DNA from: Gammaproteobacteria bacterium | Lineage (GTDB): Bacteria > Pseudomonadota > Gammaproteobacteria > SZUA-140 | Reading direction: 5' to 3' | DNA: 64,000 nucleotides | NCBI GenBank assembly: GCA_016218365.1 | Contig: JACREF010000008.1 | Coordinates: 62,001 to 126,000, forward strand | In this document: positions 1 to 64,000 of the stretch, piece by piece | Layout of the letters: each line of letters opens with the position of its first letter | Position numbering within the stretch: position 1 is the first letter of the stretch | Translations under genes and position numbers: made by a program | Notes under the pieces: generated by a model | The model's database searches: none | The model's input: only the letters and a program-made list of their open reading frames with translations | Told to the model about the DNA's origin: nothing

Positions 1-495
1 GCCGACCCTGCGGATGTGGACCTTGCCGATGTCCAGGGTCAGGCGCATGCCCGGCGGGCGCTGGAGATCGCTGCCGCCGGTGCCCACAACCTGCTGCTGA
101 TCGGCCCACCCGGCACCGGCAAGACGATGCTGGCGATGCGCCTGCCGACACTGTTGCCGCCGATGAATGATACCGAGGCGCTGGAGACCGCCAGCGTGGC
201 CTCGATCAGTCGCAGCGGCTTTGATGTCAATACCTGGCGGCGGCGACCGTTCCGTGCCCCGCACCACACGGCCTCGAGCATCGCGCTGGTGGGTGGCGGC
301 AGTCAGCCTGCCCCGGGCGAGATCTCGCTGGCGCACAATGGCGTGCTGTTTCTTGACGAACTGCCGGAGTTTGACCGCCGCGTGCTTGAGGTGCTGCGTG
401 AGCCGCTGGAATCCGGCACCATCCATATCTCGCGCGCCACCCGCCAGGCGCAGTTTCCGGCCCGTTTCCAACTGGTCGCGACGATGAATCCGTGT
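1..495 (+). pseudogene. comM: comM/yifB 5' part, interrupted by the element (partial at window edge)
   Basis: ComM is a Mg-chelatase-like AAA+ helicase that promotes branch migration of incoming DNA in natural transformation. The reading frame is open from base 1, so the N-terminal region lies outside the window. Visible are the Walker A motif GPPGTGKT (bases about 106-129), the Walker B-like stretch [11 protein letters not shown] (about 340-372) and [10 protein letters not shown], which in intact relatives continues PCGYLG. Here the frame passes after codon TGT (493-495) into element DNA and stops at 598-600. The continuation is at 35896-36381, in the correct frame. The gene is therefore split by a precise insertion. 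Identification is by family motifs; loss of function is inferred. Confidence 0.93.
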
Positions 496-2033
496 GAATC
501 CGTTGCCCTTTTACCGCCGTTTAAGGGGGTAGAGGGGGATTGTGGGGCAGGGGGTGTAAATGGAGGGTTTGTTGAGGGTGTTGGTATAGGGGGAGCATAG
601 AAGAGGTTAATTTCCACTTCCCCGTCATGAATGATGATTCGGTCGGTAATGGCTTCTACAATCCGGCGTTTCTCTTCGTGGGGGAGCTCTGGCCACCGGG
701 TGTAGAGATCACGGGCCCCGGCAATGATCTCCTCCTGAGAGAGGTGGGAGATTTTCAGGATATCGAGTTCCGCCTGGGTCTGGGGTATCTCCTCTTCGAG
801 CTGGCGCTGCCGCTCGGCTAAGGGATGGTACTTCACCCCAAAACCCACCTTGTCGATTGCCCCTGACTGGTAGAGGTCATAGAGCTTGTCTACTTCGGCA
901 GCAAGCTTCTTTTGCTCCCTATGGAGAACCTCCAGAAGCCCTTCCTTCTCGTGAATGACGACACTGGCTTTACTCAGGTGCTCCGCAATCTCTTCGGTAG
1001 AGAAGAAGAAATTTTTGATCTGCTCGTGGAATACCCCCTCAAGGTCAACGAGGGGGATCTTGTTCCGGCAGGCATGGCAGACATATTTGGGGGTGTTTGA
1101 GGGGACGTACATCTTTTCCCCACAGTGGCAGTAGGCAAGCCCCGAAAATAGGTGGACGGTCTGGCGGGTTGTGCGCTTTCCTTTTGCTCGCTGTTCATCG
1201 AGGAACGCGTTACATTCCGCCCACAGCTCTTCGGAGACAATGGCTTCCACCTCGTGGAGCACCCATTCACTCTCCGGCTTGAGCTCCCATGCCTTCTTGC
1301 TATTGGTCGTCTTGGTATAGTTCGCGCGGCGGACACCCTTGGCGAGGGGGTCACGCAGGAGACGGTCTATTGTGGTATCGGAAAAGAGCGAGCCGTTACG
1401 GGTTCGGTAGCCTCTATCATTCAACATCCTCGCTACGGTCTTCTTGCGGCGGTATTCCTGGAAGAGCTCGTACATGAGCTTGCGGACGGGGGCTTCTGTT
1501 TTGTTCGGAAGCAGCTTGCCCTCCTCCCACTGGTAGCCGAACGGGGCCTGGCCCCCCAGCGGCTTCCCCATCTTGGCGCGGATAGGGACGGAAGCGGCAA
1601 CGCGAGATGCGATCTCTTCTCGCTCCCATTGGGCCATAGCTGCGATCATGGTGTAGAAAAGGCGGCCTGCGGGTGTGGAAGTGTCGATGGATTCTGCAAG
1701 AGAGATGAGGTCAGCATTGTACTCACGGAAGAGGTCGGCGAATTCGAGGAGTTCCTTGGTATTCCGGGCGAGGCGGGCGAGTTTGGAGAAAATGAGGCCG
1801 GTGATGTGGCCACTCTGGATGTCAGCGAGCATCCGCTTGGCTTCGGCGGTTTCCTTTACTGTTTTGCCAGATACTGCATCAAGACGATAGACCTCGATGA
1901 CGTTCCAGCCTTTTGCTTCAGCATAGAGGCGCGCACGGCGTTCGTGGTGTTCAGGACTCTCCCCTTTTACCTGGTCTTCGGTGGAAACCCGAATCCAGAT
2001 ACCAACGCGCTTGGAATCTGTCTTAGGTTGCAT
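303..2033 (-). CDS. Large serine recombinase at the left edge, reading through attL into antisense comM
   Basis: 576 codons. The resolvase domain starts at [11 protein letters not shown] with catalytic Ser at residue 17 and has [10 protein letters not shown] at about 86-95; the Recombinase domain and a zinc ribbon (CHCGEK ... CHAC) follow, then a coiled coil and a Pro-rich tail (residues about 478-500). This is the usual layout of a large serine integrase. Start ATG at 2033 has a strong AGGAGG site. Element-encoded sequence ends at codon 513; residues 514-576 are translated from the antisense strand of comM and cannot be ancestral. In the excised circle the frame instead continues HRRVAF and then the helix-turn-helix protein of 35646-35879. 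Its edge position makes it the probable integrase of the whole element (inference). Confidence 0.92.
484..510. other. attL junction
   Basis: Host comM codons ATG AAT CCG run into the core TG at 493-494, after which element sequence begins (TGAATCCGTTGCC). The element-side arm GTTGCC (501-506) is the inverse of GGCAAC at the right end, so the joined attP would have short inverted arms about the TG core. This is derived by comparing both junctions with the ComM family sequence. Confidence 0.85.
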
Positions 2034-2171
2034 ATCCCCTCCTCGGCTTCATGCAACTAACCTATGGCAAGTAAATATATTTCGTACCAAGCCCCGGCCC
2101 TATTCGGCGGCAGCTTTAGGCCATTAAAGAAATGCGATAAATATGACTCTAGAGATGTCTTGGCTCTGGTT

Positions 2172-2591
2172 TTATATATCTGGATTCTTCTGATACCCCA
2201 AATGAGCTCCCAGCAGACATCCCAATAATATCCCAGGAGGACCGAATATTATACCTATTACAGCCCCCGCCGCCCCTCCAACAACGGCACTACCCACCTT
2301 CTCTTCCTTTCGTTTTGTGGGCGTTAGCGGGGCGCAAACCTTGCCATTTACGGCACGCGCCGAATATGTGCTGGTGGCCCCCTTGGATCGATTGCAGGAG
2401 ATGCAGGCGGGGTATAAATTATTCAGCCGATTCGTACCGCCCTTAGCCTGCGGATTCGAGTGCTCGACCTCCCATGCGCCTTTTGATCCATACGAGGCGT
2501 AATTTTTAAATGCTAATTTCTTGTAGCAAATGTGACAATACCCGGATGTGCGTCTGTAAATACCGCTTAGCTGTTCATTGGTATACGTCAT
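2172..2591 (-). CDS. HNH endonuclease domain fused to a glycine-zipper membrane segment
   Basis: 139 residues. Residues about 19-70 form an HNH/treble-clef domain: CHIC, then WEVEHSNPQAKGG, then N.LYPACISCNRSKG, with the two CxxC pairs and the EH pair of metal-dependent HNH nucleases. After a charged linker (TKRKEEK) the C-terminus is a Gly-rich hydrophobic stretch (about 100-131) with GxxxG spacing, as in glycine-zipper proteins that insert in membranes. It stands alone between the recombinase and the DUF2188 gene. A nuclease joined to a membrane zipper suggests an effector or defence role, but no partner or immunity gene is recognised next to it. Domain call is secure; role is not. Confidence 0.8.
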   Translation of the reverse strand: MTYTNEQLSGIYRRTSGYCHICYKKLAFKNYASYGSKGAWEVEHSNPQAKGGTNRLNNLYPACISCNRSKGATSTYSARAVNGKVCAPLTPTKRKEEKVGSAVVGGAAGAVIGIIFGPPGILLGCLLGAHLGYQKNPDI

Positions 2592-2707
2592 AATTGTACT
2601 TTATGCTCCTATGCAAGACGCTTCTTGGCGCGTTCGACCAGTGTGGTGTAGCAGCCGCTAATTTCAAAATTGATATCTATCATACCCTTACCCATTCTTA
2701 TTGATCA

Positions 2708-2740
2708 TCTGTGGGGGGGGCTAATCACCCCCCCCACAGA
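2708..2740. other. Perfect 13 bp inverted repeat
   Basis: TCTGT followed by eight G, a 7-base loop CTAATCA, then the exact complement. It lies just after the DUF2188 stop codon. Neither strand has a T-run after the stem, so it is not a canonical intrinsic terminator; it could be a processing or termination signal or a small recombination site. Confidence 0.55.
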
Positions 2741-2745
2741 CCCCA

Positions 2746-2967
2746 TCATCCACGCGGTGGGTGTGGATCATGCCCATGACTGTCCTTTTGCTGGATTTGA
2801 CCATCCTTGCCATGAATGACCAGCTCGGAACCCTGGTTGCGAGCAATTTCCCTGGCATGATCTACCGCTGCTTGCTTAGTAGAGTGAATAGCGGTCGCCC
2901 GATCTGCCCCTGCACCACGGACGGCCCACCCCTCAGAATGAGGGACTACATGTTGATTACGTTTCAT
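2746..2967 (-). CDS. DUF2188 small protein
   Basis: 73 residues. The pattern HVVPHSEGWAVRGAGADRAT ... A.D.AREIARNQGSELVIHGKDG(Q)IQ.KDSHGHDP matches the DUF2188 (YdfB-like) family, small basic proteins of unknown function common on mobile elements and in proteobacteria. The start ATG at 2967 has GAGGA about eight bases upstream. It is transcribed away from the sigma-factor operon, from a shared 106 bp divergent region with a palindromic site. No function can be given. Confidence 0.8.
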   Translation of the reverse strand: MKRNQHVVPHSEGWAVRGAGADRATAIHSTKQAAVDHAREIARNQGSELVIHGKDGQIQQKDSHGHDPHPPRG

Positions 2968-3030
2968 TGATATGATTCCTCTTCAGAGAGAGCAAAAGTG
3001 CTCAATTTCTTAGGCGGACAAATTCTTAGG

Positions 3031-3047
3031 TCCGGACAATGTCCGGA
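3031..3047. promoter_or_regulatory. 17 bp perfect palindrome, candidate operator
   Basis: TCCGGACAATGTCCGGA (8+1+8) lies midway between the divergent DUF2188 gene and the sigma/ImmA-IrrE operon. A half-like copy (GCGGACAAAT) lies about 17 bases to the left. Position and symmetry suggest a dimeric regulator; which one is unknown. Confidence 0.6.
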
Positions 3048-3073
3048 TTTTACAATCCCTCCGCCATAGGGTT

Positions 3074-3703
3074 ATGCGGGAACCACCATCAGGAGACGAA
3101 ATTTTGACCCCGGCGCAAGGAGCGAAAGCAACATTTGACCAACTTTCTGAAGCTATTGAGAGCGTTAGCGATGCAGACTGGCTACGCCTCCAGAAAGTGG
3201 CCCAATCCCATTTATGGGGTACCGGCCTCAGCGACCCACAAGATCTGATTAACGAGGCACTTGCACGATTTTTAAAAGGAAAGCGTTCTTGGCCAACTGA
3301 TATCCCTTTTGTTCTTTGTGTGTCTTATGCGATGAAGTCCATTGCGGATGGGGTACGTAATTTGTCAGAGCGTAAAGAAGAAATTTTAGCTGGCGATATG
3401 GCATCAGAAGAAGACGATTGTGACACTGACCCTATGGAGCGTTTTGGCGATTCCCGCTTCGCCCCGGACGACCTTATTGAAAATGAAGATGCCCGTAAAA
3501 TTGCTGAAAAAGATTTAGCCACAATCAATCAATATTTTAAAGATGATAGCGAAGTTACTTGGATTTTGATGGGCATAGAAGACGGCTTACCTGCATCCGA
3601 CATCCAAACACTCTCAGGAATGACTCAGACACAATATGAGACTTCAAGAAAACGACTACGTCGCGGGTTAGAGAAGCTGTTCCCTGGCAGGAGAAAACCA
3701 TGA
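3074..3703 (+). CDS. Sigma-70-family RNA polymerase sigma factor-like protein
   Basis: 209 residues. The N-terminal half has a region-2-like helix set (DPQDLINEALARFL ... FVLCVSYAMKSIADGVRN), a long acidic linker follows (EEDDCDTDP), and the C-terminus looks like region 4 (LPASDIQTLSGMTQTQYETSRKRLRRGLEKL). This is the ECF-like form often seen in accessory islands. A TTG at 3104 with AGGAGA before it is an alternative start. The stop overlaps the next ATG by 4 bp (ATGA), so it is translationally coupled to the 142-residue gene and the ImmA/IrrE peptidase. An element-specific transcription switch is inferred. Confidence 0.75.
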   Translation: MREPPSGDEILTPAQGAKATFDQLSEAIESVSDADWLRLQKVAQSHLWGTGLSDPQDLINEALARFLKGKRSWPTDIPFVLCVSYAMKSIADGVRNLSERKEEILAGDMASEEDDCDTDPMERFGDSRFAPDDLIENEDARKIAEKDLATINQYFKDDSEVTWILMGIEDGLPASDIQTLSGMTQTQYETSRKRLRRGLEKLFPGRRKP

Positions 3704-4128
3704 GCAAAAGCACACGTTCATCAACTCTACGAATTAAAGCACTTGCCAACGCACTGGCACAGGATATTCTAAATCTTTCTGATGAGGAGATCCTTGCAGA
3801 AATAACTACGGAAGAAGCCAGTGCCTCTGCATCAGCGCAAGCACAGGCTATTCGTTCAAGCGCCCTGAATATTCTGACTAATGCCCGGAGAAATAATCTT
3901 CTCGCTGCACGCAGCGGCTATGAATCATCCTCATCAAGGCACCAAACCCCAGCAAATCGCCCACCAACAACGGAAATTAGACGGCGTATTGAGAATCTTT
4001 TTGCAGCCCGTAGCGATTTATCACTTGCCTTCAGAAACGGCGCGCGTCAATCAGATGCTGATTGGGAAAGCCTCTGGGATGATTTGAACGAGATGGGTTT
4101 GCTCGACGACAGCGATGACAAAAATTAA
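3700..4128 (+). CDS. Unrecognised 142-residue protein in the sigma-ImmA operon
   Basis: I do not recognise a family. The sequence is Ala/Ser-rich and helical (NALAQDILNLSDEEILAEI; ASASAQAQAIR), then a Ser/Pro-rich middle, then an acidic end (DADWESLWDDLNEMGLLDDSDD). It overlaps the sigma gene by 4 bp and the peptidase gene by 14 bp, so all three are likely made together. By position it might be an anti-sigma or substrate protein controlled by the ImmA/IrrE peptidase; this is inference from gene order only. Confidence 0.7.
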   Translation: MSKSTRSSTLRIKALANALAQDILNLSDEEILAEITTEEASASASAQAQAIRSSALNILTNARRNNLLAARSGYESSSSRHQTPANRPPTTEIRRRIENLFAARSDLSLAFRNGARQSDADWESLWDDLNEMGLLDDSDDKN

Positions 4129-4876
4129 TACTCACCAACTTTCCGCTCCCGAAAAGCTCCTGTGGAAATTAGGGATTACGGCTCCTAATGAAATAGACCT
4201 AGAGGCTATTGCATATCATCTAGGGGCCATTGTGCGGTATCGAACCCTCGATGGTGGTGATGCCAGGATCGTTGGTGATGGCTCACGCGCAATCATCACC
4301 ATTAATGCCAGTACACCAAAACCGCGCCAACGATTTTCTATTGGCCATGAAGTTGCCCATTGGTGTTGCGATCGTGGCCGCGGAGGATTTCTCTGCTCCA
4401 AAGAAGACACGAGCCCGCAAAATTGTGCGGCTAAAAGTATCGAGGCCAACGCAAATGCATTTGCATCGATGATCCTGTTGCCAGACTATCTTTTCAAACC
4501 CAGAACTGCCAAGCAACCTATCACGCTTGATACCGCCAGCAAATTGGCTCAGGGGTTCCAAGCAAGCCTTACTGCTACGGCAATCAAACTCGTCAGAGCA
4601 TCAACCTCTCCTGCCATAGTCATCTGTCATAGCCAAACAAAGTGCGAGTGGTTCATTACTAATTCAGCATTTCCTCATGAGTTTTGGCCTCAGGATGAGT
4701 TGCATCAAGACACTGATGCCTTCGAACTCATTTTTGGCTCCGGGAATGGCATGACGCGAGCAAAGAATACTTCTGGCGCTCTTTGGTTCAACCGCCGCGA
4801 TGCAAATCAATTCCAAATGCTATCGCAATCAACAAAGCTTCCTGACGGAACAGTCTTGAGCACTATTTCACTTTAG
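4115..4876 (+). CDS. ImmA/IrrE family metallopeptidase
   Basis: 253 residues. The zinc motif HEVAHWCCDR (about residues 76-85) is the HExxH of the family, and IEANANAFASMILLP supplies the third-ligand helix (ExxAxxFA). In this family the peptidase cleaves a repressor or anti-sigma in response to a signal, as ImmA does with ImmR in ICEBs1. Here it is the third gene of an operon with a sigma-like protein. The C-terminal 100 residues are not recognised and may be a sensor. The stop codon lies just before a MITE-like repeat. Confidence 0.88.
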   Translation: MTKINTHQLSAPEKLLWKLGITAPNEIDLEAIAYHLGAIVRYRTLDGGDARIVGDGSRAIITINASTPKPRQRFSIGHEVAHWCCDRGRGGFLCSKEDTSPQNCAAKSIEANANAFASMILLPDYLFKPRTAKQPITLDTASKLAQGFQASLTATAIKLVRASTSPAIVICHSQTKCEWFITNSAFPHEFWPQDELHQDTDAFELIFGSGNGMTRAKNTSGALWFNRRDANQFQMLSQSTKLPDGTVLSTISL

Positions 4877-4880
4877 GAAA

Positions 4881-4999
4881 CTCTGATTAATTCAAAAATT
4901 ACCACGGCCGTCATTCCCGCGAAAGCGGGAATCCAGGTATTACAGGTAGTTATGGATGCCCGCTTCCGCGGGCATGACGACAATGCGAATTAATCAGAG
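4881..4999. repeat. 119 bp MITE/REP-like repeat with 13 bp terminal inverted repeats
   Basis: Perfect ends CTCTGATTAATTC / GAATTAATCAGAG enclose two inner hairpins, CATTCCCGCGAAAGCGGGAA and GATGCCCGCTTCCGCGGGCA. The inner motif is a very common proteobacterial palindromic repeat. It has no coding capacity of its own, but the neighbouring minus-strand ORF reads about 50 bases into it and takes its stop from it. No clear target duplication was found. Confidence 0.8.
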
Positions 5000-5516
5000 C
5001 ATCCTTTAATGTATTTTTTGGGTACGCATAAAATACTAACCCTAATGCTGCCGCATCAAAGAGGCTCTGCCTCGGGTCTTCACTCATCCAGATTTTTCGG
5101 AGTTTCGGGAGACGGTGCGCAAACGCTGGAATCTGTCGAGCGATAGCCTGAGCGATCTCATACTTTGTACGCACTCCAAGAGGCTCAAAGCAGGTACGGA
5201 CGGTGTTCTGAGAATACCGCATCACTTCAATATGCTCGGTTTTGGCGAGGTGGATGAGCATCCGATAGAGCCTGCGGATGCGGGATGATCGGCGTGACCC
5301 TTTTTCAGTGTGGTCTTCGATGACCAGAACATCAGGGCGATACCGCTCGATGAGTAGCTGAACGCTTTCTAGCGTGCGCTCGTTCTTATTCTTTTTCCTG
5401 ATTTCTTTTACACCCCAGTCATACGGACTTTGAGGGCCTTCAAAAAGCACGAAGGCGTAGCCACGACTTGTAGGATATATGGATAACACGAGATGTTGAT
5501 TGGATATATAACTCAT
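4950..5516 (-). CDS. RuvC-like (RNase H fold) protein, C-terminus supplied by the MITE
   Basis: 188 residues. LSIYPTSRGYAFVLFEG at the N-terminus, RPDVLVIEDH in the middle and SLFDAAALGLVF near the end follow the strand-acidic residue plan of RuvC-type nucleases. The first metal Asp of RuvC (I-D-P) is Tyr here (I-Y-P), so activity is doubtful. About the last 16 residues (from around residue 172) come from the MITE-like repeat, meaning the native end has been replaced. ATG 5516 overlaps the stop of the upstream XRE gene by 4 bp. A recombination or nuclease accessory role is inferred from fold only. Confidence 0.65.
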   Translation of the reverse strand: MSYISNQHLVLSIYPTSRGYAFVLFEGPQSPYDWGVKEIRKKNKNERTLESVQLLIERYRPDVLVIEDHTEKGSRRSSRIRRLYRMLIHLAKTEHIEVMRYSQNTVRTCFEPLGVRTKYEIAQAIARQIPAFAHRLPKLRKIWMSEDPRQSLFDAAALGLVFYAYPKNTLKDALINSHCRHARGSGHP

Positions 5517-5872
5517 ACTCCTTTGCCATTATTAATTCGGGTAATGGCTCGCTTGAGAACTAGGGCAAGCAGTTCTTTCTTTCTCATAGCCGCGTGATCT
5601 GTTTCTTTTTCTAACGAAGCAAAGAATTTTGCAGCGCGTGCCATAACAGCTTCCTCGTTATGCGAGTACAACTTAGGAAACATCTCTTTTGGGGAGACGG
5701 CAAAGAGCACTTCGCAAGCCAGGACAATGTCTGTGCTGGGGGCACGCTTGCCCTGCTCAATACGTGAGATGTATGTGGAACTTGCGCGCCCCAAGAGGAG
5801 GGCAAGCTCTTTCTGGGTGAGCGCCCATTCTCTGCGATGGGTACGAAGGTAGGAATGAACATGTGACGACAT
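5513..5872 (-). CDS. XRE-family transcriptional regulator
   Basis: 119 residues from ATG 5872. The N-terminus is a classical helix-turn-helix: HRREWALTQKELALLLG, then ASSTYISRIEQGKRAP. The C-terminal half is helical and charged. The open frame extends upstream to 6061 but without family similarity, so the later ATG is preferred. It is divergent from the restriction-modification genes (start 6097) and may act as their controller as well as repressing its own operon with the RuvC-like gene; this is inferred from position. Confidence 0.82.
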   Translation of the reverse strand: MSSHVHSYLRTHRREWALTQKELALLLGRASSTYISRIEQGKRAPSTDIVLACEVLFAVSPKEMFPKLYSHNEEAVMARAAKFFASLEKETDHAAMRKKELLALVLKRAITRINNGKGV

Positions 5873-6096
5873 GGTGATTGTCCCTGCCGCCTTAATGTGG
5901 CCACAAGAACTCCCTCTATTGTCGCGCCAAATCGGGCTCAGCCGTAGTGGTGAAAATGTGCCACGGTGGAAAACCCCGTAAATATGGGAAACGGTAGCTA
6001 ATTCACTATTTTCTATTACTCTCCTACGTGCAGTGCATACATAGCCGCGCCCATCGCCCATTTTGCTTCCGCAGCATTTCTTGATAGACTTATGAG
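5873..6096. promoter_or_regulatory. Divergent control region between the XRE gene and the methylase
   Basis: 224 bp without a supported gene. It contains GTGGTGAAAATGTGCCAC at 5947-5964, which is nearly identical to a copy at 12086-12103, and AT-rich stretches that could hold promoters in both directions. Control of the R-M genes by the adjacent XRE protein is inferred. Confidence 0.45.
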
Positions 6097-7641
6097 ATGA
6101 ATTTGCAGCCCGTGGTATTTATTGGGCGTTCAGACACAGGAAAGGGAATGCAACCGGGAATGCTCCAATTACTTGACCACGCTGATAACGTGCGCCGCAA
6201 GGTTGCACCGTTGACCACTCAGAAGCACAAGGCCGAATTCGGCCAGTTTATGACACCTTCGAGTGTCGCTCGGTTCATGGCGTCTCTATTCCCAGCCAGT
6301 ACCCTGAAAACCTGCACCCTACTTGATGCAGGAGCTGGCGTTGGCGCATTGTCATGCGCGTTTCTCGACCGATGGGCAATGGGCGACTTCGGCTTTGCCA
6401 AAGTAGAGGCTTACGCCTATGAGATCGACCCAGCATTGCGCATACACCTTGCGCAGACTCTGGCGGCTTATGGTAAACGCCTGCCCGTGAAGTCACAGAT
6501 TATGACGAATGATTTCATCGAACATGCCGCAATACTCTGCAAGCAGGGTCGAAGAAGCTTTACGCACGCCATCCTAAATCCACCATACAAGAAGATCAAC
6601 AGCCATTCAGAACATCGCCTGGCGTTACGCACAGTCGGCATTGAGACGGTAAATCTGTATTCTGCCTTTGTAGCATTGGCCGTGGAACTAGCCGCGCCGG
6701 GCGGACAAATCGTTGCGATCATACCGCGCAGCTTCTGCAATGGGCCGTATTACCGGCCTTTTCGCGACTTTGTGCTTGAGCGAACTGCAATTCGACACAT
6801 GCACCTGTTCGACTCACGCAACAAAGCATTCAAGGATGATGCTGTTCTGCAGGAGAACATCATCCTATTGCTTGAGCGTGGTGGCCAGCAAGGTGATGTG
6901 ACAGTGACAACATCGACTGATGACAGATTTGATGACCTTGTGACACATACGCACCCCTTCAACCGAATCGTGTTCCCCGATGATTCCGAGCGTTTCATCC
7001 ATGTGCCTATTTCGCAGGAGCGTAACGCCATTGAGCTTTCAACCGCAATTCGCTATTCGTTGGAGAATGTTGGTGTAAAAGTATCGACTGGGCCGGTTGT
7101 TGATTTTAGACTGAAAGAGCACCTCCGCGAGATGCCAGAGTCGGGCACTGTACCACTGCTGTATCCAGCACATTTTTCTGGGCAAAACATCGAATGGCCA
7201 AAGCCGGGTAGCAAGAAACCAAATGCCATTCGCCGTAACGCTGAGACGGAAAAGTGGTTTTATCCGAATGGCTTCTATTGTGTTGTTCGTCGCTTTTCAT
7301 CGAAGGAAGAAAAACGCCGGATCATTGCCAGCGTTGTGCAACCAAACACCTTTGGCAATTCTGAAATGCTTGGCCTAGAGAATCACCTGAACGTGTATCA
7401 CGAAAACAGGCGCGGCTTACCAGAAGCTCTTGCGCGTGGCTTAGCTATGTACCTCAACACGACTGGAGTTGATGAAAACTTTCGCCGTTCGAGTGGACAT
7501 ACACAAGTCAATGCAACGGACCTCAGGATGATGAAATATCCGAGTCGGGATGCGCTGATTGCGCTTGGGGAATGGGCAATGCATTGCGGCGAACCTACGC
7601 AGAACATGATTGATGAACAACTGTATAACCTAACCACATGA
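6097..7641 (+). CDS. N6-adenine DNA methyltransferase of a PstI/BsuBI-type R-M system
   Basis: 514 residues. The SAM-binding motif is LLDAGAGVGALS (residues about 72-83), the catalytic motif is NPPYKKI (about 161-167), and target-recognition sequence fills the C-terminal half. The layout is that of Eco57I-like gamma-class adenine methylases. The next gene is a BsuBI/PstI endonuclease and overlaps by 4 bp (ATGA), so the pair forms a type II system; family members recognise CTGCAG. A CTGCAG site lies within this gene (6847-6852) and would need protection. The exact recognition sequence is inferred. Confidence 0.88.
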   Translation: MNLQPVVFIGRSDTGKGMQPGMLQLLDHADNVRRKVAPLTTQKHKAEFGQFMTPSSVARFMASLFPASTLKTCTLLDAGAGVGALSCAFLDRWAMGDFGFAKVEAYAYEIDPALRIHLAQTLAAYGKRLPVKSQIMTNDFIEHAAILCKQGRRSFTHAILNPPYKKINSHSEHRLALRTVGIETVNLYSAFVALAVELAAPGGQIVAIIPRSFCNGPYYRPFRDFVLERTAIRHMHLFDSRNKAFKDDAVLQENIILLLERGGQQGDVTVTTSTDDRFDDLVTHTHPFNRIVFPDDSERFIHVPISQERNAIELSTAIRYSLENVGVKVSTGPVVDFRLKEHLREMPESGTVPLLYPAHFSGQNIEWPKPGSKKPNAIRRNAETEKWFYPNGFYCVVRRFSSKEEKRRIIASVVQPNTFGNSEMLGLENHLNVYHENRRGLPEALARGLAMYLNTTGVDENFRRSSGHTQVNATDLRMMKYPSRDALIALGEWAMHCGEPTQNMIDEQLYNLTT

Positions 7642-8594
7642 CAGCAAAAGATTACAATCATATCGACGAAGCGCATCAGCTTATCATTTCTCTTGGTCTA
7701 CCGCGTGCTCAGCACAATGAACGATCCGCGTTATGCCTGCTGGCACTTCTTAATCTCACTCCTAACAAAACGTGGGCGCAGGCTGAAAATCCACTTGTCG
7801 GCATCACACCGATCATGGACTGGTCGCGAAAATACTACGACAAGGAATACGCGCCAAACACGCGAGAGACATTTCGACGCCAGACGATGCACCAGTTCGT
7901 TGATGCCGGGATTGCTCTCTATAACCCTGACAAGCCAGATCGCCCAGTGAATAGCCCAAAGGCTGTTTATCAGGTTGCTCCTGCTGTGCTGACCCTACTT
8001 CGTAGTTTTGGTACCTTAAAATGGCACGAAAATTTGACGACGTATCTGTCTATGAGTCAGACACTATCGGCAAAATATGCGATGGAACGCGAACAAAACC
8101 GCATTCCAATGCAAATCGCACCGGGCAAGGAAATCACCCTTAGTCCAGGCGAACATAGCGAGCTGATTCGTGCCGTCGTGGAAGACTTTGGTCCACGCTT
8201 CGCACCCGGTAGTGTATTGGTCTATGCTGGAGACACTGGCGACAAATGGGGGTACTTCGATGCTCCCTTATTGGCCGAACTGGGCGTCGCTGTGGATTCA
8301 CATGGCAAAATGCCTGATGTGGTGCTCCATTTCGTTGAGAAAAATTGGCTACTGCTGGTGGAGTCTGTCACTAGCCATGGGCCAGTCGATGGCAAACGTC
8401 ATGCAGAACTAGCAAAGCTGTTTGCTGGATCAACTGCTGGCCTGGTCTATGTGACCGCATTCCCAAATCGCTCCATCATGGGGCGGTATCTGGGTGAAAT
8501 TGCATGGGAGACCGAAGTGTGGGTGGCTGATGCGCCATCGCACTTGATTCACTTCAACGGTGTGCGCTTTCTTGGGCCATACACCACGGAATGA
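7638..8594 (+). CDS. BsuBI/PstI-family restriction endonuclease
   Basis: 318 residues. The C-terminal domain holds the PD-(D/E)xK site of this family: GDKWGYFD, then MPDVVLHF, then LLLVESVTSHGPVDGKRH (about residues 238-260), with Asp, Glu and the following Lys region visible. The N-terminal part is helical and probably contacts DNA. Length is close to PstI (about 320). It is the restriction partner of the upstream methylase, and the ATGA overlap ensures coupled translation. It would cleave unmodified CTGCAG-like sites, acting as defence or as an addiction module that stabilises the element. Confidence 0.88.
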   Translation: MTAKDYNHIDEAHQLIISLGLPRAQHNERSALCLLALLNLTPNKTWAQAENPLVGITPIMDWSRKYYDKEYAPNTRETFRRQTMHQFVDAGIALYNPDKPDRPVNSPKAVYQVAPAVLTLLRSFGTLKWHENLTTYLSMSQTLSAKYAMEREQNRIPMQIAPGKEITLSPGEHSELIRAVVEDFGPRFAPGSVLVYAGDTGDKWGYFDAPLLAELGVAVDSHGKMPDVVLHFVEKNWLLLVESVTSHGPVDGKRHAELAKLFAGSTAGLVYVTAFPNRSIMGRYLGEIAWETEVWVADAPSHLIHFNGVRFLGPYTTE

Positions 8595-8704
8595 GTTTGA
8601 CCAATTTGTGAAGCGGGTGCCTCTGGAGCAATGCGGGTAGACTGGGTAGACTTGGGGGACATTGGAGGGGAGCATGGGCACCCCTCCCTCCTTTATTTTT
8701 CTAG

Positions 8705-10120
8705 CTATATTTCTCCGTCATTTACATCCTTCGTGTCCTGCTCTGAAGTCCCCATGTCTACCCGGAAGTCTACCTGCCCATCAGAAGACACATGCTCTCC
8801 CTCATCTGACGAGCCCTTGGATATCCCATACCGGGTACATAATGCTTCGACCTTTAGCTTCTCTGACAAAGGCAGGACATATATCCCATGGCTCTTTTGT
8901 GTGCGGAGTCTGAGCCGCGTACGGAGAAGGCGCCCGATGTAGCGGTTAGTAATAGGGCGGTCATAATCGTGGCCATAGCGGCTGGTGAAAAGGTTGGTGA
9001 TTTCCCCTATGGAGATGGATGTATGGGTTGAATCCTCCATTAGTTCCGCCAGGATGGCAAGGAGCTCTCCCTCTGAGGTTGAAGATTTTTCGGCACGGAG
9101 CTCTGTTTCAAGTTCCTGTGCAGCCGCTCGTATTTCCGCCCTGATCTTGTCGTCCTCGACGATGGAAAGGAGGGGCACCAGGATTTGGTTCAAGCGAGGC
9201 GAAAGACTGGGATCGACAAGCTCCTTGTTTATGTGCACATGGAACAGATTACGGAAGCGGTACATAAGCAGCTTATTGCGTAGGGTTGTCGCCTCTTCCT
9301 TCTGTATCCCCGGAAGGTTGATAGGGATATCACTTCGCAAAGTTCTCTGCCCCATTTCTTCCGTGATGAAACGGCTCTCCAGAGCCTGATCATCAAAGCT
9401 TCTGCGCATGGCAACGATCTTTGGTCCGTAGACCAAAAAGGCGCGAGGATCGAATTCACGCTTGAGGGTAATAGCAGTACGGAGCACAGGAAAGCCACGC
9501 ACATTACCATTGTTGAATATTTTTATGATCTCCGCCTTCTCATCACTGAAACGGAAATCGGCCTCGTCGAAAATGAGCGTCCCTTGAAACGTGTCGAGTG
9601 TGTGAAAGATCGGGGAAACGGTGCTCGCGCCACTGGCGAAGAATGGCTTGTAACACACTGACCCAATAATGAGGAGTGCACGGGTTTTCCCAGAGCCATA
9701 GTCACCACGTAGGCGCAAGTACGGCAGTTCATTAAAAGCATCGTATACCCACGTAAGCAGAATATACGAACTTGCGATGCGGAAGAATGCAGGAGAGAGA
9801 TCGACATAGCGGTCTAAATACACCTCAATATCTTCAAGTAAAGATTTTGTCGACAGGTATGGCTCTGGGTGTTCCGGGAGAAGCACTGCACGGTGTTTCA
9901 GTAGATTATTCCCCGGAGATATGGGGACAAGGCGTTCGCCGTCCACTTCGATCCATGGCTTTAACTCAAAATTGCCACGCTCATAGTGGGCAAGAAGTGT
10001 TTGCTTTTCTTGTGGCCGATAGACAAGCTCAACGAGGCTGCCATCGGAAAGAATCCTAGAAACGGTAGGAATATCTTTTTGTTGGTTGGGACGAATCTCC
10101 ATGTCCCAACCATACGCCAA
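8705..10120 (-). CDS. P-loop ATPase resembling plasmid/phage primase-helicase
   Basis: 471 residues. Walker A GDYGSGKTR (about residues 140-148) and Walker B GTLIFDEADF (about 181-190) define an ATPase; the sequence after it (EIIKIFNNGNVRGFPVLRT) resembles helicase/primase-linked ATPases such as the DUF3631 group. A C-terminal winged-helix-like part follows (ISIGEITNLFTSRYGHDYDRPITNRYIGRLL). TTG at 10120 with GGAGA upstream, or ATG at 10102, could start it. A role in replication or maintenance of the excised circle is plausible; no separate primase or origin was identified. Confidence 0.65.
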   Translation of the reverse strand: MAYGWDMEIRPNQQKDIPTVSRILSDGSLVELVYRPQEKQTLLAHYERGNFELKPWIEVDGERLVPISPGNNLLKHRAVLLPEHPEPYLSTKSLLEDIEVYLDRYVDLSPAFFRIASSYILLTWVYDAFNELPYLRLRGDYGSGKTRALLIIGSVCYKPFFASGASTVSPIFHTLDTFQGTLIFDEADFRFSDEKAEIIKIFNNGNVRGFPVLRTAITLKREFDPRAFLVYGPKIVAMRRSFDDQALESRFITEEMGQRTLRSDIPINLPGIQKEEATTLRNKLLMYRFRNLFHVHINKELVDPSLSPRLNQILVPLLSIVEDDKIRAEIRAAAQELETELRAEKSSTSEGELLAILAELMEDSTHTSISIGEITNLFTSRYGHDYDRPITNRYIGRLLRTRLRLRTQKSHGIYVLPLSEKLKVEALCTRYGISKGSSDEGEHVSSDGQVDFRVDMGTSEQDTKDVNDGEI

Positions 10121-10217
10121 CTACTACGGTTCTCCGAGAAGTGAAGAGGTGCCGGTGTGGCATGCCGTACCCACGTGACAATTTCCACGCACATGATAGA
10201 TTTATGGCATCCCTTTT

Positions 10218-11819
10218 ATGAAATATTTTCTCTATTGCCGAAAATCAACTGAGGCAGAGGATCGCCAGGTTCTCTCTATTGAATCACAGCGAAACGAGCT
10301 TGAGCGTAGTTTTTGCGCGCGCGACGACATCCAGATTGCTGGACGCTATGAAGAATCCTACAGTGCTAAAGCACCGGGAAGACCGATGTTTGATGAAATG
10401 CTCAGCCGCATTGAGCGCGGCGAGGCACAAGGCATCATTGCATGGCATCCTGACCGCCTTGCCCGTAATTCTATAGACGGTGGAAAGATTATCTACCTCC
10501 TAGACCGCAAACTACTTGTCGATGTGAAATTCGCTAACTTCACGTTTGAGAATAACCCGCAGGGAAAATTCATGCTGTCCATAATCTTCGGTTACTCCAA
10601 GTATTACGTTGATAATCTAAGCGAGAATGTAAAGCGGGGAAACAGGGCAAAGCTCCTCAGAGGGTGGCGGCCTAATCACGCGCCTACGGGGTATATAAAT
10701 GATGTTGCTACAAAGACGATTATTCGTGACGCAGACCGCTTTAAGTTAGTGCGCAAAATGTTTGATCATTTTTTAACAGATACATATTCAATAAAGCGAC
10801 TCGCACTTGAAACCAGGTCATGGGGATTAAAGAGCCGTCAGTGTAAAAGAATGGGCGGTAAATATCTCTCCGTCAGTAACGTGCACCATCTACTTACCAA
10901 CCCATTCTATGCTGGAGTCGTGATGTGGGGTGGAGAGACTTACACAGGAGCACATGAACCAATGCTCACGCGGGAAGAATTCGAGCGTGTGCAGATAATA
11001 CTGGGAAGACCGAACAAGCCATCCCCTAAAAAACATCACTTCCCGTTTACCGGAATGATGCGCTGTGGCGAATGCGGCTCCAGTGTCACGGCAGAAAAAA
11101 AGGTGAATAGATATGGGAAACGATATATCTATTACCATTGCACCAAGCGACGCATTGATTATCGATGCACACAGAGGTCAATAACTTCTGTAAACCTTGA
11201 GAAGAACTTCGAGGAATTTCTTGAGCAGATATCAATCCCTCAAAAAACGCATGAATGGACATTGAAGCAAATCGATAAAGCACGCGCCGAACAAGGGATG
11301 GTGAGTGCAGAGCAAGTGAGATCCCTTGAAAAATCCATTCAAGACATCTCAAAACACATGGGTAATCTGACAACACTCTGTATACGCGGCTTGGTAGACG
11401 ATACAGAATTTACCAAGCAGCGCGAGGGACTCCAACGAGAACAACAGCTCCTTCAGGAGCGGCTTGTTCTTGCCAAAAAAGGGACTGCGTGGTTCGAACC
11501 CGCACAAGTATTGATTTCGTTCAGCAATAGAGCCATTGTATGGTTCCGCGAGGGTGATGCTCAGATAAAGCGAGAAATTATTGAAGCAACAGGTTCGAAC
11601 CTTTTACTTAGGGACAAAAAACTCTTTATTAAAGCCAGAAAACCGTTCTCAGACAGATCAAAAAGGCTTACTCATTCTAAACAGCTGGCGGTCTTGGAGG
11701 ATATTCGCACACTTCATACTAATATGGACGCGGATTTCCAGCACACGATGCGCCTCGTGCGTCATATTGCATCCAAGTGCTTCTATATTACTCCGCAGGA
11801 TTCTGAATCGAAGAAGTGA
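10218..11819 (+). CDS. Second large serine recombinase
   Basis: 533 residues. [14 protein letters not shown] puts the catalytic Ser at residue 10; [18 protein letters not shown] and the Recombinase domain follow. The zinc ribbon is at RCGECGSS ... [15 protein letters not shown], then a coiled coil and C-terminal tail. It is not at an element edge, so it was probably the integrase of a smaller element captured here, or serves a different reaction. Its last 137 bp and the adjoining small gene are duplicated 432 bp downstream. It is divergent from the ATPase gene at 8705-10120. Confidence 0.92.
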
Positions 11820-11964
11820 TATTTTTCTCGCTGGGCACTTTTTCGGAAAGCTTCACATACAAGTTAGCCAGCTTGCTGGCAATCTCGTACGCGTCCTTTT
11901 CTAACAAATATATCCTGAATTCCTCGTAATAAATCTTGCGGAATTCCTCCATGTCATCTTTATT
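11683..11964. repeat. Direct repeat copy 1 (282 bp)
   Basis: This covers the recombinase 3' end and most of the convergent 61-residue gene. It matches 12115-12396 at a constant offset of 432 without indels, with about 17 mismatches by hand count. The divergence shows the duplication is old, or that the two copies came from related elements. Confidence 0.9.
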
Positions 11965-11973
11965 GATGCGCAT
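11788..11973 (-). CDS. 61-residue small protein, copy 1
   Basis: [19 protein letters not shown], then [20 protein letters not shown]: a short helical acidic protein. It overlaps the recombinase 3' end by 32 bp on the opposite strand. A second copy (12220-12405) and a more distant relative (16294-16473) share the pattern LxxIYxxxF...AxExAxxLxxLYxxL..PSE. Conservation of protein sequence across three copies supports that it is a real gene. Small proteins of this look occur beside serine recombinases in other mobile DNA, to my recollection, but I cannot name the family. Possible directionality factor or regulator; unproven. Confidence 0.7.
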
Positions 11974-12012
11974 AGACGAACCATATCGAAAGTTCGAATC
12001 CTAAACAGCCGC

Positions 12013-12036
12013 TCCCAAAATTATTTCATTTTGGGA
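12013..12036. other. Inverted repeat, 9 bp stem
   Basis: TCCCAAAAT - TATTTC - ATTTTGGGA lies between the two direct repeat copies. No T-run follows on either strand. Function unknown. Confidence 0.4.
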
Positions 12037-12114
12037 AAGACAGAAACAGAGAAAAAGCCTTACCCCGCCTCAATATTTTTGAAATGTGGTGAGAATGTGC
12101 CACTGGGGCAAAAT

Positions 12115-12251
12115 AGCTGGCCGTCTTGGGGGATATTCGCACACTTCATACTACCATGGACGCAGACTTCCAGCACACGATGCGACTCGTGCGTGATATT
12201 GCATCCAAGTGCTTCTATATTACTCCGCAGAATTCTGAATCGAAGAAGTGA
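12115..12251 (+). pseudogene. 3' remnant of a serine recombinase gene
   Basis: This encodes the last 44 or so residues (LAVLGDIRTLHTTMDADF ... SESKK, then stop) almost identical to the end of the recombinase at 10218-11819, but with no upstream recombinase sequence. It is the remnant left of a second, related recombinase gene or of a tandem duplication. The remnant begins directly after the motif GTGGTGAGAATGTGCCAC (12086-12103). Confidence 0.8.
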
Positions 12252-12396
12252 TGTTTTGCTCGCTAGGCACTTTTTCGGAAAGCTTCACATACAAGTTAGC
12301 CAGCTTGCTGGCAATCTCGTACGCGTCCTTTTCTAACAAATATATCCTGAATTCCTCGTAATAGATAGCCCGGAATTCCTCCATGTCATCTTTATT
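12115..12396. repeat. Direct repeat copy 2 (282 bp)
   Basis: Partner of 11683-11964, the two covering a recombinase tail and the convergent small gene. Confidence 0.9.
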
Positions 12397-12405
12397 TACA
12401 GACAT
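12220..12405 (-). CDS. 61-residue small protein, copy 2
   Basis: [19 protein letters not shown] is followed by the same sequence as copy 1 with a handful of substitutions (R/A, K/Q, P/S). The first three residues differ because the repeat ends there, so each copy has its own start region. It is convergent with the recombinase remnant. See copy 1 for the family pattern. Confidence 0.7.
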   Translation of the reverse strand: MSVNKDDMEEFRAIYYEEFRIYLLEKDAYEIASKLANLYVKLSEKVPSEQNITSSIQNSAE

Positions 12406-12465
12406 GAGGTAATGTTAGGAAAAAGATTCGCAATAACAATATAAGGCTGCAGTATGAGTCAATAA

Positions 12466-13809
12466 TTATTCGAGCAATTTCTCCGTCCATTTAGGAGGAT
12501 ATGATTCATTACTCAGTCCCTGAAATGCTTTAACAACACCTGACTGAAGTATCGTCTTTACCTTACTTACCACATCAATCACTTTCTCGTGATCTGCGCT
12601 TGAACCATGTACAATTTTACTCCTCAGGTCATATGCCTTTTTAAAAAGGATGTATACATCTTCTTTTTTCATACTCCTATTTTCATCCCACATCGCTGCA
12701 TTGAGTGCAAGACGGTAACTAAGTTCATTTTTGTCGCTGTCTAGATAAAGTGATTCAGCAGCTATCATACAGTCGATCAATTGATCTTCTGATTTTTGAC
12801 GTGTATCAGCGTAGTAAAGTCTTTTCATCGCATTCACAACGCGTTTTTGCGCTTTGTTAGTTCTGGCGCTTTTCGTGAGAGTCCATAACTCTTTAAGCAA
12901 CGTGACCTTCTCGCTTGTAAGAGTATTGCTGGAATCGAAAAACATGAACCTGTGACTAGACTCGCTAGTGTATCCAGCTGTTCCCCTAGAAAGAATGCCA
13001 TTGGTCTCAAAACTAGGCGCTGAACTATATCCTCCAGCATGGTGTGCAAAATGATTCCCCAAAAGTGGCACGATCGATAGAAAATCTTCAAGGGTCGTTT
13101 CTTTGGAAAAGATCCTTTCCATAAAATCTGCTGGCACAGTATCTTGAGGCACAAACACTTTCGTCACAGTTTCAGACCTAACTAGACCATGCCAATTTGC
13201 ATGCGCACCCTCAACGAGACCTGGATTTCCAAAGGGTCTGATAATATCGAAACCTAGACAATTCAACTTTTCTTGGTCTGTAAGCTTTCTAAATGAAGTT
13301 TGATTATCAAGAACAATTTCCTCTTGGACGCCGACACCACATATTGGCCAGACCGTGATCGTTGTAATATTTTCATCGTTTACAGCATTCAGAAGATCTT
13401 TCACTGCGCTCACTGGGTTATATTCTGTATCGAGAAAAATATTTTTACCATCAGTTTTTGGGGGTGGCAAAAGAAATCTACATAAATCCTCGACCGAAAA
13501 TGAGCTTCTTTGCCCGTAAGGTGATCCGATGAGCTTCCCTATATGTTTTGCAAAGCTGACATGTGAAGGCCATATTCCTTGAAGATTTGACCACTCTTTA
13601 TTTTCATAAATTATTTTACGAAGCTTTTTCTCATCATAGAATATTAGATAGGGTAATTTTATAAAATTACCGATATCATCTTTGTGCCATGTGGGGAGTC
13701 CTACTTGTCGAACCAGATTTTCTAAATCACCACTTATTAATGGCAGGCAATGATCAACCCATCTTTGGAGTGCGGCTCGTAGTTCACTGTCGTTAATTTT
13801 ATTTTTCAT
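12466..13809 (-). CDS. HEPN-domain protein (ApeA-like)
   Basis: 447 residues. The C-terminal part reads QLIDCMIAAESLYL ... YRLALNAAMW, then LFKKAYDLRSKIVHGSSAD (around residues 390-408). The RxxxxH pattern R-S-K-I-V-H is the HEPN RNase signature, and the domain looks like the Apea-like HEPN family seen in anti-phage and abortive-infection proteins. The N-terminal 300 residues are not recognised. It is a lone gene, AT-rich like the DNA around it. An RNA-cutting defence role is family-based inference. Confidence 0.7.
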   Translation of the reverse strand: MKNKINDSELRAALQRWVDHCLPLISGDLENLVRQVGLPTWHKDDIGNFIKLPYLIFYDEKKLRKIIYENKEWSNLQGIWPSHVSFAKHIGKLIGSPYGQRSSFSVEDLCRFLLPPPKTDGKNIFLDTEYNPVSAVKDLLNAVNDENITTITVWPICGVGVQEEIVLDNQTSFRKLTDQEKLNCLGFDIIRPFGNPGLVEGAHANWHGLVRSETVTKVFVPQDTVPADFMERIFSKETTLEDFLSIVPLLGNHFAHHAGGYSSAPSFETNGILSRGTAGYTSESSHRFMFFDSSNTLTSEKVTLLKELWTLTKSARTNKAQKRVVNAMKRLYYADTRQKSEDQLIDCMIAAESLYLDSDKNELSYRLALNAAMWDENRSMKKEDVYILFKKAYDLRSKIVHGSSADHEKVIDVVSKVKTILQSGVVKAFQGLSNESYPPKWTEKLLE

Positions 13810-13869
13810 AGATTTTGGTCAATTCTGCTTTCTATCCCCAGCCTATAGAGATAAGGTTGCAGGAAATAT

Positions 13870-14031
13870 TCGGCATAACAAGGCAAAAAGTTCAAGTTCT
13901 AGACGGGGCAATCCTCCATTTATAGTTGACGTCAGAAGTAGAACCTATGCAACAAGCGCCACGCCCCTGCCAACTACCGTTAGGCTAGTTGGCCACAAAC
14001 AACGCGCAGCAAACTCAAGTCCGCCTAACGG
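13870..14031. other. Structured intergenic DNA with nested inverted repeats, attC-like
   Basis: CCGTTAGGC (13977-13985) is matched by GCCTAACGG (14023-14031), and GCCAACTA ... TAGTTGGC encloses the first half. GCATAACAAGGC at the left and CGTTAGGC at 13978-13985 resemble the two ends of an integron attC site about 115 bp long. The first end fits the consensus poorly and no integron integrase is seen, so this is only a candidate cassette remnant. The surrounding gap (13810-14072) holds no gene. Confidence 0.3.
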
Positions 14032-14072
14032 CGATCCTCTATGATTGCCTACACCAGGGTAATAAGTATTTC

Positions 14073-15176
14073 TCAATAATGTAACTGAAAAGCGGTGTTG
14101 TCGAAGAAGTAAGGCAACCACAGCCCAGATTGAAAACTTCTTTGCACGCCAGGGGTATTGAGACTACCAGATACTTCCCATACCCAAGAATCAGATACTG
14201 GCACATTGACAATGCTGAGCCAGTAGCGTGTGTTCGCGTTAGCCAGAAATGGTCTAGGGAGGCTGAAAGAATACTTGAATTCTACTCTCCCCTCAAACCC
14301 GGTCTCGGGATCAGGCGGATTGATAAAATCCCCAGTGGTTGCTCGCTGTGCGTTATTCCCTACCAAGAAAGTTTGGATTAATGCACCTGGTTTCCCAGCT
14401 TCGTCACTAAATAATCGTATAGTGAAATCATCAGCAACCGGAGTTGAAAGGTGTGTACTTTGATAGCCTCCCCACCACGAAATATTTTGGATCAGCGCCG
14501 GCTGTCCTAGTTGAAATTCGTCAGCAACAGTAATTTGTCCGCCAGAGCTAAACCCACCAAAATGCCCAGGAGGTTGCTCGTAGAAAGATGCTGGCTTTCT
14601 GAGCCAGCCGAGGACTTTGTAACCGCTACGTGGATTAAGCTCATACCGGGCACCAGTGCCTACTTTACGCGTCAAAGTTGCAATTCCAGTATCTGACCAG
14701 TTTTGCTCTACGATGGTTACCGTATTTCCGTCTCCAGATACATTGCTTACCATAGCAATATGTCCGTAGGGATTTTTAGGGGTAACACTAAAGACGATAA
14801 TATCACCGGGATGGGGCGGGCTGACCGTATTTGGATCGCCGTTTACGATGCGTACCATTCCGAGTTTGTTACTCTTACTTTCATCAAAAAATGTGACTGC
14901 ATCGGTCCACAACCATGGCTTAACATCATAACCGCGCTGCGCAGCATTTTTAACAATATACTCCACGCACTGATACTGAAGACCATATTGACCACGACCG
15001 CCACACGAACCACCATCATTCTGTCCGCGCTGGTATATCCCATTTGATAATGCAGCTACACCATTCCAGATCGAACTTGGGGAAAGTTGTACTCCACATT
15101 GAGGTGTTTGTGCGCTTACGGTACTAACGGCAAAGAGAGATAGGCATAGATAAATGCAATTACTCACTCTTTTCAT
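14073..15176 (-). CDS. Secreted CHAP-domain amidase/peptidase with C-terminal beta domain
   Basis: 367 residues. A signal peptide (MKRVSNCIYLCLSLFAVSTVSA, cleavage near residue 22) is followed by a CHAP domain: YQCVEYIVKNAAQRGY with the catalytic Cys, and NPYGHIAMVSNVSG with the His, then EQNW. CHAP enzymes cut peptidoglycan peptide bonds or similar amides. From about residue 200 a second, beta-rich domain (FGGFSSGGQITVADEFQLGQ ... ISWWGGYQS) resembles carbohydrate-binding-like modules. It could act on rival cells or on the cell's own wall. The neighbouring secreted protein is in the same direction. Confidence 0.8.
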   Translation of the reverse strand: MKRVSNCIYLCLSLFAVSTVSAQTPQCGVQLSPSSIWNGVAALSNGIYQRGQNDGGSCGGRGQYGLQYQCVEYIVKNAAQRGYDVKPWLWTDAVTFFDESKSNKLGMVRIVNGDPNTVSPPHPGDIIVFSVTPKNPYGHIAMVSNVSGDGNTVTIVEQNWSDTGIATLTRKVGTGARYELNPRSGYKVLGWLRKPASFYEQPPGHFGGFSSGGQITVADEFQLGQPALIQNISWWGGYQSTHLSTPVADDFTIRLFSDEAGKPGALIQTFLVGNNAQRATTGDFINPPDPETGFEGRVEFKYSFSLPRPFLANANTRYWLSIVNVPVSDSWVWEVSGSLNTPGVQRSFQSGLWLPYFFDNTAFQLHY

Positions 15177-15212
15177 TATTTGCCTCCTATCCCAATAATC
15201 TCCCCTTTAGCT

Positions 15213-16199
15213 CTATGGGGTGCTCATCGTGCTCAACATGAAAAGATAGGCATTTTTAAGGGATGCCTGGTCAATACCAATTTGGTCAAATTGATTTGCT
15301 TGTCCGGTCGCGAGAACTATTGCCGTCGCTTTTGACGGCGATAGCGCATAGAGATCAGCTAAGGGCCCATACTCCTCCGGTACCATTGTCGTGATTGCTA
15401 GCACCTCTACACCGTTAGATAGTGTTTGGATCTCGTAGCCACCACTGTTTATTATATCCCCATTTGTATCTACGTTTTGACGGAACCATTCGACCAATGA
15501 TAATTGTGTCGGATTGTCGATAAACGCCATGCGATATTCACTGGATGGAGGATTGCCAGGGGCACCGAACACAACGTCAACAATTGAGCTTCCACGATTT
15601 GCTGGTGCGGTTGCAACGACTGCATTTTGCCCGAAGTTAGGATATGAGAAAGAAATTCCGTTAGGCAGGCTCTCTGCTTTAGTCCACACCACATTCACAC
15701 TCACAGGCAAAGGCTCAGCAATTTCGCTCTTCTCGTTTACCTCTGCATCACTCTCATGAGTGTTCCCATCTTTATCATCGAAATGACGCACAGGCTGAAT
15801 CCAAATTGATCCGGCTGTTGTAGTTGGGAGCGCATCCGCAGGAGCACTAAATGTTAGCGTAAGAAAAATTGGCTGTTTCGGAGAAATTCGGTTTATAACG
15901 GCTGGCTGGACATTTACATAGGGCGCAATCTCTGGAGAAACTAGCACTTCGACATTCTTTGCATCATCTTGGGCAGTAAACGTCACGGGTACCTGTAGCG
16001 TTTGCCCAGGCTTTAGTGTTTCATTTACCGTCGCGGGAACCCACAATGTCTTAGGCTTTTCCTCGATATCACGAGCAGGTGCTTGTGTCGAGAACAACAA
16101 TGCGGCTACTGCACTCATTAGCGTAATGCCGAGCACAATCCACCTTACTTGCCTAGATGCCATAATATTCATTGAATGTAGATATGTATTAAGGACCAC
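15213..16199 (-). CDS. Secreted Ig-like-fold protein of unknown function
   Basis: 328 residues. A hydrophobic segment (WIVLGITLMSAVAALLFS) and ...APARD form a signal peptide or anchor; ATG at 16167 (MNIMASRQVRW) or 16158 may be the true start. The first 120 residues look like an Ig-like beta domain (LKPGQTLQVPVTFTAQDDAK ... FLTLTFSAPADALP). The second half is of no recognised family. It lies 36 bp upstream of the CHAP gene in the same direction, so the two may be exported together. Confidence 0.65.
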   Translation of the reverse strand: MVLNTYLHSMNIMASRQVRWIVLGITLMSAVAALLFSTQAPARDIEEKPKTLWVPATVNETLKPGQTLQVPVTFTAQDDAKNVEVLVSPEIAPYVNVQPAVINRISPKQPIFLTLTFSAPADALPTTTAGSIWIQPVRHFDDKDGNTHESDAEVNEKSEIAEPLPVSVNVVWTKAESLPNGISFSYPNFGQNAVVATAPANRGSSIVDVVFGAPGNPPSSEYRMAFIDNPTQLSLVEWFRQNVDTNGDIINSGGYEIQTLSNGVEVLAITTMVPEEYGPLADLYALSPSKATAIVLATGQANQFDQIGIDQASLKNAYLFMLSTMSTP

Positions 16200-16293
16200 T
16201 AATTCTCACTTTATTATTCTTTATACCTGCCTATAAGATAACCATAGCAGTCGAGTATAACCCTGTCAAACAAACTTTTATGCAATCGAATGA

Positions 16294-16473
16294 TTAATCC
16301 TCAACATTGTTGTGCTCGTCTTTATTCTCGCTGGGTAAAGCCATAGTGAGCAGTGAATATAGGCTAATTAGACGAAAAGCCATTTCACTTGCATTCGCAA
16401 GGGAAAGCGACTCTCCAAAATCATCTTGATATATTTCCGTCAATTCTTGGAGACCAGCATCGCTTATACGCAT
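16294..16473 (-). CDS. 59-residue small protein, third member of the repeated small family
   Basis: Reading from ATG 16473: MRISDAGLQELTEIYQDDF, then ESLSLANASEMAFRLISLYS, then LLTMALPSENKDEHNNVED and TAA. The core LQELTEIYQDDF...A.EMAFRLISLYSLL...PSE aligns with the 61-residue proteins at 11788-11973 and 12220-12405. It stands alone, away from any recombinase. A palindrome, TACGCTAAGAGCGTA (16473-16487), overlaps its start codon. Confidence 0.6.
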   Translation of the reverse strand: MRISDAGLQELTEIYQDDFGESLSLANASEMAFRLISLYSLLTMALPSENKDEHNNVED

Positions 16474-16487
16474 ACGCTAAGAGCGTA
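16473..16487. promoter_or_regulatory. Palindrome at the start codon of the 59-residue gene
   Basis: TACGCT-AAG-AGCGTA is a perfect 6+3+6 palindrome that begins at the first base of the minus-strand start codon. It could block initiation if bound; the regulator is unknown. Confidence 0.35.
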
Positions 16488-16579
16488 AGCTAATTCATTG
16501 ACACGGCGTAGGCCTGTAAATATTCCGCATTGGCAACATGAGCCCGCAGCGCGCAGCGCATATTTTGAAAATACTCCAT

Positions 16580-16849
16580 CTATCTATTTAACATTCCACA
16601 AGCTAGCGATGAGCCAAATAACAGTTGCCACAATCGCAAAAAGAAAGGTGCCAAAAAGGCTGGATGAAACAAACAAGAAACGAGCGACCCTATAAATGCA
16701 CCTAACAAGGCTCCAATGACCGCATAGACGATAGCAGCGCCAATTCCAAAATTAGAATAGCCAATAATGAGACCAGCGAGCCCGCCAACAATGGCGCCAC
16801 CAATAATGAATATGCCAAATAATTTATTTTCGTAATTATGAAGATCCAT
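16580..16849 (-). CDS. Small glycine-rich membrane protein
   Basis: 89 residues. Two or three hydrophobic segments rich in Gly with GxxxG spacing (GIFIIGGAIVGGLAGLIIGY; IGAALLGAFIGS-like) mark a glycine-zipper membrane protein. The ribosome site is weak. There is no recognised family. Similar zippers end the HNH protein at 2172-2591, but the two share no further similarity that I can see. Confidence 0.5.
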   Translation of the reverse strand: MDLHNYENKLFGIFIIGGAIVGGLAGLIIGYSNFGIGAAIVYAVIGALLGAFIGSLVSCLFHPAFLAPFFLRLWQLLFGSSLACGMLNR

Positions 16850-16954
16850 TTATCATCCCATAGTATCCAAATAAATGTGCCACTTCGAAAAACACCACGA
16901 AGAAGCTTCTCCCAAAACGTTCCCTTACCTGAACGCCACAAAACAAGAAACACC

Positions 16955-17149
16955 TCATAAATCGCACAGCTCGCTTCTGAGAATCTTCAACTCTTGCGGG
17001 GCTTCGATGCCCCATTGGCCACCACCACGAGTGCACTTGATGAGGATTGGTCCATCCTTGAAGAGCTCCGCAACCGTCATGTTTGGTTTGATATCCCTCG
17101 CAGGGAAAATAATAAAGGAATCTTCTTGTTGGAAAGAAAGAACTAGCAT
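16955..17149 (-). CDS. CsrA/RsmA-like RNA-binding regulator
   Basis: 64 residues. The start MLVLSFQQEDSFIIFP and the end GIEAPQELKILRSEL match the two best conserved ends of CsrA (MLVLTRKxGExIxI ... GIxAPxEVxVxRxEI). The middle (TVAELFKDGPILIKCTRGGGQW) is longer and less typical. CsrA dimers bind GGA motifs in mRNA leaders. The start has AAGGAGGT at ideal spacing, and a 22 bp palindrome lies 66 bases upstream. An element-encoded CsrA homologue could alter host or element mRNA translation; this is inference. Confidence 0.75.
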   Translation of the reverse strand: MLVLSFQQEDSFIIFPARDIKPNMTVAELFKDGPILIKCTRGGGQWGIEAPQELKILRSELCDL

Positions 17150-17522
17150 GGCTTACCTCCTTGTATACAAACACTTTCCTATATATCATGGCAGAATATA
17201 TACCTGCTCGGCTAGGATTAATCATATGATTAATCCCTTGGTCCTCGTGATCATTTGCAGTTTGCGCCCAAATCATACGGAAACCCTGCCCAAATAATAA
17301 AGCGAGAAGATCTTACCCCGTGGGCTCCTTTACATTCCCACCTAATTTTCTACCCTATTAGTTACTGGCAAGCGGTCATTGAGGTATATTTTGCCACACC
17401 GTTGTATTTAACAAACGGCAATAACGATCTTTACCAGCTTTATGCACTCTTGCCATTTTGCAGAAAATCGGACGTAAATCTCCGCCATGGTCTTTCTATG
17501 GTATCTACTCTGCTGAGACTTC
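17150..17522. promoter_or_regulatory. 373 bp gene-free stretch upstream of the csrA-like gene
   Basis: Holds the csrA-like promoter region (AT-rich, TATATATTC-type elements near 17180-17200), the 22 bp palindrome at 17215-17236, and, next to the IS66 left end, about 280 bp with only very short open frames. No gene is supported; a minus-strand 26-codon frame near 17420-17490 was considered too weak. Confidence 0.5.
17215..17236. promoter_or_regulatory. 22 bp perfect palindrome
   Basis: GGATTAATCAT followed at once by its exact reverse complement. It lies upstream of the csrA-like gene and is a strong candidate operator for a dimeric regulator. Confidence 0.6.
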
Positions 17523-17548
17523 GTAACCGCTCCATCAACCCCCTATTG

Positions 17549-19108
17549 TCAATGAAGCAGACCTTCGATCAGTGCATCACGGTCGACCTGCCATGGTAGC
17601 AGTTGTTCGATTGCCTCCACGGAGGTGGTGGCAGGCAGCATTGTGAGTAGGTGGCGTAAATAGCCATAGGGTTCCAGTCCGTTCGCCTTGGCGCTTTCGA
17701 TCACGCTGTAGATCACCGCGCTGGCCGCCGCCCCGTGTGGCGTATCACTGAACAGCCAATTCTTTCTTCCTATCACAAATGGCCGGATTGCATTCTCGAC
17801 GCGGTTGTTGTCGATGGGTAGGCCGCCATCGTGCGTATAGCGAATCAGCTTGGGCCAGTACTTGTGCAGATACTGCAGCGCCTCACCCAGCTTGCCTGTG
17901 GGCAATACGCTATCCCGCGTTTGGTCCAGCCACAGGCGCAGCTGCTCCAGCACCGGCACACTCTGTTGCTGGCGGGCCCGGTAACGGCCCGCTGCATCGA
18001 CGTCCTTCAGGCTGCGCTCGATGCCATAGAGTTTGCCGATGTAGTTCAAGGCTGCATCCACCTTGCCAGTTTTAGCCGCGCCTTTGGTTTTGGGTTGCGC
18101 GCGCTGGGCCTCAATGAATTTGCGCCGCACATGTGCCCAGCAACACAGATGCGTCAGGCCGTCACAGGCCGCCAGCGCGTTGTAACCCTCATAACCATCC
18201 GTCATCAGATACCCCTGGTACCCTGCAAGCAGGTGTAACGGTACCTGGCCCGAGCGGCTTGGGTGATAATCAAACAGGACGACGTTGTGCTGAAGCGGAC
18301 CGCCGGCCTGTACCCACATATAGGACTGGCTCTGCGGCGGCTTGTCCGGTTCTTTGAGCACCTGTACCACGGTCTCATCGCAATGAATAACAGGGCCGCA
18401 GAGCAGTTCATCGCGCAACAGGTTGTGCAGCGGTTGCAGGAGTCCGGCCGTCTGTATCATCCAGCGCGCCAGGGTTTGGCGCGACAGATCGATGCCGGCA
18501 CGCTGCAGTATCGCTTCCTGCCGGTGCAGCGGCAATGCATCCTGGTATTTGGCCACGGCGATGTGGGCCAGCAGCCCGGCGCTCGCATTGCTTTTGGGTA
18601 TCGGCAGCACAGGCAGTGGTGCGGTAATCGGTGCCGTCTGACACTGCGGACAGGCGTATTTTTTGCGGATATGGCGGATGACCCGCACCTGCGCCGGAAT
18701 GATGTCGAGCTGTTCGCTGACCTCTTCACCCAGGGCGTTCATCTGGCAGCCACAGGCACACCGTTGGTCGCAGGCCGCCAGATCGTGCACCACGTCGACC
18801 CGGGGCAGTTCCTTGGGCAAGGGTCGGCGGTGGCCACGTCGGGGCTGCTTTGGAGTGCCGTCGGCTGCTGGGCTTTCCGCCGGTTCAGCGGGCAAGTCGG
18901 CAACGAGGCTTTCCGCTTCGTTGAACAGCGTGCCCTGGCCGGGCGCCTGTTCTGAGCTGGCCCCAAACCGGCGCTGGCGCTGCAGGCGAAATTGTTCGAG
19001 CAGGCGCTCGATGTGACGCTGTTTCTGGGCGAGCTGCTGCTGCAGCTGAAGATTGATCTTCTTCAGCTGCGCAACTTCATCATGCAGATTTTGTTCCGCC
19101 GTGTGCAT
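17549..19108 (-). CDS. tnpC: IS66 transposase TnpC
   Basis: 519 residues. The N-terminal coiled coil (EVAQLKKINLQLQQQLAQK) with RQRRFGASSEQ, the zinc-binding CACGCQM ... CPQC region, and the DDE domain with HCDETVVQVL, MTDGYEGYNAL and the final E in the IDNNRVENAIR stretch are all present. The gene ends with the IS66-specific C-terminal domain (LRHLLTMLP ... LLPWQVD). Length is normal for the family. It is the catalytic transposase, and no frameshift is seen. Confidence 0.95.
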   Translation of the reverse strand: MHTAEQNLHDEVAQLKKINLQLQQQLAQKQRHIERLLEQFRLQRQRRFGASSEQAPGQGTLFNEAESLVADLPAEPAESPAADGTPKQPRRGHRRPLPKELPRVDVVHDLAACDQRCACGCQMNALGEEVSEQLDIIPAQVRVIRHIRKKYACPQCQTAPITAPLPVLPIPKSNASAGLLAHIAVAKYQDALPLHRQEAILQRAGIDLSRQTLARWMIQTAGLLQPLHNLLRDELLCGPVIHCDETVVQVLKEPDKPPQSQSYMWVQAGGPLQHNVVLFDYHPSRSGQVPLHLLAGYQGYLMTDGYEGYNALAACDGLTHLCCWAHVRRKFIEAQRAQPKTKGAAKTGKVDAALNYIGKLYGIERSLKDVDAAGRYRARQQQSVPVLEQLRLWLDQTRDSVLPTGKLGEALQYLHKYWPKLIRYTHDGGLPIDNNRVENAIRPFVIGRKNWLFSDTPHGAAASAVIYSVIESAKANGLEPYGYLRHLLTMLPATTSVEAIEQLLPWQVDRDALIEGLLH

Positions 19109-19131
19109 GGCGGCATTTTAACAAAATACGC

Positions 19132-19491
19132 CTAGGAAACCGAGTCAAAATGCAATGATTGATGCGGTGGGTTGCACCACAAATCGAAGCCATCGAGCAG
19201 CCAGTTGAGCTCTTGTGCCGAGAGCGTCACCGTATCACTGCACAGATGCCGCGGCCACCTGAAGCGCTCGCGTTCAAGGCGTTTGTACCACAGGCAAAAG
19301 CCGTTTCTCTCCCAGTACAAAATGCGCAGCTTGTTGCGATCACGATTGATGAACACATACAGCGCTCGGGCGAACGGGTCCAATGCCAGGTGCTGTTCGA
19401 CGATCAGTGCCAGACCAGTGATCGACTTGCGAAAGTCCACGGGCTCGCGGCACAGATACACTGCACCGGCGTCGGCACCGGGACGCATCAT
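19132..19491 (-). CDS. tnpB: IS66 accessory protein TnpB
   Basis: 119 residues. VYLCREPVDFRKSITGLALIV, LYVFINRDRNKLRILYWERN and GFCLWYKRLERERF are the hallmark stretches of IS66 Orf2/TnpB. ATG 19491 overlaps the tnpA stop by 4 bp (ATGA). It is needed for IS66 transposition, by a mechanism not settled. Confidence 0.95.
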   Translation of the reverse strand: MMRPGADAGAVYLCREPVDFRKSITGLALIVEQHLALDPFARALYVFINRDRNKLRILYWERNGFCLWYKRLERERFRWPRHLCSDTVTLSAQELNWLLDGFDLWCNPPHQSLHFDSVS

Positions 19492-19817
19492 GCGTCACGC
19501 CCCAGGGCCTGGCTCAAGGCCGCAAGCCAGCTGGGCGATGGCGGCGATGACAGTTCCAGTGACAGCCCCGGCATCCTGACCGTACAACCGCCGGGGGTGT
19601 TGCCGATGACCGTGACCGCGCTGAACCGGGCGGGCCTCACCCCCTCATCCGCCAGCACGCCTTTGGCCTTGAGCACCCCCTTGGCACTGTACAGTGCGCT
19701 TGCGCTCAAACCCTGCCGTTGCGCATACTCCAGCAGCGACAGCTGCTGCTCACACGCCTGTTGCAGATGCTGATACCAATAGCGCTGCCGCTCGCTCAGG
19801 GAAGATAATAGGCTCAT
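19488..19817 (-). CDS. tnpA: IS66 accessory protein TnpA
   Basis: 109 residues from ATG 19817, preceded by AGGAG at good spacing. The N-terminal helix-turn-helix region (ERQRYWYQHLQQACEQQLSL ... YAQRQGLSASALYSAKG) and Pro-rich end match IS66 Orf1. An upstream in-frame ATG (19871) lies almost at the IS end and is less likely. Confidence 0.88.
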   Translation of the reverse strand: MSLLSSLSERQRYWYQHLQQACEQQLSLLEYAQRQGLSASALYSAKGVLKAKGVLADEGVRPARFSAVTVIGNTPGGCTVRMPGLSLELSSPPSPSWLAALSQALGRDA

Positions 19818-20016
19818 GGGTTGCTCCTGTGAAATAATCCACGCAGAAGTATCACCACTTCGATCATGCATTAAAAGATGGGGTTGATGGAGCGGTTACG
19901 AGACTTCTGCGCCAGAAGATAGTACGCCCATCAGCAGGAGGCTTCAGGCAATGAAATGACGGACCGTGCATTGATCAGAACTGATCGCGCCACTCGAAAA
20001 GAAAGAAGGCGAGTTA

Positions 20017-20754
20017 TTAAACGCTCACGACGTTTTTTAACTCTTTATACTCATTTTCGCGTCGCTTCATTTCTTTATATAAGGCTTTAGCCAGAATAAA
20101 AGCAAAAATAGACAGCATTCCTATTACGCCAATAGACCAAATATTGCTATGTATTTTAGTAAATACATGCACGAATATAATGGCCAAGAATAAAAGGGCA
20201 AGGGGAATAATAAAACATTGCATTACTAAATATTGATTTATCTTAGAAGATTTATCGGTCCGAAGTATTTTGCGTAATAAAGTTTTTACATCATCTAATT
20301 CTTTATATCTTAACCGTTCATCAGCATTCCATCTTGCGAGCTCGTAGAATGCTCCGTCTTTAAATCCAAACGATATGTAATCTGTAATTATTGGATCGTC
20401 ACTTGACCAAATCTCAATCCTGTCGAATGCACACTGATTATGTAGCTGATCGATATGTATTAGAGCCGGAATGGCATAAATTGGAATGTTGTGCTTATCA
20501 AAGCTACCATAGATAAATTTCTTAGGTAGATAATATTTCCAAATTTTAATATCGCTCTCCAAGAGCTTTGTGGCAGTAATTGTAACATTACTGCGAACAT
20601 GATTGACACAATCAACACATAGAAGTTGAGGAATGACTTTGCCATTAGGGGCAATTCTTTCTATAACCTGTGACTCTGGCGCACTATATTGACTAGCATT
20701 GATTTCATATATTAAGTAATTTGTAACACCGCCAGCAAAATTATTTGCGCTCAT
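20017..20754 (-). CDS. Membrane protein of unknown function (245 residues)
   Basis: Start ATG 20754 has AAGGA six bases upstream. A soluble N-terminal region of about 170 residues (containing CVDCVNH, a possible metal or redox pair) is followed by two transmembrane segments (FIIPLALLFLAIIFVHVF; WSIGVIGMLSIFAFILA) and a basic tail. No family is recognised. It is the last gene of a four-gene minus-strand run with the methyltransferase, symporter and another membrane protein. Confidence 0.65.
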   Translation of the reverse strand: MSANNFAGGVTNYLIYEINASQYSAPESQVIERIAPNGKVIPQLLCVDCVNHVRSNVTITATKLLESDIKIWKYYLPKKFIYGSFDKHNIPIYAIPALIHIDQLHNQCAFDRIEIWSSDDPIITDYISFGFKDGAFYELARWNADERLRYKELDDVKTLLRKILRTDKSSKINQYLVMQCFIIPLALLFLAIIFVHVFTKIHSNIWSIGVIGMLSIFAFILAKALYKEMKRRENEYKELKNVVSV

Positions 20755-20792
20755 ATTGATCCTTACAAACAAAAAGCAGAACGATCTCCATG

Positions 20793-21527
20793 CTAGGACT
20801 TTATAATTTCCGAAATGAAGGCTTTAAAAGAATCTGCTGTCACGCGAAATAATTTATTCATAGACTCTAAATACTGAACAAAAAATTCAACCACGAGAAT
20901 GAATAGATAAATGGACGCAAGACCAATAAATAATTCGACAGGTAGGTAAAATCCTAATTGGGCTAGAATCGGGGCGAAAACAAATACGCAACCCAAAAAA
21001 AAGAATATAAAATCATTTACGATGATAAAAGAGTTCGTTTTTTTCTCATCGTCGATATCTAGCAATATATAGGAAAATTTTATATCAAAAATAATTATTA
21101 AGGCCCCTTCAATGAAAACTATAATTGACATTAGCCATGGATTTTCCACACTAACAAAATACGTTAAAAAAACTGTAGTTGCAGCAAGGATGGAGAGAAT
21201 CGTGTCCATAAACCTTGTGAGCGGCAACCTTGTTGACTCATCTAATTGGTTCATCGCATTGTTAAATGAGCTATCCTCGTCGGAAAATTCAATCCCAAAA
21301 AGAATCCGTAAGTGTGTAACAATAAGTACTAGAAATATGAGTCCAATAATGAACGGCGTAAATTCATTAGTTGATGCGAATGATTTTGCTACTGCGTTAA
21401 CCCCACCAAAGCTTAACGCATCTTTGTTTTGTATAGCTTGGCAATCAATCCATTTAAATATCCATACAACGGCGGTACACAGGAGGACAAATCCTAGACG
21501 TGCTGATTTTTTTTGAGCTTTTTCCAT
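20793..21527 (-). CDS. Multi-pass membrane protein of unknown function (244 residues)
   Basis: At least five transmembrane segments are visible (LGFVLLCTAVVWIFKWI; FIIGLIFLVLIVTHLRILF; ILAATTVFLTYFVS; IIVFIEGALIIIF; FFFLGCVFVFAPILAQLGF; IGLASIYLFILVVEFFV). No family is recognised. AGGGG lies before the ATG. The gap to the symporter gene is 30 bp, so they are likely one transcript. Confidence 0.65.
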   Translation of the reverse strand: MEKAQKKSARLGFVLLCTAVVWIFKWIDCQAIQNKDALSFGGVNAVAKSFASTNEFTPFIIGLIFLVLIVTHLRILFGIEFSDEDSSFNNAMNQLDESTRLPLTRFMDTILSILAATTVFLTYFVSVENPWLMSIIVFIEGALIIIFDIKFSYILLDIDDEKKTNSFIIVNDFIFFFLGCVFVFAPILAQLGFYLPVELFIGLASIYLFILVVEFFVQYLESMNKLFRVTADSFKAFISEIIKS

Positions 21528-21557
21528 TAACTCAGCCCCTCAGTCATATTGCCTTCG

Positions 21558-22898
21558 TTAAGTTTTCCGAGATCGAAGCACTAAAGTTCCAAACAGCAAG
21601 AACCCTGGAATTACAATCAAATAGGCATTCTCCGGAGAAAGCAACCCCAACACAGCAAGAATAGTAAATAATGCCAAATTAAGTACCATGCTCCACTGAA
21701 CTTGCCACTGCTTTGGTTTAATAAAGAGTGATCCTAATACCATAGGAGATATGACAAGGATTGCGCTTAATAACCACGTATAAATTGCTACCAACTCCCT
21801 GAAAATAAGCGAGAGCACGACTGCACTTCCAGCGATGACAATGACAAGCACACGGCTCTTTGAAATGGACTGCCGATGCGCCATTGCTTCTACATCACGC
21901 ACACCTCTAATTCTAAGTAGCTCTCGACCGAGAATTCCCGCCAGTAAAAAGATTTCTGTGTCAGCTGTACCCATGATCGTGCTGAGCACAAGAATAACGG
22001 TCAAGTAAGCAGCCCATGCTGGAAGCCCGGAGGAAATGGCATCAACAAACGCGGAATCAGGGCTCAGTGTAATCCCACCTTCTTTTGTAAGAATGCCCAG
22101 TAGCGCAAGTAGTGCTCCAAACATTAACATACTTGCAGCACCAATTATCAGCCCCCCACTTGCGGCCCTATCACTTCGTGCTGCATAAATTCTTTGCCAT
22201 ACGTCAGCACTTGATGCTGCGGCAAAAAAGCCAGTAATTGTTAAGCTAACCCATACCATGATCGGGAGTGTTTCCGCAGAAAAGGGATGCAATCCTCCTT
22301 TAACTCCTGCCGCAACAGCCACAATAATAAGTGGCATTAGAAGTAGTCTCGATATGCCCTGAATCATATCAGTCGCCAATACCGTCTTAAATCCTCCAAT
22401 TACCAAATACACGGCCGCAACTGAGGCTACAATTAGCACACACAGTGCGTAGTCAATTTTTAAAAGTTGCTGAAGTATTTGCCCTCCTGCAACAAATTGA
22501 ATTATCAACATTGAGAAAAATGCTGCAAAAGAAACAAGGAATACTAGATGACCGGCTATTGGGCCAAAGTTTTGATGCGCATAGTCAGGTAAAGACAGCG
22601 CTCTCGCGCCAGTATCATTAGCGCGGATGCGCCCTGCATAAATCGCAAGGAAAGCAAACCCAAGCGCATACCCCAAGAAGAGGGAAAGTCCAGCCCACCC
22701 GTAAGTGTAGGCGAGCGCTGTAAGAGTTATCAATTCTCCGCCGCCCACAAGGGTAAACAAGGCGGAGCCAACATATGCGGGGGACGCATTACGTCCGCCC
22801 ATTAAGTATTCGTCTACTGTCTTGTGCTTGCGCGTTGCCAAAGAAACTGCAACCACGAGCGCGCTGTATGCGATTATTACAATGAAAATATTATTCAT
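21558..22898 (-). CDS. Sodium:solute symporter family protein
   Basis: 446 residues with about 12-13 hydrophobic segments. VDEYLMGGRNASPAYVGSAL and GGGELITLTALAYTYG are typical of the first helices of SSS transporters, with SADVWQRIYAARSDRAA later. It is somewhat shorter than common members. It would import a small organic solute with Na+; the substrate is unknown. The ATG overlaps the stop of the methyltransferase by 4 bp, so synthesis of a methylated compound and its transport may be linked. Confidence 0.85.
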   Translation of the reverse strand: MNNIFIVIIAYSALVVAVSLATRKHKTVDEYLMGGRNASPAYVGSALFTLVGGGELITLTALAYTYGWAGLSLFLGYALGFAFLAIYAGRIRANDTGARALSLPDYAHQNFGPIAGHLVFLVSFAAFFSMLIIQFVAGGQILQQLLKIDYALCVLIVASVAAVYLVIGGFKTVLATDMIQGISRLLLMPLIIVAVAAGVKGGLHPFSAETLPIMVWVSLTITGFFAAASSADVWQRIYAARSDRAASGGLIIGAASMLMFGALLALLGILTKEGGITLSPDSAFVDAISSGLPAWAAYLTVILVLSTIMGTADTEIFLLAGILGRELLRIRGVRDVEAMAHRQSISKSRVLVIVIAGSAVVLSLIFRELVAIYTWLLSAILVISPMVLGSLFIKPKQWQVQWSMVLNLALFTILAVLGLLSPENAYLIVIPGFLLFGTLVLRSRKT

Positions 22899-23524
22899 AG
22901 ATTTGAGTTTGGCTTAATTATTGTGATTACATCCCCAATCCGATTACGTGCATAATTGCATTTTGGCGGAGGGTTAATGGGAACCGAAACGAAATTGAAA
23001 TCGAGATTAAATTTGGCAAGCCTCACATGAAATTCAGGAAGGGTTCGTAGCGCCCCTGAAAAATCTATAAATCCCAATTTACCACCTGGTTTAAGAATTC
23101 TTAGCGCATGCGGCAAAATAGGGGATACAAATTTCAGAGTCGCTTCAGCTGATCCGTCAAAGACCCCACGGTCATCGGGATCAGCGTCATAGACTATCGC
23201 ATGAAAATACTCTTCTTTGATCATAGGCAATGCCGTCTGCCATGAAGATATGATCAGATTTGCACTCAGTGGCTGTTTTTCAAGGAGTGGCACAAGAGTA
23301 TGGTGGTGAGCCTCGATGATCCAATGTTCACGTGTGCTAATTTTCTGAATCGCTTCGGACGCCATTCCGAGACCGTAACCAACTTCAGCCACTACATCAT
23401 TTAGGCTAACCACAGCCTCGACAAGTTTTTTCTGAATTGGCCTTTCCCAAACTTCAACGCTCGAAACCCCATTAATCAAGAGCCGATCCGTGGTAATCTC
23501 AATTTTTGTTTGGGCTCGAATCAT
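22895..23524 (-). CDS. SAM-dependent methyltransferase, guanidinoacetate N-methyltransferase-like
   Basis: 209 residues. VVAEVGYGLGMASEAIQ is motif I of the GAMT/RMT2-like group, followed by EHWIIEAHHHTLVPLLE (acidic ribose-binding residue), IVYDADPDD and ILKPGGKLGFIDF. In these enzymes a guanidino or similar amine is methylated. The substrate here cannot be told from sequence. It is the first gene of the run with the Na+ symporter and two membrane proteins. Confidence 0.72.
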   Translation of the reverse strand: MIRAQTKIEITTDRLLINGVSSVEVWERPIQKKLVEAVVSLNDVVAEVGYGLGMASEAIQKISTREHWIIEAHHHTLVPLLEKQPLSANLIISSWQTALPMIKEEYFHAIVYDADPDDRGVFDGSAEATLKFVSPILPHALRILKPGGKLGFIDFSGALRTLPEFHVRLAKFNLDFNFVSVPINPPPKCNYARNRIGDVITIIKPNSNL

Positions 23525-23657
23525 GCTTAGGCTCTTTTCATTGCGGGCGAGATTTTCGGTAAATTGATCAGAGGTTCCTTAGGTGTTTTTACCAAAATGT
23601 GTTGTTGCTTACCTTAAATTAGCATAGAAATATAACTGGCTTGATGCCAAATTAAAT

Positions 23658-24296
23658 TTAGGAGCTATGCTGCGCGTAAGGATTTCTTAAAAATAATTCC
23701 GAATCTTGGTGAAGTGACAAACTATCATTTGTGAATTTTGGGGTGACCGCGATATAACGGTGCAAGAAATGGTCAATCTTTACGTCGGCGAGGATGGTGT
23801 ATTTCGTGTCTGCTTCGGCTACGAACAACGAGCCATCCTTACAACGCCATGCTACTACAAAATTTCCATGAACTTGAGCATCCTGTCCTGGTTCCCAGCT
23901 TTCGATAATTGGCTCGACGGTATCCAAGGCAGGCGTGGTTACGTGGCCCTCCAAATAAAACTGAGAGTCAAGCCTTCCATTCACATACTTGCATTCAGTA
24001 CGCAAACGCAACCTACCACCATTACGAAAATTGATTGCCCTTTCATATCGATATGGATATTCCCCAAATGGATTCTCTATACCTCCTTTTGTAGCACAGA
24101 CATTCGGGTATCCCGTGATTAGGCACGCACTCAATACCGTTGGGTCAAAATCATTTGGCAACCTTCTTAGCATGTACTTCCCAGAAGTGATGCCAGAAAC
24201 TGGATCAATAGTTCCATTCCCGCCCAGTTCAATAGACTGGCCGTTAATCTGGCCAATAAGTTCGGCCGAAAACTCTCGTTTCGCTAAAGTGGACAT
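23658..24296 (-). CDS. Unrecognised 212-residue protein
   Basis: Start at ATG 24296 (MSTLAKREFSAELIGQINGQ) with GGAG upstream; an in-frame ATG at 24311 is possible. The sequence looks beta-rich (GKYMLRRLP, GRLRLRTECKYVNGRLDSQFYLEG) and has no signal peptide or membrane segment. It may be a lipocalin-like or DUF3237-like barrel, which I cannot confirm. It is 133 bp upstream of the methyltransferase in the same direction. Confidence 0.55.
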   Translation of the reverse strand: MSTLAKREFSAELIGQINGQSIELGGNGTIDPVSGITSGKYMLRRLPNDFDPTVLSACLITGYPNVCATKGGIENPFGEYPYRYERAINFRNGGRLRLRTECKYVNGRLDSQFYLEGHVTTPALDTVEPIIESWEPGQDAQVHGNFVVAWRCKDGSLFVAEADTKYTILADVKIDHFLHRYIAVTPKFTNDSLSLHQDSELFLRNPYAQHSS

Positions 24297-24436
24297 TATA
24301 ATTTGCTCCATAAAATCACTAAGATTAATAATAGCTTATACACCTTTCCTGTCAAGCTCCCAGTTCCCCCTATTTCCCCATATTGAAATTATTCGAGTTA
24401 ATGCGGAATATATCATTGGCTCCAGTTTGCGCATAC

Positions 24437-24460
24437 AAAAACCCGCCGGAATGGCGGGTT
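24437..24460 (-). terminator. Intrinsic terminator after the RadC-like gene
   Basis: On the minus strand AACCCGCC-ATTCC-GGCGGGTT is followed by TTT. It lies 27 bases past the RadC-like stop codon. Confidence 0.8.
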
Positions 24461-24486
24461 CCAAAATGATTATATTTCTCCTGTTG

Positions 24487-25053
24487 TCATACCATCCCCC
24501 GCTCTGCCAAACTCACCACACACCCCTGCCCCACCACTAGGTGATCCAGCACCCGCACATCTATGAGGGCGAGCGCCTGTGTGAGCCTACTGGTTAAGGC
24601 AACGTCAGCACTGCTTGGCTCCGCCACCCCCGATGGATGATTATGAGCGAAGATAACCGCTGCCGCATTCAAGACAAGGGCACGCTTCACAATCTCGCGG
24701 GGATAGACACTGGCACCGGAAATGGTGCCCCGGAAGATTTCTTCAGCTCTGATGAGACGATGTCTGTTGTCGAGAAAGAGGCACGTGAAGACTTCGTGCT
24801 CAAGACCATGTAATCTCACCTTGAGATAGTCTCCCGCTTGTGCAGGAGTGGATAGGGTATCACCTTCACGCAGTGCTTCCTCTAAAGAACGTTTGATGAG
24901 TTCCCGTGCTGCGAAAAGCTTGGGGTGATAGCTACTGCTTCCCTCTTCGGCAAAGAACAGAGCTGTGAGTGAATGTTTATGAAACATCTGTGCTTTCTTT
25001 TTTCCAATGAGGATGGCTAAAAGATCACGGTTGGATATATGGTGCGTAGTCAT
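24487..25053 (-). CDS. RadC-like JAB-domain protein
   Basis: 188 residues from ATG 25053 with AAGGAG before it. The JAMM-type motif [17 protein letters not shown] is that of RadC/YkfG-like proteins, with a divergent N-terminal region instead of a full helix-hairpin-helix pair. Such genes are common on plasmids, islands and phages, where their role is unclear. It is divergent from the VirD4-like operon across a palindrome-rich region. Confidence 0.88.
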
Positions 25054-25114
25054 GTCGAGCTCCTTTTCGTAAAGAACAAACCCGACATATATAGTTAACC
25101 AGATATGGATTAAT

Positions 25115-25148
25115 CTCACGACGTGAGAGTGTGCCACTGTGACACACT
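25115..25148. promoter_or_regulatory. Palindrome cluster between radC-like gene and VirD4-like operon
   Basis: CTCACG-A-CGTGAG (25115-25127) is directly followed by AGTGTG ... CACACT (25128-25148), in which GTG/CAC triplets alternate. GTGAGAGTGTGCCAC (25123-25137) spans both and is nearly the same as GTGAGAATGTGCCAC at 12089-12103. A regulator acting on both divergent genes is likely. Confidence 0.6.
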
Positions 25149-25190
25149 CCTACTCCGTGTGTTCTTGTGCGATATCGGTATGCTCTGTGA

Positions 25191-26381
25191 ATGAAGGAGA
25201 GGATTAATTACTTCGCCATCACCAATGGGCGCAAAAAGTTGAGGTTCGGCATCAAGGAGCGCGACCGACTCTTCCACATGTACGTCATCGGCAAGACCGG
25301 CACAGGAAAATCAACACTCTTGGAAACCTTGGTTCAGCAGGACATCCGACATGGGCAAGGCCTCTGCCTCATTGATCCCCATGGCGACCTAACTGAACGG
25401 GTAGTTGCGAAGATGCCAGAAGAGCGGAAAGATGATCTCATTTACCTCGATGCAGCGGACATATCTCAGCCCTACGGCTACAACCCCCTGCGTCGTGTGC
25501 GCAACGACAAGGTCCCCCTTGCCGTCTCTGGGCTCATGGAAGCCTTCAAGAAGCTCTGGGATGAAGCATGGGGTGTACGGATGGAACATGTATTCCGAAA
25601 TACCCTGTATGCCCTCATTGAGTACGGGGATGCAACACTGCCGGACATCCTGCGAATGCTCACGGATACTGGATTTCAACGAGAGGTGCTCCGGAAGGTG
25701 GAGAATGTACAGGTGCGGCAATTCTGGGAAGATGAGTTCCCTCATTACAACCCCCGCTACCGACAGGAGATGATCGCACCCATCCAGAACAAGGTGGGAG
25801 CCTTCCTCGCCGATCCACGGCTCCACCGGATATTTACTGATGCGCCTGTTGATCTCCATTTCCGCCACATCATGGATACCGGCAAAATCCTTGTCGTAAA
25901 CCTCGCCAAGGGGCGTTTGGGGGATGACAGCGCAAACCTCTTGGGGGCACTACTGGTCACCACGCTCAATCTCGCTTCCTTTAGTCGGAGCGACACGCCC
26001 GAGGAAATGCGTCGGCCATTCTCTGTCTACCTCGACGAATTCCAGAACTTCACCACGCTCTCGGTGGCAAACATGATCTCGGAATTACGCAAGTACAGGG
26101 TAGGATTAATCCTTGCCCACCAGCACCTCTACCAGCTTGCACCAGAGGTACGGCATGCGGTGCTGGGAAATGCTGGCACGGTCATTTCTTTCCGCGTCGG
26201 ACCAGAGGATGCGCGGATACTCGCCCGGGAGTTCGAGCCAGTGTTTTCTTCCAATGACTTGACGACCCTCCCCAATCATCATATCTACTTGAAGCTCATG
26301 ATCGACGGGGCACCCTCGCAGCCCTTTAGCGCGGGCACCCTCCCGCCATATATTTTTTCCGAGAAGCGTCATACCATATGA
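25191..26381 (+). CDS. VirD4/TraG-like type IV coupling ATPase (short form)
   Basis: 396 residues. Walker A VIGKTGTGKSTLLETL (about residues 32-47), LCLIDPHGDLTERV, Walker B FSVYLDEFQNF (about 282-292), and RKYRVGLILAHQHLYQL belong to the T4SS DNA-binding (TrwB/TraG-type) ATPase group. No N-terminal membrane segments are seen, so it is probably soluble. It heads a three-gene run with a 128-residue protein and a second, larger ATPase of the same group. No relaxase is present in the element, so a conjugation role is uncertain; DNA handling or defence is also possible. Confidence 0.85.
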   Translation: MKERINYFAITNGRKKLRFGIKERDRLFHMYVIGKTGTGKSTLLETLVQQDIRHGQGLCLIDPHGDLTERVVAKMPEERKDDLIYLDAADISQPYGYNPLRRVRNDKVPLAVSGLMEAFKKLWDEAWGVRMEHVFRNTLYALIEYGDATLPDILRMLTDTGFQREVLRKVENVQVRQFWEDEFPHYNPRYRQEMIAPIQNKVGAFLADPRLHRIFTDAPVDLHFRHIMDTGKILVVNLAKGRLGDDSANLLGALLVTTLNLASFSRSDTPEEMRRPFSVYLDEFQNFTTLSVANMISELRKYRVGLILAHQHLYQLAPEVRHAVLGNAGTVISFRVGPEDARILAREFEPVFSSNDLTTLPNHHIYLKLMIDGAPSQPFSAGTLPPYIFSEKRHTI

Positions 26382-26410
26382 CCTCAAGTTTCTTTTTCAA
26401 GGAGGAGTGC

Positions 26411-26794
26411 ATGAAACTGCTACTACGGCGCAATCAAAAATCCGGCATGATGGGGATGGGAAAGATTAGCTTCATTCTGGAGGTACGGGCGGAACTCACG
26501 GATGACGAAAAAGCCAATGTGAAAAAATACAAGCTCGGCGAGACCATGCTCTACGAGCGGGAGAAGATCGTTGATCCCGGAAGTGGGCTCCTCGGTATTG
26601 CCTCGCGGATGGCATTTCGGATGATGAATATCTCTGTCTCCGTGAATGATCTTGAGGAAGGCAAGAAGATCGAATGCAAGGATGTGGTGGAGATGCTTGC
26701 CGTGGAAGAACAGATCATGGAAGCGGCGAAGACCTTCAAGGCGGTGCTGACTGCGGCGGCAAGCTTTGGTGGAGAACAAATCATCGAGGTGTGA
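26411..26794 (+). CDS. Unrecognised 127-residue protein between the two VirD4-like ATPases
   Basis: Start ATG 26411 has a perfect AAGGAGGAG site. The sequence (LEVRAELTDDEKANVKKYKLGETMLYERE ... GIASRMAFRMMNISVSVNDL) is helical and soluble. Its placement exactly between two coupling-type ATPases suggests a partner protein of both. No family is recognised. Confidence 0.72.
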   Translation: MKLLLRRNQKSGMMGMGKISFILEVRAELTDDEKANVKKYKLGETMLYEREKIVDPGSGLLGIASRMAFRMMNISVSVNDLEEGKKIECKDVVEMLAVEEQIMEAAKTFKAVLTAAASFGGEQIIEV

Positions 26795-26798
26795 TCAT

Positions 26799-29546
26799 TT
26801 GTCATCGAACTTCTGGAACTGGCTGAGTCGCTCCCCCAAAACGCGCGAGCTCATGGATACTTATGCTCTGCTCTCTCAGGTGAAAGACGTAGCGCAAGTA
26901 TCACCCTTTTACGCGGAAGAAGACCTGAATGAGTTTCTGTATGAACTCATTCAGGATGTCTGCGCACGCAAGGAAATCATTCCTTCGATCCCCTTGGGGG
27001 AAGCACTCTGGGAAACAATCCGACACCTGCTCTATCTTGAAGGGTTTCTGCTTCATATCCCCGATGATCTGAGCATTGAACATCTGACGCTCGAAGAGGG
27101 GGTGGTGTTTCGAGCATCCCTCAAACGCCACCTCCGCTTTCTGTCACAGCATGAACGACTGCTTCCCGTATGGCGCGAGAAGCTTGCCATCGTCTTGTCC
27201 GCCATCCTGGAATACTTTCCCCTCTCCGCCTTTACCGACATTGATGAGCGAGGGATAGCGGCGGACGATTCGGTGATTTTGCCCGAAGCAAAAGCTTATG
27301 ACCTCTGCGACAACCTGCCGGAAGTTGTTGAACGGCTCATGGTGACGTTCTTTGATGAAGATGTGAGGGATGCGCATCTCTTTGATGCCTTGCGAGAGCG
27401 GTTTGATAACAATCTGCTTTTTGCCTCCGGGATTCCGCTGGAGAAACGGCATGAAGCAACCTCAAGAAAGATAACATTCCCCATGGAACAGCGCGAGAAG
27501 TCGCCTGAGCATCTGGTCAACCTCTATCTCAACGGAACACCGTTTGCGCAGCTTTTTGACAGCCCCTTGCCGTTTGCCATTCCCTTCCCCGCTCGCTTTG
27601 AACATACGCATATCGTCGGCGGTACCGGGCATGGCAAAACCCAGCTCATACAGTTTCTGATCAACCATGACTTGGTGCGATCGCAAGAGGATGGGCGCTC
27701 TGTTGTGGTGATTGATAGCCAAGGGGATTTGATTCGGACCATTTCACGCCTTGGATACTTTAGTCCCTCGGCTGAAGGGAGCCTTGCCGATAGGCTCGTC
27801 ATCATTGACCCTACCGACATTGAATATCCTGTATGCCTCAACATGTTTGATTTTAATCGGGACAGACTCTCGGGATATACCGCGCTTGATAGAGAAAAGA
27901 TATTAAATGCCACGGTAGAGCTCTATGAATATTTCTTTGGGGCGCTCTTGGGTGCTGAGCTCACCCAACGGCAAGGGCTCATATTCCGATATCTCGCGCG
28001 GCTCATGATCGAGATTCCCGATGCGACCATTCATACCTTCCGTGAACTAATGGAGCATGGTGAGCGGTTCAAGCCCTACATGGAGAAGCTCCAGGGAACC
28101 ACGAGGAGCTTCTTCGAGACAAGATTCTTTGACCGGCAGTTCAATGAAACAAAGAAGCAGATTCTCACGCGGCTGTGGGGCGTGCTTTCCAGTGCCTCGA
28201 TCGAGCGCATGTTCTCGCACCCGAGAAGTAAAATTGATGTCTTTGAGCTTTTAAACCAAGGGAAGATCATTCTCATCAACACGGCCAAGGATCTCTTGGG
28301 ACAGGAAGGCACCGCGATCTTTGGCCGCTTCTTCATTTCACTCATTGCACAGGCTGCCATACAACGCGCAACAATTCCTGCCCATGAACGACGACCAAGC
28401 TTCGTCTACATCGATGAGGCGCAGGATTATTTTGATGACAACATCTCGCACCTCTTGAGCCAGGCGAGAAAGTACCGTGTGGGGCTCATCTTTGCCCACC
28501 AGAACCTTGATCAATTGGGAGCGGGACTTCGGGCAAGCGTGCTCTCAAGTACCTCTATCAAGTTTGCCGGAGGCGTGAGCGCCAAAGATGCCCATGCCCT
28601 CGATACCGAGATGCGCTGCGGGCCGGAGTTTCTCCTTGCTCAAAAGAAAGGGCGCAACCATACCGAGTTTGCCTGCTATGTGAAAAGCCACACCGCAAAG
28701 GCGCTCTCCGTCCGCATACCGTTTGGATATGTTGAAGCGCTTCCCACGCTCACCTATGCAGATCACCAATATCTGCTTGAAGAAAACAGGAACCGGTACA
28801 GCGAACCGGTGATGCTACCTACACCATCGTTGCCAGTGGAGCCAATCCCCCCTTCCATACCAAAACCACCTACGCAACCAAAGAGAGAGAAGGTTGGTAC
28901 CCCATCGGTATCAGAGCCGGAGTCGATCAGTCCCAGCCCGCGCAGAGAAAACCCACCTCCCGTCGGAGTAGAACCCACTTCAAAAGTTGAACCACGAAGT
29001 AGGGCTACGAAAAAACAGAAAACAATTCTTGAGCAAGGGCGCGGCGGAAAGCAGCACAAATATCTTCAACATCTTATCAAGCAACTTGCCGAGGAGCGTG
29101 GGTTTCGAGCTGCGATTGAGGAAACCATCCTCGATGGTGCGGGGCGGATTGATGTTGCCGTGACCCATGGTGAGGTAAGAGTGGCTTTTGAAATATCCGT
29201 GACCACCAACCAAGATCATGAGCTCGGCAATATCGAGAAATGTTTTGCTGCGGGCTATTCGCATGTTGTTCTGGTCGGTAAGAGCGAGCGGCATATCAAA
29301 ACGCTTGCCACATTCATTGAAGAGAACCTTGATGAGGCAAATCAAGGGAAGGCACGGTATATTGCTCCGGAAGCCTTGGTTGAGTATTTTGATACCCTGC
29401 CCCTCAGGGCGCCGAGAGAACAAACGGTACGGGGCTATAAGGTGAAAGTCTCGCAGGCGACACTTTCACCGGCCGATGTAGCTGAACGGCGGGCGGCTAT
29501 TGCGCAGGTCATTGCGCGCTCACTCTCGAAGGCGCAAAAGGATTGA
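26799..29546 (+). CDS. Large VirD4/TraG-like ATPase with C-terminal nuclease-like domain
   Basis: About 915 residues from TTG 26799 (GAGGTG upstream); the frame is open from 26766. The N-terminal 260 residues are helical, then Walker A IVGGTGHGKTQLIQFL, VVVIDSQGDLIRTI and Walker B FVYIDEAQDYF with YRVGLIFAHQNLDQL mark a coupling-type ATPase. After a Pro-rich linker (about residues 660-740) comes a restriction-endonuclease-like domain: GAGRIDVAVTHGEVRVAFEISVTT, carrying the D ... E pattern with T in the lysine position. Fusion of a DNA pump and a nuclease-like domain is unusual for conjugation and suggests DNA sensing or processing. Confidence 0.82.
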   Translation: MSSNFWNWLSRSPKTRELMDTYALLSQVKDVAQVSPFYAEEDLNEFLYELIQDVCARKEIIPSIPLGEALWETIRHLLYLEGFLLHIPDDLSIEHLTLEEGVVFRASLKRHLRFLSQHERLLPVWREKLAIVLSAILEYFPLSAFTDIDERGIAADDSVILPEAKAYDLCDNLPEVVERLMVTFFDEDVRDAHLFDALRERFDNNLLFASGIPLEKRHEATSRKITFPMEQREKSPEHLVNLYLNGTPFAQLFDSPLPFAIPFPARFEHTHIVGGTGHGKTQLIQFLINHDLVRSQEDGRSVVVIDSQGDLIRTISRLGYFSPSAEGSLADRLVIIDPTDIEYPVCLNMFDFNRDRLSGYTALDREKILNATVELYEYFFGALLGAELTQRQGLIFRYLARLMIEIPDATIHTFRELMEHGERFKPYMEKLQGTTRSFFETRFFDRQFNETKKQILTRLWGVLSSASIERMFSHPRSKIDVFELLNQGKIILINTAKDLLGQEGTAIFGRFFISLIAQAAIQRATIPAHERRPSFVYIDEAQDYFDDNISHLLSQARKYRVGLIFAHQNLDQLGAGLRASVLSSTSIKFAGGVSAKDAHALDTEMRCGPEFLLAQKKGRNHTEFACYVKSHTAKALSVRIPFGYVEALPTLTYADHQYLLEENRNRYSEPVMLPTPSLPVEPIPPSIPKPPTQPKREKVGTPSVSEPESISPSPRRENPPPVGVEPTSKVEPRSRATKKQKTILEQGRGGKQHKYLQHLIKQLAEERGFRAAIEETILDGAGRIDVAVTHGEVRVAFEISVTTNQDHELGNIEKCFAAGYSHVVLVGKSERHIKTLATFIEENLDEANQGKARYIAPEALVEYFDTLPLRAPREQTVRGYKVKVSQATLSPADVAERRAAIAQVIARSLSKAQKD

Positions 29547-29645
29547 TATTTGGTGCGTTATTCGAGATATTAGGCTCATTTTTCCGGGCTAATTCTCACA
29601 TTGGATAGGATTGCATACTGCCAAATTGGGAACAGGGGGCATGAA

Positions 29646-30701
29646 ATGATCTTGTGCAATTTTAATATCAACAACTTGTTTATACGGTACAAATTCGGGT
29701 CGACGTTTCCCGGTGATCAAAGCGGCAAGAGCGCTTCAGAAAACGAAGACTATGGATATCTTCCGCTGTATCAAAAAGGAAGCTTTGAGATATTTAATGC
29801 GGCACAGCGTAAGCTCGCTTCGCTTGCACTCACGCGTGGCGGGACTGTATGGCCTGATATCATCTGCCTTCAAGAAGTCGAGAGCCTCATCGCCCTCCGT
29901 ACCTTCAATGAACAATTCCTCAATGCAGCGTTTCCCTATGCGCTCCTCATCGATTCACGTGACTTCCGTCAAATCGACGTCGGTATATTATCCAAATATC
30001 CAATTATGAGCGTCCACTCACACATAGATGACAAAACGAAGGAAGGCGAATATATCTTTAATCGTGACTGCCTAGAAGCAACTATTCAGCTAAAGAAGGG
30101 TACGGATGTTACCCTATTTATAAATCACTTTAAATCGAAACTCGCACAGGGAAAAACTCCCGAGGCCCGCATGGCGGACATACAACGTGCAAATGCGAAA
30201 AGAAGATTACAAGCTGAAACGGTTCTCAAGATTGTCAGAGAGCGCTTCCCGGGCAATAGCTTCAATTCGGAGAATTTTGCCATATTGGGCGACTTTAACG
30301 ACACCCCACAGGCTCCAGAGCTTGCGTCTCTTGCTGGCAATCATGGACTAAAAGATGCCATTGAATCCGGCCTGCCCCCTGAGGAGCGCTGGACCCATTA
30401 TTACAAAAGTGAGGGTAGCGTCTCCCAGCTCGACCACATTCTTTTATCGCCATCGCTTGGCCGCAAACTAAAATCAGTCCAAATTGAAAGAAGGGGTATT
30501 GGATACAGGGAGCACTCAAGGAGGGACGACAGCCTAATACTTCCTAAGCAGGTCAAACTAAAACAATCCGATGATGACTCATCCCCGCCACTAATCGACT
30601 TTCAGTTTAATCGATTTGATGATGTAACGACTGAAAATTGCGCATCGGATCATTGTCCAATTTTTGCTGAGTTCGATTTGTCGACATCAGTCTTGCTTTA
30701 A
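29646..30701 (+). CDS. Endonuclease/exonuclease/phosphatase (EEP) family protein
   Basis: 351 residues from ATG 29646 (GGGGG upstream); TTG at 29601 is a less likely earlier start. Motifs of the EEP fold are present in order: ILCNFNINNLF, DIICLQEVES (metal Glu), ILGDFNDTP (catalytic Asp/Asn) and ASDHCPIFAEF (Asp/His). Family members cut DNA, RNA or phosphoesters. It is convergent with the ubiquitin-like operon and follows the large ATPase by 100 bp, so it may belong to the VirD4-like unit. Substrate unknown. Confidence 0.85.
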   Translation: MILCNFNINNLFIRYKFGSTFPGDQSGKSASENEDYGYLPLYQKGSFEIFNAAQRKLASLALTRGGTVWPDIICLQEVESLIALRTFNEQFLNAAFPYALLIDSRDFRQIDVGILSKYPIMSVHSHIDDKTKEGEYIFNRDCLEATIQLKKGTDVTLFINHFKSKLAQGKTPEARMADIQRANAKRRLQAETVLKIVRERFPGNSFNSENFAILGDFNDTPQAPELASLAGNHGLKDAIESGLPPEERWTHYYKSEGSVSQLDHILLSPSLGRKLKSVQIERRGIGYREHSRRDDSLILPKQVKLKQSDDDSSPPLIDFQFNRFDDVTTENCASDHCPIFAEFDLSTSVLL

Positions 30702-30825
30702 CAACACTCATGCTTAGTAATGCAATCACCAGGCACACCGTACCAATATCGATGAAGATCATAGTGCTGTGACACGGCTATTTGCTCGGCTGTTAGGGCA
30801 AAAAGAACAGATAAGGTCTCTTCAT

Positions 30826-31380
30826 TTATGCCAATAAGTTTATGCATCCACCAGCCGCTGGAGGAATATCTCTATTACTGCTTCTTTTAAAATTGTTTTT
30901 ATTGACTACAACAGCGCGACCACGGCGCACAAGCTCATTTCCGGCCCATAAAACTTCCCAAGGAATTGCATGGAGCAATTTGGCAATCATTTCAAAGTGA
31001 ATTGGGCTGTCAGTTGGGAGACTATTGAAAACCGTTTCTATTAAAGATTCATCGATGGTCACACTAGCTAAGTCAGTGGAGTCGCACCAAAGAATGTGAT
31101 CATACCATACGATGAAATGCGCTCGGCAGCCTGTATCCCTCCAGATAGATGGATATATTGTAAGTTTTCCGTTGCGCTCGTACTTGTGCCAAGCCTTACC
31201 TGTGCGCTGATCGAGATTTACAGTTATAGTTTCACCGCAACCATCAGGACATGCCATTACTATGGTCCGTGGTATCCCTCGAACGACAAGAATATAATCT
31301 CCTGGGGCATTTAGTTGTCCTATTGCTCCCGCGTGTTTATCTGTTGTTCCTTTCGAAATAATGCGGTGCGCTCTAGGCAT
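30826..31380 (-). CDS. DUF6527 protein, ubiquitin-like operon, last gene
   Basis: 184 residues. VMACPDGCGETITVNLD, then LTIYPSIWRDTGCRAHFIVW and ILWCDS form the Cys-rich core of the DUF6527 family (CPxGCGE ... PSVWR..GC.sHF.i), thought to bind metal. The second half (LPTDSPIHFEMIAKLLHAIPWEVLWAGNELVRRG) looks like a winged helix. Such proteins sit in multiubiquitin/E2/E1 gene clusters in other bacteria. A second DUF6527 gene lies directly upstream, so the pair may work as a heterodimer or as substrate adaptors (inference). Confidence 0.75.
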   Translation of the reverse strand: MPRAHRIISKGTTDKHAGAIGQLNAPGDYILVVRGIPRTIVMACPDGCGETITVNLDQRTGKAWHKYERNGKLTIYPSIWRDTGCRAHFIVWYDHILWCDSTDLASVTIDESLIETVFNSLPTDSPIHFEMIAKLLHAIPWEVLWAGNELVRRGRAVVVNKNNFKRSSNRDIPPAAGGCINLLA

Positions 31381-31406
31381 AATATACCTTCACTAGCATT
31401 TTCATA

Positions 31407-31940
31407 TCAAAGCCTTCCGAATGAGCCTCGTTGTTCGCCAACCCCTTCACGTGCGAAACCTTTTCGAACAAGGCGGCGACAGACCATTAGTACGTCCCAT
31501 GGTACTTCGCCTAAATCTTCAGCGATATCAGAGAAAGAAATCAACCCTGTGTCTGATAGCCGCTCACTTACAGCCTCGACCAATTGCGTGTATCCATAAG
31601 TTTCAGTTGCACTATCAAAATTATCTTCGTACCTACCAAACAAAAATATCTTATCGTTCCAAATAATATAGTGACTTTCACACCCGCTTTCCCGCCAAAC
31701 AGAGGGATAGAGACTTAATCCAGTATGTCGGCTCATATAGAGCCTCCAAGCCGGGCCTGCGCGAGGATCGAGATTTATGGGGAACTCTTCACCACAACCA
31801 CAGGGACATGAAAGTAAGAGCCAACGTGGCCTACCACCTCTCTTGATGAGCACTACATCTCCGGCTGCCTCTAGATAGTCAGATGCCTCCCCTCGCGATT
31901 GCACCGTTCCTTGGAAACGTAATGCACTTGTGGCCATCAT
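31407..31940 (-). CDS. DUF6527 protein, ubiquitin-like operon, fifth gene
   Basis: 177 residues. LLSCPCGCGEEFPINLD, LSLYPSVWRESGCESHYIIW and a C-terminal winged-helix-like part (ISFSDIAEDLGEVPWDVLMVCRRLVRKG) match the protein of 30826-31380 domain by domain at low identity. It retains four Cys in the first block where the other has three. The two genes are an old duplication or two distinct subunits. It lies 13 bp after the kinase-like gene. Confidence 0.75.
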   Translation of the reverse strand: MMATSALRFQGTVQSRGEASDYLEAAGDVVLIKRGGRPRWLLLSCPCGCGEEFPINLDPRAGPAWRLYMSRHTGLSLYPSVWRESGCESHYIIWNDKIFLFGRYEDNFDSATETYGYTQLVEAVSERLSDTGLISFSDIAEDLGEVPWDVLMVCRRLVRKGFAREGVGEQRGSFGRL

Positions 31941-31953
31941 AGGGTATTCACTA

Positions 31954-33549
31954 TTAGAGCTCCGGTGGCCTACTTATACCCGAAGAGATTCTCGTAAGGA
32001 TAAGCTCAGCTATTACGTACGCACCTGCACGACGGCTTTCTTTCAGCTTAACGAACTGTTTTTTATTGCTGGCTTTTTTTAAAAGGGCTAAAGCCAAAGC
32101 CGCCGCATATTGGTCACCATGCTTATCATCATAGTGCTGCATCCTTCTTGCATAAAGTCGAATTTGGTGAATACAAGCATAATACCAGGATGACTGATTA
32201 CTCGGGTGGCAGCGCGTTGACGCACTATGTAATGGGGTTTCTCTATAGAGAGGCATAATGGAATTTATCCATTCGACTTCATCTCTTTTATCATCACTGA
32301 ATCCATCAACTAGTAGACCTGCCTCAAGACATGCGGCATCATAAACAATTGGATTTTCGCAATGTTTCTGGAAATCAATGATAATCGCATCCGCAGAGCG
32401 CACAAGAACATTTGTTGCATGTAGATCGCCGTGAATTGGGCCAACTAGCACAGGTGAAAATGTACACTTCTCAAATAACACCCGTAAATCTGAAAGGGTT
32501 TTTGTCGCTCCTAACTCTCTTGCGCGCGCTTCACGGTTTTCAGGGATTTTTTCTGGAAAATGCGGGAGAAGGTACGCAGTGAGGGGACTCTGTACATTCT
32601 GAGCGTGTAGGTACCATCCACGAAGAGTTGAGTTGAATAGGCAAGCAATAGCAGCTGCCGCACGTCCATCACTTGCGCAGTCACGCAAACTTTCAGACTC
32701 TTCAACAAAGTCGCCTACAATAATTCCGTCTTCAGCGCCGAGACAACAGCGATCATGGACAAGATGTGGTCCGAGGTGGAAGGGTATATATGGACGAACA
32801 CCATCTTCGTAGTTCTTATACTCTGCAAAGATACCAGCTCGCTTCCCGATTTTCACAAAGTACGGACGCGGCCATTTCCCGTAGTGTCCTTTTGCTAGTT
32901 CGGCGTATGCGCGATAGACCAAGACATCGGAGAGCCCATCCAGCATCGGTACAAGATGGACTTCTGCACAATCCCAGAATGCGCGTCGGATCAATAACTC
33001 GTTACTGCTACTAAACTTTATCTCTTTACCATCTTCATCCTTAGAATCTACAATCAGATCGAAATTTGGAGCCTTTCCAAAAGGAGTCTCTGAAATTAGA
33101 TTAGCGATAACTGCCCAATCAATAGCCGTGTCACATACGTACAGAAACGGAGGTGGCGGGTTACCTGATCTTTTTGGCATCCATGCATCAAAACTATCTT
33201 GCTCCGAAAGACTTAGGCCTGCTGATGGAAGCTCAAGACGATTAAGTGTATTAATGATGATCGATCGTCCATCAGGTGCCAACCGAACAAATATTGAACA
33301 GTCGTGATCGAGAAGCCGCTTCGCGTGTTCTTCAAAGAGCGGGACGATTGAAAGATATTTCTTAATGTTCTGCGTGAACACAACCGCTGCAACCCCCGAC
33401 AGATAAGCGGTGTCGCGCAGATCGTCTTCTGTACACGGTGTAACTAAAAGTCCACGTTCCAAAAATGAACGTCCTTCATCTCCTAAAGGAATGCCGCCAA
33501 AACACGCAATGCGAGTTCTCGTACGAGAAAGTATCTCAGCTATCGCCAT
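31954..33549 (-). CDS. APH/choline-kinase-like phosphotransferase in the ubiquitin-like operon
   Basis: 531 residues from ATG 33549 (14 bp overlap with the E1-like gene; the frame is open to 33648). VGPIHGDLHATNVLV (HGDxxxxN catalytic loop) and AIIIDFQKHCENPIVYDAACLE (metal-binding Asp) are those of the aminoglycoside-phosphotransferase fold; this arrangement also appears in kinase-like domains of conflict systems (TCAD9-like). The N-terminal 150 residues and a middle beta region are not recognised. A small-molecule or protein kinase built into a ubiquitin-like conjugation operon is not part of the classic set. Substrate unknown. Confidence 0.75.
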   Translation of the reverse strand: MAIAEILSRTRTRIACFGGIPLGDEGRSFLERGLLVTPCTEDDLRDTAYLSGVAAVVFTQNIKKYLSIVPLFEEHAKRLLDHDCSIFVRLAPDGRSIIINTLNRLELPSAGLSLSEQDSFDAWMPKRSGNPPPPFLYVCDTAIDWAVIANLISETPFGKAPNFDLIVDSKDEDGKEIKFSSSNELLIRRAFWDCAEVHLVPMLDGLSDVLVYRAYAELAKGHYGKWPRPYFVKIGKRAGIFAEYKNYEDGVRPYIPFHLGPHLVHDRCCLGAEDGIIVGDFVEESESLRDCASDGRAAAAIACLFNSTLRGWYLHAQNVQSPLTAYLLPHFPEKIPENREARARELGATKTLSDLRVLFEKCTFSPVLVGPIHGDLHATNVLVRSADAIIIDFQKHCENPIVYDAACLEAGLLVDGFSDDKRDEVEWINSIMPLYRETPLHSASTRCHPSNQSSWYYACIHQIRLYARRMQHYDDKHGDQYAAALALALLKKASNKKQFVKLKESRRAGAYVIAELILTRISSGISRPPEL

Positions 33550-34885
33550 CCTGATCCTGTCGAGCGAGAAGTGGCCACGAATCACCACGAGCAAAACTAC
33601 CGGTGCGTGAGCAAATGTAACAGGTAGGATTGGGATGGGCTCGAACATTCTTCAAAACTGAATTTACCGCGTTATAGAGAATATGACGCGCGCCAACCGG
33701 AATGCCAGCAGCCATTGAGAGTAGCATCGTGACGGCAAGCGAAACTACTGTGCCGTTAAGTGACATAACTGCTGGTGCATGTTCGCGTGCACCTTGAATA
33801 TAGGGGTCTGATTGGCGCTCAAATGCAGACATCATGTCACGTCTAACCTCGTTTGCATCCAACAGACTACTACAAGTGAAGCACGCATGACCCGGAGCGA
33901 GCAGCTGAACGCGTCCATAGATATATGTAACACTTCCCCCCGATACAGCAATGGTCGTTCCAACGTCAATGCACGGAATCAAATACTGGTAAGAAATTTG
34001 CTGCAAGACGGCGCGGCTTCCGTGAGAGTCAGTGCAACCGAAAATAATATCTGCGTTCAATAGCTCTTTTGCGGTGCTCGATCTAGTGACGTCACCCTCA
34101 ATACAAGTTACGGTCGCATACTTCGCAACTGCATTAATGTATCGCGCCGCTATTTCAACTTTCGGATGCCCGATATCGCCTGGCAAGGCATTTGCAACCC
34201 GATTTAGATTCGTGGATTCGAGAACATCTGGATCCACGAGGATAAAATCTTGAACTCCAAGGTGCACGAGCTGTTGCGCAACGATTGATCCTGTACCACC
34301 CAAGCCAACAATCGCTATACGCAAGCGTTGGAGTGCTTGTTGTCCAGCTGAACCAAAAGCACGTACCTGTCTGTCGAAGATCTCTAAATCTAATGATAAC
34401 GGCGCTACTGGATCAAAGATAACCTCGCGATGTGAGCCTACTACGATAATGCGTACTCCCTCATCTTTCCCTAGACGGCGTGCGCGCATACCACCCTCAC
34501 TTACAACAAGAGCAGCATGCTCTTGTGCCGGATGTCGATGCGCCAGAAAAGCTGCGAGGCGCTCTTCGCCTAACGAATCGATGTCTGAAAATATGGGGGC
34601 TTCAGTGCCTGGATGACTGTGCACAAAAATGAGCGAAACCATGTTACCCCGAGCTCGCTTGGTCACCCGCGCAACAAACTCAGGACTTAACTCGGCTTCG
34701 ACATACCCCTGCTTCGTGTAATCGTCTTGTGTGGGAAATTCAATTTCACGAACCAGGAGCCGCACTGTTCTATCTGCGCGCACAGTTTGACTCGCATACA
34801 AAATCGCACATCTCTCAATTTGTCTGCCAGTCAGTTCACCACGGATGGTGTCGGCATCATCAGCAGCAAGAACGAGCTCAATCAT
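33536..34885 (-). CDS. JAMM deubiquitinase-E1 activating enzyme fusion
   Basis: 449 residues. Residues 1-150 are a JAB/JAMM peptidase: Glu24, then H89-S-H91-P followed by seven residues and S100..D103, all metal and catalytic residues present. Residues about 165-449 are a ThiF/E1 domain: IAIVGLGGTGSIVAQQL (G194..G199), LVDPDVLESTNLNR, IIFGCTDSHGSR, and two CxxC pairs (ACFTC; TCYIC) for zinc. The fusion is known from bacterial ubiquitin-like clusters, where JAMM matures or removes the modifier and E1 adenylates it. The ATGA-type overlap with the E2-like gene is 4 bp. Confidence 0.9.
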   Translation of the reverse strand: MIELVLAADDADTIRGELTGRQIERCAILYASQTVRADRTVRLLVREIEFPTQDDYTKQGYVEAELSPEFVARVTKRARGNMVSLIFVHSHPGTEAPIFSDIDSLGEERLAAFLAHRHPAQEHAALVVSEGGMRARRLGKDEGVRIIVVGSHREVIFDPVAPLSLDLEIFDRQVRAFGSAGQQALQRLRIAIVGLGGTGSIVAQQLVHLGVQDFILVDPDVLESTNLNRVANALPGDIGHPKVEIAARYINAVAKYATVTCIEGDVTRSSTAKELLNADIIFGCTDSHGSRAVLQQISYQYLIPCIDVGTTIAVSGGSVTYIYGRVQLLAPGHACFTCSSLLDANEVRRDMMSAFERQSDPYIQGAREHAPAVMSLNGTVVSLAVTMLLSMAAGIPVGARHILYNAVNSVLKNVRAHPNPTCYICSRTGSFARGDSWPLLARQDQDGDS

Positions 34886-35292
34886 CGGGCTGGGTTAAGT
34901 CGCTGCATGATGACTTTAAAATACGTAATCAGCGAGTCGTTATTCGGGTTCCAACTCTGAAGATGCCACGAAAACCATGTGGTGTTTCGCTGGTTAACTG
35001 TATCGCCTGGGATTGGATTGGAGTCGTTGGAAGCTTGTGGGGTAGCAGAATTTTCTAGCCTTAATCTACCCGGCTGTACCCAGAAACAGTCTGGTTGAGC
35101 TGCCGGGTAGCCTGGTGGTGCCACAAATAGGATCGTTGCATCCTTTCGGTCCCATCCGGGGGGCATTTCTATCCCCGGTACAGTAATTAAATACGAGCCA
35201 TTAGATAATGGCGTGAAACTAGGTTCCTCAACCGAGGATTTGGCACGCCAATATTTAAAAGCCTCGAACTGTTCTTCGAATAATGTCATCAA
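34882..35292 (-). CDS. E2-like conjugating protein (prokaryotic E2 family E)
   Basis: 136 residues. LFVAPPGYPAAQPDCFWV and TTWFSWHLQSWNPNNDSLITYF are the two conserved stretches of the Prok-E2_E family. The only Cys is C69, in the PDCFW stretch, and H110 is conserved in SWHLQSW. Whether C69 is the thioester Cys is not known to me. The start overlaps the stop of the modifier gene by 4 bp and the stop overlaps the E1-like start by 4 bp, showing tight co-translation. Confidence 0.85.
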   Translation of the reverse strand: MMTLFEEQFEAFKYWRAKSSVEEPSFTPLSNGSYLITVPGIEMPPGWDRKDATILFVAPPGYPAAQPDCFWVQPGRLRLENSATPQASNDSNPIPGDTVNQRNTTWFSWHLQSWNPNNDSLITYFKVIMQRLNPAR

Positions 35293-35534
35293 GCACCGAA
35301 GGTCGCTGGGGGCACCGCGTAGAAATGCTTAGCACCACGTGTTAGGTCTATGCCTTCGCCGTCCGATATAGCTCTGTCTGGATTATCCCCTTCTTCTTCA
35401 AGGAAAAGCTGATAAGTAGGATTTACTCCCGCAATTCTCTTAATGTCAGCCCCCGTCAGAGATGAGTGTTCAGTCTCATACTTCTTGGCATCGACAAAGA
35501 AGTGATACTGCTTAGGTTTTTGATGTTCACTCAT
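35289..35534 (-). CDS. Multiubiquitin-domain modifier protein
   Basis: 81 residues. YHFFVDAKKYETEHSSLTGADI, YQLFLEEEGD and GIDLTRGAKHFYAVPPATFGA follow the Multi_ubiq family with a single beta-grasp unit; many relatives have several tandem units. It ends Phe-Gly-Ala, so removal of the last Ala by the JAMM enzyme would expose a C-terminal Gly for activation (inference). It is the first gene of the operon, with GAGAGGA before ATG 35534 and an extended -10 (TGCTATGAT) at 35567-35575 on the minus strand. Confidence 0.88.
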   Translation of the reverse strand: MSEHQKPKQYHFFVDAKKYETEHSSLTGADIKRIAGVNPTYQLFLEEEGDNPDRAISDGEGIDLTRGAKHFYAVPPATFGA

Positions 35535-35645
35535 AGTGAGTCCTCTCTTTACTGATATAGTTAAATATCATAGCAGTTTGAATTATATCATGGAAAAAGC
35601 ATACGCATTTTGACATAAGAATTACTGTTCCCTCAATTTTGCCCC
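35535..35645 (-). promoter_or_regulatory. Promoter region of the ubiquitin-like operon
   Basis: AT-rich. On the minus strand TATAAT (near 35590) and an extended -10 TGCTATGAT (35567-35575) lie upstream of the AGAGAGGA ribosome site. No intrinsic terminator separates it from the HTH gene, so read-through from that side is possible. Confidence 0.55.
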
Positions 35646-35879
35646 TCATTCCAGGTCCAAAAAATGAACAATCCTTGGCATCAGCCCAGCCATCGGGTCA
35701 GTTTTTCCTTTCTCCCAATTTAAGACAGTAAATGAGGCAACCCCTAATATTTCACTCACTTCCTTCTGGGTAAGGCCAAGTTCCAGCCGCCGCTTCTTGA
35801 TGTGCTCCCCCAAGGTCCGTGGCTCAAAATCAGTTTCCTTTGGTTTCAATGCCTTAAGGCGCACAGGGAGGTATGGCAA
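35646..35879 (-). CDS. XRE-type helix-turn-helix module, separated C-terminal part of the recombinase gene
   Basis: 77 codons if TTG 35879 is the start. TLGEHIKKRRLELGLTQKEV, ILGVASFTVLNWEKGKTDP and MPRIVHFLDLE form a Cro/XRE helix-turn-helix. Its frame is open to attR and beyond. Joined at attP it continues in frame from codon 513 of the left-edge recombinase via the six codons HRRVAF. In the integrated state there is no good start site, so expression is uncertain. It lies 111 bp upstream of the ubiquitin-like operon in the same direction. Confidence 0.8.
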   Translation of the reverse strand: MPYLPVRLKALKPKETDFEPRTLGEHIKKRRLELGLTQKEVSEILGVASFTVLNWEKGKTDPMAGLMPRIVHFLDLE

Positions 35880-35905
35880 GAAGGCAACGCGTCTATGCCC
35901 ATGCG
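35875..35905. other. attR junction
   Basis: Element DNA GGCAACGCGTCTA (35883-35895) meets the core TG (35896-35897) and then comM codons. GGCAAC is the inverse of GTTGCC at the left end. Coordinates follow from alignment of the host codons with the ComM family. Confidence 0.85.
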
Positions 35906-36381
35906 GTTATCTCGGACATCCGCACGGACAGTGCCATTGCACCGTCGAGCAGGTCCAGCGTTATCGCGGCCGGCTGTCCGGTCCGTTGCTCGACCGTATC
36001 GACATGCATGTCGAGGTGCCGGCACTGAGCGGCGGCCTGTATACCGGAGGGGGTGGCGAGACCAGCGCCGCGGTGCGCGATCGGGTGCTGCGCGCCCGCA
36101 ACCTGCAATGGCAGCGCAGCCGTCTGGTCAACAGCCAGCTGCCGCCGCGCGAGATCCGCCAGCACTGCGCGCTGGCGGACAAGGAACAGATGACGCTGGA
36201 GCATGCCTGTGATTCACTGGGGCTGTCGGCACGCGCCCATCAGCGGATATTGAAACTGGCGCGCACCATCGCCGACCTGGAGGGCAGCGCTGCGATCCAG
36301 AAGCATCACCTGCTGGAGGCAATCAGCTATCGCCGTCTCGACCGCCGGCCACGCCATATGCTGGCCGGTCAGCAGGCCTGA
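35896..36381 (+). pseudogene. comM: comM/yifB 3' part
   Basis: This encodes CPCGYLGHPHGQCHC, VQRYRGRLSGPLLDRIDMHV and the C-terminal Mg-chelatase-like domain (LPPREIRQHCALADKEQ ... ARTIADLEGSAAIQKHHL), ending with a normal stop. It has no own start; the frame upstream is antisense to the HTH gene. Together with 1-495 it rebuilds an uninterrupted gene. The host strain likely lacks ComM function while the element is in place (inference). Confidence 0.93.
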
Positions 36382-36384
36382 GCG

Positions 36385-36834
36385 TTATTTGTTGACCAGG
36401 GTCTTGATGGTATGTGACTGGATCGTGTAATCACCGCCGTCCAGCCCTTTGAACAGCGTCACCAGTTCAAAGCTGTCCTTCAGCTCGTTATGTACCGAGA
36501 TCCGCACCACATACAAGCGGCCGCTGTATACCGTGTTGATCTCGACACCCTTGACCTGATAACTGATCAATGCACCGTAGTCGGTGCGCCGCTGCTCCAG
36601 CAGCGCCTGCCACTTCAGGTGCTGGTCATCGGGGTAGAAGGCGGTCGCCTGCGCGATATCGCCGGCCTGGAGCGCCCGATAATAGGCGTTGATCAGCGCG
36701 CTGGTCTGCTGATCATCCACTGTGCCCTGCTGACGCCCGGACGGAGAACAGCCCGGCAGGGACAACACCAGCAGCATGGTCAGGCCGGCAACCAACAGGC
36801 GGCAGGCACTACGGTCAGATAGGATTTGTCTCAT
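36385..36834 (-). CDS. Putative lipoprotein
   Basis: 149 residues from ATG 36834, overlapping the globin gene by 20 bp. The signal peptide LLVAGLTMLLVLSLPGC ends in a lipobox (LPGC), so it should be lipidated and placed in the periplasm or outer membrane. The rest (ALINAYYRALQAGDIAQATA ... DYTIQSHTIKTLVNK) has the NTF2-like/DUF4878 pattern of small alpha+beta lipoproteins. No function known. Confidence 0.7.
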   Translation of the reverse strand: MRQILSDRSACRLLVAGLTMLLVLSLPGCSPSGRQQGTVDDQQTSALINAYYRALQAGDIAQATAFYPDDQHLKWQALLEQRRTDYGALISYQVKGVEINTVYSGRLYVVRISVHNELKDSFELVTLFKGLDGGDYTIQSHTIKTLVNK

Positions 36835-37252
36835 GGGCACCTGCCAGCCCCTGCATCATTGCAGGGATGACAATTGTATCAAACAACCGCCGCCAGTGTT
36901 GCTCCTCTGTGGCGCTCCAGCTGACCCCGACAACACTCCCCAGCTCCTCAATAAACACGTCGCGGAACCGCTCCAGATCGTTGCGCTGCAGCCGAAACCC
37001 CTGGTGCTGGATCCCGATATAACGGAGGTTGGCTTGAACAACTGCGGCCTGATCGATGCCCATCAGCAGACTCAGGGTCTCGATCATGTTCCGGCTGCGC
37101 TGCGCGGCTGAGGGCGGGAACAGCGCCCGGTAATCAGGGTAGCGCTCGAACAAGCCCTGATAAAATCGGTCTATAAAGGCCTCCTGCCTGTCCGCCAGGG
37201 CGTTCCAGGTACGCCTGGCCAGATCAACGCCTGCCTTGTTCTGCACGTCCAT
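36815..37252 (-). CDS. Single-domain globin
   Basis: 145 residues. ARRTWNALADRQEAFIDRFY, LFERYPDYRALFPP and LRYIGIQHQGFRLQRNDLERF follow the globin helices, with the proximal His in IQHQG. It is a bacterial globin, probably binding haem and O2 or NO; no reductase domain is attached. hemE (haem synthesis) lies two genes away, probably by chance. Confidence 0.82.
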   Translation of the reverse strand: MDVQNKAGVDLARRTWNALADRQEAFIDRFYQGLFERYPDYRALFPPSAAQRSRNMIETLSLLMGIDQAAVVQANLRYIGIQHQGFRLQRNDLERFRDVFIEELGSVVGVSWSATEEQHWRRLFDTIVIPAMMQGLAGAHETNPI

Positions 37253-37466
37253 CCTGGCCCCCCGTATGGTCAGCAGATGATTACAGTATCCCGTCTTTGG
37301 GCGGCTTCATATAACCCGAAAGGATTATCAGGATGCCCGATCACCAATCGGGCCAAACCCTGCTGCAGCTGATTATTTACGATGGATAACAACCGCGCAT
37401 CGGTCATGTGACTGAGAACACACCAGAACCTTGACCTGCCGGTACACTTTCAGGACGGCAGGACGG

Positions 37467-38378
37467 TCAGACCGGAAACCCCTGCGCCCGCAGCGCCTGC
37501 TTGGCCTGCAATGCAGTCAGCGCCATGTCGAGCTCGTATTCCCAGTCATACAGACCGCTGTCAAACGGCGCCGGCCGGACATCGATACCGTGGAACGGCG
37601 TCGCGGCATAGACCTTGACGTGGCGCAGCTCCTCAATGGACGGCGTCAGGTCGGCCCATACCTCGTGCAGCAGGTTGTCGGGACGGGTGATCGACCACTC
37701 GGCGATCAGCGCGTAGTCCGCCGGCAGTTCGCGGAAGGCCTGCGGTGTGCCGGTCTGCGGCAACCCGCTCGCGGTATCGACATGGTCGGTATGGATGAAG
37801 ATGATCAGCTTGGGCCGGCGCTGAATGATCTGCGGCGTGACATTGACCCCGGCCGGCATCCAGGCCGAGAACACGACATCAAACTCCTCGCCGATGTCGG
37901 CCAGCGTGCCGTCGCGGAACTGATAGCAGAACGGATCATGAAACTCGGCAATCTGGTTCGGCTTGCCGCCCGGTTGACGCAGACCGGTGACCGCGACACC
38001 TTCACGTGCCAGCAGGCTGCCGATGAAACCGTTGCCCGGATGCAGGTCCAGCACCCGCGGCTGCTCGCCGAGCTGACGGATGCAATAGGCAAGCTGATGC
38101 AGCTCGCCGCGCAACGGATAAAACGGCGCCACGGTATGGGCAAAACGCGCCGGATCACGGTCGGGATTGCTGAAGATCAGCGCATGCAGCGGCAGGTCAC
38201 GGATCCGCTCCTCGAACGGGCGGCTGGCATCCCAGGCCGGATGTTCGCGCTGCTGCATCGCGACGATGCGATTGAACATCGCATCGGTGAAGGTCTCCAT
38301 GTGACGCAGCTTCTCGAATTCCGGGCGGAACACCGACCCGGCCACTGGCGCTTGCATGTCGCTGTCATGGCTGCTCAT
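37467..38378 (-). CDS. SAM-methyltransferase-like protein
   Basis: 303 residues. [20 protein letters not shown] is a motif-I-like glycine loop, with [12 protein letters not shown] and [12 protein letters not shown] at later positions of a Rossmann methyltransferase. It overlaps the hemE stop by 4 bp, so it belongs to the gltBD-hemE run. Substrate unknown; it may be a degenerate enzyme. Confidence 0.62.
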
Positions 38379-39451
38379 GCCGGGCGGCTCCTGTGATAGG
38401 GCGGGCTCAGCTGATGGACCGCATCGATGAACGCAGTGACACGTTCCGGGTCGACATGCGGGTGGATGCCATGACCGAGGTTGAACACATGACCCGTGCC
38501 GTGACCGAAATCGCCCAGGATGGTGGCGACCTCATCACGGATCCGCTGCGGTGAGGCATACAGCACACAGGGATCCATATTGCCCTGCAGCGCAACCTGC
38601 TGCCCGACGCGGCGCCGGATGTCACCGATGTTGACGGTCCAGTCGACGCCCAGCGCATCACAACCACTGGCTGCCATATCCTCGATCCAGCCGCCGCCAC
38701 CCTTGGTGAACAGGATCACCGGCACCTGCCGGCCCTCGGCATGGCGGGTCACACCGGCGACGATCTGCGTCATGTAGCGCAAGGAAAATTCCTGGTAATC
38801 GCGCGGCGTCAGTGTGCCGCCCCAGGTGTCGAACACCATCACTGCCTGGGCGCCGGCAGCGATCTGCGCATTCAGATATTCGATGACACTGCGTGCCAGG
38901 ATGTCCAGCAGGCGATGCATCAGCGCCGGCTGTTCGAACATCATGCCCTTGACCTGGGAGAACTCCTTGCTGCCACCGCCCTCGACCATATAGGTGGCCA
39001 AGGTCCACGGACTGCCGGAGAAACCGATCAGCGGCACCCGTCCGGCAAGTTCGCGGCGGATGACCCGCACCGCATCGATGACATAACGCAGGTTGTGCTC
39101 CGGATCCGGCACCCCGAGCGCAGCGACGTCGGCCGCGCTGCGCACCGGCTTGGCAAACTGCGGTCCCTCGCCGGTATTGAAGCTCAGGCCCAGCCCCATC
39201 GCATCGGGCACGGTCAGGATGTCGGAGAACAGGATCGCGGCATCCAGCGGATAACGCTCCAGCGGCTGTAGCGTCACCTCGCAGGCCAGGTCCGGGTTAC
39301 GGCACAGGTCCATGAAGGACCCGGCACGGGCGCGGGTGGCGCGGTATTCCGGCAGGTAACGTCCGGCCTGGCGCATCATCCATACCGGCGTCATGTCGAC
39401 GGGTTCGCGCAACAGCGCGCGCAGCAATCGATCGTTTTTCAGCGTGCTCAT
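38375..39451 (-). CDS. hemE: Uroporphyrinogen decarboxylase
   Basis: 358 residues. [29 protein letters not shown] at the N-terminus, [20 protein letters not shown] and [16 protein letters not shown] are diagnostic. It converts uroporphyrinogen III to coproporphyrinogen III in haem synthesis in the cytoplasm. Length is normal. The start overlaps the gltD stop by 4 bp. Confidence 0.98.
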
Positions 39452-40890
39452 CGTGGCAGGTCTTCGCGGCCGGTCAGGAACACATCGACGGCCCGCGCCG
39501 CCTGCCGCCCCTCACGGATCGCCCACACCACCAGCGACTGGCCACGGCGCATGTCGCCAGCGGCGAACACCTTGCTCAGCGAGGTCTGATAATTTTCGGT
39601 GTTGGCCTCGACATTGCCGCGACCATCGAGTCTGACACCGGCCTGCTGCAGCAGACCGTCGTGGACCGGGTGGACAAACCCCATCGCCAGCAACACCAGA
39701 TCAGCCTTCAGGATGAATTCACTGCCGGCGATCTCGCTCATCTTCCAGTTGCCACTGCCATCCTGTTGCCAGGCGACGCGGGCCGCATGCAGTTCGCTGA
39801 CCTTGCCCGCCGTCCCGACAAACGCCCTGGTCGTCACACACCAGTCACGCTGCGCGCCCTCGGCCTGTGAACTGGAGGTGCGCATCCGGTTCGGCCAGTA
39901 GGGCCAGGTCAGCGCCTTGTCCGGATGTTCCGGTGGCTTGGGCAGGATCTCGATCTGCGTCACCGACAAGGCGCCTTGTCGGATCGAGGTACCAATACAA
40001 TCGGAACCGGTGTCACCGCCACCGATGACGATGACATGCTTGCCGGTGGCGAGCAGCGCCTCGCTGGCAGCGATGGTGTCCCCGGCGACGCGGCGATTCT
40101 GCTGCCGCAGGAAATCCATCGCGAAATGTACACCGGACAGCTCACGGCCTGCTACCGGCAGATCGCGCGGCGCCTCGGCACCGCCGCTCAGCACGATGGC
40201 GTCGAATCCGGCATCCAGCTCCTGGAACGATACATTGACGCCGACATGCTGCCTGGTGCGAAACTCCACACCCTCGGCCTGCATCTGCGCGACACGGCGA
40301 TCGATATAGTGCTTTTCCATCTTGAAATCGGGGATGCCATAGCGCAGCAGCCCGCCGATCCGATCCTGACGCTCAAACACCACCACCTGATGACCGACGC
40401 GCGCCAGTTGCTGGGCGCAGGCCAGACCCGCCGGCCCGGAGCCTACCACGGCGACGCGTTTGCCGGTCATGGTGGTCGGCGGTTGCGCGGCAACCCAGCC
40501 CTCTTCCCAACCCTTGTCGATGATCGCGCATTCAATCGACTTGATCGTCACCGGTACATCATCGATATTCAGTGTACAGGCCTCTTCACAGGGCGCCGGA
40601 CAGATGCGGCCAGTGAATTCCGGGAAGTTGTTGGTCGAATGCAACACCTCGAGCGCCTGCTGCCACTCGCCGCGAAATGTCAGATCATTCCATTCCGGGA
40701 TGATATTGTTGACCGGGCAACCGTTGTGACAAAACGGGATGCCACAATCCATGCAGCGCGCGCCCTGCTGGCTCACTTCCTTGTCGGTGGGCGCGATGAT
40801 GAATTCTTTATAATGCCTGATCCGCTCGGCGACCGGTGCGTAGCCGCGGTCACGGCGCGGGATCTCCATGAATCCTGTTGGCTTGCCCAT
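39448..40890 (-). CDS. gltD: Glutamate synthase small (beta) subunit
   Basis: 480 residues. Cys-rich N-terminal iron-sulfur region ([28 protein letters not shown]), the FAD site [17 protein letters not shown] and the NADPH site [13 protein letters not shown] are present. It passes electrons from NADPH to GltB for glutamate formation from glutamine and 2-oxoglutarate. It follows gltB by one base. Confidence 0.98.
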
Positions 40891-40891
40891 A

Positions 40892-43800
40892 TTACACTCC
40901 CCCCTTGCCAGCCTGCGCCTGTTGGCTGTCCTGGGTACGCTGCATGTCGAGCAGCGCGCGGCGGTAGTCGACCGGCATCACCTTGACGAATCGCGGCAGA
41001 TAGCGATTCCAGTGGTCGAGGATCTCGCGCGCCCGTGCACTGTTGGTGTAATGCAGGTGCTTTTCGATCAGCCCCTTCAGACGCAGCGCATCATAACGTG
41101 TCATATCACGGCTGACGTCCACCCGCCCATGGCTATCAAGGCCACCACTACCACTGATCTGATCGATATGATCCAGCGCCTCATCTTCTTCCTGCACCGG
41201 TTCGAGCTCGACCATCGACAGATTGCAACGCTGCTCGAAATCACCGGCCTCATCGAGCACATAGGCCACACCGCCGCTCATGCCGGCCGCAAAATTACGC
41301 CCGGTGGCGCCGAGCACCACGACGATACCTCCGGTCATGTATTCACAACCATGGTCACCGACACCCTCGACGATGGCCGTGGCCCCGGAGTTGCGCACGG
41401 CAAAGCGCTCGCCGGCCACGCCGCGGAAATAACATTCGCCGCTGATCGCGCCGTACATCACGGTATTACCGACGATGATGTTGTCCTCGGCCTTGATCGG
41501 GCATTCGGCCGGTGGATAGATGACGATGCGGCCACCGGACAGGCCCTTGCCTACATAGTCATTGGCCTCACCGCTGAGCTCGATGCTGACACCGTGGGCC
41601 AGGAAGGCGCCAAAGCTCTGGCCGGCAATGCCCTGGGCCTTGATCGAGATCGTGTCATCAGGCAGACCGGCATACCCATAACGCCCGGCCACCCGACCTG
41701 ACAGCATCGCGCCAAAGCTGCGGTCGACATTGGAGATCGGCGTCTCGATCTGCACCGCCTTGCCGGTCTCGATCGCGTCGCACGCCTGTTCGATCAGCCA
41801 GTTATCGCGCATCTTCTCCAGGCCATGGTCCTGACGCTCGCAATTATGGACCGCGACCTCCGGCCCCATCTCGACGCGATGGAACAGCCGTGAGTAATCG
41901 ATGCCGCGTGCCTTCCATTGCTGGATCGCACGCCGGGTATCGAGCAGGTCGCTGCGGCCGATCATCTCGTTGATGGTACGGAAGCCGAGCTGCGCCATCA
42001 GCTGCCGCGCCTCTTCGGCCACCATGAAGAAATAGTTGACCACATGCTCGGGCTTGCCGGTGAAGCGCTTGCGCAGCTCCGGATCCTGGGTCGCCACGCC
42101 GACCGGGCAGGTGTTCAGATGGCATTTGCGCATCATCAGACAACCTTCGACGATCAGCGGCGCGGTGGCAAAGCCAAACTCGTCGGCCCCGAGCAGCGCG
42201 CCGATGACCACATCACGGCCGGTGCGCATGCCGCCGTCGACCTGCACCGCGATGCGGCCGCGCAGCCGGTTCAACACCAGTGTCTGATGGGTCTCGGCCA
42301 GCCCGATCTCCCACGGCGAACCGGCGTGTTTGATCGAGGTCAGCGGACTGGCGCCGGTACCACCGTCATAACCGGCGATCGTCACATGATCGGCATGGGC
42401 CTTGGCAACCCCGGCCGCCACGGTACCGACGCCGACCTCGGACACCAGCTTGACGCTGATCCGTGCCCGCGGATTGACGTTCTTCAGGTCGAAGATCAGC
42501 TGCGCCAGATCCTCGATCGAATAGATATCATGATGTGGTGGTGGCGAGATCAGGCCGACACCCGGCGTGGAATGGCGCACCCGCGCGATCACGTCATTGA
42601 CCTTGTGACCCGGCAGCTGGCCGCCCTCGCCGGGTTTGGCGCCCTGTGCCATCTTGATCTGGATGTCGTCGGCATTGACCAGGTATTCGGTGGTGACACC
42701 GAAGCGGCCGGAGGCCACCTGCTTGATCGCCGAACGCATCGAATCGCCATTGGCCAGCGGCCTGAAGCGCTCGGCCTCTTCACCGCCCTCGCCGGTATTG
42801 GATTTGCCGCCGATGCGGTTCATCGCGATCGCCAGCGTCGAATGCGCCTCGTACGAGATCGAGCCGAACGACATCGCGCCGGTGGCGAAACGCTTGACGA
42901 TCGCCGCCGCCGGCTCGACCTCATCCAGCGGCACCGGCGTGCCGGCAGGCTTGATGGTGAACAGGCCACGCAACGTCAGCAGCCGTTCATTCTGTTCGTT
43001 GATCAGACGCGCGAACTCGCCGTAGGTCTTGTAGTCATTGGCACGCGTCGCATGCTGCAGCTTGGCGATGGTGTCCGGCGTCCAGACATGGGCCTCGCCG
43101 CGGATGCGGTAGGCATAGTCGCCGCCGACATCGAGCGCATCACGGTAGATCTGTTTGTGGCCATAGGCATCACCATGCCAGGCCTCGGCCTCGGCTGCGA
43201 CCTCGTCGATGCCAATCCCTTCGATCGTGGTGGCGGTGCCGGTGAAATAAGTGTCGACAAACGCCGACGACAGCCCGATCGCATCGAAGATCTGCGCGCC
43301 GCAATACGACTGATAGGTCGAGATACCCATCTTCGACATCACCTTCAGCAGGCCCTTGCCGACAGCCTTGATGAAACGCTTGTGGGCCTCGTTGGCCTCG
43401 ACATCCTTCAATGTCGTGTGACACAAATCAGTCAACGTATCGAAGGCCAGATAGGGATTGACGGCCTCGGCACCATACCCGGCCAGCACGGCAAAATGAT
43501 GGATCTCGCGCGCGGTGCCGGTCTCGACCACCAGCCCGGTCTCGGTGCGCAGGCCGCAACGCACCAGATGATGATGCACCGCCGAGGTCGCCAGCAGCGC
43601 CGGGATCGCGATCCGGGCAGCCGCCACCGCGCGATCCGACAGGATCAGGATATTGAAACCACCACGCCGCACCGCCTCCTCGGCCTGGTTGCACAACGCA
43701 TCGAGCGCCGGCGCCATGCCGGCCGCGCCCTGTGCGGCGTCATAACAGATGTCCAGCGTCCGGGTGCGGAAGGCACCGGAATGCTCGCCGATATGACGGA

Positions 43801-45553
43801 TCCGCTCCAGGTCCTCATTGGTCAGCACCGGCTGATGGACCTCGAGCCGCATGTGTTCGCCACGCCCGGCCGCGCCGAGCAGGTTAGGCCGCGGGCCGAT
43901 CAGCGACACCAGCGACATCACCAGCTCCTCGCGGATCGGATCGATCGGCGGGTTGGTGACCTGGGCGAAATTCTGTTTGAAATAATTGAACAGCGGCTTG
44001 GCCTTATCGGACAACACGGCCACCGGGTTGTCGGCACCCATTGAACCCACGGCCTCCTGGCCACTGGCCGCCATCGGGATCAGCAGCAGCTTGATGTCTT
44101 CCTGGGTATAGCCGAAGGCCTGCTGACGGTTCAGCAGGTCGGTGCCATCGGCCGGCGAATGACTCTGGGCGCGGCTCGGCAGGTTGTTGAGCTGGATCTG
44201 CGTGCGGTTCAGCCACTGTTGATAGGACTGCGCGCCGGCCAGCTGGCTCTTGACCTCGGCGTCATCGATGATCCGGCCCTGCTCGAGGTCGATCAGGAAC
44301 ATCTTGCCGGGCTGCAGCCGCCATTTCTTGATGACCTTGTGCGGCGGGAAACGCAATACCCCCATCTCCGAGGCCATCATCACCAGGTCATCATCGGTGA
44401 TCAGATAACGGGCCGGCCGCAGGCCGTTGCGATCGAGCGTCGCGCCGATCTGCCGGCCATCGGTGAAGGCCACCGCTGCCGGGCCGTCCCACGGCTCCAT
44501 CAGCGCTGCATGATATTCATAGAAGGCGCGGCGCTTTTCATCCATCAGCGGATTGCCGGACCACGCCTCCGGGATCAGCATCATCATCGCGTGCGCCAGC
44601 GGGTAACCGCCGGCCACCAGCAGCTCCAGCGCATTATCGAAACAGGCCGAATCCGACTGGCCCTCGGCGATCAGCGGCCACAGCTTCTCCAGGTCCTTGC
44701 CCAGCAGCTCGGAGGACATCGAATGGCGGCGCGCCGCCATCCAGTTGACATTGCCGCGCACGGTGTTGATCTCGCCGTTGTGCGCAATCATCCGGAACGG
44801 ATGGGCCAGGTCCCACGACGGGAAGGTGTTGGTCGAGAAGCGCTGGTGCACCAGCGCCAGTGCGCTGACCATCGCCGGATCGTTCAGATCCAGGAAATAC
44901 CTGTCGACCTGATCGGACAGCAGCATGCCCTTGTAGATCAGCGTCTGTGACGACAGCGACGGCACATAAAACATTTCAGCAAGATTCAGCGCGCGGATGC
45001 GATGCTCGATGACCTTGCGTGCCACAAACAATTTGCGCTCGAACATGCCGTTGTCGACCTGATGCTGACCGGCACCGACAAACAGCTGACGGATCGCCGG
45101 CTCCACGGCCTTGACGTCGCGGCCCAGCCCGCCGTTATCGGTCGGCACCTCGCGCCAGCCCAGCAGCTGCAGCCCTTCTTCACCAAGCACCTGTTCAATG
45201 ATGGTGACGCAGCGCTGACGATCCTGTTCGTTACGGCGCGGCAGAAACAGCATGCCGACACCATAGCGTCCCGGCTCCGGCAGATTGATCTGATTGCGCC
45301 CCATCTCACGGCGCAGGAAGGCATCCGGGATCTGGATCAGGATGCCGGCCCCGTCACCGGTCAACGGGTCAGCGCCGGTGGCGCCGCGATGGGCCAGATT
45401 CTTCAGGATCTGCAGACCCTGGCTGATGATGTCATGACTCTTGCGGCCCTTGATATGGGCAACAAAACCCACACCACAGGCGTCATGTTCGCTGAGTGGA
45501 TTATACAGGCCCTGACTGACAGGGCGGCCGCGCTGAAATTTGCTATTGGTCAT
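40892..45553 (-). CDS. gltB: Glutamate synthase large (alpha) subunit
   Basis: About 1553 residues from ATG 45553 ([11 protein letters not shown]); the frame is open to 45673 but the extra 40 residues look non-coding. [15 protein letters not shown] provides the nucleophilic Cys of the glutaminase domain after removal of the leader. Later come the FMN/2-oxoglutarate domain ([36 protein letters not shown]), the 3Fe-4S Cys cluster ([13 protein letters not shown]) and the GXGXG beta-helix ([21 protein letters not shown]). Complete. Confidence 0.98.
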
Positions 45554-45841
45554 GTTCTTCACGAATCCTGATATTGCAGCATCACCCGTGCCGCCGGTCA
45601 CCCTGTTGCACGGCGGGCACGCACCGAAAGCGGTCCCACGGCGCCCACGGGCGCTGACGTGATCACAAAACACGTACGCTTGAACCCCCGGCTGAGGCCA
45701 GACTAACGATGCGGGGCAGTCCTGAACGCAATACCGGACCCGCCTGAGCGCAGGTGAAACGGAAGGATTATACCCGTGGTCCCGGGACCGTTCAACTAAC
45801 GACGGGGCACCGCCAGTAAAATTACCTTATCTAACAAAGTG

Positions 45842-47821
45842 CTAATTATCGGCGGGCTGTGGAGGGGCCTCAGCGGGCTGACGACTGATGATCACATCCT
45901 GGATCGACGAAAACTGGCGCGCCCACGGTCTGGCGCCAGGCAGGCGCTGCAGCAACGCCCGGGCATCCTTCTCGGCGTCCTCCTTGCTGGCATAGTCCCC
46001 GTAGATCGCCGCCACCAGCGAGCGCTCGCCTCGGGCCGCCGTGCGGTAATACTGCACGCGGCTGCCAAACCCGCTCTGGCTGATGAAATCCTCCAGTGCC
46101 GCCCCCTCCATCGCCAGCAACTGCAATGTATAGTGCCGGGGCGAACGCTCCAGCAGCCAGCGCTCGCCCTGCGCCAGCAGCTGACCGGTATCCTGGGCGC
46201 TGCGCTGACGTTCATCGCTGGCCAGCTGCAATGCCGCCCGCACCTCGACAAAATCCCTGCTCAACGGCTTGATGCCACTGAGCACACCGGTACCCAGCGT
46301 GCTCAGCGCCGCCTGGGCCTCGGCACGGCTGGCATAGTCACCATAGACCACACCCAGCACCTCACCCTGTATGCTGCGGGCGCGGTAATAGCGCACCTGC
46401 TCGTCCAGGTCATGACGGCTGATGAAATCAGCCACTGCAGCGGTGTCGGCGGCCAGCAGCTGCAGCGTAAAACGCCCGGTGGGCCGGGTGGCCAGCCACT
46501 CTTCATCTGCAGCGATCCGCCCAAGGCTGACGGTATCGCCACCATCCGGTTGCGCCGCTACTGACTCATGCCCAGCGGCGGCGTCCTGTCGCTGGGCCAA
46601 CAACACTGCTGCCGGTAGCTGCGTGGTCGTGGCCACCACCGGCTTCGACTCTTCCCGGGCCAGCTGCGGTGGTACGGACACGGGGGAAGGCGGCTGCCGG
46701 CGCGCCGTGCTGGCTGCGCCCGCTACACTGGGTACAGAACTGGGCGCAGGAGCGGGGGGCGTGGCGGACGGGATCTCCTCGTCAGTCTCACGCGCCGCAA
46801 TGGTGTCCTGCTCCTCATCCAGCGTCGCCGGCGCCTCCGCTGCGGTGTCGGGCGCGGTGTTCACATGCCGCATCCATGTCATCAGCGGATCACCGCCGAG
46901 CAGGCCGGTGATGTCATGGCGAAAGACCAGCAGCGAGATGATCAGCGCCGAACCGATCACTGCCACGTGCAGCGGCTTAACCCGATTGCCAAGCAGACCG
47001 TGTCCGGTCGTGCTGCTGCGCTGCACAGGCGGCGCGGAGTGCGCTGGCTGCACAACAGCTGGCTCAGGATCACGCCGGCGCTCGCGACGCAACCGCAATG
47101 CGGTATCCAGCAACTCATCGATCTTGCCCGGCAGGCCACGGGATGCCACCTGGATAAACTTGCCGACCGAAGACGACAATCGCCTGACACCCTGCCCGCC
47201 AGCCTGCCCTTCCATACGAAACTGGATATAACGCCTGATGTCCTCATCGGACAGCGCCGGCACGTCAAAGCCGTGGGTGATGTTGGCATGCACCAGCCGC
47301 AATTCCGGCCGGGCCAGCCGGCGTTCCAGCTCGCGTTCGGCAAACAGCACGACGCCAAGCATCCGCTCATTGCTATAACCATCACGCAACAGCTTCATCA
47401 GCAGGAACAGGCAGTCGTCCTGCAGCAGATGGGCATCATCGATGACCAGCACCGGCGCCTCACCGCCCTCTTTCCAGCTGCGCAGCTGATCCACCAGCGC
47501 TGCCAGAAATGATTCAGTATCCTCGTCATCACGGACCTCCAGCCCGTAGCCGCGCACCAGCTGCTGTAAGAAGGCTCCGACCGACTGGGCCGGCTCGGCC
47601 TGCACACAGCACACCTGACCCTTTTCGGAATATCCGAGGACAAACTGCTGCAACAGAGTGGTCTTGCCCGAATGCCGGTCGCCATACACCAGAAACAGGC
47701 CGCCATACGGGGTCAGATGGTGCAGCAGACTCAGGCGCTGCAGGCGCACCGGCTCGCGAAAAAACGCCTGCTGCGGGCGCTGCGCCAGGCCATCAGCCGG
47801 GACATACGGATCATGCGCCAC
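45842..47821 (-). CDS. damX: DamX-like AAA ATPase with two SPOR domains
   Basis: 659 residues from GTG 47821. AAA domain: Walker A GDRHSGKTTLLQQF (about 47-60), Walker B VLVIDDAHLLQDD. A transmembrane segment (HVAVIGSALIISLLVF) near residue 282 is followed by a Pro/Ala-rich periplasmic linker and two SPOR repeats (FTLQLLAADTAAVADF; YTLQLLAMEGAALEDF), which bind bare peptidoglycan at division sites. The aroKB-damX order supports the name. The N-terminal ATPase resembles ExeA, as in many DamX relatives. Confidence 0.85.
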   Translation of the reverse strand: MAHDPYVPADGLAQRPQQAFFREPVRLQRLSLLHHLTPYGGLFLVYGDRHSGKTTLLQQFVLGYSEKGQVCCVQAEPAQSVGAFLQQLVRGYGLEVRDDEDTESFLAALVDQLRSWKEGGEAPVLVIDDAHLLQDDCLFLLMKLLRDGYSNERMLGVVLFAERELERRLARPELRLVHANITHGFDVPALSDEDIRRYIQFRMEGQAGGQGVRRLSSSVGKFIQVASRGLPGKIDELLDTALRLRRERRRDPEPAVVQPAHSAPPVQRSSTTGHGLLGNRVKPLHVAVIGSALIISLLVFRHDITGLLGGDPLMTWMRHVNTAPDTAAEAPATLDEEQDTIAARETDEEIPSATPPAPAPSSVPSVAGAASTARRQPPSPVSVPPQLAREESKPVVATTTQLPAAVLLAQRQDAAAGHESVAAQPDGGDTVSLGRIAADEEWLATRPTGRFTLQLLAADTAAVADFISRHDLDEQVRYYRARSIQGEVLGVVYGDYASRAEAQAALSTLGTGVLSGIKPLSRDFVEVRAALQLASDERQRSAQDTGQLLAQGERWLLERSPRHYTLQLLAMEGAALEDFISQSGFGSRVQYYRTAARGERSLVAAIYGDYASKEDAEKDARALLQRLPGARPWARQFSSIQDVIISRQPAEAPPQPADN

Positions 47822-48071
47822 GACGCTGCCCCTCCCCTTGGACGAACACGACCCGGAAGCCCTTTTTCAGCTGTATATCACGGGCATCGATCAGTGCCGT
47901 TTCAGCCGCTTCGCGCTCAGTGAAATGCTCGCGTATCACCCGACCGGCACGGCCCTGCTGCCCCCATTCACGGATCAGGCTCCAGCCCCCAAGCAGATCC
48001 TGCTGCAACAGCAGGTTGTAGAAGCGCGGCGCCTTGTCCGGGGCAGCGGCTATTTGCATGTAGATGTGCAT
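47811..48071 (-). CDS. WGR-domain protein
   Basis: 86 residues. FYNLLLQQDLLGGWSLIREW, GQQGRAGRVIREHF and GFRVVFVQG match the WGR domain, a small fold found in PARPs and stand-alone bacterial proteins. The stop overlaps the damX start by 11 bp. Function unknown. Confidence 0.8.
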   Translation of the reverse strand: MHIYMQIAAAPDKAPRFYNLLLQQDLLGGWSLIREWGQQGRAGRVIREHFTEREAAETALIDARDIQLKKGFRVVFVQGEGQRRGA

Positions 48072-48099
48072 GTCGCTCTGTGCGTCGCCCCGGCTCCAT

Positions 48100-49263
48100 T
48101 CATGTCAGCTGTACAGGGTCAAACATCCGTCCGAACTCGCGGATCGCATAACGGTCGGTCATCCCTGCAATGTAGTCTGCCACCACCCGTGCGCGGCCGG
48201 CAACACCGCCCTCGTCAGCGGCCTGGCGAACCTTGACCTGATAATCGTCGGGCAACAGCCGGTGATCCTCGATAAAGGCCTGATACAATGAGCGGATGAC
48301 CTGCCGGGCCTTGCTGCTCATGCGCCGCACCCGATAGTGCTGATACAAGGCATCGCGCAGAAACCGCTTCAGCTCGCGGTTTAACTCCAGCATCTCTGCG
48401 CTGAAACCAACCAGCGGCTCGGACGCGGCCCTGACATCCTCCAGCGTGGCTGGCGCGCTATGTGTGATCCGCTGCCGGCTGGCCTCGACCAGATCGCTGA
48501 CCTGGCGGTTGATCATGCGCCGTATCACCTCATGCGTCACGCGACGCTGCTGCAGGTCAGGATATCTGCTGGTCACCAGATCGTACTGGGTGCGAAACAG
48601 GCTGATCTCGCACAGCTGCTCCAGCGTGATCAGCCCCGAACGCAAGCCGTCATCGACATCATGATTGTTGTAGGCGATCTCGTCCGCCAGATTGACCAGC
48701 TGCGCCTCGAGACTGGGCTGGCGATGCTGCAGAAAGCGCTGGCCCAGCGCGCCAAGCTCTGCAGCACGGCTGCGCGAACAGTGCTTGAGGATGCCTTCGC
48801 GGGTCTCGTACAGCAGATTGAGGCCGTTGAAATCGGCATAACGTTCCTCCAGCTCATCAACGACCCGCAGCGATTGCAGGTTATGCTCGAAGCCGCCGTG
48901 CTGCTGCATACAGTCATTGAGCGCATCCTGGCCGGCATGACCAAACGGTGCGTGGCCCAGGTCATGCGCCAGCGCCACCGACTCGGCCAGATCCTCGTTC
49001 AGGTGCAGCACCCGGGCCATCGAGCGCGCGATCTGCGCCACCTCGATCGAATGCGTCAACCGGGTACGAAACATATCACCTTCATGATTGACGAACACCT
49101 GGGTCTTGTACTCCAGGCGACGAAAGGCCGCCGAATGGACGATACGATCACGATCACGTTGAAATTCCCCACGCAGACCGGGACCGGCCTCGGCCAGCGC
49201 CCTCCCCTGCGAGTTATGCGCGCTGACCGCATACGGTGCCAGGCGCAGGCCGCGCTCAGCCAT
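48100..49263 (-). CDS. dgt: Deoxyguanosinetriphosphate triphosphohydrolase-like HD protein
   Basis: 387 residues from ATG 49263, overlapping the aroB stop by 8 bp. [40 protein letters not shown] and [17 protein letters not shown] hold the HD-domain metal ligands (H..HD..D) of dNTP triphosphohydrolases. It probably hydrolyses dGTP or other dNTPs to nucleoside and triphosphate. Confidence 0.92.
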
Positions 49264-50347
49264 GGCGGCCCCGCGCATTGGCGATGGTCGCCTGCAATAC
49301 CGGCTGCGGGTAGTCATCGCTGATGACCGCACTGCCGAGCCGATGCAGCAGGATCAGGCGGATCCGTCCGTCCTGCACCTTTTTGTCCACCGCCATCAAT
49401 TCCAGAAAGCGCTCGCTCGACAGCTGCGACGGCGGCGCCACGGGCAAACGGGCCGCGGTGATCAGCCGTTCAATGCGCCGCACCGTCTCATCGTCGAGCC
49501 AGCCCAGCCCCTGCGACATCGCTGCGGCCATACACATCCCGGTCGCCACCGCCTCACCATGCAGCCACTGGCCATACCCCATGCCGGTCTCGATGGCATG
49601 GCCGAAGGTGTGTCCGAGGTTCAGCAGCGCCCGCACCCCGCCCTCCCGTTCATCGGCAGAGACCACCTCGGCCTTGTTGCGGCAGCAACGTTCAATGGCA
49701 TAGGACAAGGCCTCGCCATCACGCGCCAGCAACAGCTCAACATTCTGTTCCAGCCAGCGGAAAAACGGCAGGTCGCAGATCAGGCCATATTTGATGACCT
49801 CGGCGAGACCGGCGCTGAGCTCGCGGTCGGGGAGGGTATCCAGCGTCGCGGTGTCGGCCAGCACACACAATGGCTGGTGAAAGGCGCCGATCATGTTCTT
49901 GCCCAACGGGTGGTTGACGCCGGTCTTGCCACCGACCGAGGAATCGACCTGTGACAACAGCGTCGTCGGCACCTGGATGAAATCGACGCCGCGCTGATAG
50001 CAGGCGGCAGCAAAACCTGCCATGTCGCCGATGACCCCGCCACCCAGCGCCACCAGCACACAGCGCCGGCTGTAACGGACGCGCAGCAATGCATCGAAGA
50101 TCCGGTTCATGATCTCCAGCGTCTTGTATTGCTCGCCGTCCGGCAATACCACGCTGTCGATGCGCGCGGCGCCGGCCACACCGCGACGCAAGGTGTCAAT
50201 ATACAGCGGCGCCACCGTCTCGTTGCTGACGATCATCACCTCGCGCCCCTGGACATGGGGTGCCAGCAGCTCAACACGATCCAGCAAGCCCGGGCCAATA
50301 TGGATCGGGTAGCGGCGCTCGCCAAGCTCTACATGCAGGGTCTTCAT
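49256..50347 (-). CDS. aroB: 3-dehydroquinate synthase
   Basis: 363 residues. [47 protein letters not shown] and [13 protein letters not shown] carry NAD and zinc-binding residues. It makes the first carbocycle of the shikimate pathway. Paired with aroK in the standard order. Confidence 0.98.
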
Positions 50348-50395
50348 CCGGTTACTCGTGTTAATACCGGCAGCGGGTGATCTGTATGACCGCGA

Positions 50396-50923
50396 TCAAT
50401 CGGCCGATGATTGCTTTTCCCGTCGTTTGGCGATCAGGCGTACGCTGGCCGCCACACTGTGTTTGTCCGTGTTGATAATTATATCAGCAATCTCGCGATA
50501 AAGCGGGTCGCGTTGCACCATCAGCGCCTCGAGCCGTGCCCGGGGGTCAGCGGTCTGCAGCAATGGCCGGTTGCGATCGTGGGCGGTGCGCTTCAGCAGC
50601 GCATCGATATCCGCCTGCAGGTAGACCACCAGGCCCGCCGCGGCCAGGCAGCGCCGGTTGTCGGCGTCGAGCACCGCGCCGCCGCCGGTCGCCAGCACGA
50701 TGTTGTCCCGGCCGGCCAGCTCCTGGATCGCTGCCTTCTCACGCCGCCGAAACCCCTCTTCGCCCTCCAGGTCGAAGATCCACGGGATCGTCGCCCCGGT
50801 ACGTTGCTCGATCTCGTGATCACTGTCGATGAACACCATGCCGAGCTTCCTGGCCAGCTGGCGGCCGATCGTCGTCTTGCCGACACCCATCGGGCCGATC
50901 AGAAAGATATTGTTCTTTTTCAT
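50396..50923 (-). CDS. aroK: Shikimate kinase
   Basis: 175 residues. P-loop [33 protein letters not shown] and [10 protein letters not shown] are the shikimate-binding and nucleotide-binding motifs. Length is normal. It is 48 bp upstream of aroB in the same direction. Confidence 0.98.
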
Positions 50924-51010
50924 CAGGGCACGGCGATGGGCTCTTGAATCATGGTTCTATGCTAATGCCGGGAAAGTCAAATTTCCATAAAATATGAGGC
51001 CAATAAACGC

Positions 51011-51035
51011 AAAAGAGGGTGGTTGGCCACCCTCT
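51011..51035 (-). terminator. Intrinsic terminator after the Ig-like lipoprotein gene
   Basis: On the minus strand AGAGGGTGG-CCAA-CCACCCTCT is followed by TTTT, 29 bases past the stop at 51064. It separates the pil operon from aroKB. Confidence 0.85.
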
Positions 51036-51063
51036 TTGCAATATTCTTACAACTGCTAACCCG

Positions 51064-52755
51064 TTACGGCGCCGCTAATAAAGCGAGAGTAACTGTTACT
51101 GTTGAATTGTCAGGCAATGTCAGTTTGATCGACATCTTCCCTGTAGTGCCATTGGCATCAGTATCCTTCTTGCTGATGGTAAACAGTTCTGCCCATGGGC
51201 CAGGTGCATTGGTATTTGGAATGAGCTTGGTAGCCGGCTCAGGGAGATTGCCCAGGGTCGTGGTCCAGGTGAGTGATGACCCCAGCCCGGGGATCTGTCC
51301 GCGTGAATCCTCCACCTCAACCCAGTAGGTGTGAGGAGTCGCCGATAAACTGATCGGCAATACAACCGGTAGCGAGGTGGCCGTATCATAAACTGTCACT
51401 GTGAAATCATACGGATCATTAGTGCTCATAACAATTACGTTGGCGCTACCCACATATACCGTTTTTGCTGTCCCGCATAAGGTCGGATGTGTACAGCGTA
51501 GACCATTGTATTTTCCATCTGTCGCGTCATAGGTATTGTTCATGTTATAGTCGAAGAATTCCTCGCCCGCGTCATGGGTGCCATTTTCATTGGCATCAAG
51601 AAAGACTTCTGGCAAATCAGTAAACGTATCTCCGGTATCAAATACACCATTACCGTTTATATCAACAAACGTTTCTTCGCCCAGCGTTGCTGCCAATACG
51701 GTAGCCCGGCCATTACTGGGACGCGGATTATTACTGGTCCAGGTAACACTACACTGGCCGTCTATCGTCTGGCATGATGACACCACAAATCCGCCCTCGG
51801 TGCGAAAATGAATCGGCGTACCGTTCGGAACCGGGTTGTTATAGTGATCCCCGGCAAATAACGTCAAACTTGTGTTCACACCATTCGTTTCCCAAGCGGC
51901 GGGAACATTCTTGGTCTCTACAGCAAGGGAAAAACTGTCCTGATCCGGTATTCCTGTTGAAATGACCAGCTGATCGGACTGACTCGAAATCGTTGTCCCG
52001 GTGACCGTCGCCGTGACCCGCACCGGCGTTGCCACGGTGCCAGAGTTGACGATGGTCTGCACCTGGCCGCTCAGATCGGTCGTGCCGCTGGCCGAGCTCA
52101 GCGTGATGCCGCCGACACTGGTCGACAACGCAAAATCCACGGCGCGGTTCTGCACCGGGCCGCCGGTTGAATCCAGCACCTTGAATACGATGGTCGAGGT
52201 CTCCGCCAGACCCGCGCCACCGGTGCCCTTCAGCGAGATCCCGGTCGGGGTTGCCGACACAAACTGGATTGAACCCACCACGGCAGGCAATACCGTCAAA
52301 TTGACCGTCGCCGCCAGCGACGTCCCGTCGACCACTGTTGAAGCCGTAACAGTATCCGCTCCGTTACAACCAATGGCGGTATAGGTCGTGATTGCCGTAC
52401 CGTTCACCGTCTGGATCGGTGATGTCAACGCTGCCAGATTTTGTGCCGAACAGGCCGAGGAAAAGGTGATATCGACCGGCGTCGAATAGACATTGTTGTT
52501 GGCATCCACCAGATTGGCGATGACGCTGGTCGTGCCGCCGGCCGAGACCGTGGTGAGGCCGATGCCCAGCGTGCCAGTGACAAATCCCGAGCCTGATCCG
52601 TTGCCGATCTTGACGCCAGAGGAGGTGGTGGTGGCCGCCGGCGTTGTCGTTGTGGTGGTAGTAGTGGTCGATGATGAAGTGCTCTTGCCCTTGCATCCGG
52701 CCACCGCCAATGTCAGTGCCAATACAATGATGAGAAACTTATACCCAGAATGCAT
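51064..52755 (-). CDS. Lipoprotein with bacterial Ig-like (Big_1) repeats
   Basis: 563 residues from ATG 52755 (GGAGG upstream). Signal peptide FLIIVLALTLAVAGC with lipobox, then a low-complexity Thr/Ser run (residues about 25-47), at least two Big_1-type domains (GTTSVIANLVDANNNVYSTP; GLAETSTIVFKVLDSTGGPV) and a Ca-binding-like stretch with DxNxNGxxD repeats (DINGNGVFDTGD, DANENGTHDAGE, DYNMNNTYDATD). It follows pilQ with a 46 bp gap, so it may be expressed with the type IV pilus genes. Surface adhesion or pilus-secretin accessory role is inferred. Confidence 0.75.
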   Translation of the reverse strand: MHSGYKFLIIVLALTLAVAGCKGKSTSSSTTTTTTTTTPAATTTSSGVKIGNGSGSGFVTGTLGIGLTTVSAGGTTSVIANLVDANNNVYSTPVDITFSSACSAQNLAALTSPIQTVNGTAITTYTAIGCNGADTVTASTVVDGTSLAATVNLTVLPAVVGSIQFVSATPTGISLKGTGGAGLAETSTIVFKVLDSTGGPVQNRAVDFALSTSVGGITLSSASGTTDLSGQVQTIVNSGTVATPVRVTATVTGTTISSQSDQLVISTGIPDQDSFSLAVETKNVPAAWETNGVNTSLTLFAGDHYNNPVPNGTPIHFRTEGGFVVSSCQTIDGQCSVTWTSNNPRPSNGRATVLAATLGEETFVDINGNGVFDTGDTFTDLPEVFLDANENGTHDAGEEFFDYNMNNTYDATDGKYNGLRCTHPTLCGTAKTVYVGSANVIVMSTNDPYDFTVTVYDTATSLPVVLPISLSATPHTYWVEVEDSRGQIPGLGSSLTWTTTLGNLPEPATKLIPNTNAPGPWAELFTISKKDTDANGTTGKMSIKLTLPDNSTVTVTLALLAAP

Positions 52756-52801
52756 AGCCCCCTTCCTCCATTCCATATCGTTGTTCAAACCTGCCATGGC
52801 A

Positions 52802-54961
52802 TCATTGACGGGCCAGCTTCTTTTCTTCCAGGATCTTCGGTGTGACGAACACCAGCAGTTCAGCCTTGTTATCCTTCTTGACGGTGTGCCTGAACATCGC
52901 CCCGATCACCGGCAGGTCGCCAAAGAACGGCACCTTGTCCAGACTGTCGGTCGTGACCTGTTCATACACACCACCCAGCACAATGGTGTCGCCGTTATTG
53001 ACCAGCACCTGGGTGGTCAGATGGCGGGTGTCGATGCTGGGCACGCCCAACACCGTCTTGCCGCTCTCGCTGTCCTTGTTGATGTCCAGATCCATGATGA
53101 CGCGTTTGTCCGGGGTGATCTGCGGCTTGACCTTCAGGCTCAGTACCGCCTTCTTGAACGAGACATTGGTCGCACCGCTGGATGAGGCCTGCTGATATGG
53201 GATCTCGACGCCCTGTTCAATGATCGCCTCATTCTGGTCCGAGGTCACGACCCGAGGATTGGACAGTACCTCGCCACGCCCCTCGGCCTGCATCGCCGAC
53301 AGCTCAAGATCAAGCATGTAATCACCACCGAGTATCGCCAGGGCCAGCCGGCCGGCCTGACCGATCACCGGCAGGCTGACATTCAACCTGTCGTTGAGCG
53401 CCGGCAATGAACCGCTGATATTAAACGGCGGCGCTGCACCGGTAACGATGGTTTCGGTACCGGTCAATGAACCAGTGACGGCACCAGTACCTGCCAGATT
53501 GCCGTTGAGTGCAGCCATGTCGGCAACCTGGCTGACACCGAAGCGGGCCCCCAGCTCACGACTGAAATCATCGTTGGCGATCACCACCCGAGATTCGATC
53601 AGCACCTGCTTGATCGGGATATCCAGCTTGGCGACTAATGTCCGGATTGCGCTGATCTTTTCTGCGGTATCATTGATCAACATGCTGTTGGTGCGCTCAT
53701 CGATCGACACATTGCCGCGATCAGACAGCATCGAGCTTTCCTTGCCCTTTAACAGCGTCGCAATATCTGCAGCCTTGGCGTAATTGATCTGCACCATCTC
53801 GGTGATCAGCGGTGCCAGCTTGTCGATCTGCTGCATCGACTCGAAACCTTCCTTCTCCCGGGCGGCGATCTCGGCGGCCGGGGCCACCAGCATCACATTA
53901 CCCATGCGCCGTTTGTCGAGGCCGCGGGTCTGCAGAATGATGTCCAGCCCCTGATCCCACGGCACATTCTCCAGCCGCAGCGTGACATTGCCCTTGACGC
54001 TGTCACTGATCACCATATTCAGGTCAGTGAAGTCGGCGATCAGCTGCAACACCGCCCGCACCTCGATGTCCTGGAAATTCAGCGACAGCTTCTCACCTAC
54101 ATAGGGGCTGCCATCGCGGGCCATGCTGCCGCTGCCCGGCGCAGGCTGCTTGACCTCGATCGTAAAGATCTTGCCTGACTGATAGGCCATGTGTTCAAAC
54201 GGTGGCGCAGCGGTCACCACCAGACGCGCGCCCCGTCCTTCAGGATAATTGTCGATATAGGACACCGGCGTCGCAAAATCCAGCACATCGAGCCGCTGGC
54301 GCAATGACTTGGGTAATTGTGCATCGCTAAAGCGCGCCACCAGACGCTCGCCCTCTGATTGCAAGCTGACCGGCACATGCTCGTCGCTCAACGTCACGAT
54401 GATACGCCCCTCGCCGTTCGGACCGCGCCGGAAATCGACCTTCTCGATCTGCCGTGCGCTGCTGGCAACACCACTCTTGGCGGGCCTGTCTCCAGTCTGA
54501 CTGACAGCTGCGGCTGCGGTTTTGACCTCATTGTCCAGGTGCACATACAACACACCATCTTCGACCCGGGTCTGGTAATCAACCAGCCGCGACAGATTGA
54601 TGACGATACGGGTCCGGCCCTTGGCCTCCACCGCATTGACGCTCTGCACAGCCCCGATGCCGACAGACTTGCGTTTGGGCGCGGTGCTGGCCGTCTCGGG
54701 CAAGTCAAAGGCGATACGCGCCGGCTGCGTCGTCGTGAAACTCAATGGCTCGCCCGACAGCGGTGCGCCGCGCAGCGTAAACTTGAACTCAATCTGATCG
54801 TTTGCCAGCGGGGAGTATTCAACATTTTCCAGAGTCCGGGCCACCTCGGCGGCCATCGACTGTCCCGGCAGGATCATCATGCCCCAGCCCGAGATCGCCA
54901 GCAGCGCGGACACTATCACGCCTCGCGTTGCCTGTCCTGCCTGTTGCCGCTGTCTGCTCAT
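52802..54961 (-). CDS. pilQ: Type IV pilus secretin
   Basis: About 719 residues from ATG 54961 (GTG 54985 also possible). Signal sequence, two AMIN domains (LENVEYSPLANDQIEFKFTL; IEKVDFRRGPNGEGRIIVTL), an STN/secretin N1 region (LNFQDIEVRAVLQLIADFTD) and the secretin pore (LSNPRVVTSDQNEAIIEQG; VLVNNGDTIVLGGVYE). It forms the outer-membrane channel for the pilus and for DNA uptake. Confidence 0.97.
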   Translation of the reverse strand: MSRQRQQAGQATRGVIVSALLAISGWGMMILPGQSMAAEVARTLENVEYSPLANDQIEFKFTLRGAPLSGEPLSFTTTQPARIAFDLPETASTAPKRKSVGIGAVQSVNAVEAKGRTRIVINLSRLVDYQTRVEDGVLYVHLDNEVKTAAAAVSQTGDRPAKSGVASSARQIEKVDFRRGPNGEGRIIVTLSDEHVPVSLQSEGERLVARFSDAQLPKSLRQRLDVLDFATPVSYIDNYPEGRGARLVVTAAPPFEHMAYQSGKIFTIEVKQPAPGSGSMARDGSPYVGEKLSLNFQDIEVRAVLQLIADFTDLNMVISDSVKGNVTLRLENVPWDQGLDIILQTRGLDKRRMGNVMLVAPAAEIAAREKEGFESMQQIDKLAPLITEMVQINYAKAADIATLLKGKESSMLSDRGNVSIDERTNSMLINDTAEKISAIRTLVAKLDIPIKQVLIESRVVIANDDFSRELGARFGVSQVADMAALNGNLAGTGAVTGSLTGTETIVTGAAPPFNISGSLPALNDRLNVSLPVIGQAGRLALAILGGDYMLDLELSAMQAEGRGEVLSNPRVVTSDQNEAIIEQGVEIPYQQASSSGATNVSFKKAVLSLKVKPQITPDKRVIMDLDINKDSESGKTVLGVPSIDTRHLTTQVLVNNGDTIVLGGVYEQVTTDSLDKVPFFGDLPVIGAMFRHTVKKDNKAELLVFVTPKILEEKKLARQ

Positions 54962-54981
54962 TTCCCTGTCTCCCTTGCCGT

Positions 54982-55536
54982 TCACTCTTTACCTACCAGG
55001 GTCAGAAATGCCTCACGCTCTTCCCAGCTCCCCAGACCATCCGCGACCATCTCCATCACTGACACCTTTTCCTCGGTCACCTGGGTAACCCGGCCCTGGT
55101 TCTGTCCCACATGGCTACCGACACCAACCCGATAGATGACGCCGTCAGACGCCTTCACCAGCGCCCACTGACTGTCTCGCTTCTTCAGCGCACCCACCAT
55201 CCGCAGTGTATCCAGCGGGAATGCTTCCAGGGGCTCCTGGGGACGATTCTTACCTCCTTTTCCCCGGCCCGATACCGTGGCCTGCATCACCGGCGCCACG
55301 TCCTTTTCCCAGGAGACAAACGGATCCTTCAATGACTCACCAGGATAGACAAAGCCCTCGGCTGCCTTGAACTCGGGCAAGGGTCTGACCTGTCCCTTGC
55401 GAGACTTGATATCCAGTACATACTGCTTCAGATCCTCGGTATTACCGCCCACGCTGCAGGCACCGATCGCCAAGGTCGCAATCAACGCGGCCACAGGGCC
55501 GTATAATCGGTTGATCTGGATCATGGCCCGACTCAT
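54982..55536 (-). CDS. pilP: Type IV pilus lipoprotein PilP
   Basis: 184 residues with a lipobox (ATLAIGACSVGG) and YVLDIKSRKGQVRPLPEFK, LRMVGALKKRDSQWALVKA, YRVGVGSHVGQNQGRVTQV, all typical of PilP. It links PilQ to the PilMNO inner-membrane complex. It overlaps pilO by 4 bp. Confidence 0.97.
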   Translation of the reverse strand: MSRAMIQINRLYGPVAALIATLAIGACSVGGNTEDLKQYVLDIKSRKGQVRPLPEFKAAEGFVYPGESLKDPFVSWEKDVAPVMQATVSGRGKGGKNRPQEPLEAFPLDTLRMVGALKKRDSQWALVKASDGVIYRVGVGSHVGQNQGRVTQVTEEKVSVMEMVADGLGSWEEREAFLTLVGKE

Positions 55537-56186
55537 TGAGCTGCGCCCCCGGCGGCAGTAGTTGCCGCCCCCTTGCTGCTTTCATCGAGATAGCGATAGG
55601 TCTTGGCGATCGCATCCATGGTCAGCGGGTCCTTCCCTTTTCCCTTGACATCACCAAGCTTGATGGTGAAGTTGTGCAATGTCACAATGCGCGGCAAGGC
55701 TGCCACGTCACTGACAAAGTTGCCCAGCTCGTGATAGGTGCCAACCACTTTGATCTTGATCGGCAGTTCGGAATAAAACTCCGCTGGCGCCTCTGCTTCA
55801 GGCTTGAACAACTCAAACTCCAGGCCGTTGCTCAGACCGGTCTGGGAGATATCAGATAACAGCCCGGCAACCTCGGTCTCACTCGGCAGCTGGCGCAGCA
55901 TGGTACCAAATGAACTCTCCATCTCGGTCATCTGCTTTTTATACGACTCGAGATTGGCGGCCTTGTTCTGTTTGCTGCTGAACTCCTCTTTCAGGACCTG
56001 TTCCTGTTGCTTGCTCTGCTCAAGCCTGGCAAGTTGTTCACGGGTATCAAACCAGAACCCGGCCCCCAGCACCCCGGCACTCAGGATCAGGACTGCCGCA
56101 CCCTTGACCGGTGTTGGCCAGCGACTGACGTCTTTTAAATCCAGCTCCTTGATCTGCTCCAGATCAATCTTGAAATTCAGGTTCAT
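55533..56186 (-). CDS. pilO: Type IV pilus assembly protein PilO
   Basis: 217 residues. One transmembrane segment (GAAVLILSAGVLGAGFWF), a coiled coil, then the ferredoxin-like periplasmic domain (LFKPEAEAPAEFYSELPIKI; YHELGNFVSDVAALPRIVTL). ATGA overlaps connect it to pilN and pilP. Confidence 0.96.
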   Translation of the reverse strand: MNLNFKIDLEQIKELDLKDVSRWPTPVKGAAVLILSAGVLGAGFWFDTREQLARLEQSKQQEQVLKEEFSSKQNKAANLESYKKQMTEMESSFGTMLRQLPSETEVAGLLSDISQTGLSNGLEFELFKPEAEAPAEFYSELPIKIKVVGTYHELGNFVSDVAALPRIVTLHNFTIKLGDVKGKGKDPLTMDAIAKTYRYLDESSKGAATTAAGGAAQ

Positions 56187-56755
56187 GACGGCTGCTTCTC
56201 CTCTTCCTTGACAGGAGCCTTCAACCGGACATGCAAGATGAACTGGTTCTGACGTACATTATTTTTAGCGCCTTCCGACTGGATAATCTCCAGCTTTGGG
56301 TCAGTCAGCCATTGCGAAGCCTCGATACTGCGCATCAACGCCGAGACCCGCGCATTGGATTGGGCTACACCCTTGACCAGCAGCGTGTCTTCCTTCTGCG
56401 TAATTTCGGTAAGATAGATCCCGCTCGGCACCTGCTGCGCGATATCCGCAAACAGATGCACAATTCCGGGCCGCCGGGTCTGTAATTGCTGAATGATATC
56501 CATCCTGGCGAGCAACTGTTTCTTTTTGGTTTCCAGGGCGTCGATCTCGGTAATGCTCTTATCAACCTCGACAATCTGCTGCTGCAGGTAGGTGTTTCTT
56601 TCCTCCTGGGTAAAAATCTTGCCCCCGATATGCAGATGAATATATAACACAATCATCGCCATCAGAATGGCAGCGCCAGCAGTGATTGAGATAAACTGCC
56701 GCTGCTGCTCCTTGCGCCGATATTCGCGCCATGGTAATAGGTTGATCCGTATCAT
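56183..56755 (-). CDS. pilN: Type IV pilus assembly protein PilN
   Basis: 190 residues. IRINLLPWREYRRKEQQRQF at the N-terminus is the PilM-binding motif, followed by one membrane segment (ITAGAAILMAMIVLYIHLHI) and a coiled-coil/periplasmic domain (FADIAQQVPSGIYLTEITQK). ATGA overlaps on both sides. Confidence 0.97.
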   Translation of the reverse strand: MIRINLLPWREYRRKEQQRQFISITAGAAILMAMIVLYIHLHIGGKIFTQEERNTYLQQQIVEVDKSITEIDALETKKKQLLARMDIIQQLQTRRPGIVHLFADIAQQVPSGIYLTEITQKEDTLLVKGVAQSNARVSALMRSIEASQWLTDPKLEIIQSEGAKNNVRQNQFILHVRLKAPVKEEEKQPS

Positions 56756-57819
56756 TGCTTGTCAAACCTTCTCATCGCCAGGCCGCAGGCAATGACCAGT
56801 GCCGGGGCGTCGCTGTTTAATACATCGGCCTTGATGCGGGACGCCAGCGACATATTGGCAAAGGGATTGGCGATACTGGTCGGGATGCCAAGCTTGTCTT
56901 CTACCATCTCATCAATTGACGGCAAGGCCGCGCAGCCACCCGCCAGGATCAGATGGTCGACACTGCTATGCTGTCCTGATGAAAAGAAATATTGCAATGC
57001 CCGGCTCACCTGCTGTGCCAGCGACTCTTTAAACGGCATCAGCACCTCAGATTCGTAATTGTCCGGCAGCCCCCCCTGCCTCTTGGCCATTCCAGCCTCC
57101 TCGTAGGACAATCCATAACGACGCATGATCTCTTCGGTCAGTTGTTTGCCGCCAAACATTTGATCACGGGTAAAGATCACCTTGAAGTCATGGGAGACCG
57201 TGAGCGTAGTCATGCTTGCCCCGACATCCACTACCGCAACGGTCTTGCCAACGCCATTATCCGAAAGCTGCTGACCCAGCAGTGAAAACATTGTTTCCAT
57301 TGCATAGGCCTCGACATCGACGATCCTGGGTACCAGGCCCGCAACCTCGAGCGCCGCCACCCGTTCCTCCACCGTCTCACTGCGACAGGCGGCCAGCAAG
57401 ACATTCACCGTTGCTGGGTCCTGCTCATTGGGCCCAAGCACCTGGAAATCGATGTATACTTCATTCAGCGGGAACGGGATGTACTGATCAGCCTCCAGCT
57501 TGATCTGGTCTTCAAGCTCAGCGTCACTGAGATTGGCCGGCATGGTAACGATCTTGGAAATGACCGCCGAGCCTGCCACGGCAACTGCCGCCTGCTTGGT
57601 GCGGGTACCGGCGCGCCGTACCGCGCGCTCAATCGCACCGCCGACGGCCTTGATGTCGGAGATATTCTTGTCCTTGATGGCATTCTCTGGGATCGGAGCC
57701 ACGGCATAGCTTTCGACACGGTACCGGCCGCCGGTCAGACTGAGTTCCAGCAATTTGACGGATGTGGCACTGATATCCAGGCCTATCAGTGGCGGGAATC
57801 CCTTCTGAAACAGTTCCAC
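56752..57819 (-). CDS. pilM: Type IV pilus assembly protein PilM
   Basis: 355 residues. Actin-like ATPase: LIGLDISATSVKLLELS (phosphate 1), VAVVDVGASMTTLTV and LILAGGCAALPSIDEMV (adenosine region). It binds PilN on the cytoplasmic face. First gene of pilMNOPQ, divergent from ponA. Confidence 0.97.
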   Translation of the reverse strand: MELFQKGFPPLIGLDISATSVKLLELSLTGGRYRVESYAVAPIPENAIKDKNISDIKAVGGAIERAVRRAGTRTKQAAVAVAGSAVISKIVTMPANLSDAELEDQIKLEADQYIPFPLNEVYIDFQVLGPNEQDPATVNVLLAACRSETVEERVAALEVAGLVPRIVDVEAYAMETMFSLLGQQLSDNGVGKTVAVVDVGASMTTLTVSHDFKVIFTRDQMFGGKQLTEEIMRRYGLSYEEAGMAKRQGGLPDNYESEVLMPFKESLAQQVSRALQYFFSSGQHSSVDHLILAGGCAALPSIDEMVEDKLGIPTSIANPFANMSLASRIKADVLNSDAPALVIACGLAMRRFDKQ

Positions 57820-57952
57820 TATGACGTTCCCTTGTTCCTTTGCCAGGCCGATTCTCTTAGAATATCCGGGCCGAAATCCCTTTTCGAGCCGGAGCTCGTA
57901 CCCCCTGTATCGTCTCTTTTCAGAAAAAGTTTTATATTCTACGGATAATTAA

Positions 57953-60445
57953 GTGACTTCAACCACGCAAAATACTCCTTCTGCTGCTCCGGTGAAACCT
58001 TCTCGGCCGCCACGGCGTCTGGTAAGGATCGCCTTATATGCCCTGCTCGGCGCTGTTGCGCTGGCCGTCCTGGGGCTGGCTGTCGCCTATATATATATTG
58101 CGCCCACCCTCCCCCCCGTCTCCACATTGCAGGATTTCGAGCTGCAGGTACCACTGCGGGTCTACACCCGTGATGAAAAATTGATCGCTGAGTTTGGTGA
58201 CAAAAAACGTACCCCGATCGATTACAAGGACGTACCAGATCTGATGATCAAGGCCATCCTGGCCGCTGAGGATGATCGCTTTTTTCACCATCCCGGTGTC
58301 GATTACCAGGGCATCCTGCGGGCAGCACTGAATCTGGCCCGTACCGGGGAGAAATCCCAGGGTGGCAGCACCATCACCATGCAGGTCGCCCGCAATTTCT
58401 TCCTGAGCAGTGAAAAGACCTATTTACGCAAGGTCAGTGAAATCATGCTGTCTTTAAAGATTGAGCATGAATTGACCAAACAACAGATCCTGGAGCTGTA
58501 CCTGAACAAGATCTACCTGGGCAACCGGGCCTATGGCATCGGCGCCGCTGCACAGGTCTACTATGGCATCCCGGTCAGCCAGCTCTCGCTGGCCCAGATG
58601 GCAATGATCGCGGGGCTGCCCAAGGCGCCGTCCCGCTACAACCCGATCGCCGGCCCGGATCGGGCCCTGACCCGGCGCAACTACATCATCGACCGGATGT
58701 TGCAACTCGGTTATATCGACCAGACCAGCCACGATCAGGCCATTGCCACCCCGGATACTGCCTCATTACACCAGCTGAATTCAGAGGTTGAGGCCACCTA
58801 TGTGGCCGAGATGGTCCGTGCCACCCTGGTGTCGATGTATGAGGACAAGGCCTATACCAGTGGTTATCGCGTCTACACCACGCTGGACAGCCGGCTGCAG
58901 AATGCGGCCACTGCCGCATTGCGCAATGCATTATATGATTATGATCGGCGCCACGGTTACCGGGGACCGGTGCAACATCAGAACCTGCAGACCCTGCTCG
59001 GCTCCGCAGACGGCCTGGCGGTGCTGAACAATATCCCTCAATACGCCGACCAGATACCGGCCATTGTCATTGGATTGGCAGACCAGTCGGCGACGGTAAT
59101 GTTACGTAACCGCTCGCAAGTCGATCTACCATGGGACGGCCTTAACTGGGCCCGTCAATATATCAATGACAATGCCCTTGGCCCCGAGCTACAGACCGCC
59201 AGCGAGGCGCTGAAGATCGGTGACATCGTCTACGTGCGTCCAACCCAGGGTGGCAGCTGGGCCCTGACTCAGATCCCTGAGGTCGAAGGAGCCCTGGTAT
59301 CCCTGAACCCGAACAACGGTGCCATCGTTGCATTGAGTGGCGGATTTGATTTCTTCCACAGCAAATTCAATCGTGCGGCCCAGGCCGAGCGACAACCCGG
59401 CTCCAGCATCAAGCCATTCATCTATTCCGCAGCCTTGGCCAAGGGCTTGACGACGGCCACGGTGATCAACGATGCGCCCATCGTCTTTGATGATCCGTCA
59501 CTGGAAAATGCCTGGCGCCCTGAAAATTACGGCGGCGAGTTTGGCGGGGCCACCCGGTTGCGTGTGGCGTTGATGCACTCTCGCAATCTGGTCTCTATCC
59601 GGGTACTGCAGGCGATTGGTATCGATTATGCAATCCGTCACCTGGCCCGGTTCGGCTTCGATGCGGCCAAGCTGCCGCGCAACCTGTCACTGGCACTGGG
59701 CAACGCATCGATGACGCCGCTGGAACTGGCCGCTGGCTATACGGTCTTTGCCAATGGCGGCTATCGGGTCAAACCGTTTTTCATCACCCGCATTACCGAC
59801 TTGAGTGGTAAAACCTTCCTGACAACCAATCCGACCACGGTATGTCGCAGCTGTACAGACACAGAGCTGGATGAGGCCTCAATCACTGCTTCAACAGCCA
59901 GTGATAATGGCGACAAGGCCTCTCCGACGGCCCCGGCGCCTGCCAGGGCACCGCGGGTACTGGCCGCGGACAATGTCTATCTGATGACATCGATGATGCA
60001 GGACGTGATTCGCGGTGGTACCGGTCGCCGCGCCAGTCAGCTCGGTCGCAACGACATCGCCGGCAAAACTGGCACCACCAACGACCAGAACGACGCCTGG
60101 TTCGCCGGGTTCAGCCCCGATTACGTCACGGTATCGTGGGTCGGATTTGACAAGGTACGCCCGCTGGGAAATTCTGAAACAGGCGGGCAGGCTGCGCTGC
60201 CAATGTGGATCGATTACATGCGGGCCGCATTAAGCGGCCTTCCAGACCGCCCTTTGACACGCCCGGCCAACGTGGTATCGGTGCGCATCGATCCGGAAAC
60301 CGGTCTGCTGGCCGGGCCTCAAACCCGCAATGGCATCTTTGAAATGTTCATCAAGGACACCGTTCCAAAACAGCGCGCTGGCGACAGCGCGCCGGCCCGT
60401 GATGGCGGTTCCCAGTCCAGCGATGCCCCAGAACAGTTGTTCTGA
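57953..60445 (+). CDS. mrcA: Penicillin-binding protein 1A (bifunctional)
   Basis: 830 residues from GTG 57953. A transmembrane segment (ALYALLGAVALAVLGLAVAY) is followed by the GT51 transglycosylase domain (AAEDDRFFHHPGVDY; GGSTITMQVARNFFL) and the transpeptidase with QPGSSIKPFIYSA (SxxK), MHSRNL and AGKTGTTNDQND (KTG). It builds peptidoglycan. Divergence from pilM is the standard order. Confidence 0.97.
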   Translation: MTSTTQNTPSAAPVKPSRPPRRLVRIALYALLGAVALAVLGLAVAYIYIAPTLPPVSTLQDFELQVPLRVYTRDEKLIAEFGDKKRTPIDYKDVPDLMIKAILAAEDDRFFHHPGVDYQGILRAALNLARTGEKSQGGSTITMQVARNFFLSSEKTYLRKVSEIMLSLKIEHELTKQQILELYLNKIYLGNRAYGIGAAAQVYYGIPVSQLSLAQMAMIAGLPKAPSRYNPIAGPDRALTRRNYIIDRMLQLGYIDQTSHDQAIATPDTASLHQLNSEVEATYVAEMVRATLVSMYEDKAYTSGYRVYTTLDSRLQNAATAALRNALYDYDRRHGYRGPVQHQNLQTLLGSADGLAVLNNIPQYADQIPAIVIGLADQSATVMLRNRSQVDLPWDGLNWARQYINDNALGPELQTASEALKIGDIVYVRPTQGGSWALTQIPEVEGALVSLNPNNGAIVALSGGFDFFHSKFNRAAQAERQPGSSIKPFIYSAALAKGLTTATVINDAPIVFDDPSLENAWRPENYGGEFGGATRLRVALMHSRNLVSIRVLQAIGIDYAIRHLARFGFDAAKLPRNLSLALGNASMTPLELAAGYTVFANGGYRVKPFFITRITDLSGKTFLTTNPTTVCRSCTDTELDEASITASTASDNGDKASPTAPAPARAPRVLAADNVYLMTSMMQDVIRGGTGRRASQLGRNDIAGKTGTTNDQNDAWFAGFSPDYVTVSWVGFDKVRPLGNSETGGQAALPMWIDYMRAALSGLPDRPLTRPANVVSVRIDPETGLLAGPQTRNGIFEMFIKDTVPKQRAGDSAPARDGGSQSSDAPEQLF

Positions 60446-60460
60446 CCAGACCCGGTTGTT

Positions 60461-60504
60461 CCAGAGACCAGAAAGGCGGCTCACGCCGCCTTTCTGGTCT
60501 CTGG
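60461..60504. terminator. Bidirectional terminator between mrcA and gltA
   Basis: A 20 bp perfect stem (60461-60480 with 60485-60504) and a TCAC loop, with T-runs within the stem ends; it lies between two convergent genes. Confidence 0.88.
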
Positions 60505-60519
60505 ATAGCCGCAATACCA

Positions 60520-61815
60520 TCAACGCTTCTTCATCGGCACATAATCCCGCTGCTGGCTGCCGGTATACAGCTGGCGCGGCCGACCGATGCGCTGATCAGG
60601 GTCAGAGATCATCTCCATCCACTGCGCGACCCAGCCGACGGTGCGGGCAATAGCAAACATCACAGTAAACATGTTGACCGGTATGCCCAGCGCCTTGTAG
60701 ATGAGACCGGAATAGAAATCAACATTCGGATACAGCTTGCGCTCTATGAAATACTCATCATTGAGCGCGATCTCTTCCAGGCGCATCGCCAGCTCCAGCA
60801 TCGGATCACCGGTACCGCTGATCTTATTCAGCACCTCATGGCACATCTGGCGAATCAGCTTGGCACGCGGATCATAGTTCTTGTAAACGCGATGACCAAA
60901 TCCCATCAAGCGGAACGGATCATTCTTGTCCTTGGCCTTGGCGATATACTTTGGAATCTGGTCTATGGAACCGATCTGGCTCAGCATCCGCAGCACTGCC
61001 TCATTGGCGCCACCATGCGCCGGTCCCCACAAGGCAGTAATGCCAGACGACAAACAGGCAAACGGATTGGCGCCTGAACTGCCCGACAGGCGCACCGTTG
61101 CCGTACTGGCATTCTGCTCATGATCGGCATGCAGGATGAAGATCATGTCCAGCGCCTTTTCGGCAATCGGATCGACCTGATAATCCTCGGAGGGCAGCGA
61201 AAACATCATGTGCAAGAAGTTACCGCAATAGCTAAGGTTGTTCTTCGGATAGATCAGCGGTTCGCTGATCGAGTGCTTGAAGCTGGCGGCGGCGATGGTT
61301 GGCATCTTGGCGATCATCCGGTAGGCCGCCAGTTCACGGTGCAGTGGGTTATGGATATCGAGCGTGTCGTGATAGAACGCCGACAGTGAACCGGCCACTG
61401 CAACCATGGTCGCCATCGGATGGGCATCATGGTAAAAGCCCTTGAAAAAACCCTTCAGGCTTTCCTTGATCATGGTGTGGCGGCGGATATTGCCCTGGAA
61501 ATCCTCGAGCTGTGCCGCCGTCGGCAATTCGCCGTTGATCATCAGATAGGCCACCTCCAGGAAGGTGCTCTGGCCCGCCAGCTGGTCGATCGGATACCCG
61601 CGATACAGCAACACGCCCTTTTCACCATCAATGTAGGTGATCTGGCTGCTGCAACTGGCCGTGGACTGAAAACCCGAGTCGAAGGTCAGAAAATCGTGGT
61701 CACGATACAGACGGCTGATGTCGATCGCCCGCGGACCCATCGTCCCGCGGGTCACCGGCAGTTCGAAGCTCTTGCCGGTCGCATTGTCGGTAATCGTGAC
61801 AGTATCCTTCTTCAT
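60520..61815 (-). CDS. gltA: Citrate synthase
   Basis: 431 residues. The type II (hexameric) pattern: [56 protein letters not shown]-type stretch and [19 protein letters not shown] with the catalytic His and Asp later (YPNVDFYSG). It condenses acetyl-CoA and oxaloacetate. 19 bp downstream of mdh, same direction. Confidence 0.98.
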
Positions 61816-61834
61816 CGCGCCTCCCTTACAGCCT

Positions 61835-62758
61835 TCATTTGATCAGCCTGATGTCCTTCTGGACCTGCTCGGCTGACTCCTTGAACATCCTGGCCTCGCC
61901 CTCGTTTAGCTTCAGCTCGATGACCCGCTCCATGCCGCCGGCACCCAGCACCACCGGCACGCCGATTGCCAGATCGGAATAACCGTATTCACCTTCCAGC
62001 ACCGCGACACAGGGCATCACGCGTTTCCGGTTATTACACACGGCGTCGATCATGCTTGCAACTGCTGCGGCCGGGGAATCGTTGGCACTGCTGGTCTTCT
62101 TCAATGCCAGGATCTCGGCGCCGCCATTACGGGTCCGATCTACAATACGATTGATGGTCGCCTGATCGAGGAAGTTTTCCACCGGGATGCCACTGATGGT
62201 GGTAAACCGCGTCATCGGCACCATCGAATCGCCATGCCCACCGAGCACCATCGGCGAGATGTCCTTGATCGAAAAGCCACTCTCCATCGCGATGAAGCTT
62301 GCCATGCGCGCCGCATCCAGCACCCCTGACAGGCCAAACACCCGGTTGCGCGGCCAGCCGGTGATCTTGCGGAAGGCATAGGTCATGATATCAACGGGGT
62401 TGGTGACCAGGATGACGATGGCATCCGGTGCGTAGCGCATGACATCCCTGGCCACGCCACGGATGACCTCGAGATTGGCCTCCAGCACATCCGACCTGGA
62501 CATGCCGGGTTTGCGCGGCAGGCCGGCCGTGATGACCACCATATCGGAACCGGTCATCACCTTGCTGTCCTGGTCGCCATAGACCTTGGTATCAAACCCA
62601 AACAGGATCGCCGATTCCTGGATGTCGAGTGCGACACCTTTGGCCGCATCCTCGCGGACGTCCATCAGCACCACCTCATGGCTGTACTCCGCAATGGCAA
62701 GACTCTGGGCCGTCGACTCTCCGACGCGTCCGGCACCGACGATGGTAATCTTTTTCAT
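61835..62758 (-). CDS. mdh: Malate dehydrogenase (LDH-like type)
   Basis: 307 residues. [18 protein letters not shown] (NAD site), [17 protein letters not shown] with substrate Arg, [12 protein letters not shown] and [13 protein letters not shown] with catalytic His. The type is the LDH-like MDH found in many bacteria other than Escherichia. Works with the adjacent citrate synthase in the TCA cycle. Confidence 0.97.
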
Positions 62759-62892
62759 GACAACTCCTTGTGCTCAAGTAACCGCCAAACCGGCAGACCT
62801 GGCGGTGCAGCCAGGTTTAACCCTGTTCCCTGCATCGGCTATTGTAGAAAAAGATTGAGCGTGCGGACATCAGGTCATCCATGACCCGGGGC

Positions 62893-64000
62893 TTATACGT
62901 GCGTGAAATGTGAGGGATAAAAATCAGGATAGGGTAGGCGGGCAACGCCGGATTGCACCGCGGCATGGGCCACCGCCGGTGGCACCCGGTCAATCAATCG
63001 GGGATCAAGTGGCTTGGGTATGATGTAATCATAGCCAAACTCGAGATGCTCCAGACCATAAGCGCGCAGCACCTCCTGCGGCACCGGCTCATGGGTCAGA
63101 TCGGCCAGTGCCTGCACCGTTGCCACCAGCATCTGCTGGTTGATCAGCCGCGCCCTGACATCCAGCGCCCCGCGAAATATATACGGGAAGCCCAGCACAT
63201 TATTCACCTGGTTCGGATAATCGCTGCGGCCGCTGGCCATGATCAGATCGCCACGTACTGCCTTGGCCAGTTCTGGCCGGATCTCGGGATCGGGATTGGA
63301 CAAGGCAAAGACGATCGGCCGCTGCGCCATGCTGGCAACCATCGCCTCAGTGACCAGATCCGGTCCCGACAGCCCGATGAAGATATCTGCACCGCGCATC
63401 GCATCCGCCAGCGTCCGCTCCGCTGTCTTGATGGCAAACTGCTGCTTGTAGACGTTGAGATCTCCCCGTCCCTCATGGATTACCCCGCCACGGTCAAGCA
63501 AACGAATATTGTCGCGGCTGGCACCCAGCGCCAGCAGCAGATTCATCGAGGCAATGCCTGCCGCCCCGGCACCGAGGCAGACGATCTTGCTGTTGCCGAT
63601 GGTCTTTTGCTGCAACTTCAGCGCATTGATCAGTCCGGCGGCGGTGATAACGGCCGTACCATGCTGGTCATCATGAAACACCGGGATGTCGAGCCGCCGC
63701 TTCAGCTCTTCTTCGATCTCGAAACAATGCGGCGCAGCAATATCTTCCAGGTTGATGCCGCCAAAGGTCGGGGCAATGCGCGTCACCGTATCGATGAAGG
63801 CCTGCGGGGATTCGGCATCAACCTCGATATCAAAGACGTCGATGTCGGCAAACTTCTTGAACAGGATGCCCTTGCCTTCCATCACCGGCTTGCCGGCCAG
63901 TGGTCCGGCATTGCCCAGACCCAGCACCGCGCTGCCATCGGTGATCACTGCCACCAGATTGCCCTTGATGGTATAGCGGTAGGCATCCTCCGGGTTGCGC
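62893..64000 (-). CDS. Malic enzyme, partial (5' end outside the window)
   Basis: The frame is open to the right window edge. [40 protein letters not shown] and [20 protein letters not shown] define an NAD(P)-malic enzyme that turns malate into pyruvate and CO2. The visible 369 residues end normally at 62893. The start and any phosphotransacetylase-like fusion cannot be judged; the C-terminus shows none. Confidence 0.93.

Follow-up and report, generated by a model that had tools for sequence, protein, structure and literature searches.

Among the described bacterial ubiquitin-like systems, the closest to the locus analysed here are the "Bub" (bacterial ubiquitination-like) operons, whose Citrobacter proteins BubB and BubCD were reportedly characterized by Gong (2025) and Ye (2026), the latter also said to have found that Bub E2s transfer the ubiquitin-like modifier (Ubl) via oxyester intermediates. 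In the passages cited here from the survey of Iyer, Burroughs and Aravind (2006), the polyUbl operons of type 6e consist of Ubl repeats or a single Ubl, a Cys-less E2/RWD-like protein, a JAB+E1 protein and a C-x3-C zinc-finger protein (PMC1779556). Bub operons are regulated by CapW, CapH+CapP or CapK+CapS (219 and 59 of 544), and protection from phage has so far not been shown for them, according to a paper of 2026 (PMC13373217). The BilABCD (bacterial ISG15-like) systems also bring together a Ubl, an E1, an E2 and a JAMM peptidase in one operon, with the JAMM domain as a separate protein and the catalytic Cys of the E2 in a CEHH motif (PMC11354881).

The window, i.e., the whole stretch of 64,000 nucleotides that was analysed (contig JACREF010000008.1 of a Gammaproteobacteria bacterium), carries on its minus strand six ORFs, complete and uninterrupted (30826-35534), in the order Multi_ubiq modifier, Prok-E2_E protein, JAMM-E1 fusion (JAB+ThiF), APH-fold kinase-like protein and two DUF6527 proteins (Table 1). 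A sequence-only reading of this DNA had described six tightly packed genes for ubiquitin-like conjugation, and its gene calls hold: the modifier and E2 genes overlap by 4 bp (35289-35292), as do the E2 and E1 genes (34882-34885), the E1 and kinase genes overlap by 14 bp provided that the ATG at 33549 is taken as the kinase start, and gaps of 13 bp and 26 bp separate the kinase gene from DUF6527 copy 1 and copy 1 from copy 2. The families it had named were recovered by Pfam (Multi_ubiq, Prok-E2_E, ThiF, APH and DUF6527 twice), with the Prok-JAB match of the fusion (5e-5) slightly short of the cut-off. The kinase ORF would gain 33 residues and reach 564 aa if the first ATG (33648) were used; because conservation begins near residue 28-44 of this longer ORF and residues 1-42 are poorly modelled, the start at 33549 is favoured. 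A scan for promoters and terminators gave no matches above the chance level.

Table 1. Features of the conjugation operon and its surroundings, in window positions
Feature	Position	Strand	Basis
Mobile island inserted in comM	493..35897		TG at both junctions (493-494, 35896-35897)
Serine recombinase, probable integrase	303..2033	-	resolvase N-terminal motifs read from ORF; position at junction
DUF6527 copy 2, 184 aa	30826..31380	-	PF20137 1.5e-14 (Pfam)
DUF6527 copy 1, 177 aa	31407..31940	-	PF20137 4.8e-18 (Pfam)
Kinase-like protein (APH fold), ~531 aa	31954..33549	-	TCAD9 1.9e-14, APH 5e-6 (Pfam)
JAMM peptidase-E1 fusion, 449 aa	33536..34885	-	ThiF 1.3e-38 (Pfam)
E2-like protein, 136 aa	34882..35292	-	Prok-E2_E PF14462 3.3e-12 (Pfam)
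Ubl modifier, 81 aa	35289..35534	-	Multi_ubiq PF14452 1.1e-11 (Pfam)
Small HTH (Xre-type) gene	35646..35879	-	HTH_3 6e-9

Judged by its sequence relatives, the core of the operon is Bub-type, i.e., type 6e of Iyer 2006, because BubCD and BubB of Citrobacter are the closest relatives with solved structures; the Pfam domains and these matches thus give a type to the conjugation operon proposed earlier. A Multi_ubiq-family Ubl, a BubB-like E2 and a BubCD-like peptidase-E1 fusion are all present, and as in Citrobacter the E2-like protein is separate, lacks the Cys and carries an S-x-H motif, while the JAMM domain is fused to the E1. The modifier is a single Multi_ubiq beta-grasp domain with Ubl relatives in the PDB (8u38/9d5b, about 2e-6). 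It had been expected to end in Gly, but its C-terminus reads ...PPATFGA, i.e., FG followed by one residue (Gly-Ala), and since the modifiers of its relatives end in FG or in FG plus a short tail, this end probably needs trimming. In an alignment of 34 E2s the canonical position has no Cys in the E2-like protein, whose WFSWH..WNP (Ser-x-His) motif aligns with S-x-H..WNP of Citrobacter BubB (9eae, 1.2e-4), and a clade-specific Cys lies in PDCFW, where Citrobacter Bub has PDMFY; this Cys is present in 19/19 E2s of the kinase-carrying branch versus 0/15 outside it. The Ser of S-x-H is invariant within the branch (19/19), as is Ser375 of the E1 (19/19). The fusion protein aligns with Citrobacter BubCD (9ea4) over 320 residues (1.1e-33); its JAMM residues (E24, HxH 89/91, S100, D103) are conserved in all aligned sequences, and conserved columns of the E1 include GxGGTGS, K242, CTD and two CxxC pairs; the aligned Citrobacter sequence lacks the first pair.

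DUF6527 copy 1 consists of a C-x3-C ... C-x2-H beta domain, with C45-x3-C49-x37-C87-x2-H90 invariant, and a C-terminal winged helix (model pLDDT 81). Its wHTH fold matches extend over about 113-176, none with E < 0.001; by sequence only the winged-helix part matches in the PDB, and weakly (MarR, 0.004), and profile matches to designed coiled coils were dismissed as noise. The winged-helix tail is a feature of the kinase branch and another difference from Citrobacter Bub. With type 6e, as it stands in the passages cited, the window locus shares a Cys-less E2/RWD-like protein encoded between the Ubl and JAB+E1 genes and the C-x3-C zinc-finger protein, whose spacing matches that of DUF6527; it differs in that its modifier is a single Ubl domain and in having a kinase, which those passages do not mention (PMC1779556). 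The locus does not belong with BilABCD, as its JAMM domain is fused to the E1, its E2 has neither the CEHH motif nor that Cys, and a kinase is added.

The kinase-like protein has an N-terminal alpha/beta domain followed by a kinase domain. Its catalytic residues, in the numbering of the 564-aa ORF, are K266, E276, HGDLHATN (406-413) and D425 within IDF (424-426), so that the HGDxxxxN and IDF sites noted in the sequence-only reading are both intact; of 19 aligned divergent kinases, 18-19 retain the N-lobe Lys, the Glu, the HGDLHxxN motif and the metal-binding Asp. The AlphaFold2 model (pLDDT 77, pTM 0.70) has the APH fold, with APH(3')-Ia as the best Foldseek match (2.5e-8, TM 0.52 on target) and further matches to methylthioribose kinase and maltokinase. 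Near pairs with intact genes give dN/dS values of 0.07-0.09, i.e., purifying selection. The C-terminal lobe shares its HGDxxxxN and DF motifs with the TCAD9/APH superfamily (PF19974, PF01636), whereas the TCAD9 match covers only that lobe (296-423 of 429) and Pfam gives nothing for the N-terminal domain, even at E 10; by its modelled secondary structure this domain looks like a beta-alpha Rossmann/receiver type. The operon and its annotated neighbours have no vWA, MoxR or VMAP genes, and we do not assign it to the TCAD9 ternary conflict systems. No relatives of the kinase were found in phage records or viral contigs, and a phage origin was rejected on that account.

TCAD9 proved unsuitable for counting such kinases: among 398 genomes searched it gave weak matches in 237, nearly all of them generic APH kinases that share HGDLH, and only 4 over the cut-off. 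Linkage was therefore tested with profiles of our own. A search of genomes with the kinase profile only returned 11 loci, every one of them with the full operon, and the order Ubl-E2-E1-kinase-DUF6527 was seen in 18 of 20 inspected loci, one other being rearranged yet linked and one a remnant. Gene order is identical in Acidobacteriota, Alphaproteobacteria, Deinococcus and the window genome, and plasmid relatives, besides one remnant, have the same whole operon. In genome G643 the kinase stays in the operon after rearrangement, immediately preceded by a second Ubl gene. In 18/19 loci the E1 gene adjoins or overlaps the kinase gene, and the distances of the two are closely correlated (r 0.95). 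In the E1 tree the 19 kinase carriers and one IS-damaged locus form one branch (support 86/96, below the starred level) apart from 16 kinase-less E1s, which include BubCD; two kinase-less E1s are on very long branches. The damaged locus, from Roseomonas, retains E1 and DUF6527 but has no kinase, which may mean either that the kinase can be dispensed with or that the locus is dying. Prok-E2_E itself is rare, passing the cut-off in 12 distinct genomes of ~1,050 searched, and the kinase accompanies it in 3/12, a ratio that may be an underestimate because members of the kinase branch score low with the Pfam model.

The kinase is thus a standing member of a distinct Bub-type branch and not a chance neighbour, which upholds the earlier suggestion that it goes beyond the basic set; that suggestion was to fall if the gene were absent from other such clusters and its sites inactivated, and the gene recurs with its catalytic residues conserved. 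Full-text searches of a partial literature collection turned up no report of a kinase in Bub-type/6e operons. The second DUF6527 gene, which the same reading had counted as half of a pair, fared differently: it is peculiar to the window locus, all other inspected kinase loci having one copy. In the DUF6527 tree copy 1 groups with copies from Acidobacteriales and Bradyrhizobium, and copy 2 with the copy of G643 (92/97); the two are not sisters, and a recent tandem duplication was rejected.

comM is split by a 35.4-kb serine-recombinase island that has the operon at one end; the recombinase is at the left end. When the flanks are joined, comM reads through without interruption, and the gene is unbroken in most relatives. 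The same island carries a PstI-like restriction-modification system; elsewhere, an M78-UvrD-PDDEXK fusion lies directly upstream of the operon in six kinase loci, and CBASS genes are near another (L001). This setting suggests a role in defence; among the conjugation genes of the window PADLOC matched the E1 domain only. Some kinase loci (L004, L005 and L051) have HTH + ImmA/IrrE pairs or fusions upstream, which may be comparable to the regulators of Bub operons. The only regulator-like gene upstream of the window operon is the small HTH (Xre-type) gene, directly adjacent and on the same strand, which may act as a regulator.

The chemistry of JAMM and E1 proteins is known from these families. 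The JAMM domain would cut behind Phe-Gly to trim the modifier, whose Gly carboxylate would be adenylated by the ThiF domain. The modifier would then be handed to the E2-like protein, where the conserved Ser of S-x-H is the most likely acceptor and the branch-specific Cys the other candidate, and finally be joined to a target that the zinc/winged-helix DUF6527 protein would help to select. We give an even chance to the reading that the dedicated APH-fold kinase of this separate branch switches or steers conjugation by phosphorylating one of the cascade proteins or else the marked target, the trigger probably being invading DNA or DNA damage. A more specific version, which is possible though we think it rather doubtful, has the kinase license conjugation by phosphorylating the modifier, the E2/E1 that handle it or the target, as a bacterial counterpart of phospho-ubiquitin signalling, with the second Ubl of G643 as its substrate or carrier.

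The kinase might instead be the effector itself, an enzyme of the HipA or APH kind that halts growth by phosphorylating a nucleotide, some other small molecule or a housekeeping protein, with Ubl conjugation as the control that holds it off or releases it. APH-fold proteins often act on small molecules, the best fold matches of this one are small-molecule kinases, its best Pfam match is a conflict-system domain, and in other Bub operons a protease-like gene takes its place at the operon end. An eLife survey of conflict systems, moreover, counts rare active APH kinases as effectors that possibly phosphorylate small molecules (PMC7159879). The novel N-terminal domain, however, is none of the known toxin domains. 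Close relatives usually swap the effectors of their defence systems, yet here the kinase follows the E1 throughout the branch, which weakens this explanation and leaves it, in our view, somewhat unlikely.

Less probable again is a scaffold or E3-like adaptor with a kinase fold that brings a bound target or ligand to E1-E2. The two-domain build with its novel alpha/beta domain and the coupling of the gene to E1 would suit such a protein, and bacterial conflict systems commonly include inactive kinase domains (PMC7159879), but a scaffold would have no need of the catalytic residues that nearly all of these divergent kinases keep. A chance assembly, in which an island with many unrelated genes happens to carry the APH-like gene and the second DUF6527 along as well, is very improbable as a whole: the conserved order across distant phyla and the full operon at every kinase locus found by genome search refute it for the kinase, and it still has some footing for the second DUF6527, which is confined to this locus.

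Ubiquitin-like systems are a new subject in bacteria, and no function has yet been demonstrated for Bub-type operons. With its fixed kinase, this branch offers a defined five-protein set for reconstituting an interplay of tagging and phosphorylation known to date from eukaryotes, and the branch-specific Cys of the E2 and the winged-helix DUF6527 provide handles on how the E2 works and how targets are chosen. The kinase branch could thereby reveal whether bacteria combine ubiquitin-like tagging with phosphorylation.

The analysis establishes this operon's parts, linkage, conservation, selection and mobility. The six minus-strand genes recognised in the sequence-only reading are all there, every reading frame is unbroken, and Pfam searches of the ORFs return Multi_ubiq, Prok-E2_E, ThiF with Prok-JAB, TCAD9/APH, DUF6527 and DUF6527. 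The gene spacings of that reading are also correct, provided that translation of the kinase begins at the ATG at 33549; the earlier ATG at 33648 places 33 more residues, poorly modelled, ahead of the conserved part. The encoded modifier has the C-terminus ...TFGA and so does not end in Gly. JAMM domains trim modifiers, and E1 enzymes adenylate in an ATP-dependent manner; because relatives of the modifier end in FG with or without a tail (FG, FGR, FGGGV, FGHGNH and similar), the natural interpretation is that the JAMM domain cuts it back to a terminal Gly.

Bub pathways reportedly (Ye 2026) proceed through oxyester rather than thioester intermediates; a conserved Ser in E2 and Ser375 in E1 are consistent with such chemistry. 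The E1 matches Citrobacter BubCD across both the JAMM and ThiF domains (1e-33); for the E2 the match is BubB (1e-4), and the S-x-H..WNP motif lines up. A Bil identity was rejected, since Bil systems differ in having a separate JAMM protein and an E2 catalytic Cys within a CEHH motif (PMC11354881).

Kinase-only searches gave 13 plasmid records, six of which were opened, and 11 loci when one genome per species was used, and our own profiles for five families were run on all loci from these searches. Every intact locus among them has the order Ubl-E2-E1-kinase-DUF6527; these loci come from Bradyrhizobium, Mesorhizobium, Rhizobium, Sphingomonas, Novosphingobium, Phenylobacterium, Aurantimonadaceae, Acidobacteriales and Deinococcus; in one plasmid locus (L006) all that is left is remnants of the kinase and DUF6527. 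Two further kinase loci emerged from unbiased genome searches with E2, one in the standard order (G373) and one arranged as Ubl-E2-E1-DUF6527-second Ubl-kinase (G643), the second Ubl being single-domain. Among the 20 kinase loci inspected, 18 are thus standard, one rearranged and one a remnant, and the E1 and kinase genes are adjacent or overlapping everywhere except in the rearranged locus. An E2 scores above the cut-off in 12 distinct genomes, and 3 of these carry the kinase; it is absent from E2-bearing genomes outside the kinase branch and from plasmid E1 relatives at ~28-36% identity.

In the E1 tree, 19 kinase loci form one group (support 86/96) with a single kinase-less member, a Roseomonas locus from which genes upstream have also been removed by insertion sequences, and 13 kinase-less E1s, including BubCD, form another (98/97). 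This is most simply explained by one gain and one loss of the kinase; two kinase-less E1s on long branches leave the deepest part of the tree uncertain. Across pairs of loci, kinase and E1 distances correlate at 0.95, and among near pairs with intact genes the kinase dN/dS is 0.07-0.09, below that of E1. The exception is Rhizobium sp. C104 (L003), in which the E1 frame is broken and the kinase altered; the genes beside this E1 are nearly identical to those of the intact locus L013. E2 and ThiF genes of the same type, on a very long branch, are also carried by a haloarchaeal plasmid (L038).

The kinase branch has marks outside the kinase itself. Its E2s carry the strand motif PDCFW in 17 cases and LDCFW-type variants in the remainder, the Cys being present in 19/19 and absent from that position in 15/15 others; the downstream Ser-x-His motif is FSWH in 19/19 and WSRH or FSWH in 12 of the 15 others. 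Its DUF6527 proteins have an additional C-terminal winged helix (single fold matches are weak and mutually consistent). The second DUF6527 is peculiar to the window among the loci inspected; copy 1 groups with Acidobacteriales and Bradyrhizobium copies and copy 2 with that of G643 (92/97), and the second probably came from elsewhere and not by recent duplication.

The operon is the final unit of a 35.4-kb island in comM, a gene intact in most relatives; the two halves terminate on a common 2-bp TG, and an uninterrupted reading frame reappears once they are joined. One serine recombinase is encoded at the left end and, because a second lies within, the island may be composite. Searches of the host genome's family, phage records and viral contigs turned up no kinase relatives, so the operon came with a mobile element and not an evident phage. 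Elsewhere, a peptidase-helicase-nuclease fusion immediately precedes Ubl at six kinase loci; a shortened form precedes a kinase-less operon (L037). The serine protease at the end of some kinase-less operons is a possible functional swap.

Features of the island and of related loci
Feature	Position	Remark
Ubl-kinase operon	window 30826-35534	six genes, minus strand
Island in comM	window 493-35897	TG at 493-494 and 35896-35897
Eco57I-type methylase and adjoining BsuBI/PstI restriction endonuclease	window 6097-8594	same island
Second serine recombinase	window 10218-11819	inside island
Two consecutive HerA/TraD-like ATPase genes	window 25191-29546	second 926 aa, PADLOC mad8 match 1e-17
Endonuclease/exonuclease/phosphatase-family gene	window 29601-30701	follows ATPase pair
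M78-UvrD-PDDEXK fusion	L012:104-3442; L013:51-3494; L018:93-3479; L003:1098-4493; also L015, L019	directly upstream of Ubl
SDH/ClpP-like serine protease	L034:5658-6551; L041:5658-6593	after DUF6527, kinase-less operons
Broken E1	L003:5475-6993	
Second Ubl of G643	L051:10142-10405	between DUF6527 and kinase

In the kinase protein, with residues counted on the 564-residue ORF, Lys266 is kept in 18/19 sequences, and Glu276, HGDLHxxN and Asp425 in 19/19. Its AlphaFold2 model (pLDDT 77, pTM 0.70) best matches aminoglycoside 3'-phosphotransferases (2.5e-8, TM ~0.5 on the target), followed by methylthioribose kinase and maltokinase; residues ~1-190 are modelled as an alpha/beta domain, for which a Pfam search gave no match. 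The TCAD9 match is evidence of fold and not of membership in that conflict system, because it is confined to the C-lobe and the TCAD9 partners are absent. The kinase would gate tagging by acting either on one of the cascade's proteins or on the cascade's target, DUF6527 might aid target or nucleic-acid recognition, and the trigger could be invading DNA or DNA damage. Two rivals stand beside this gating role: the kinase may be an effector whose substrate is a host protein or small molecule, or the protein may be a non-catalytic adaptor.

We found no mention of the kinase branch in the literature searched, a partial set outside which the main Bub papers lie, and the authors of those papers may already have noticed the gene. 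Protection against phage is not demonstrated for Bub operons according to a 2026 paper (PMC13373217); from its genomic setting, phage defence by this operon is plausible.
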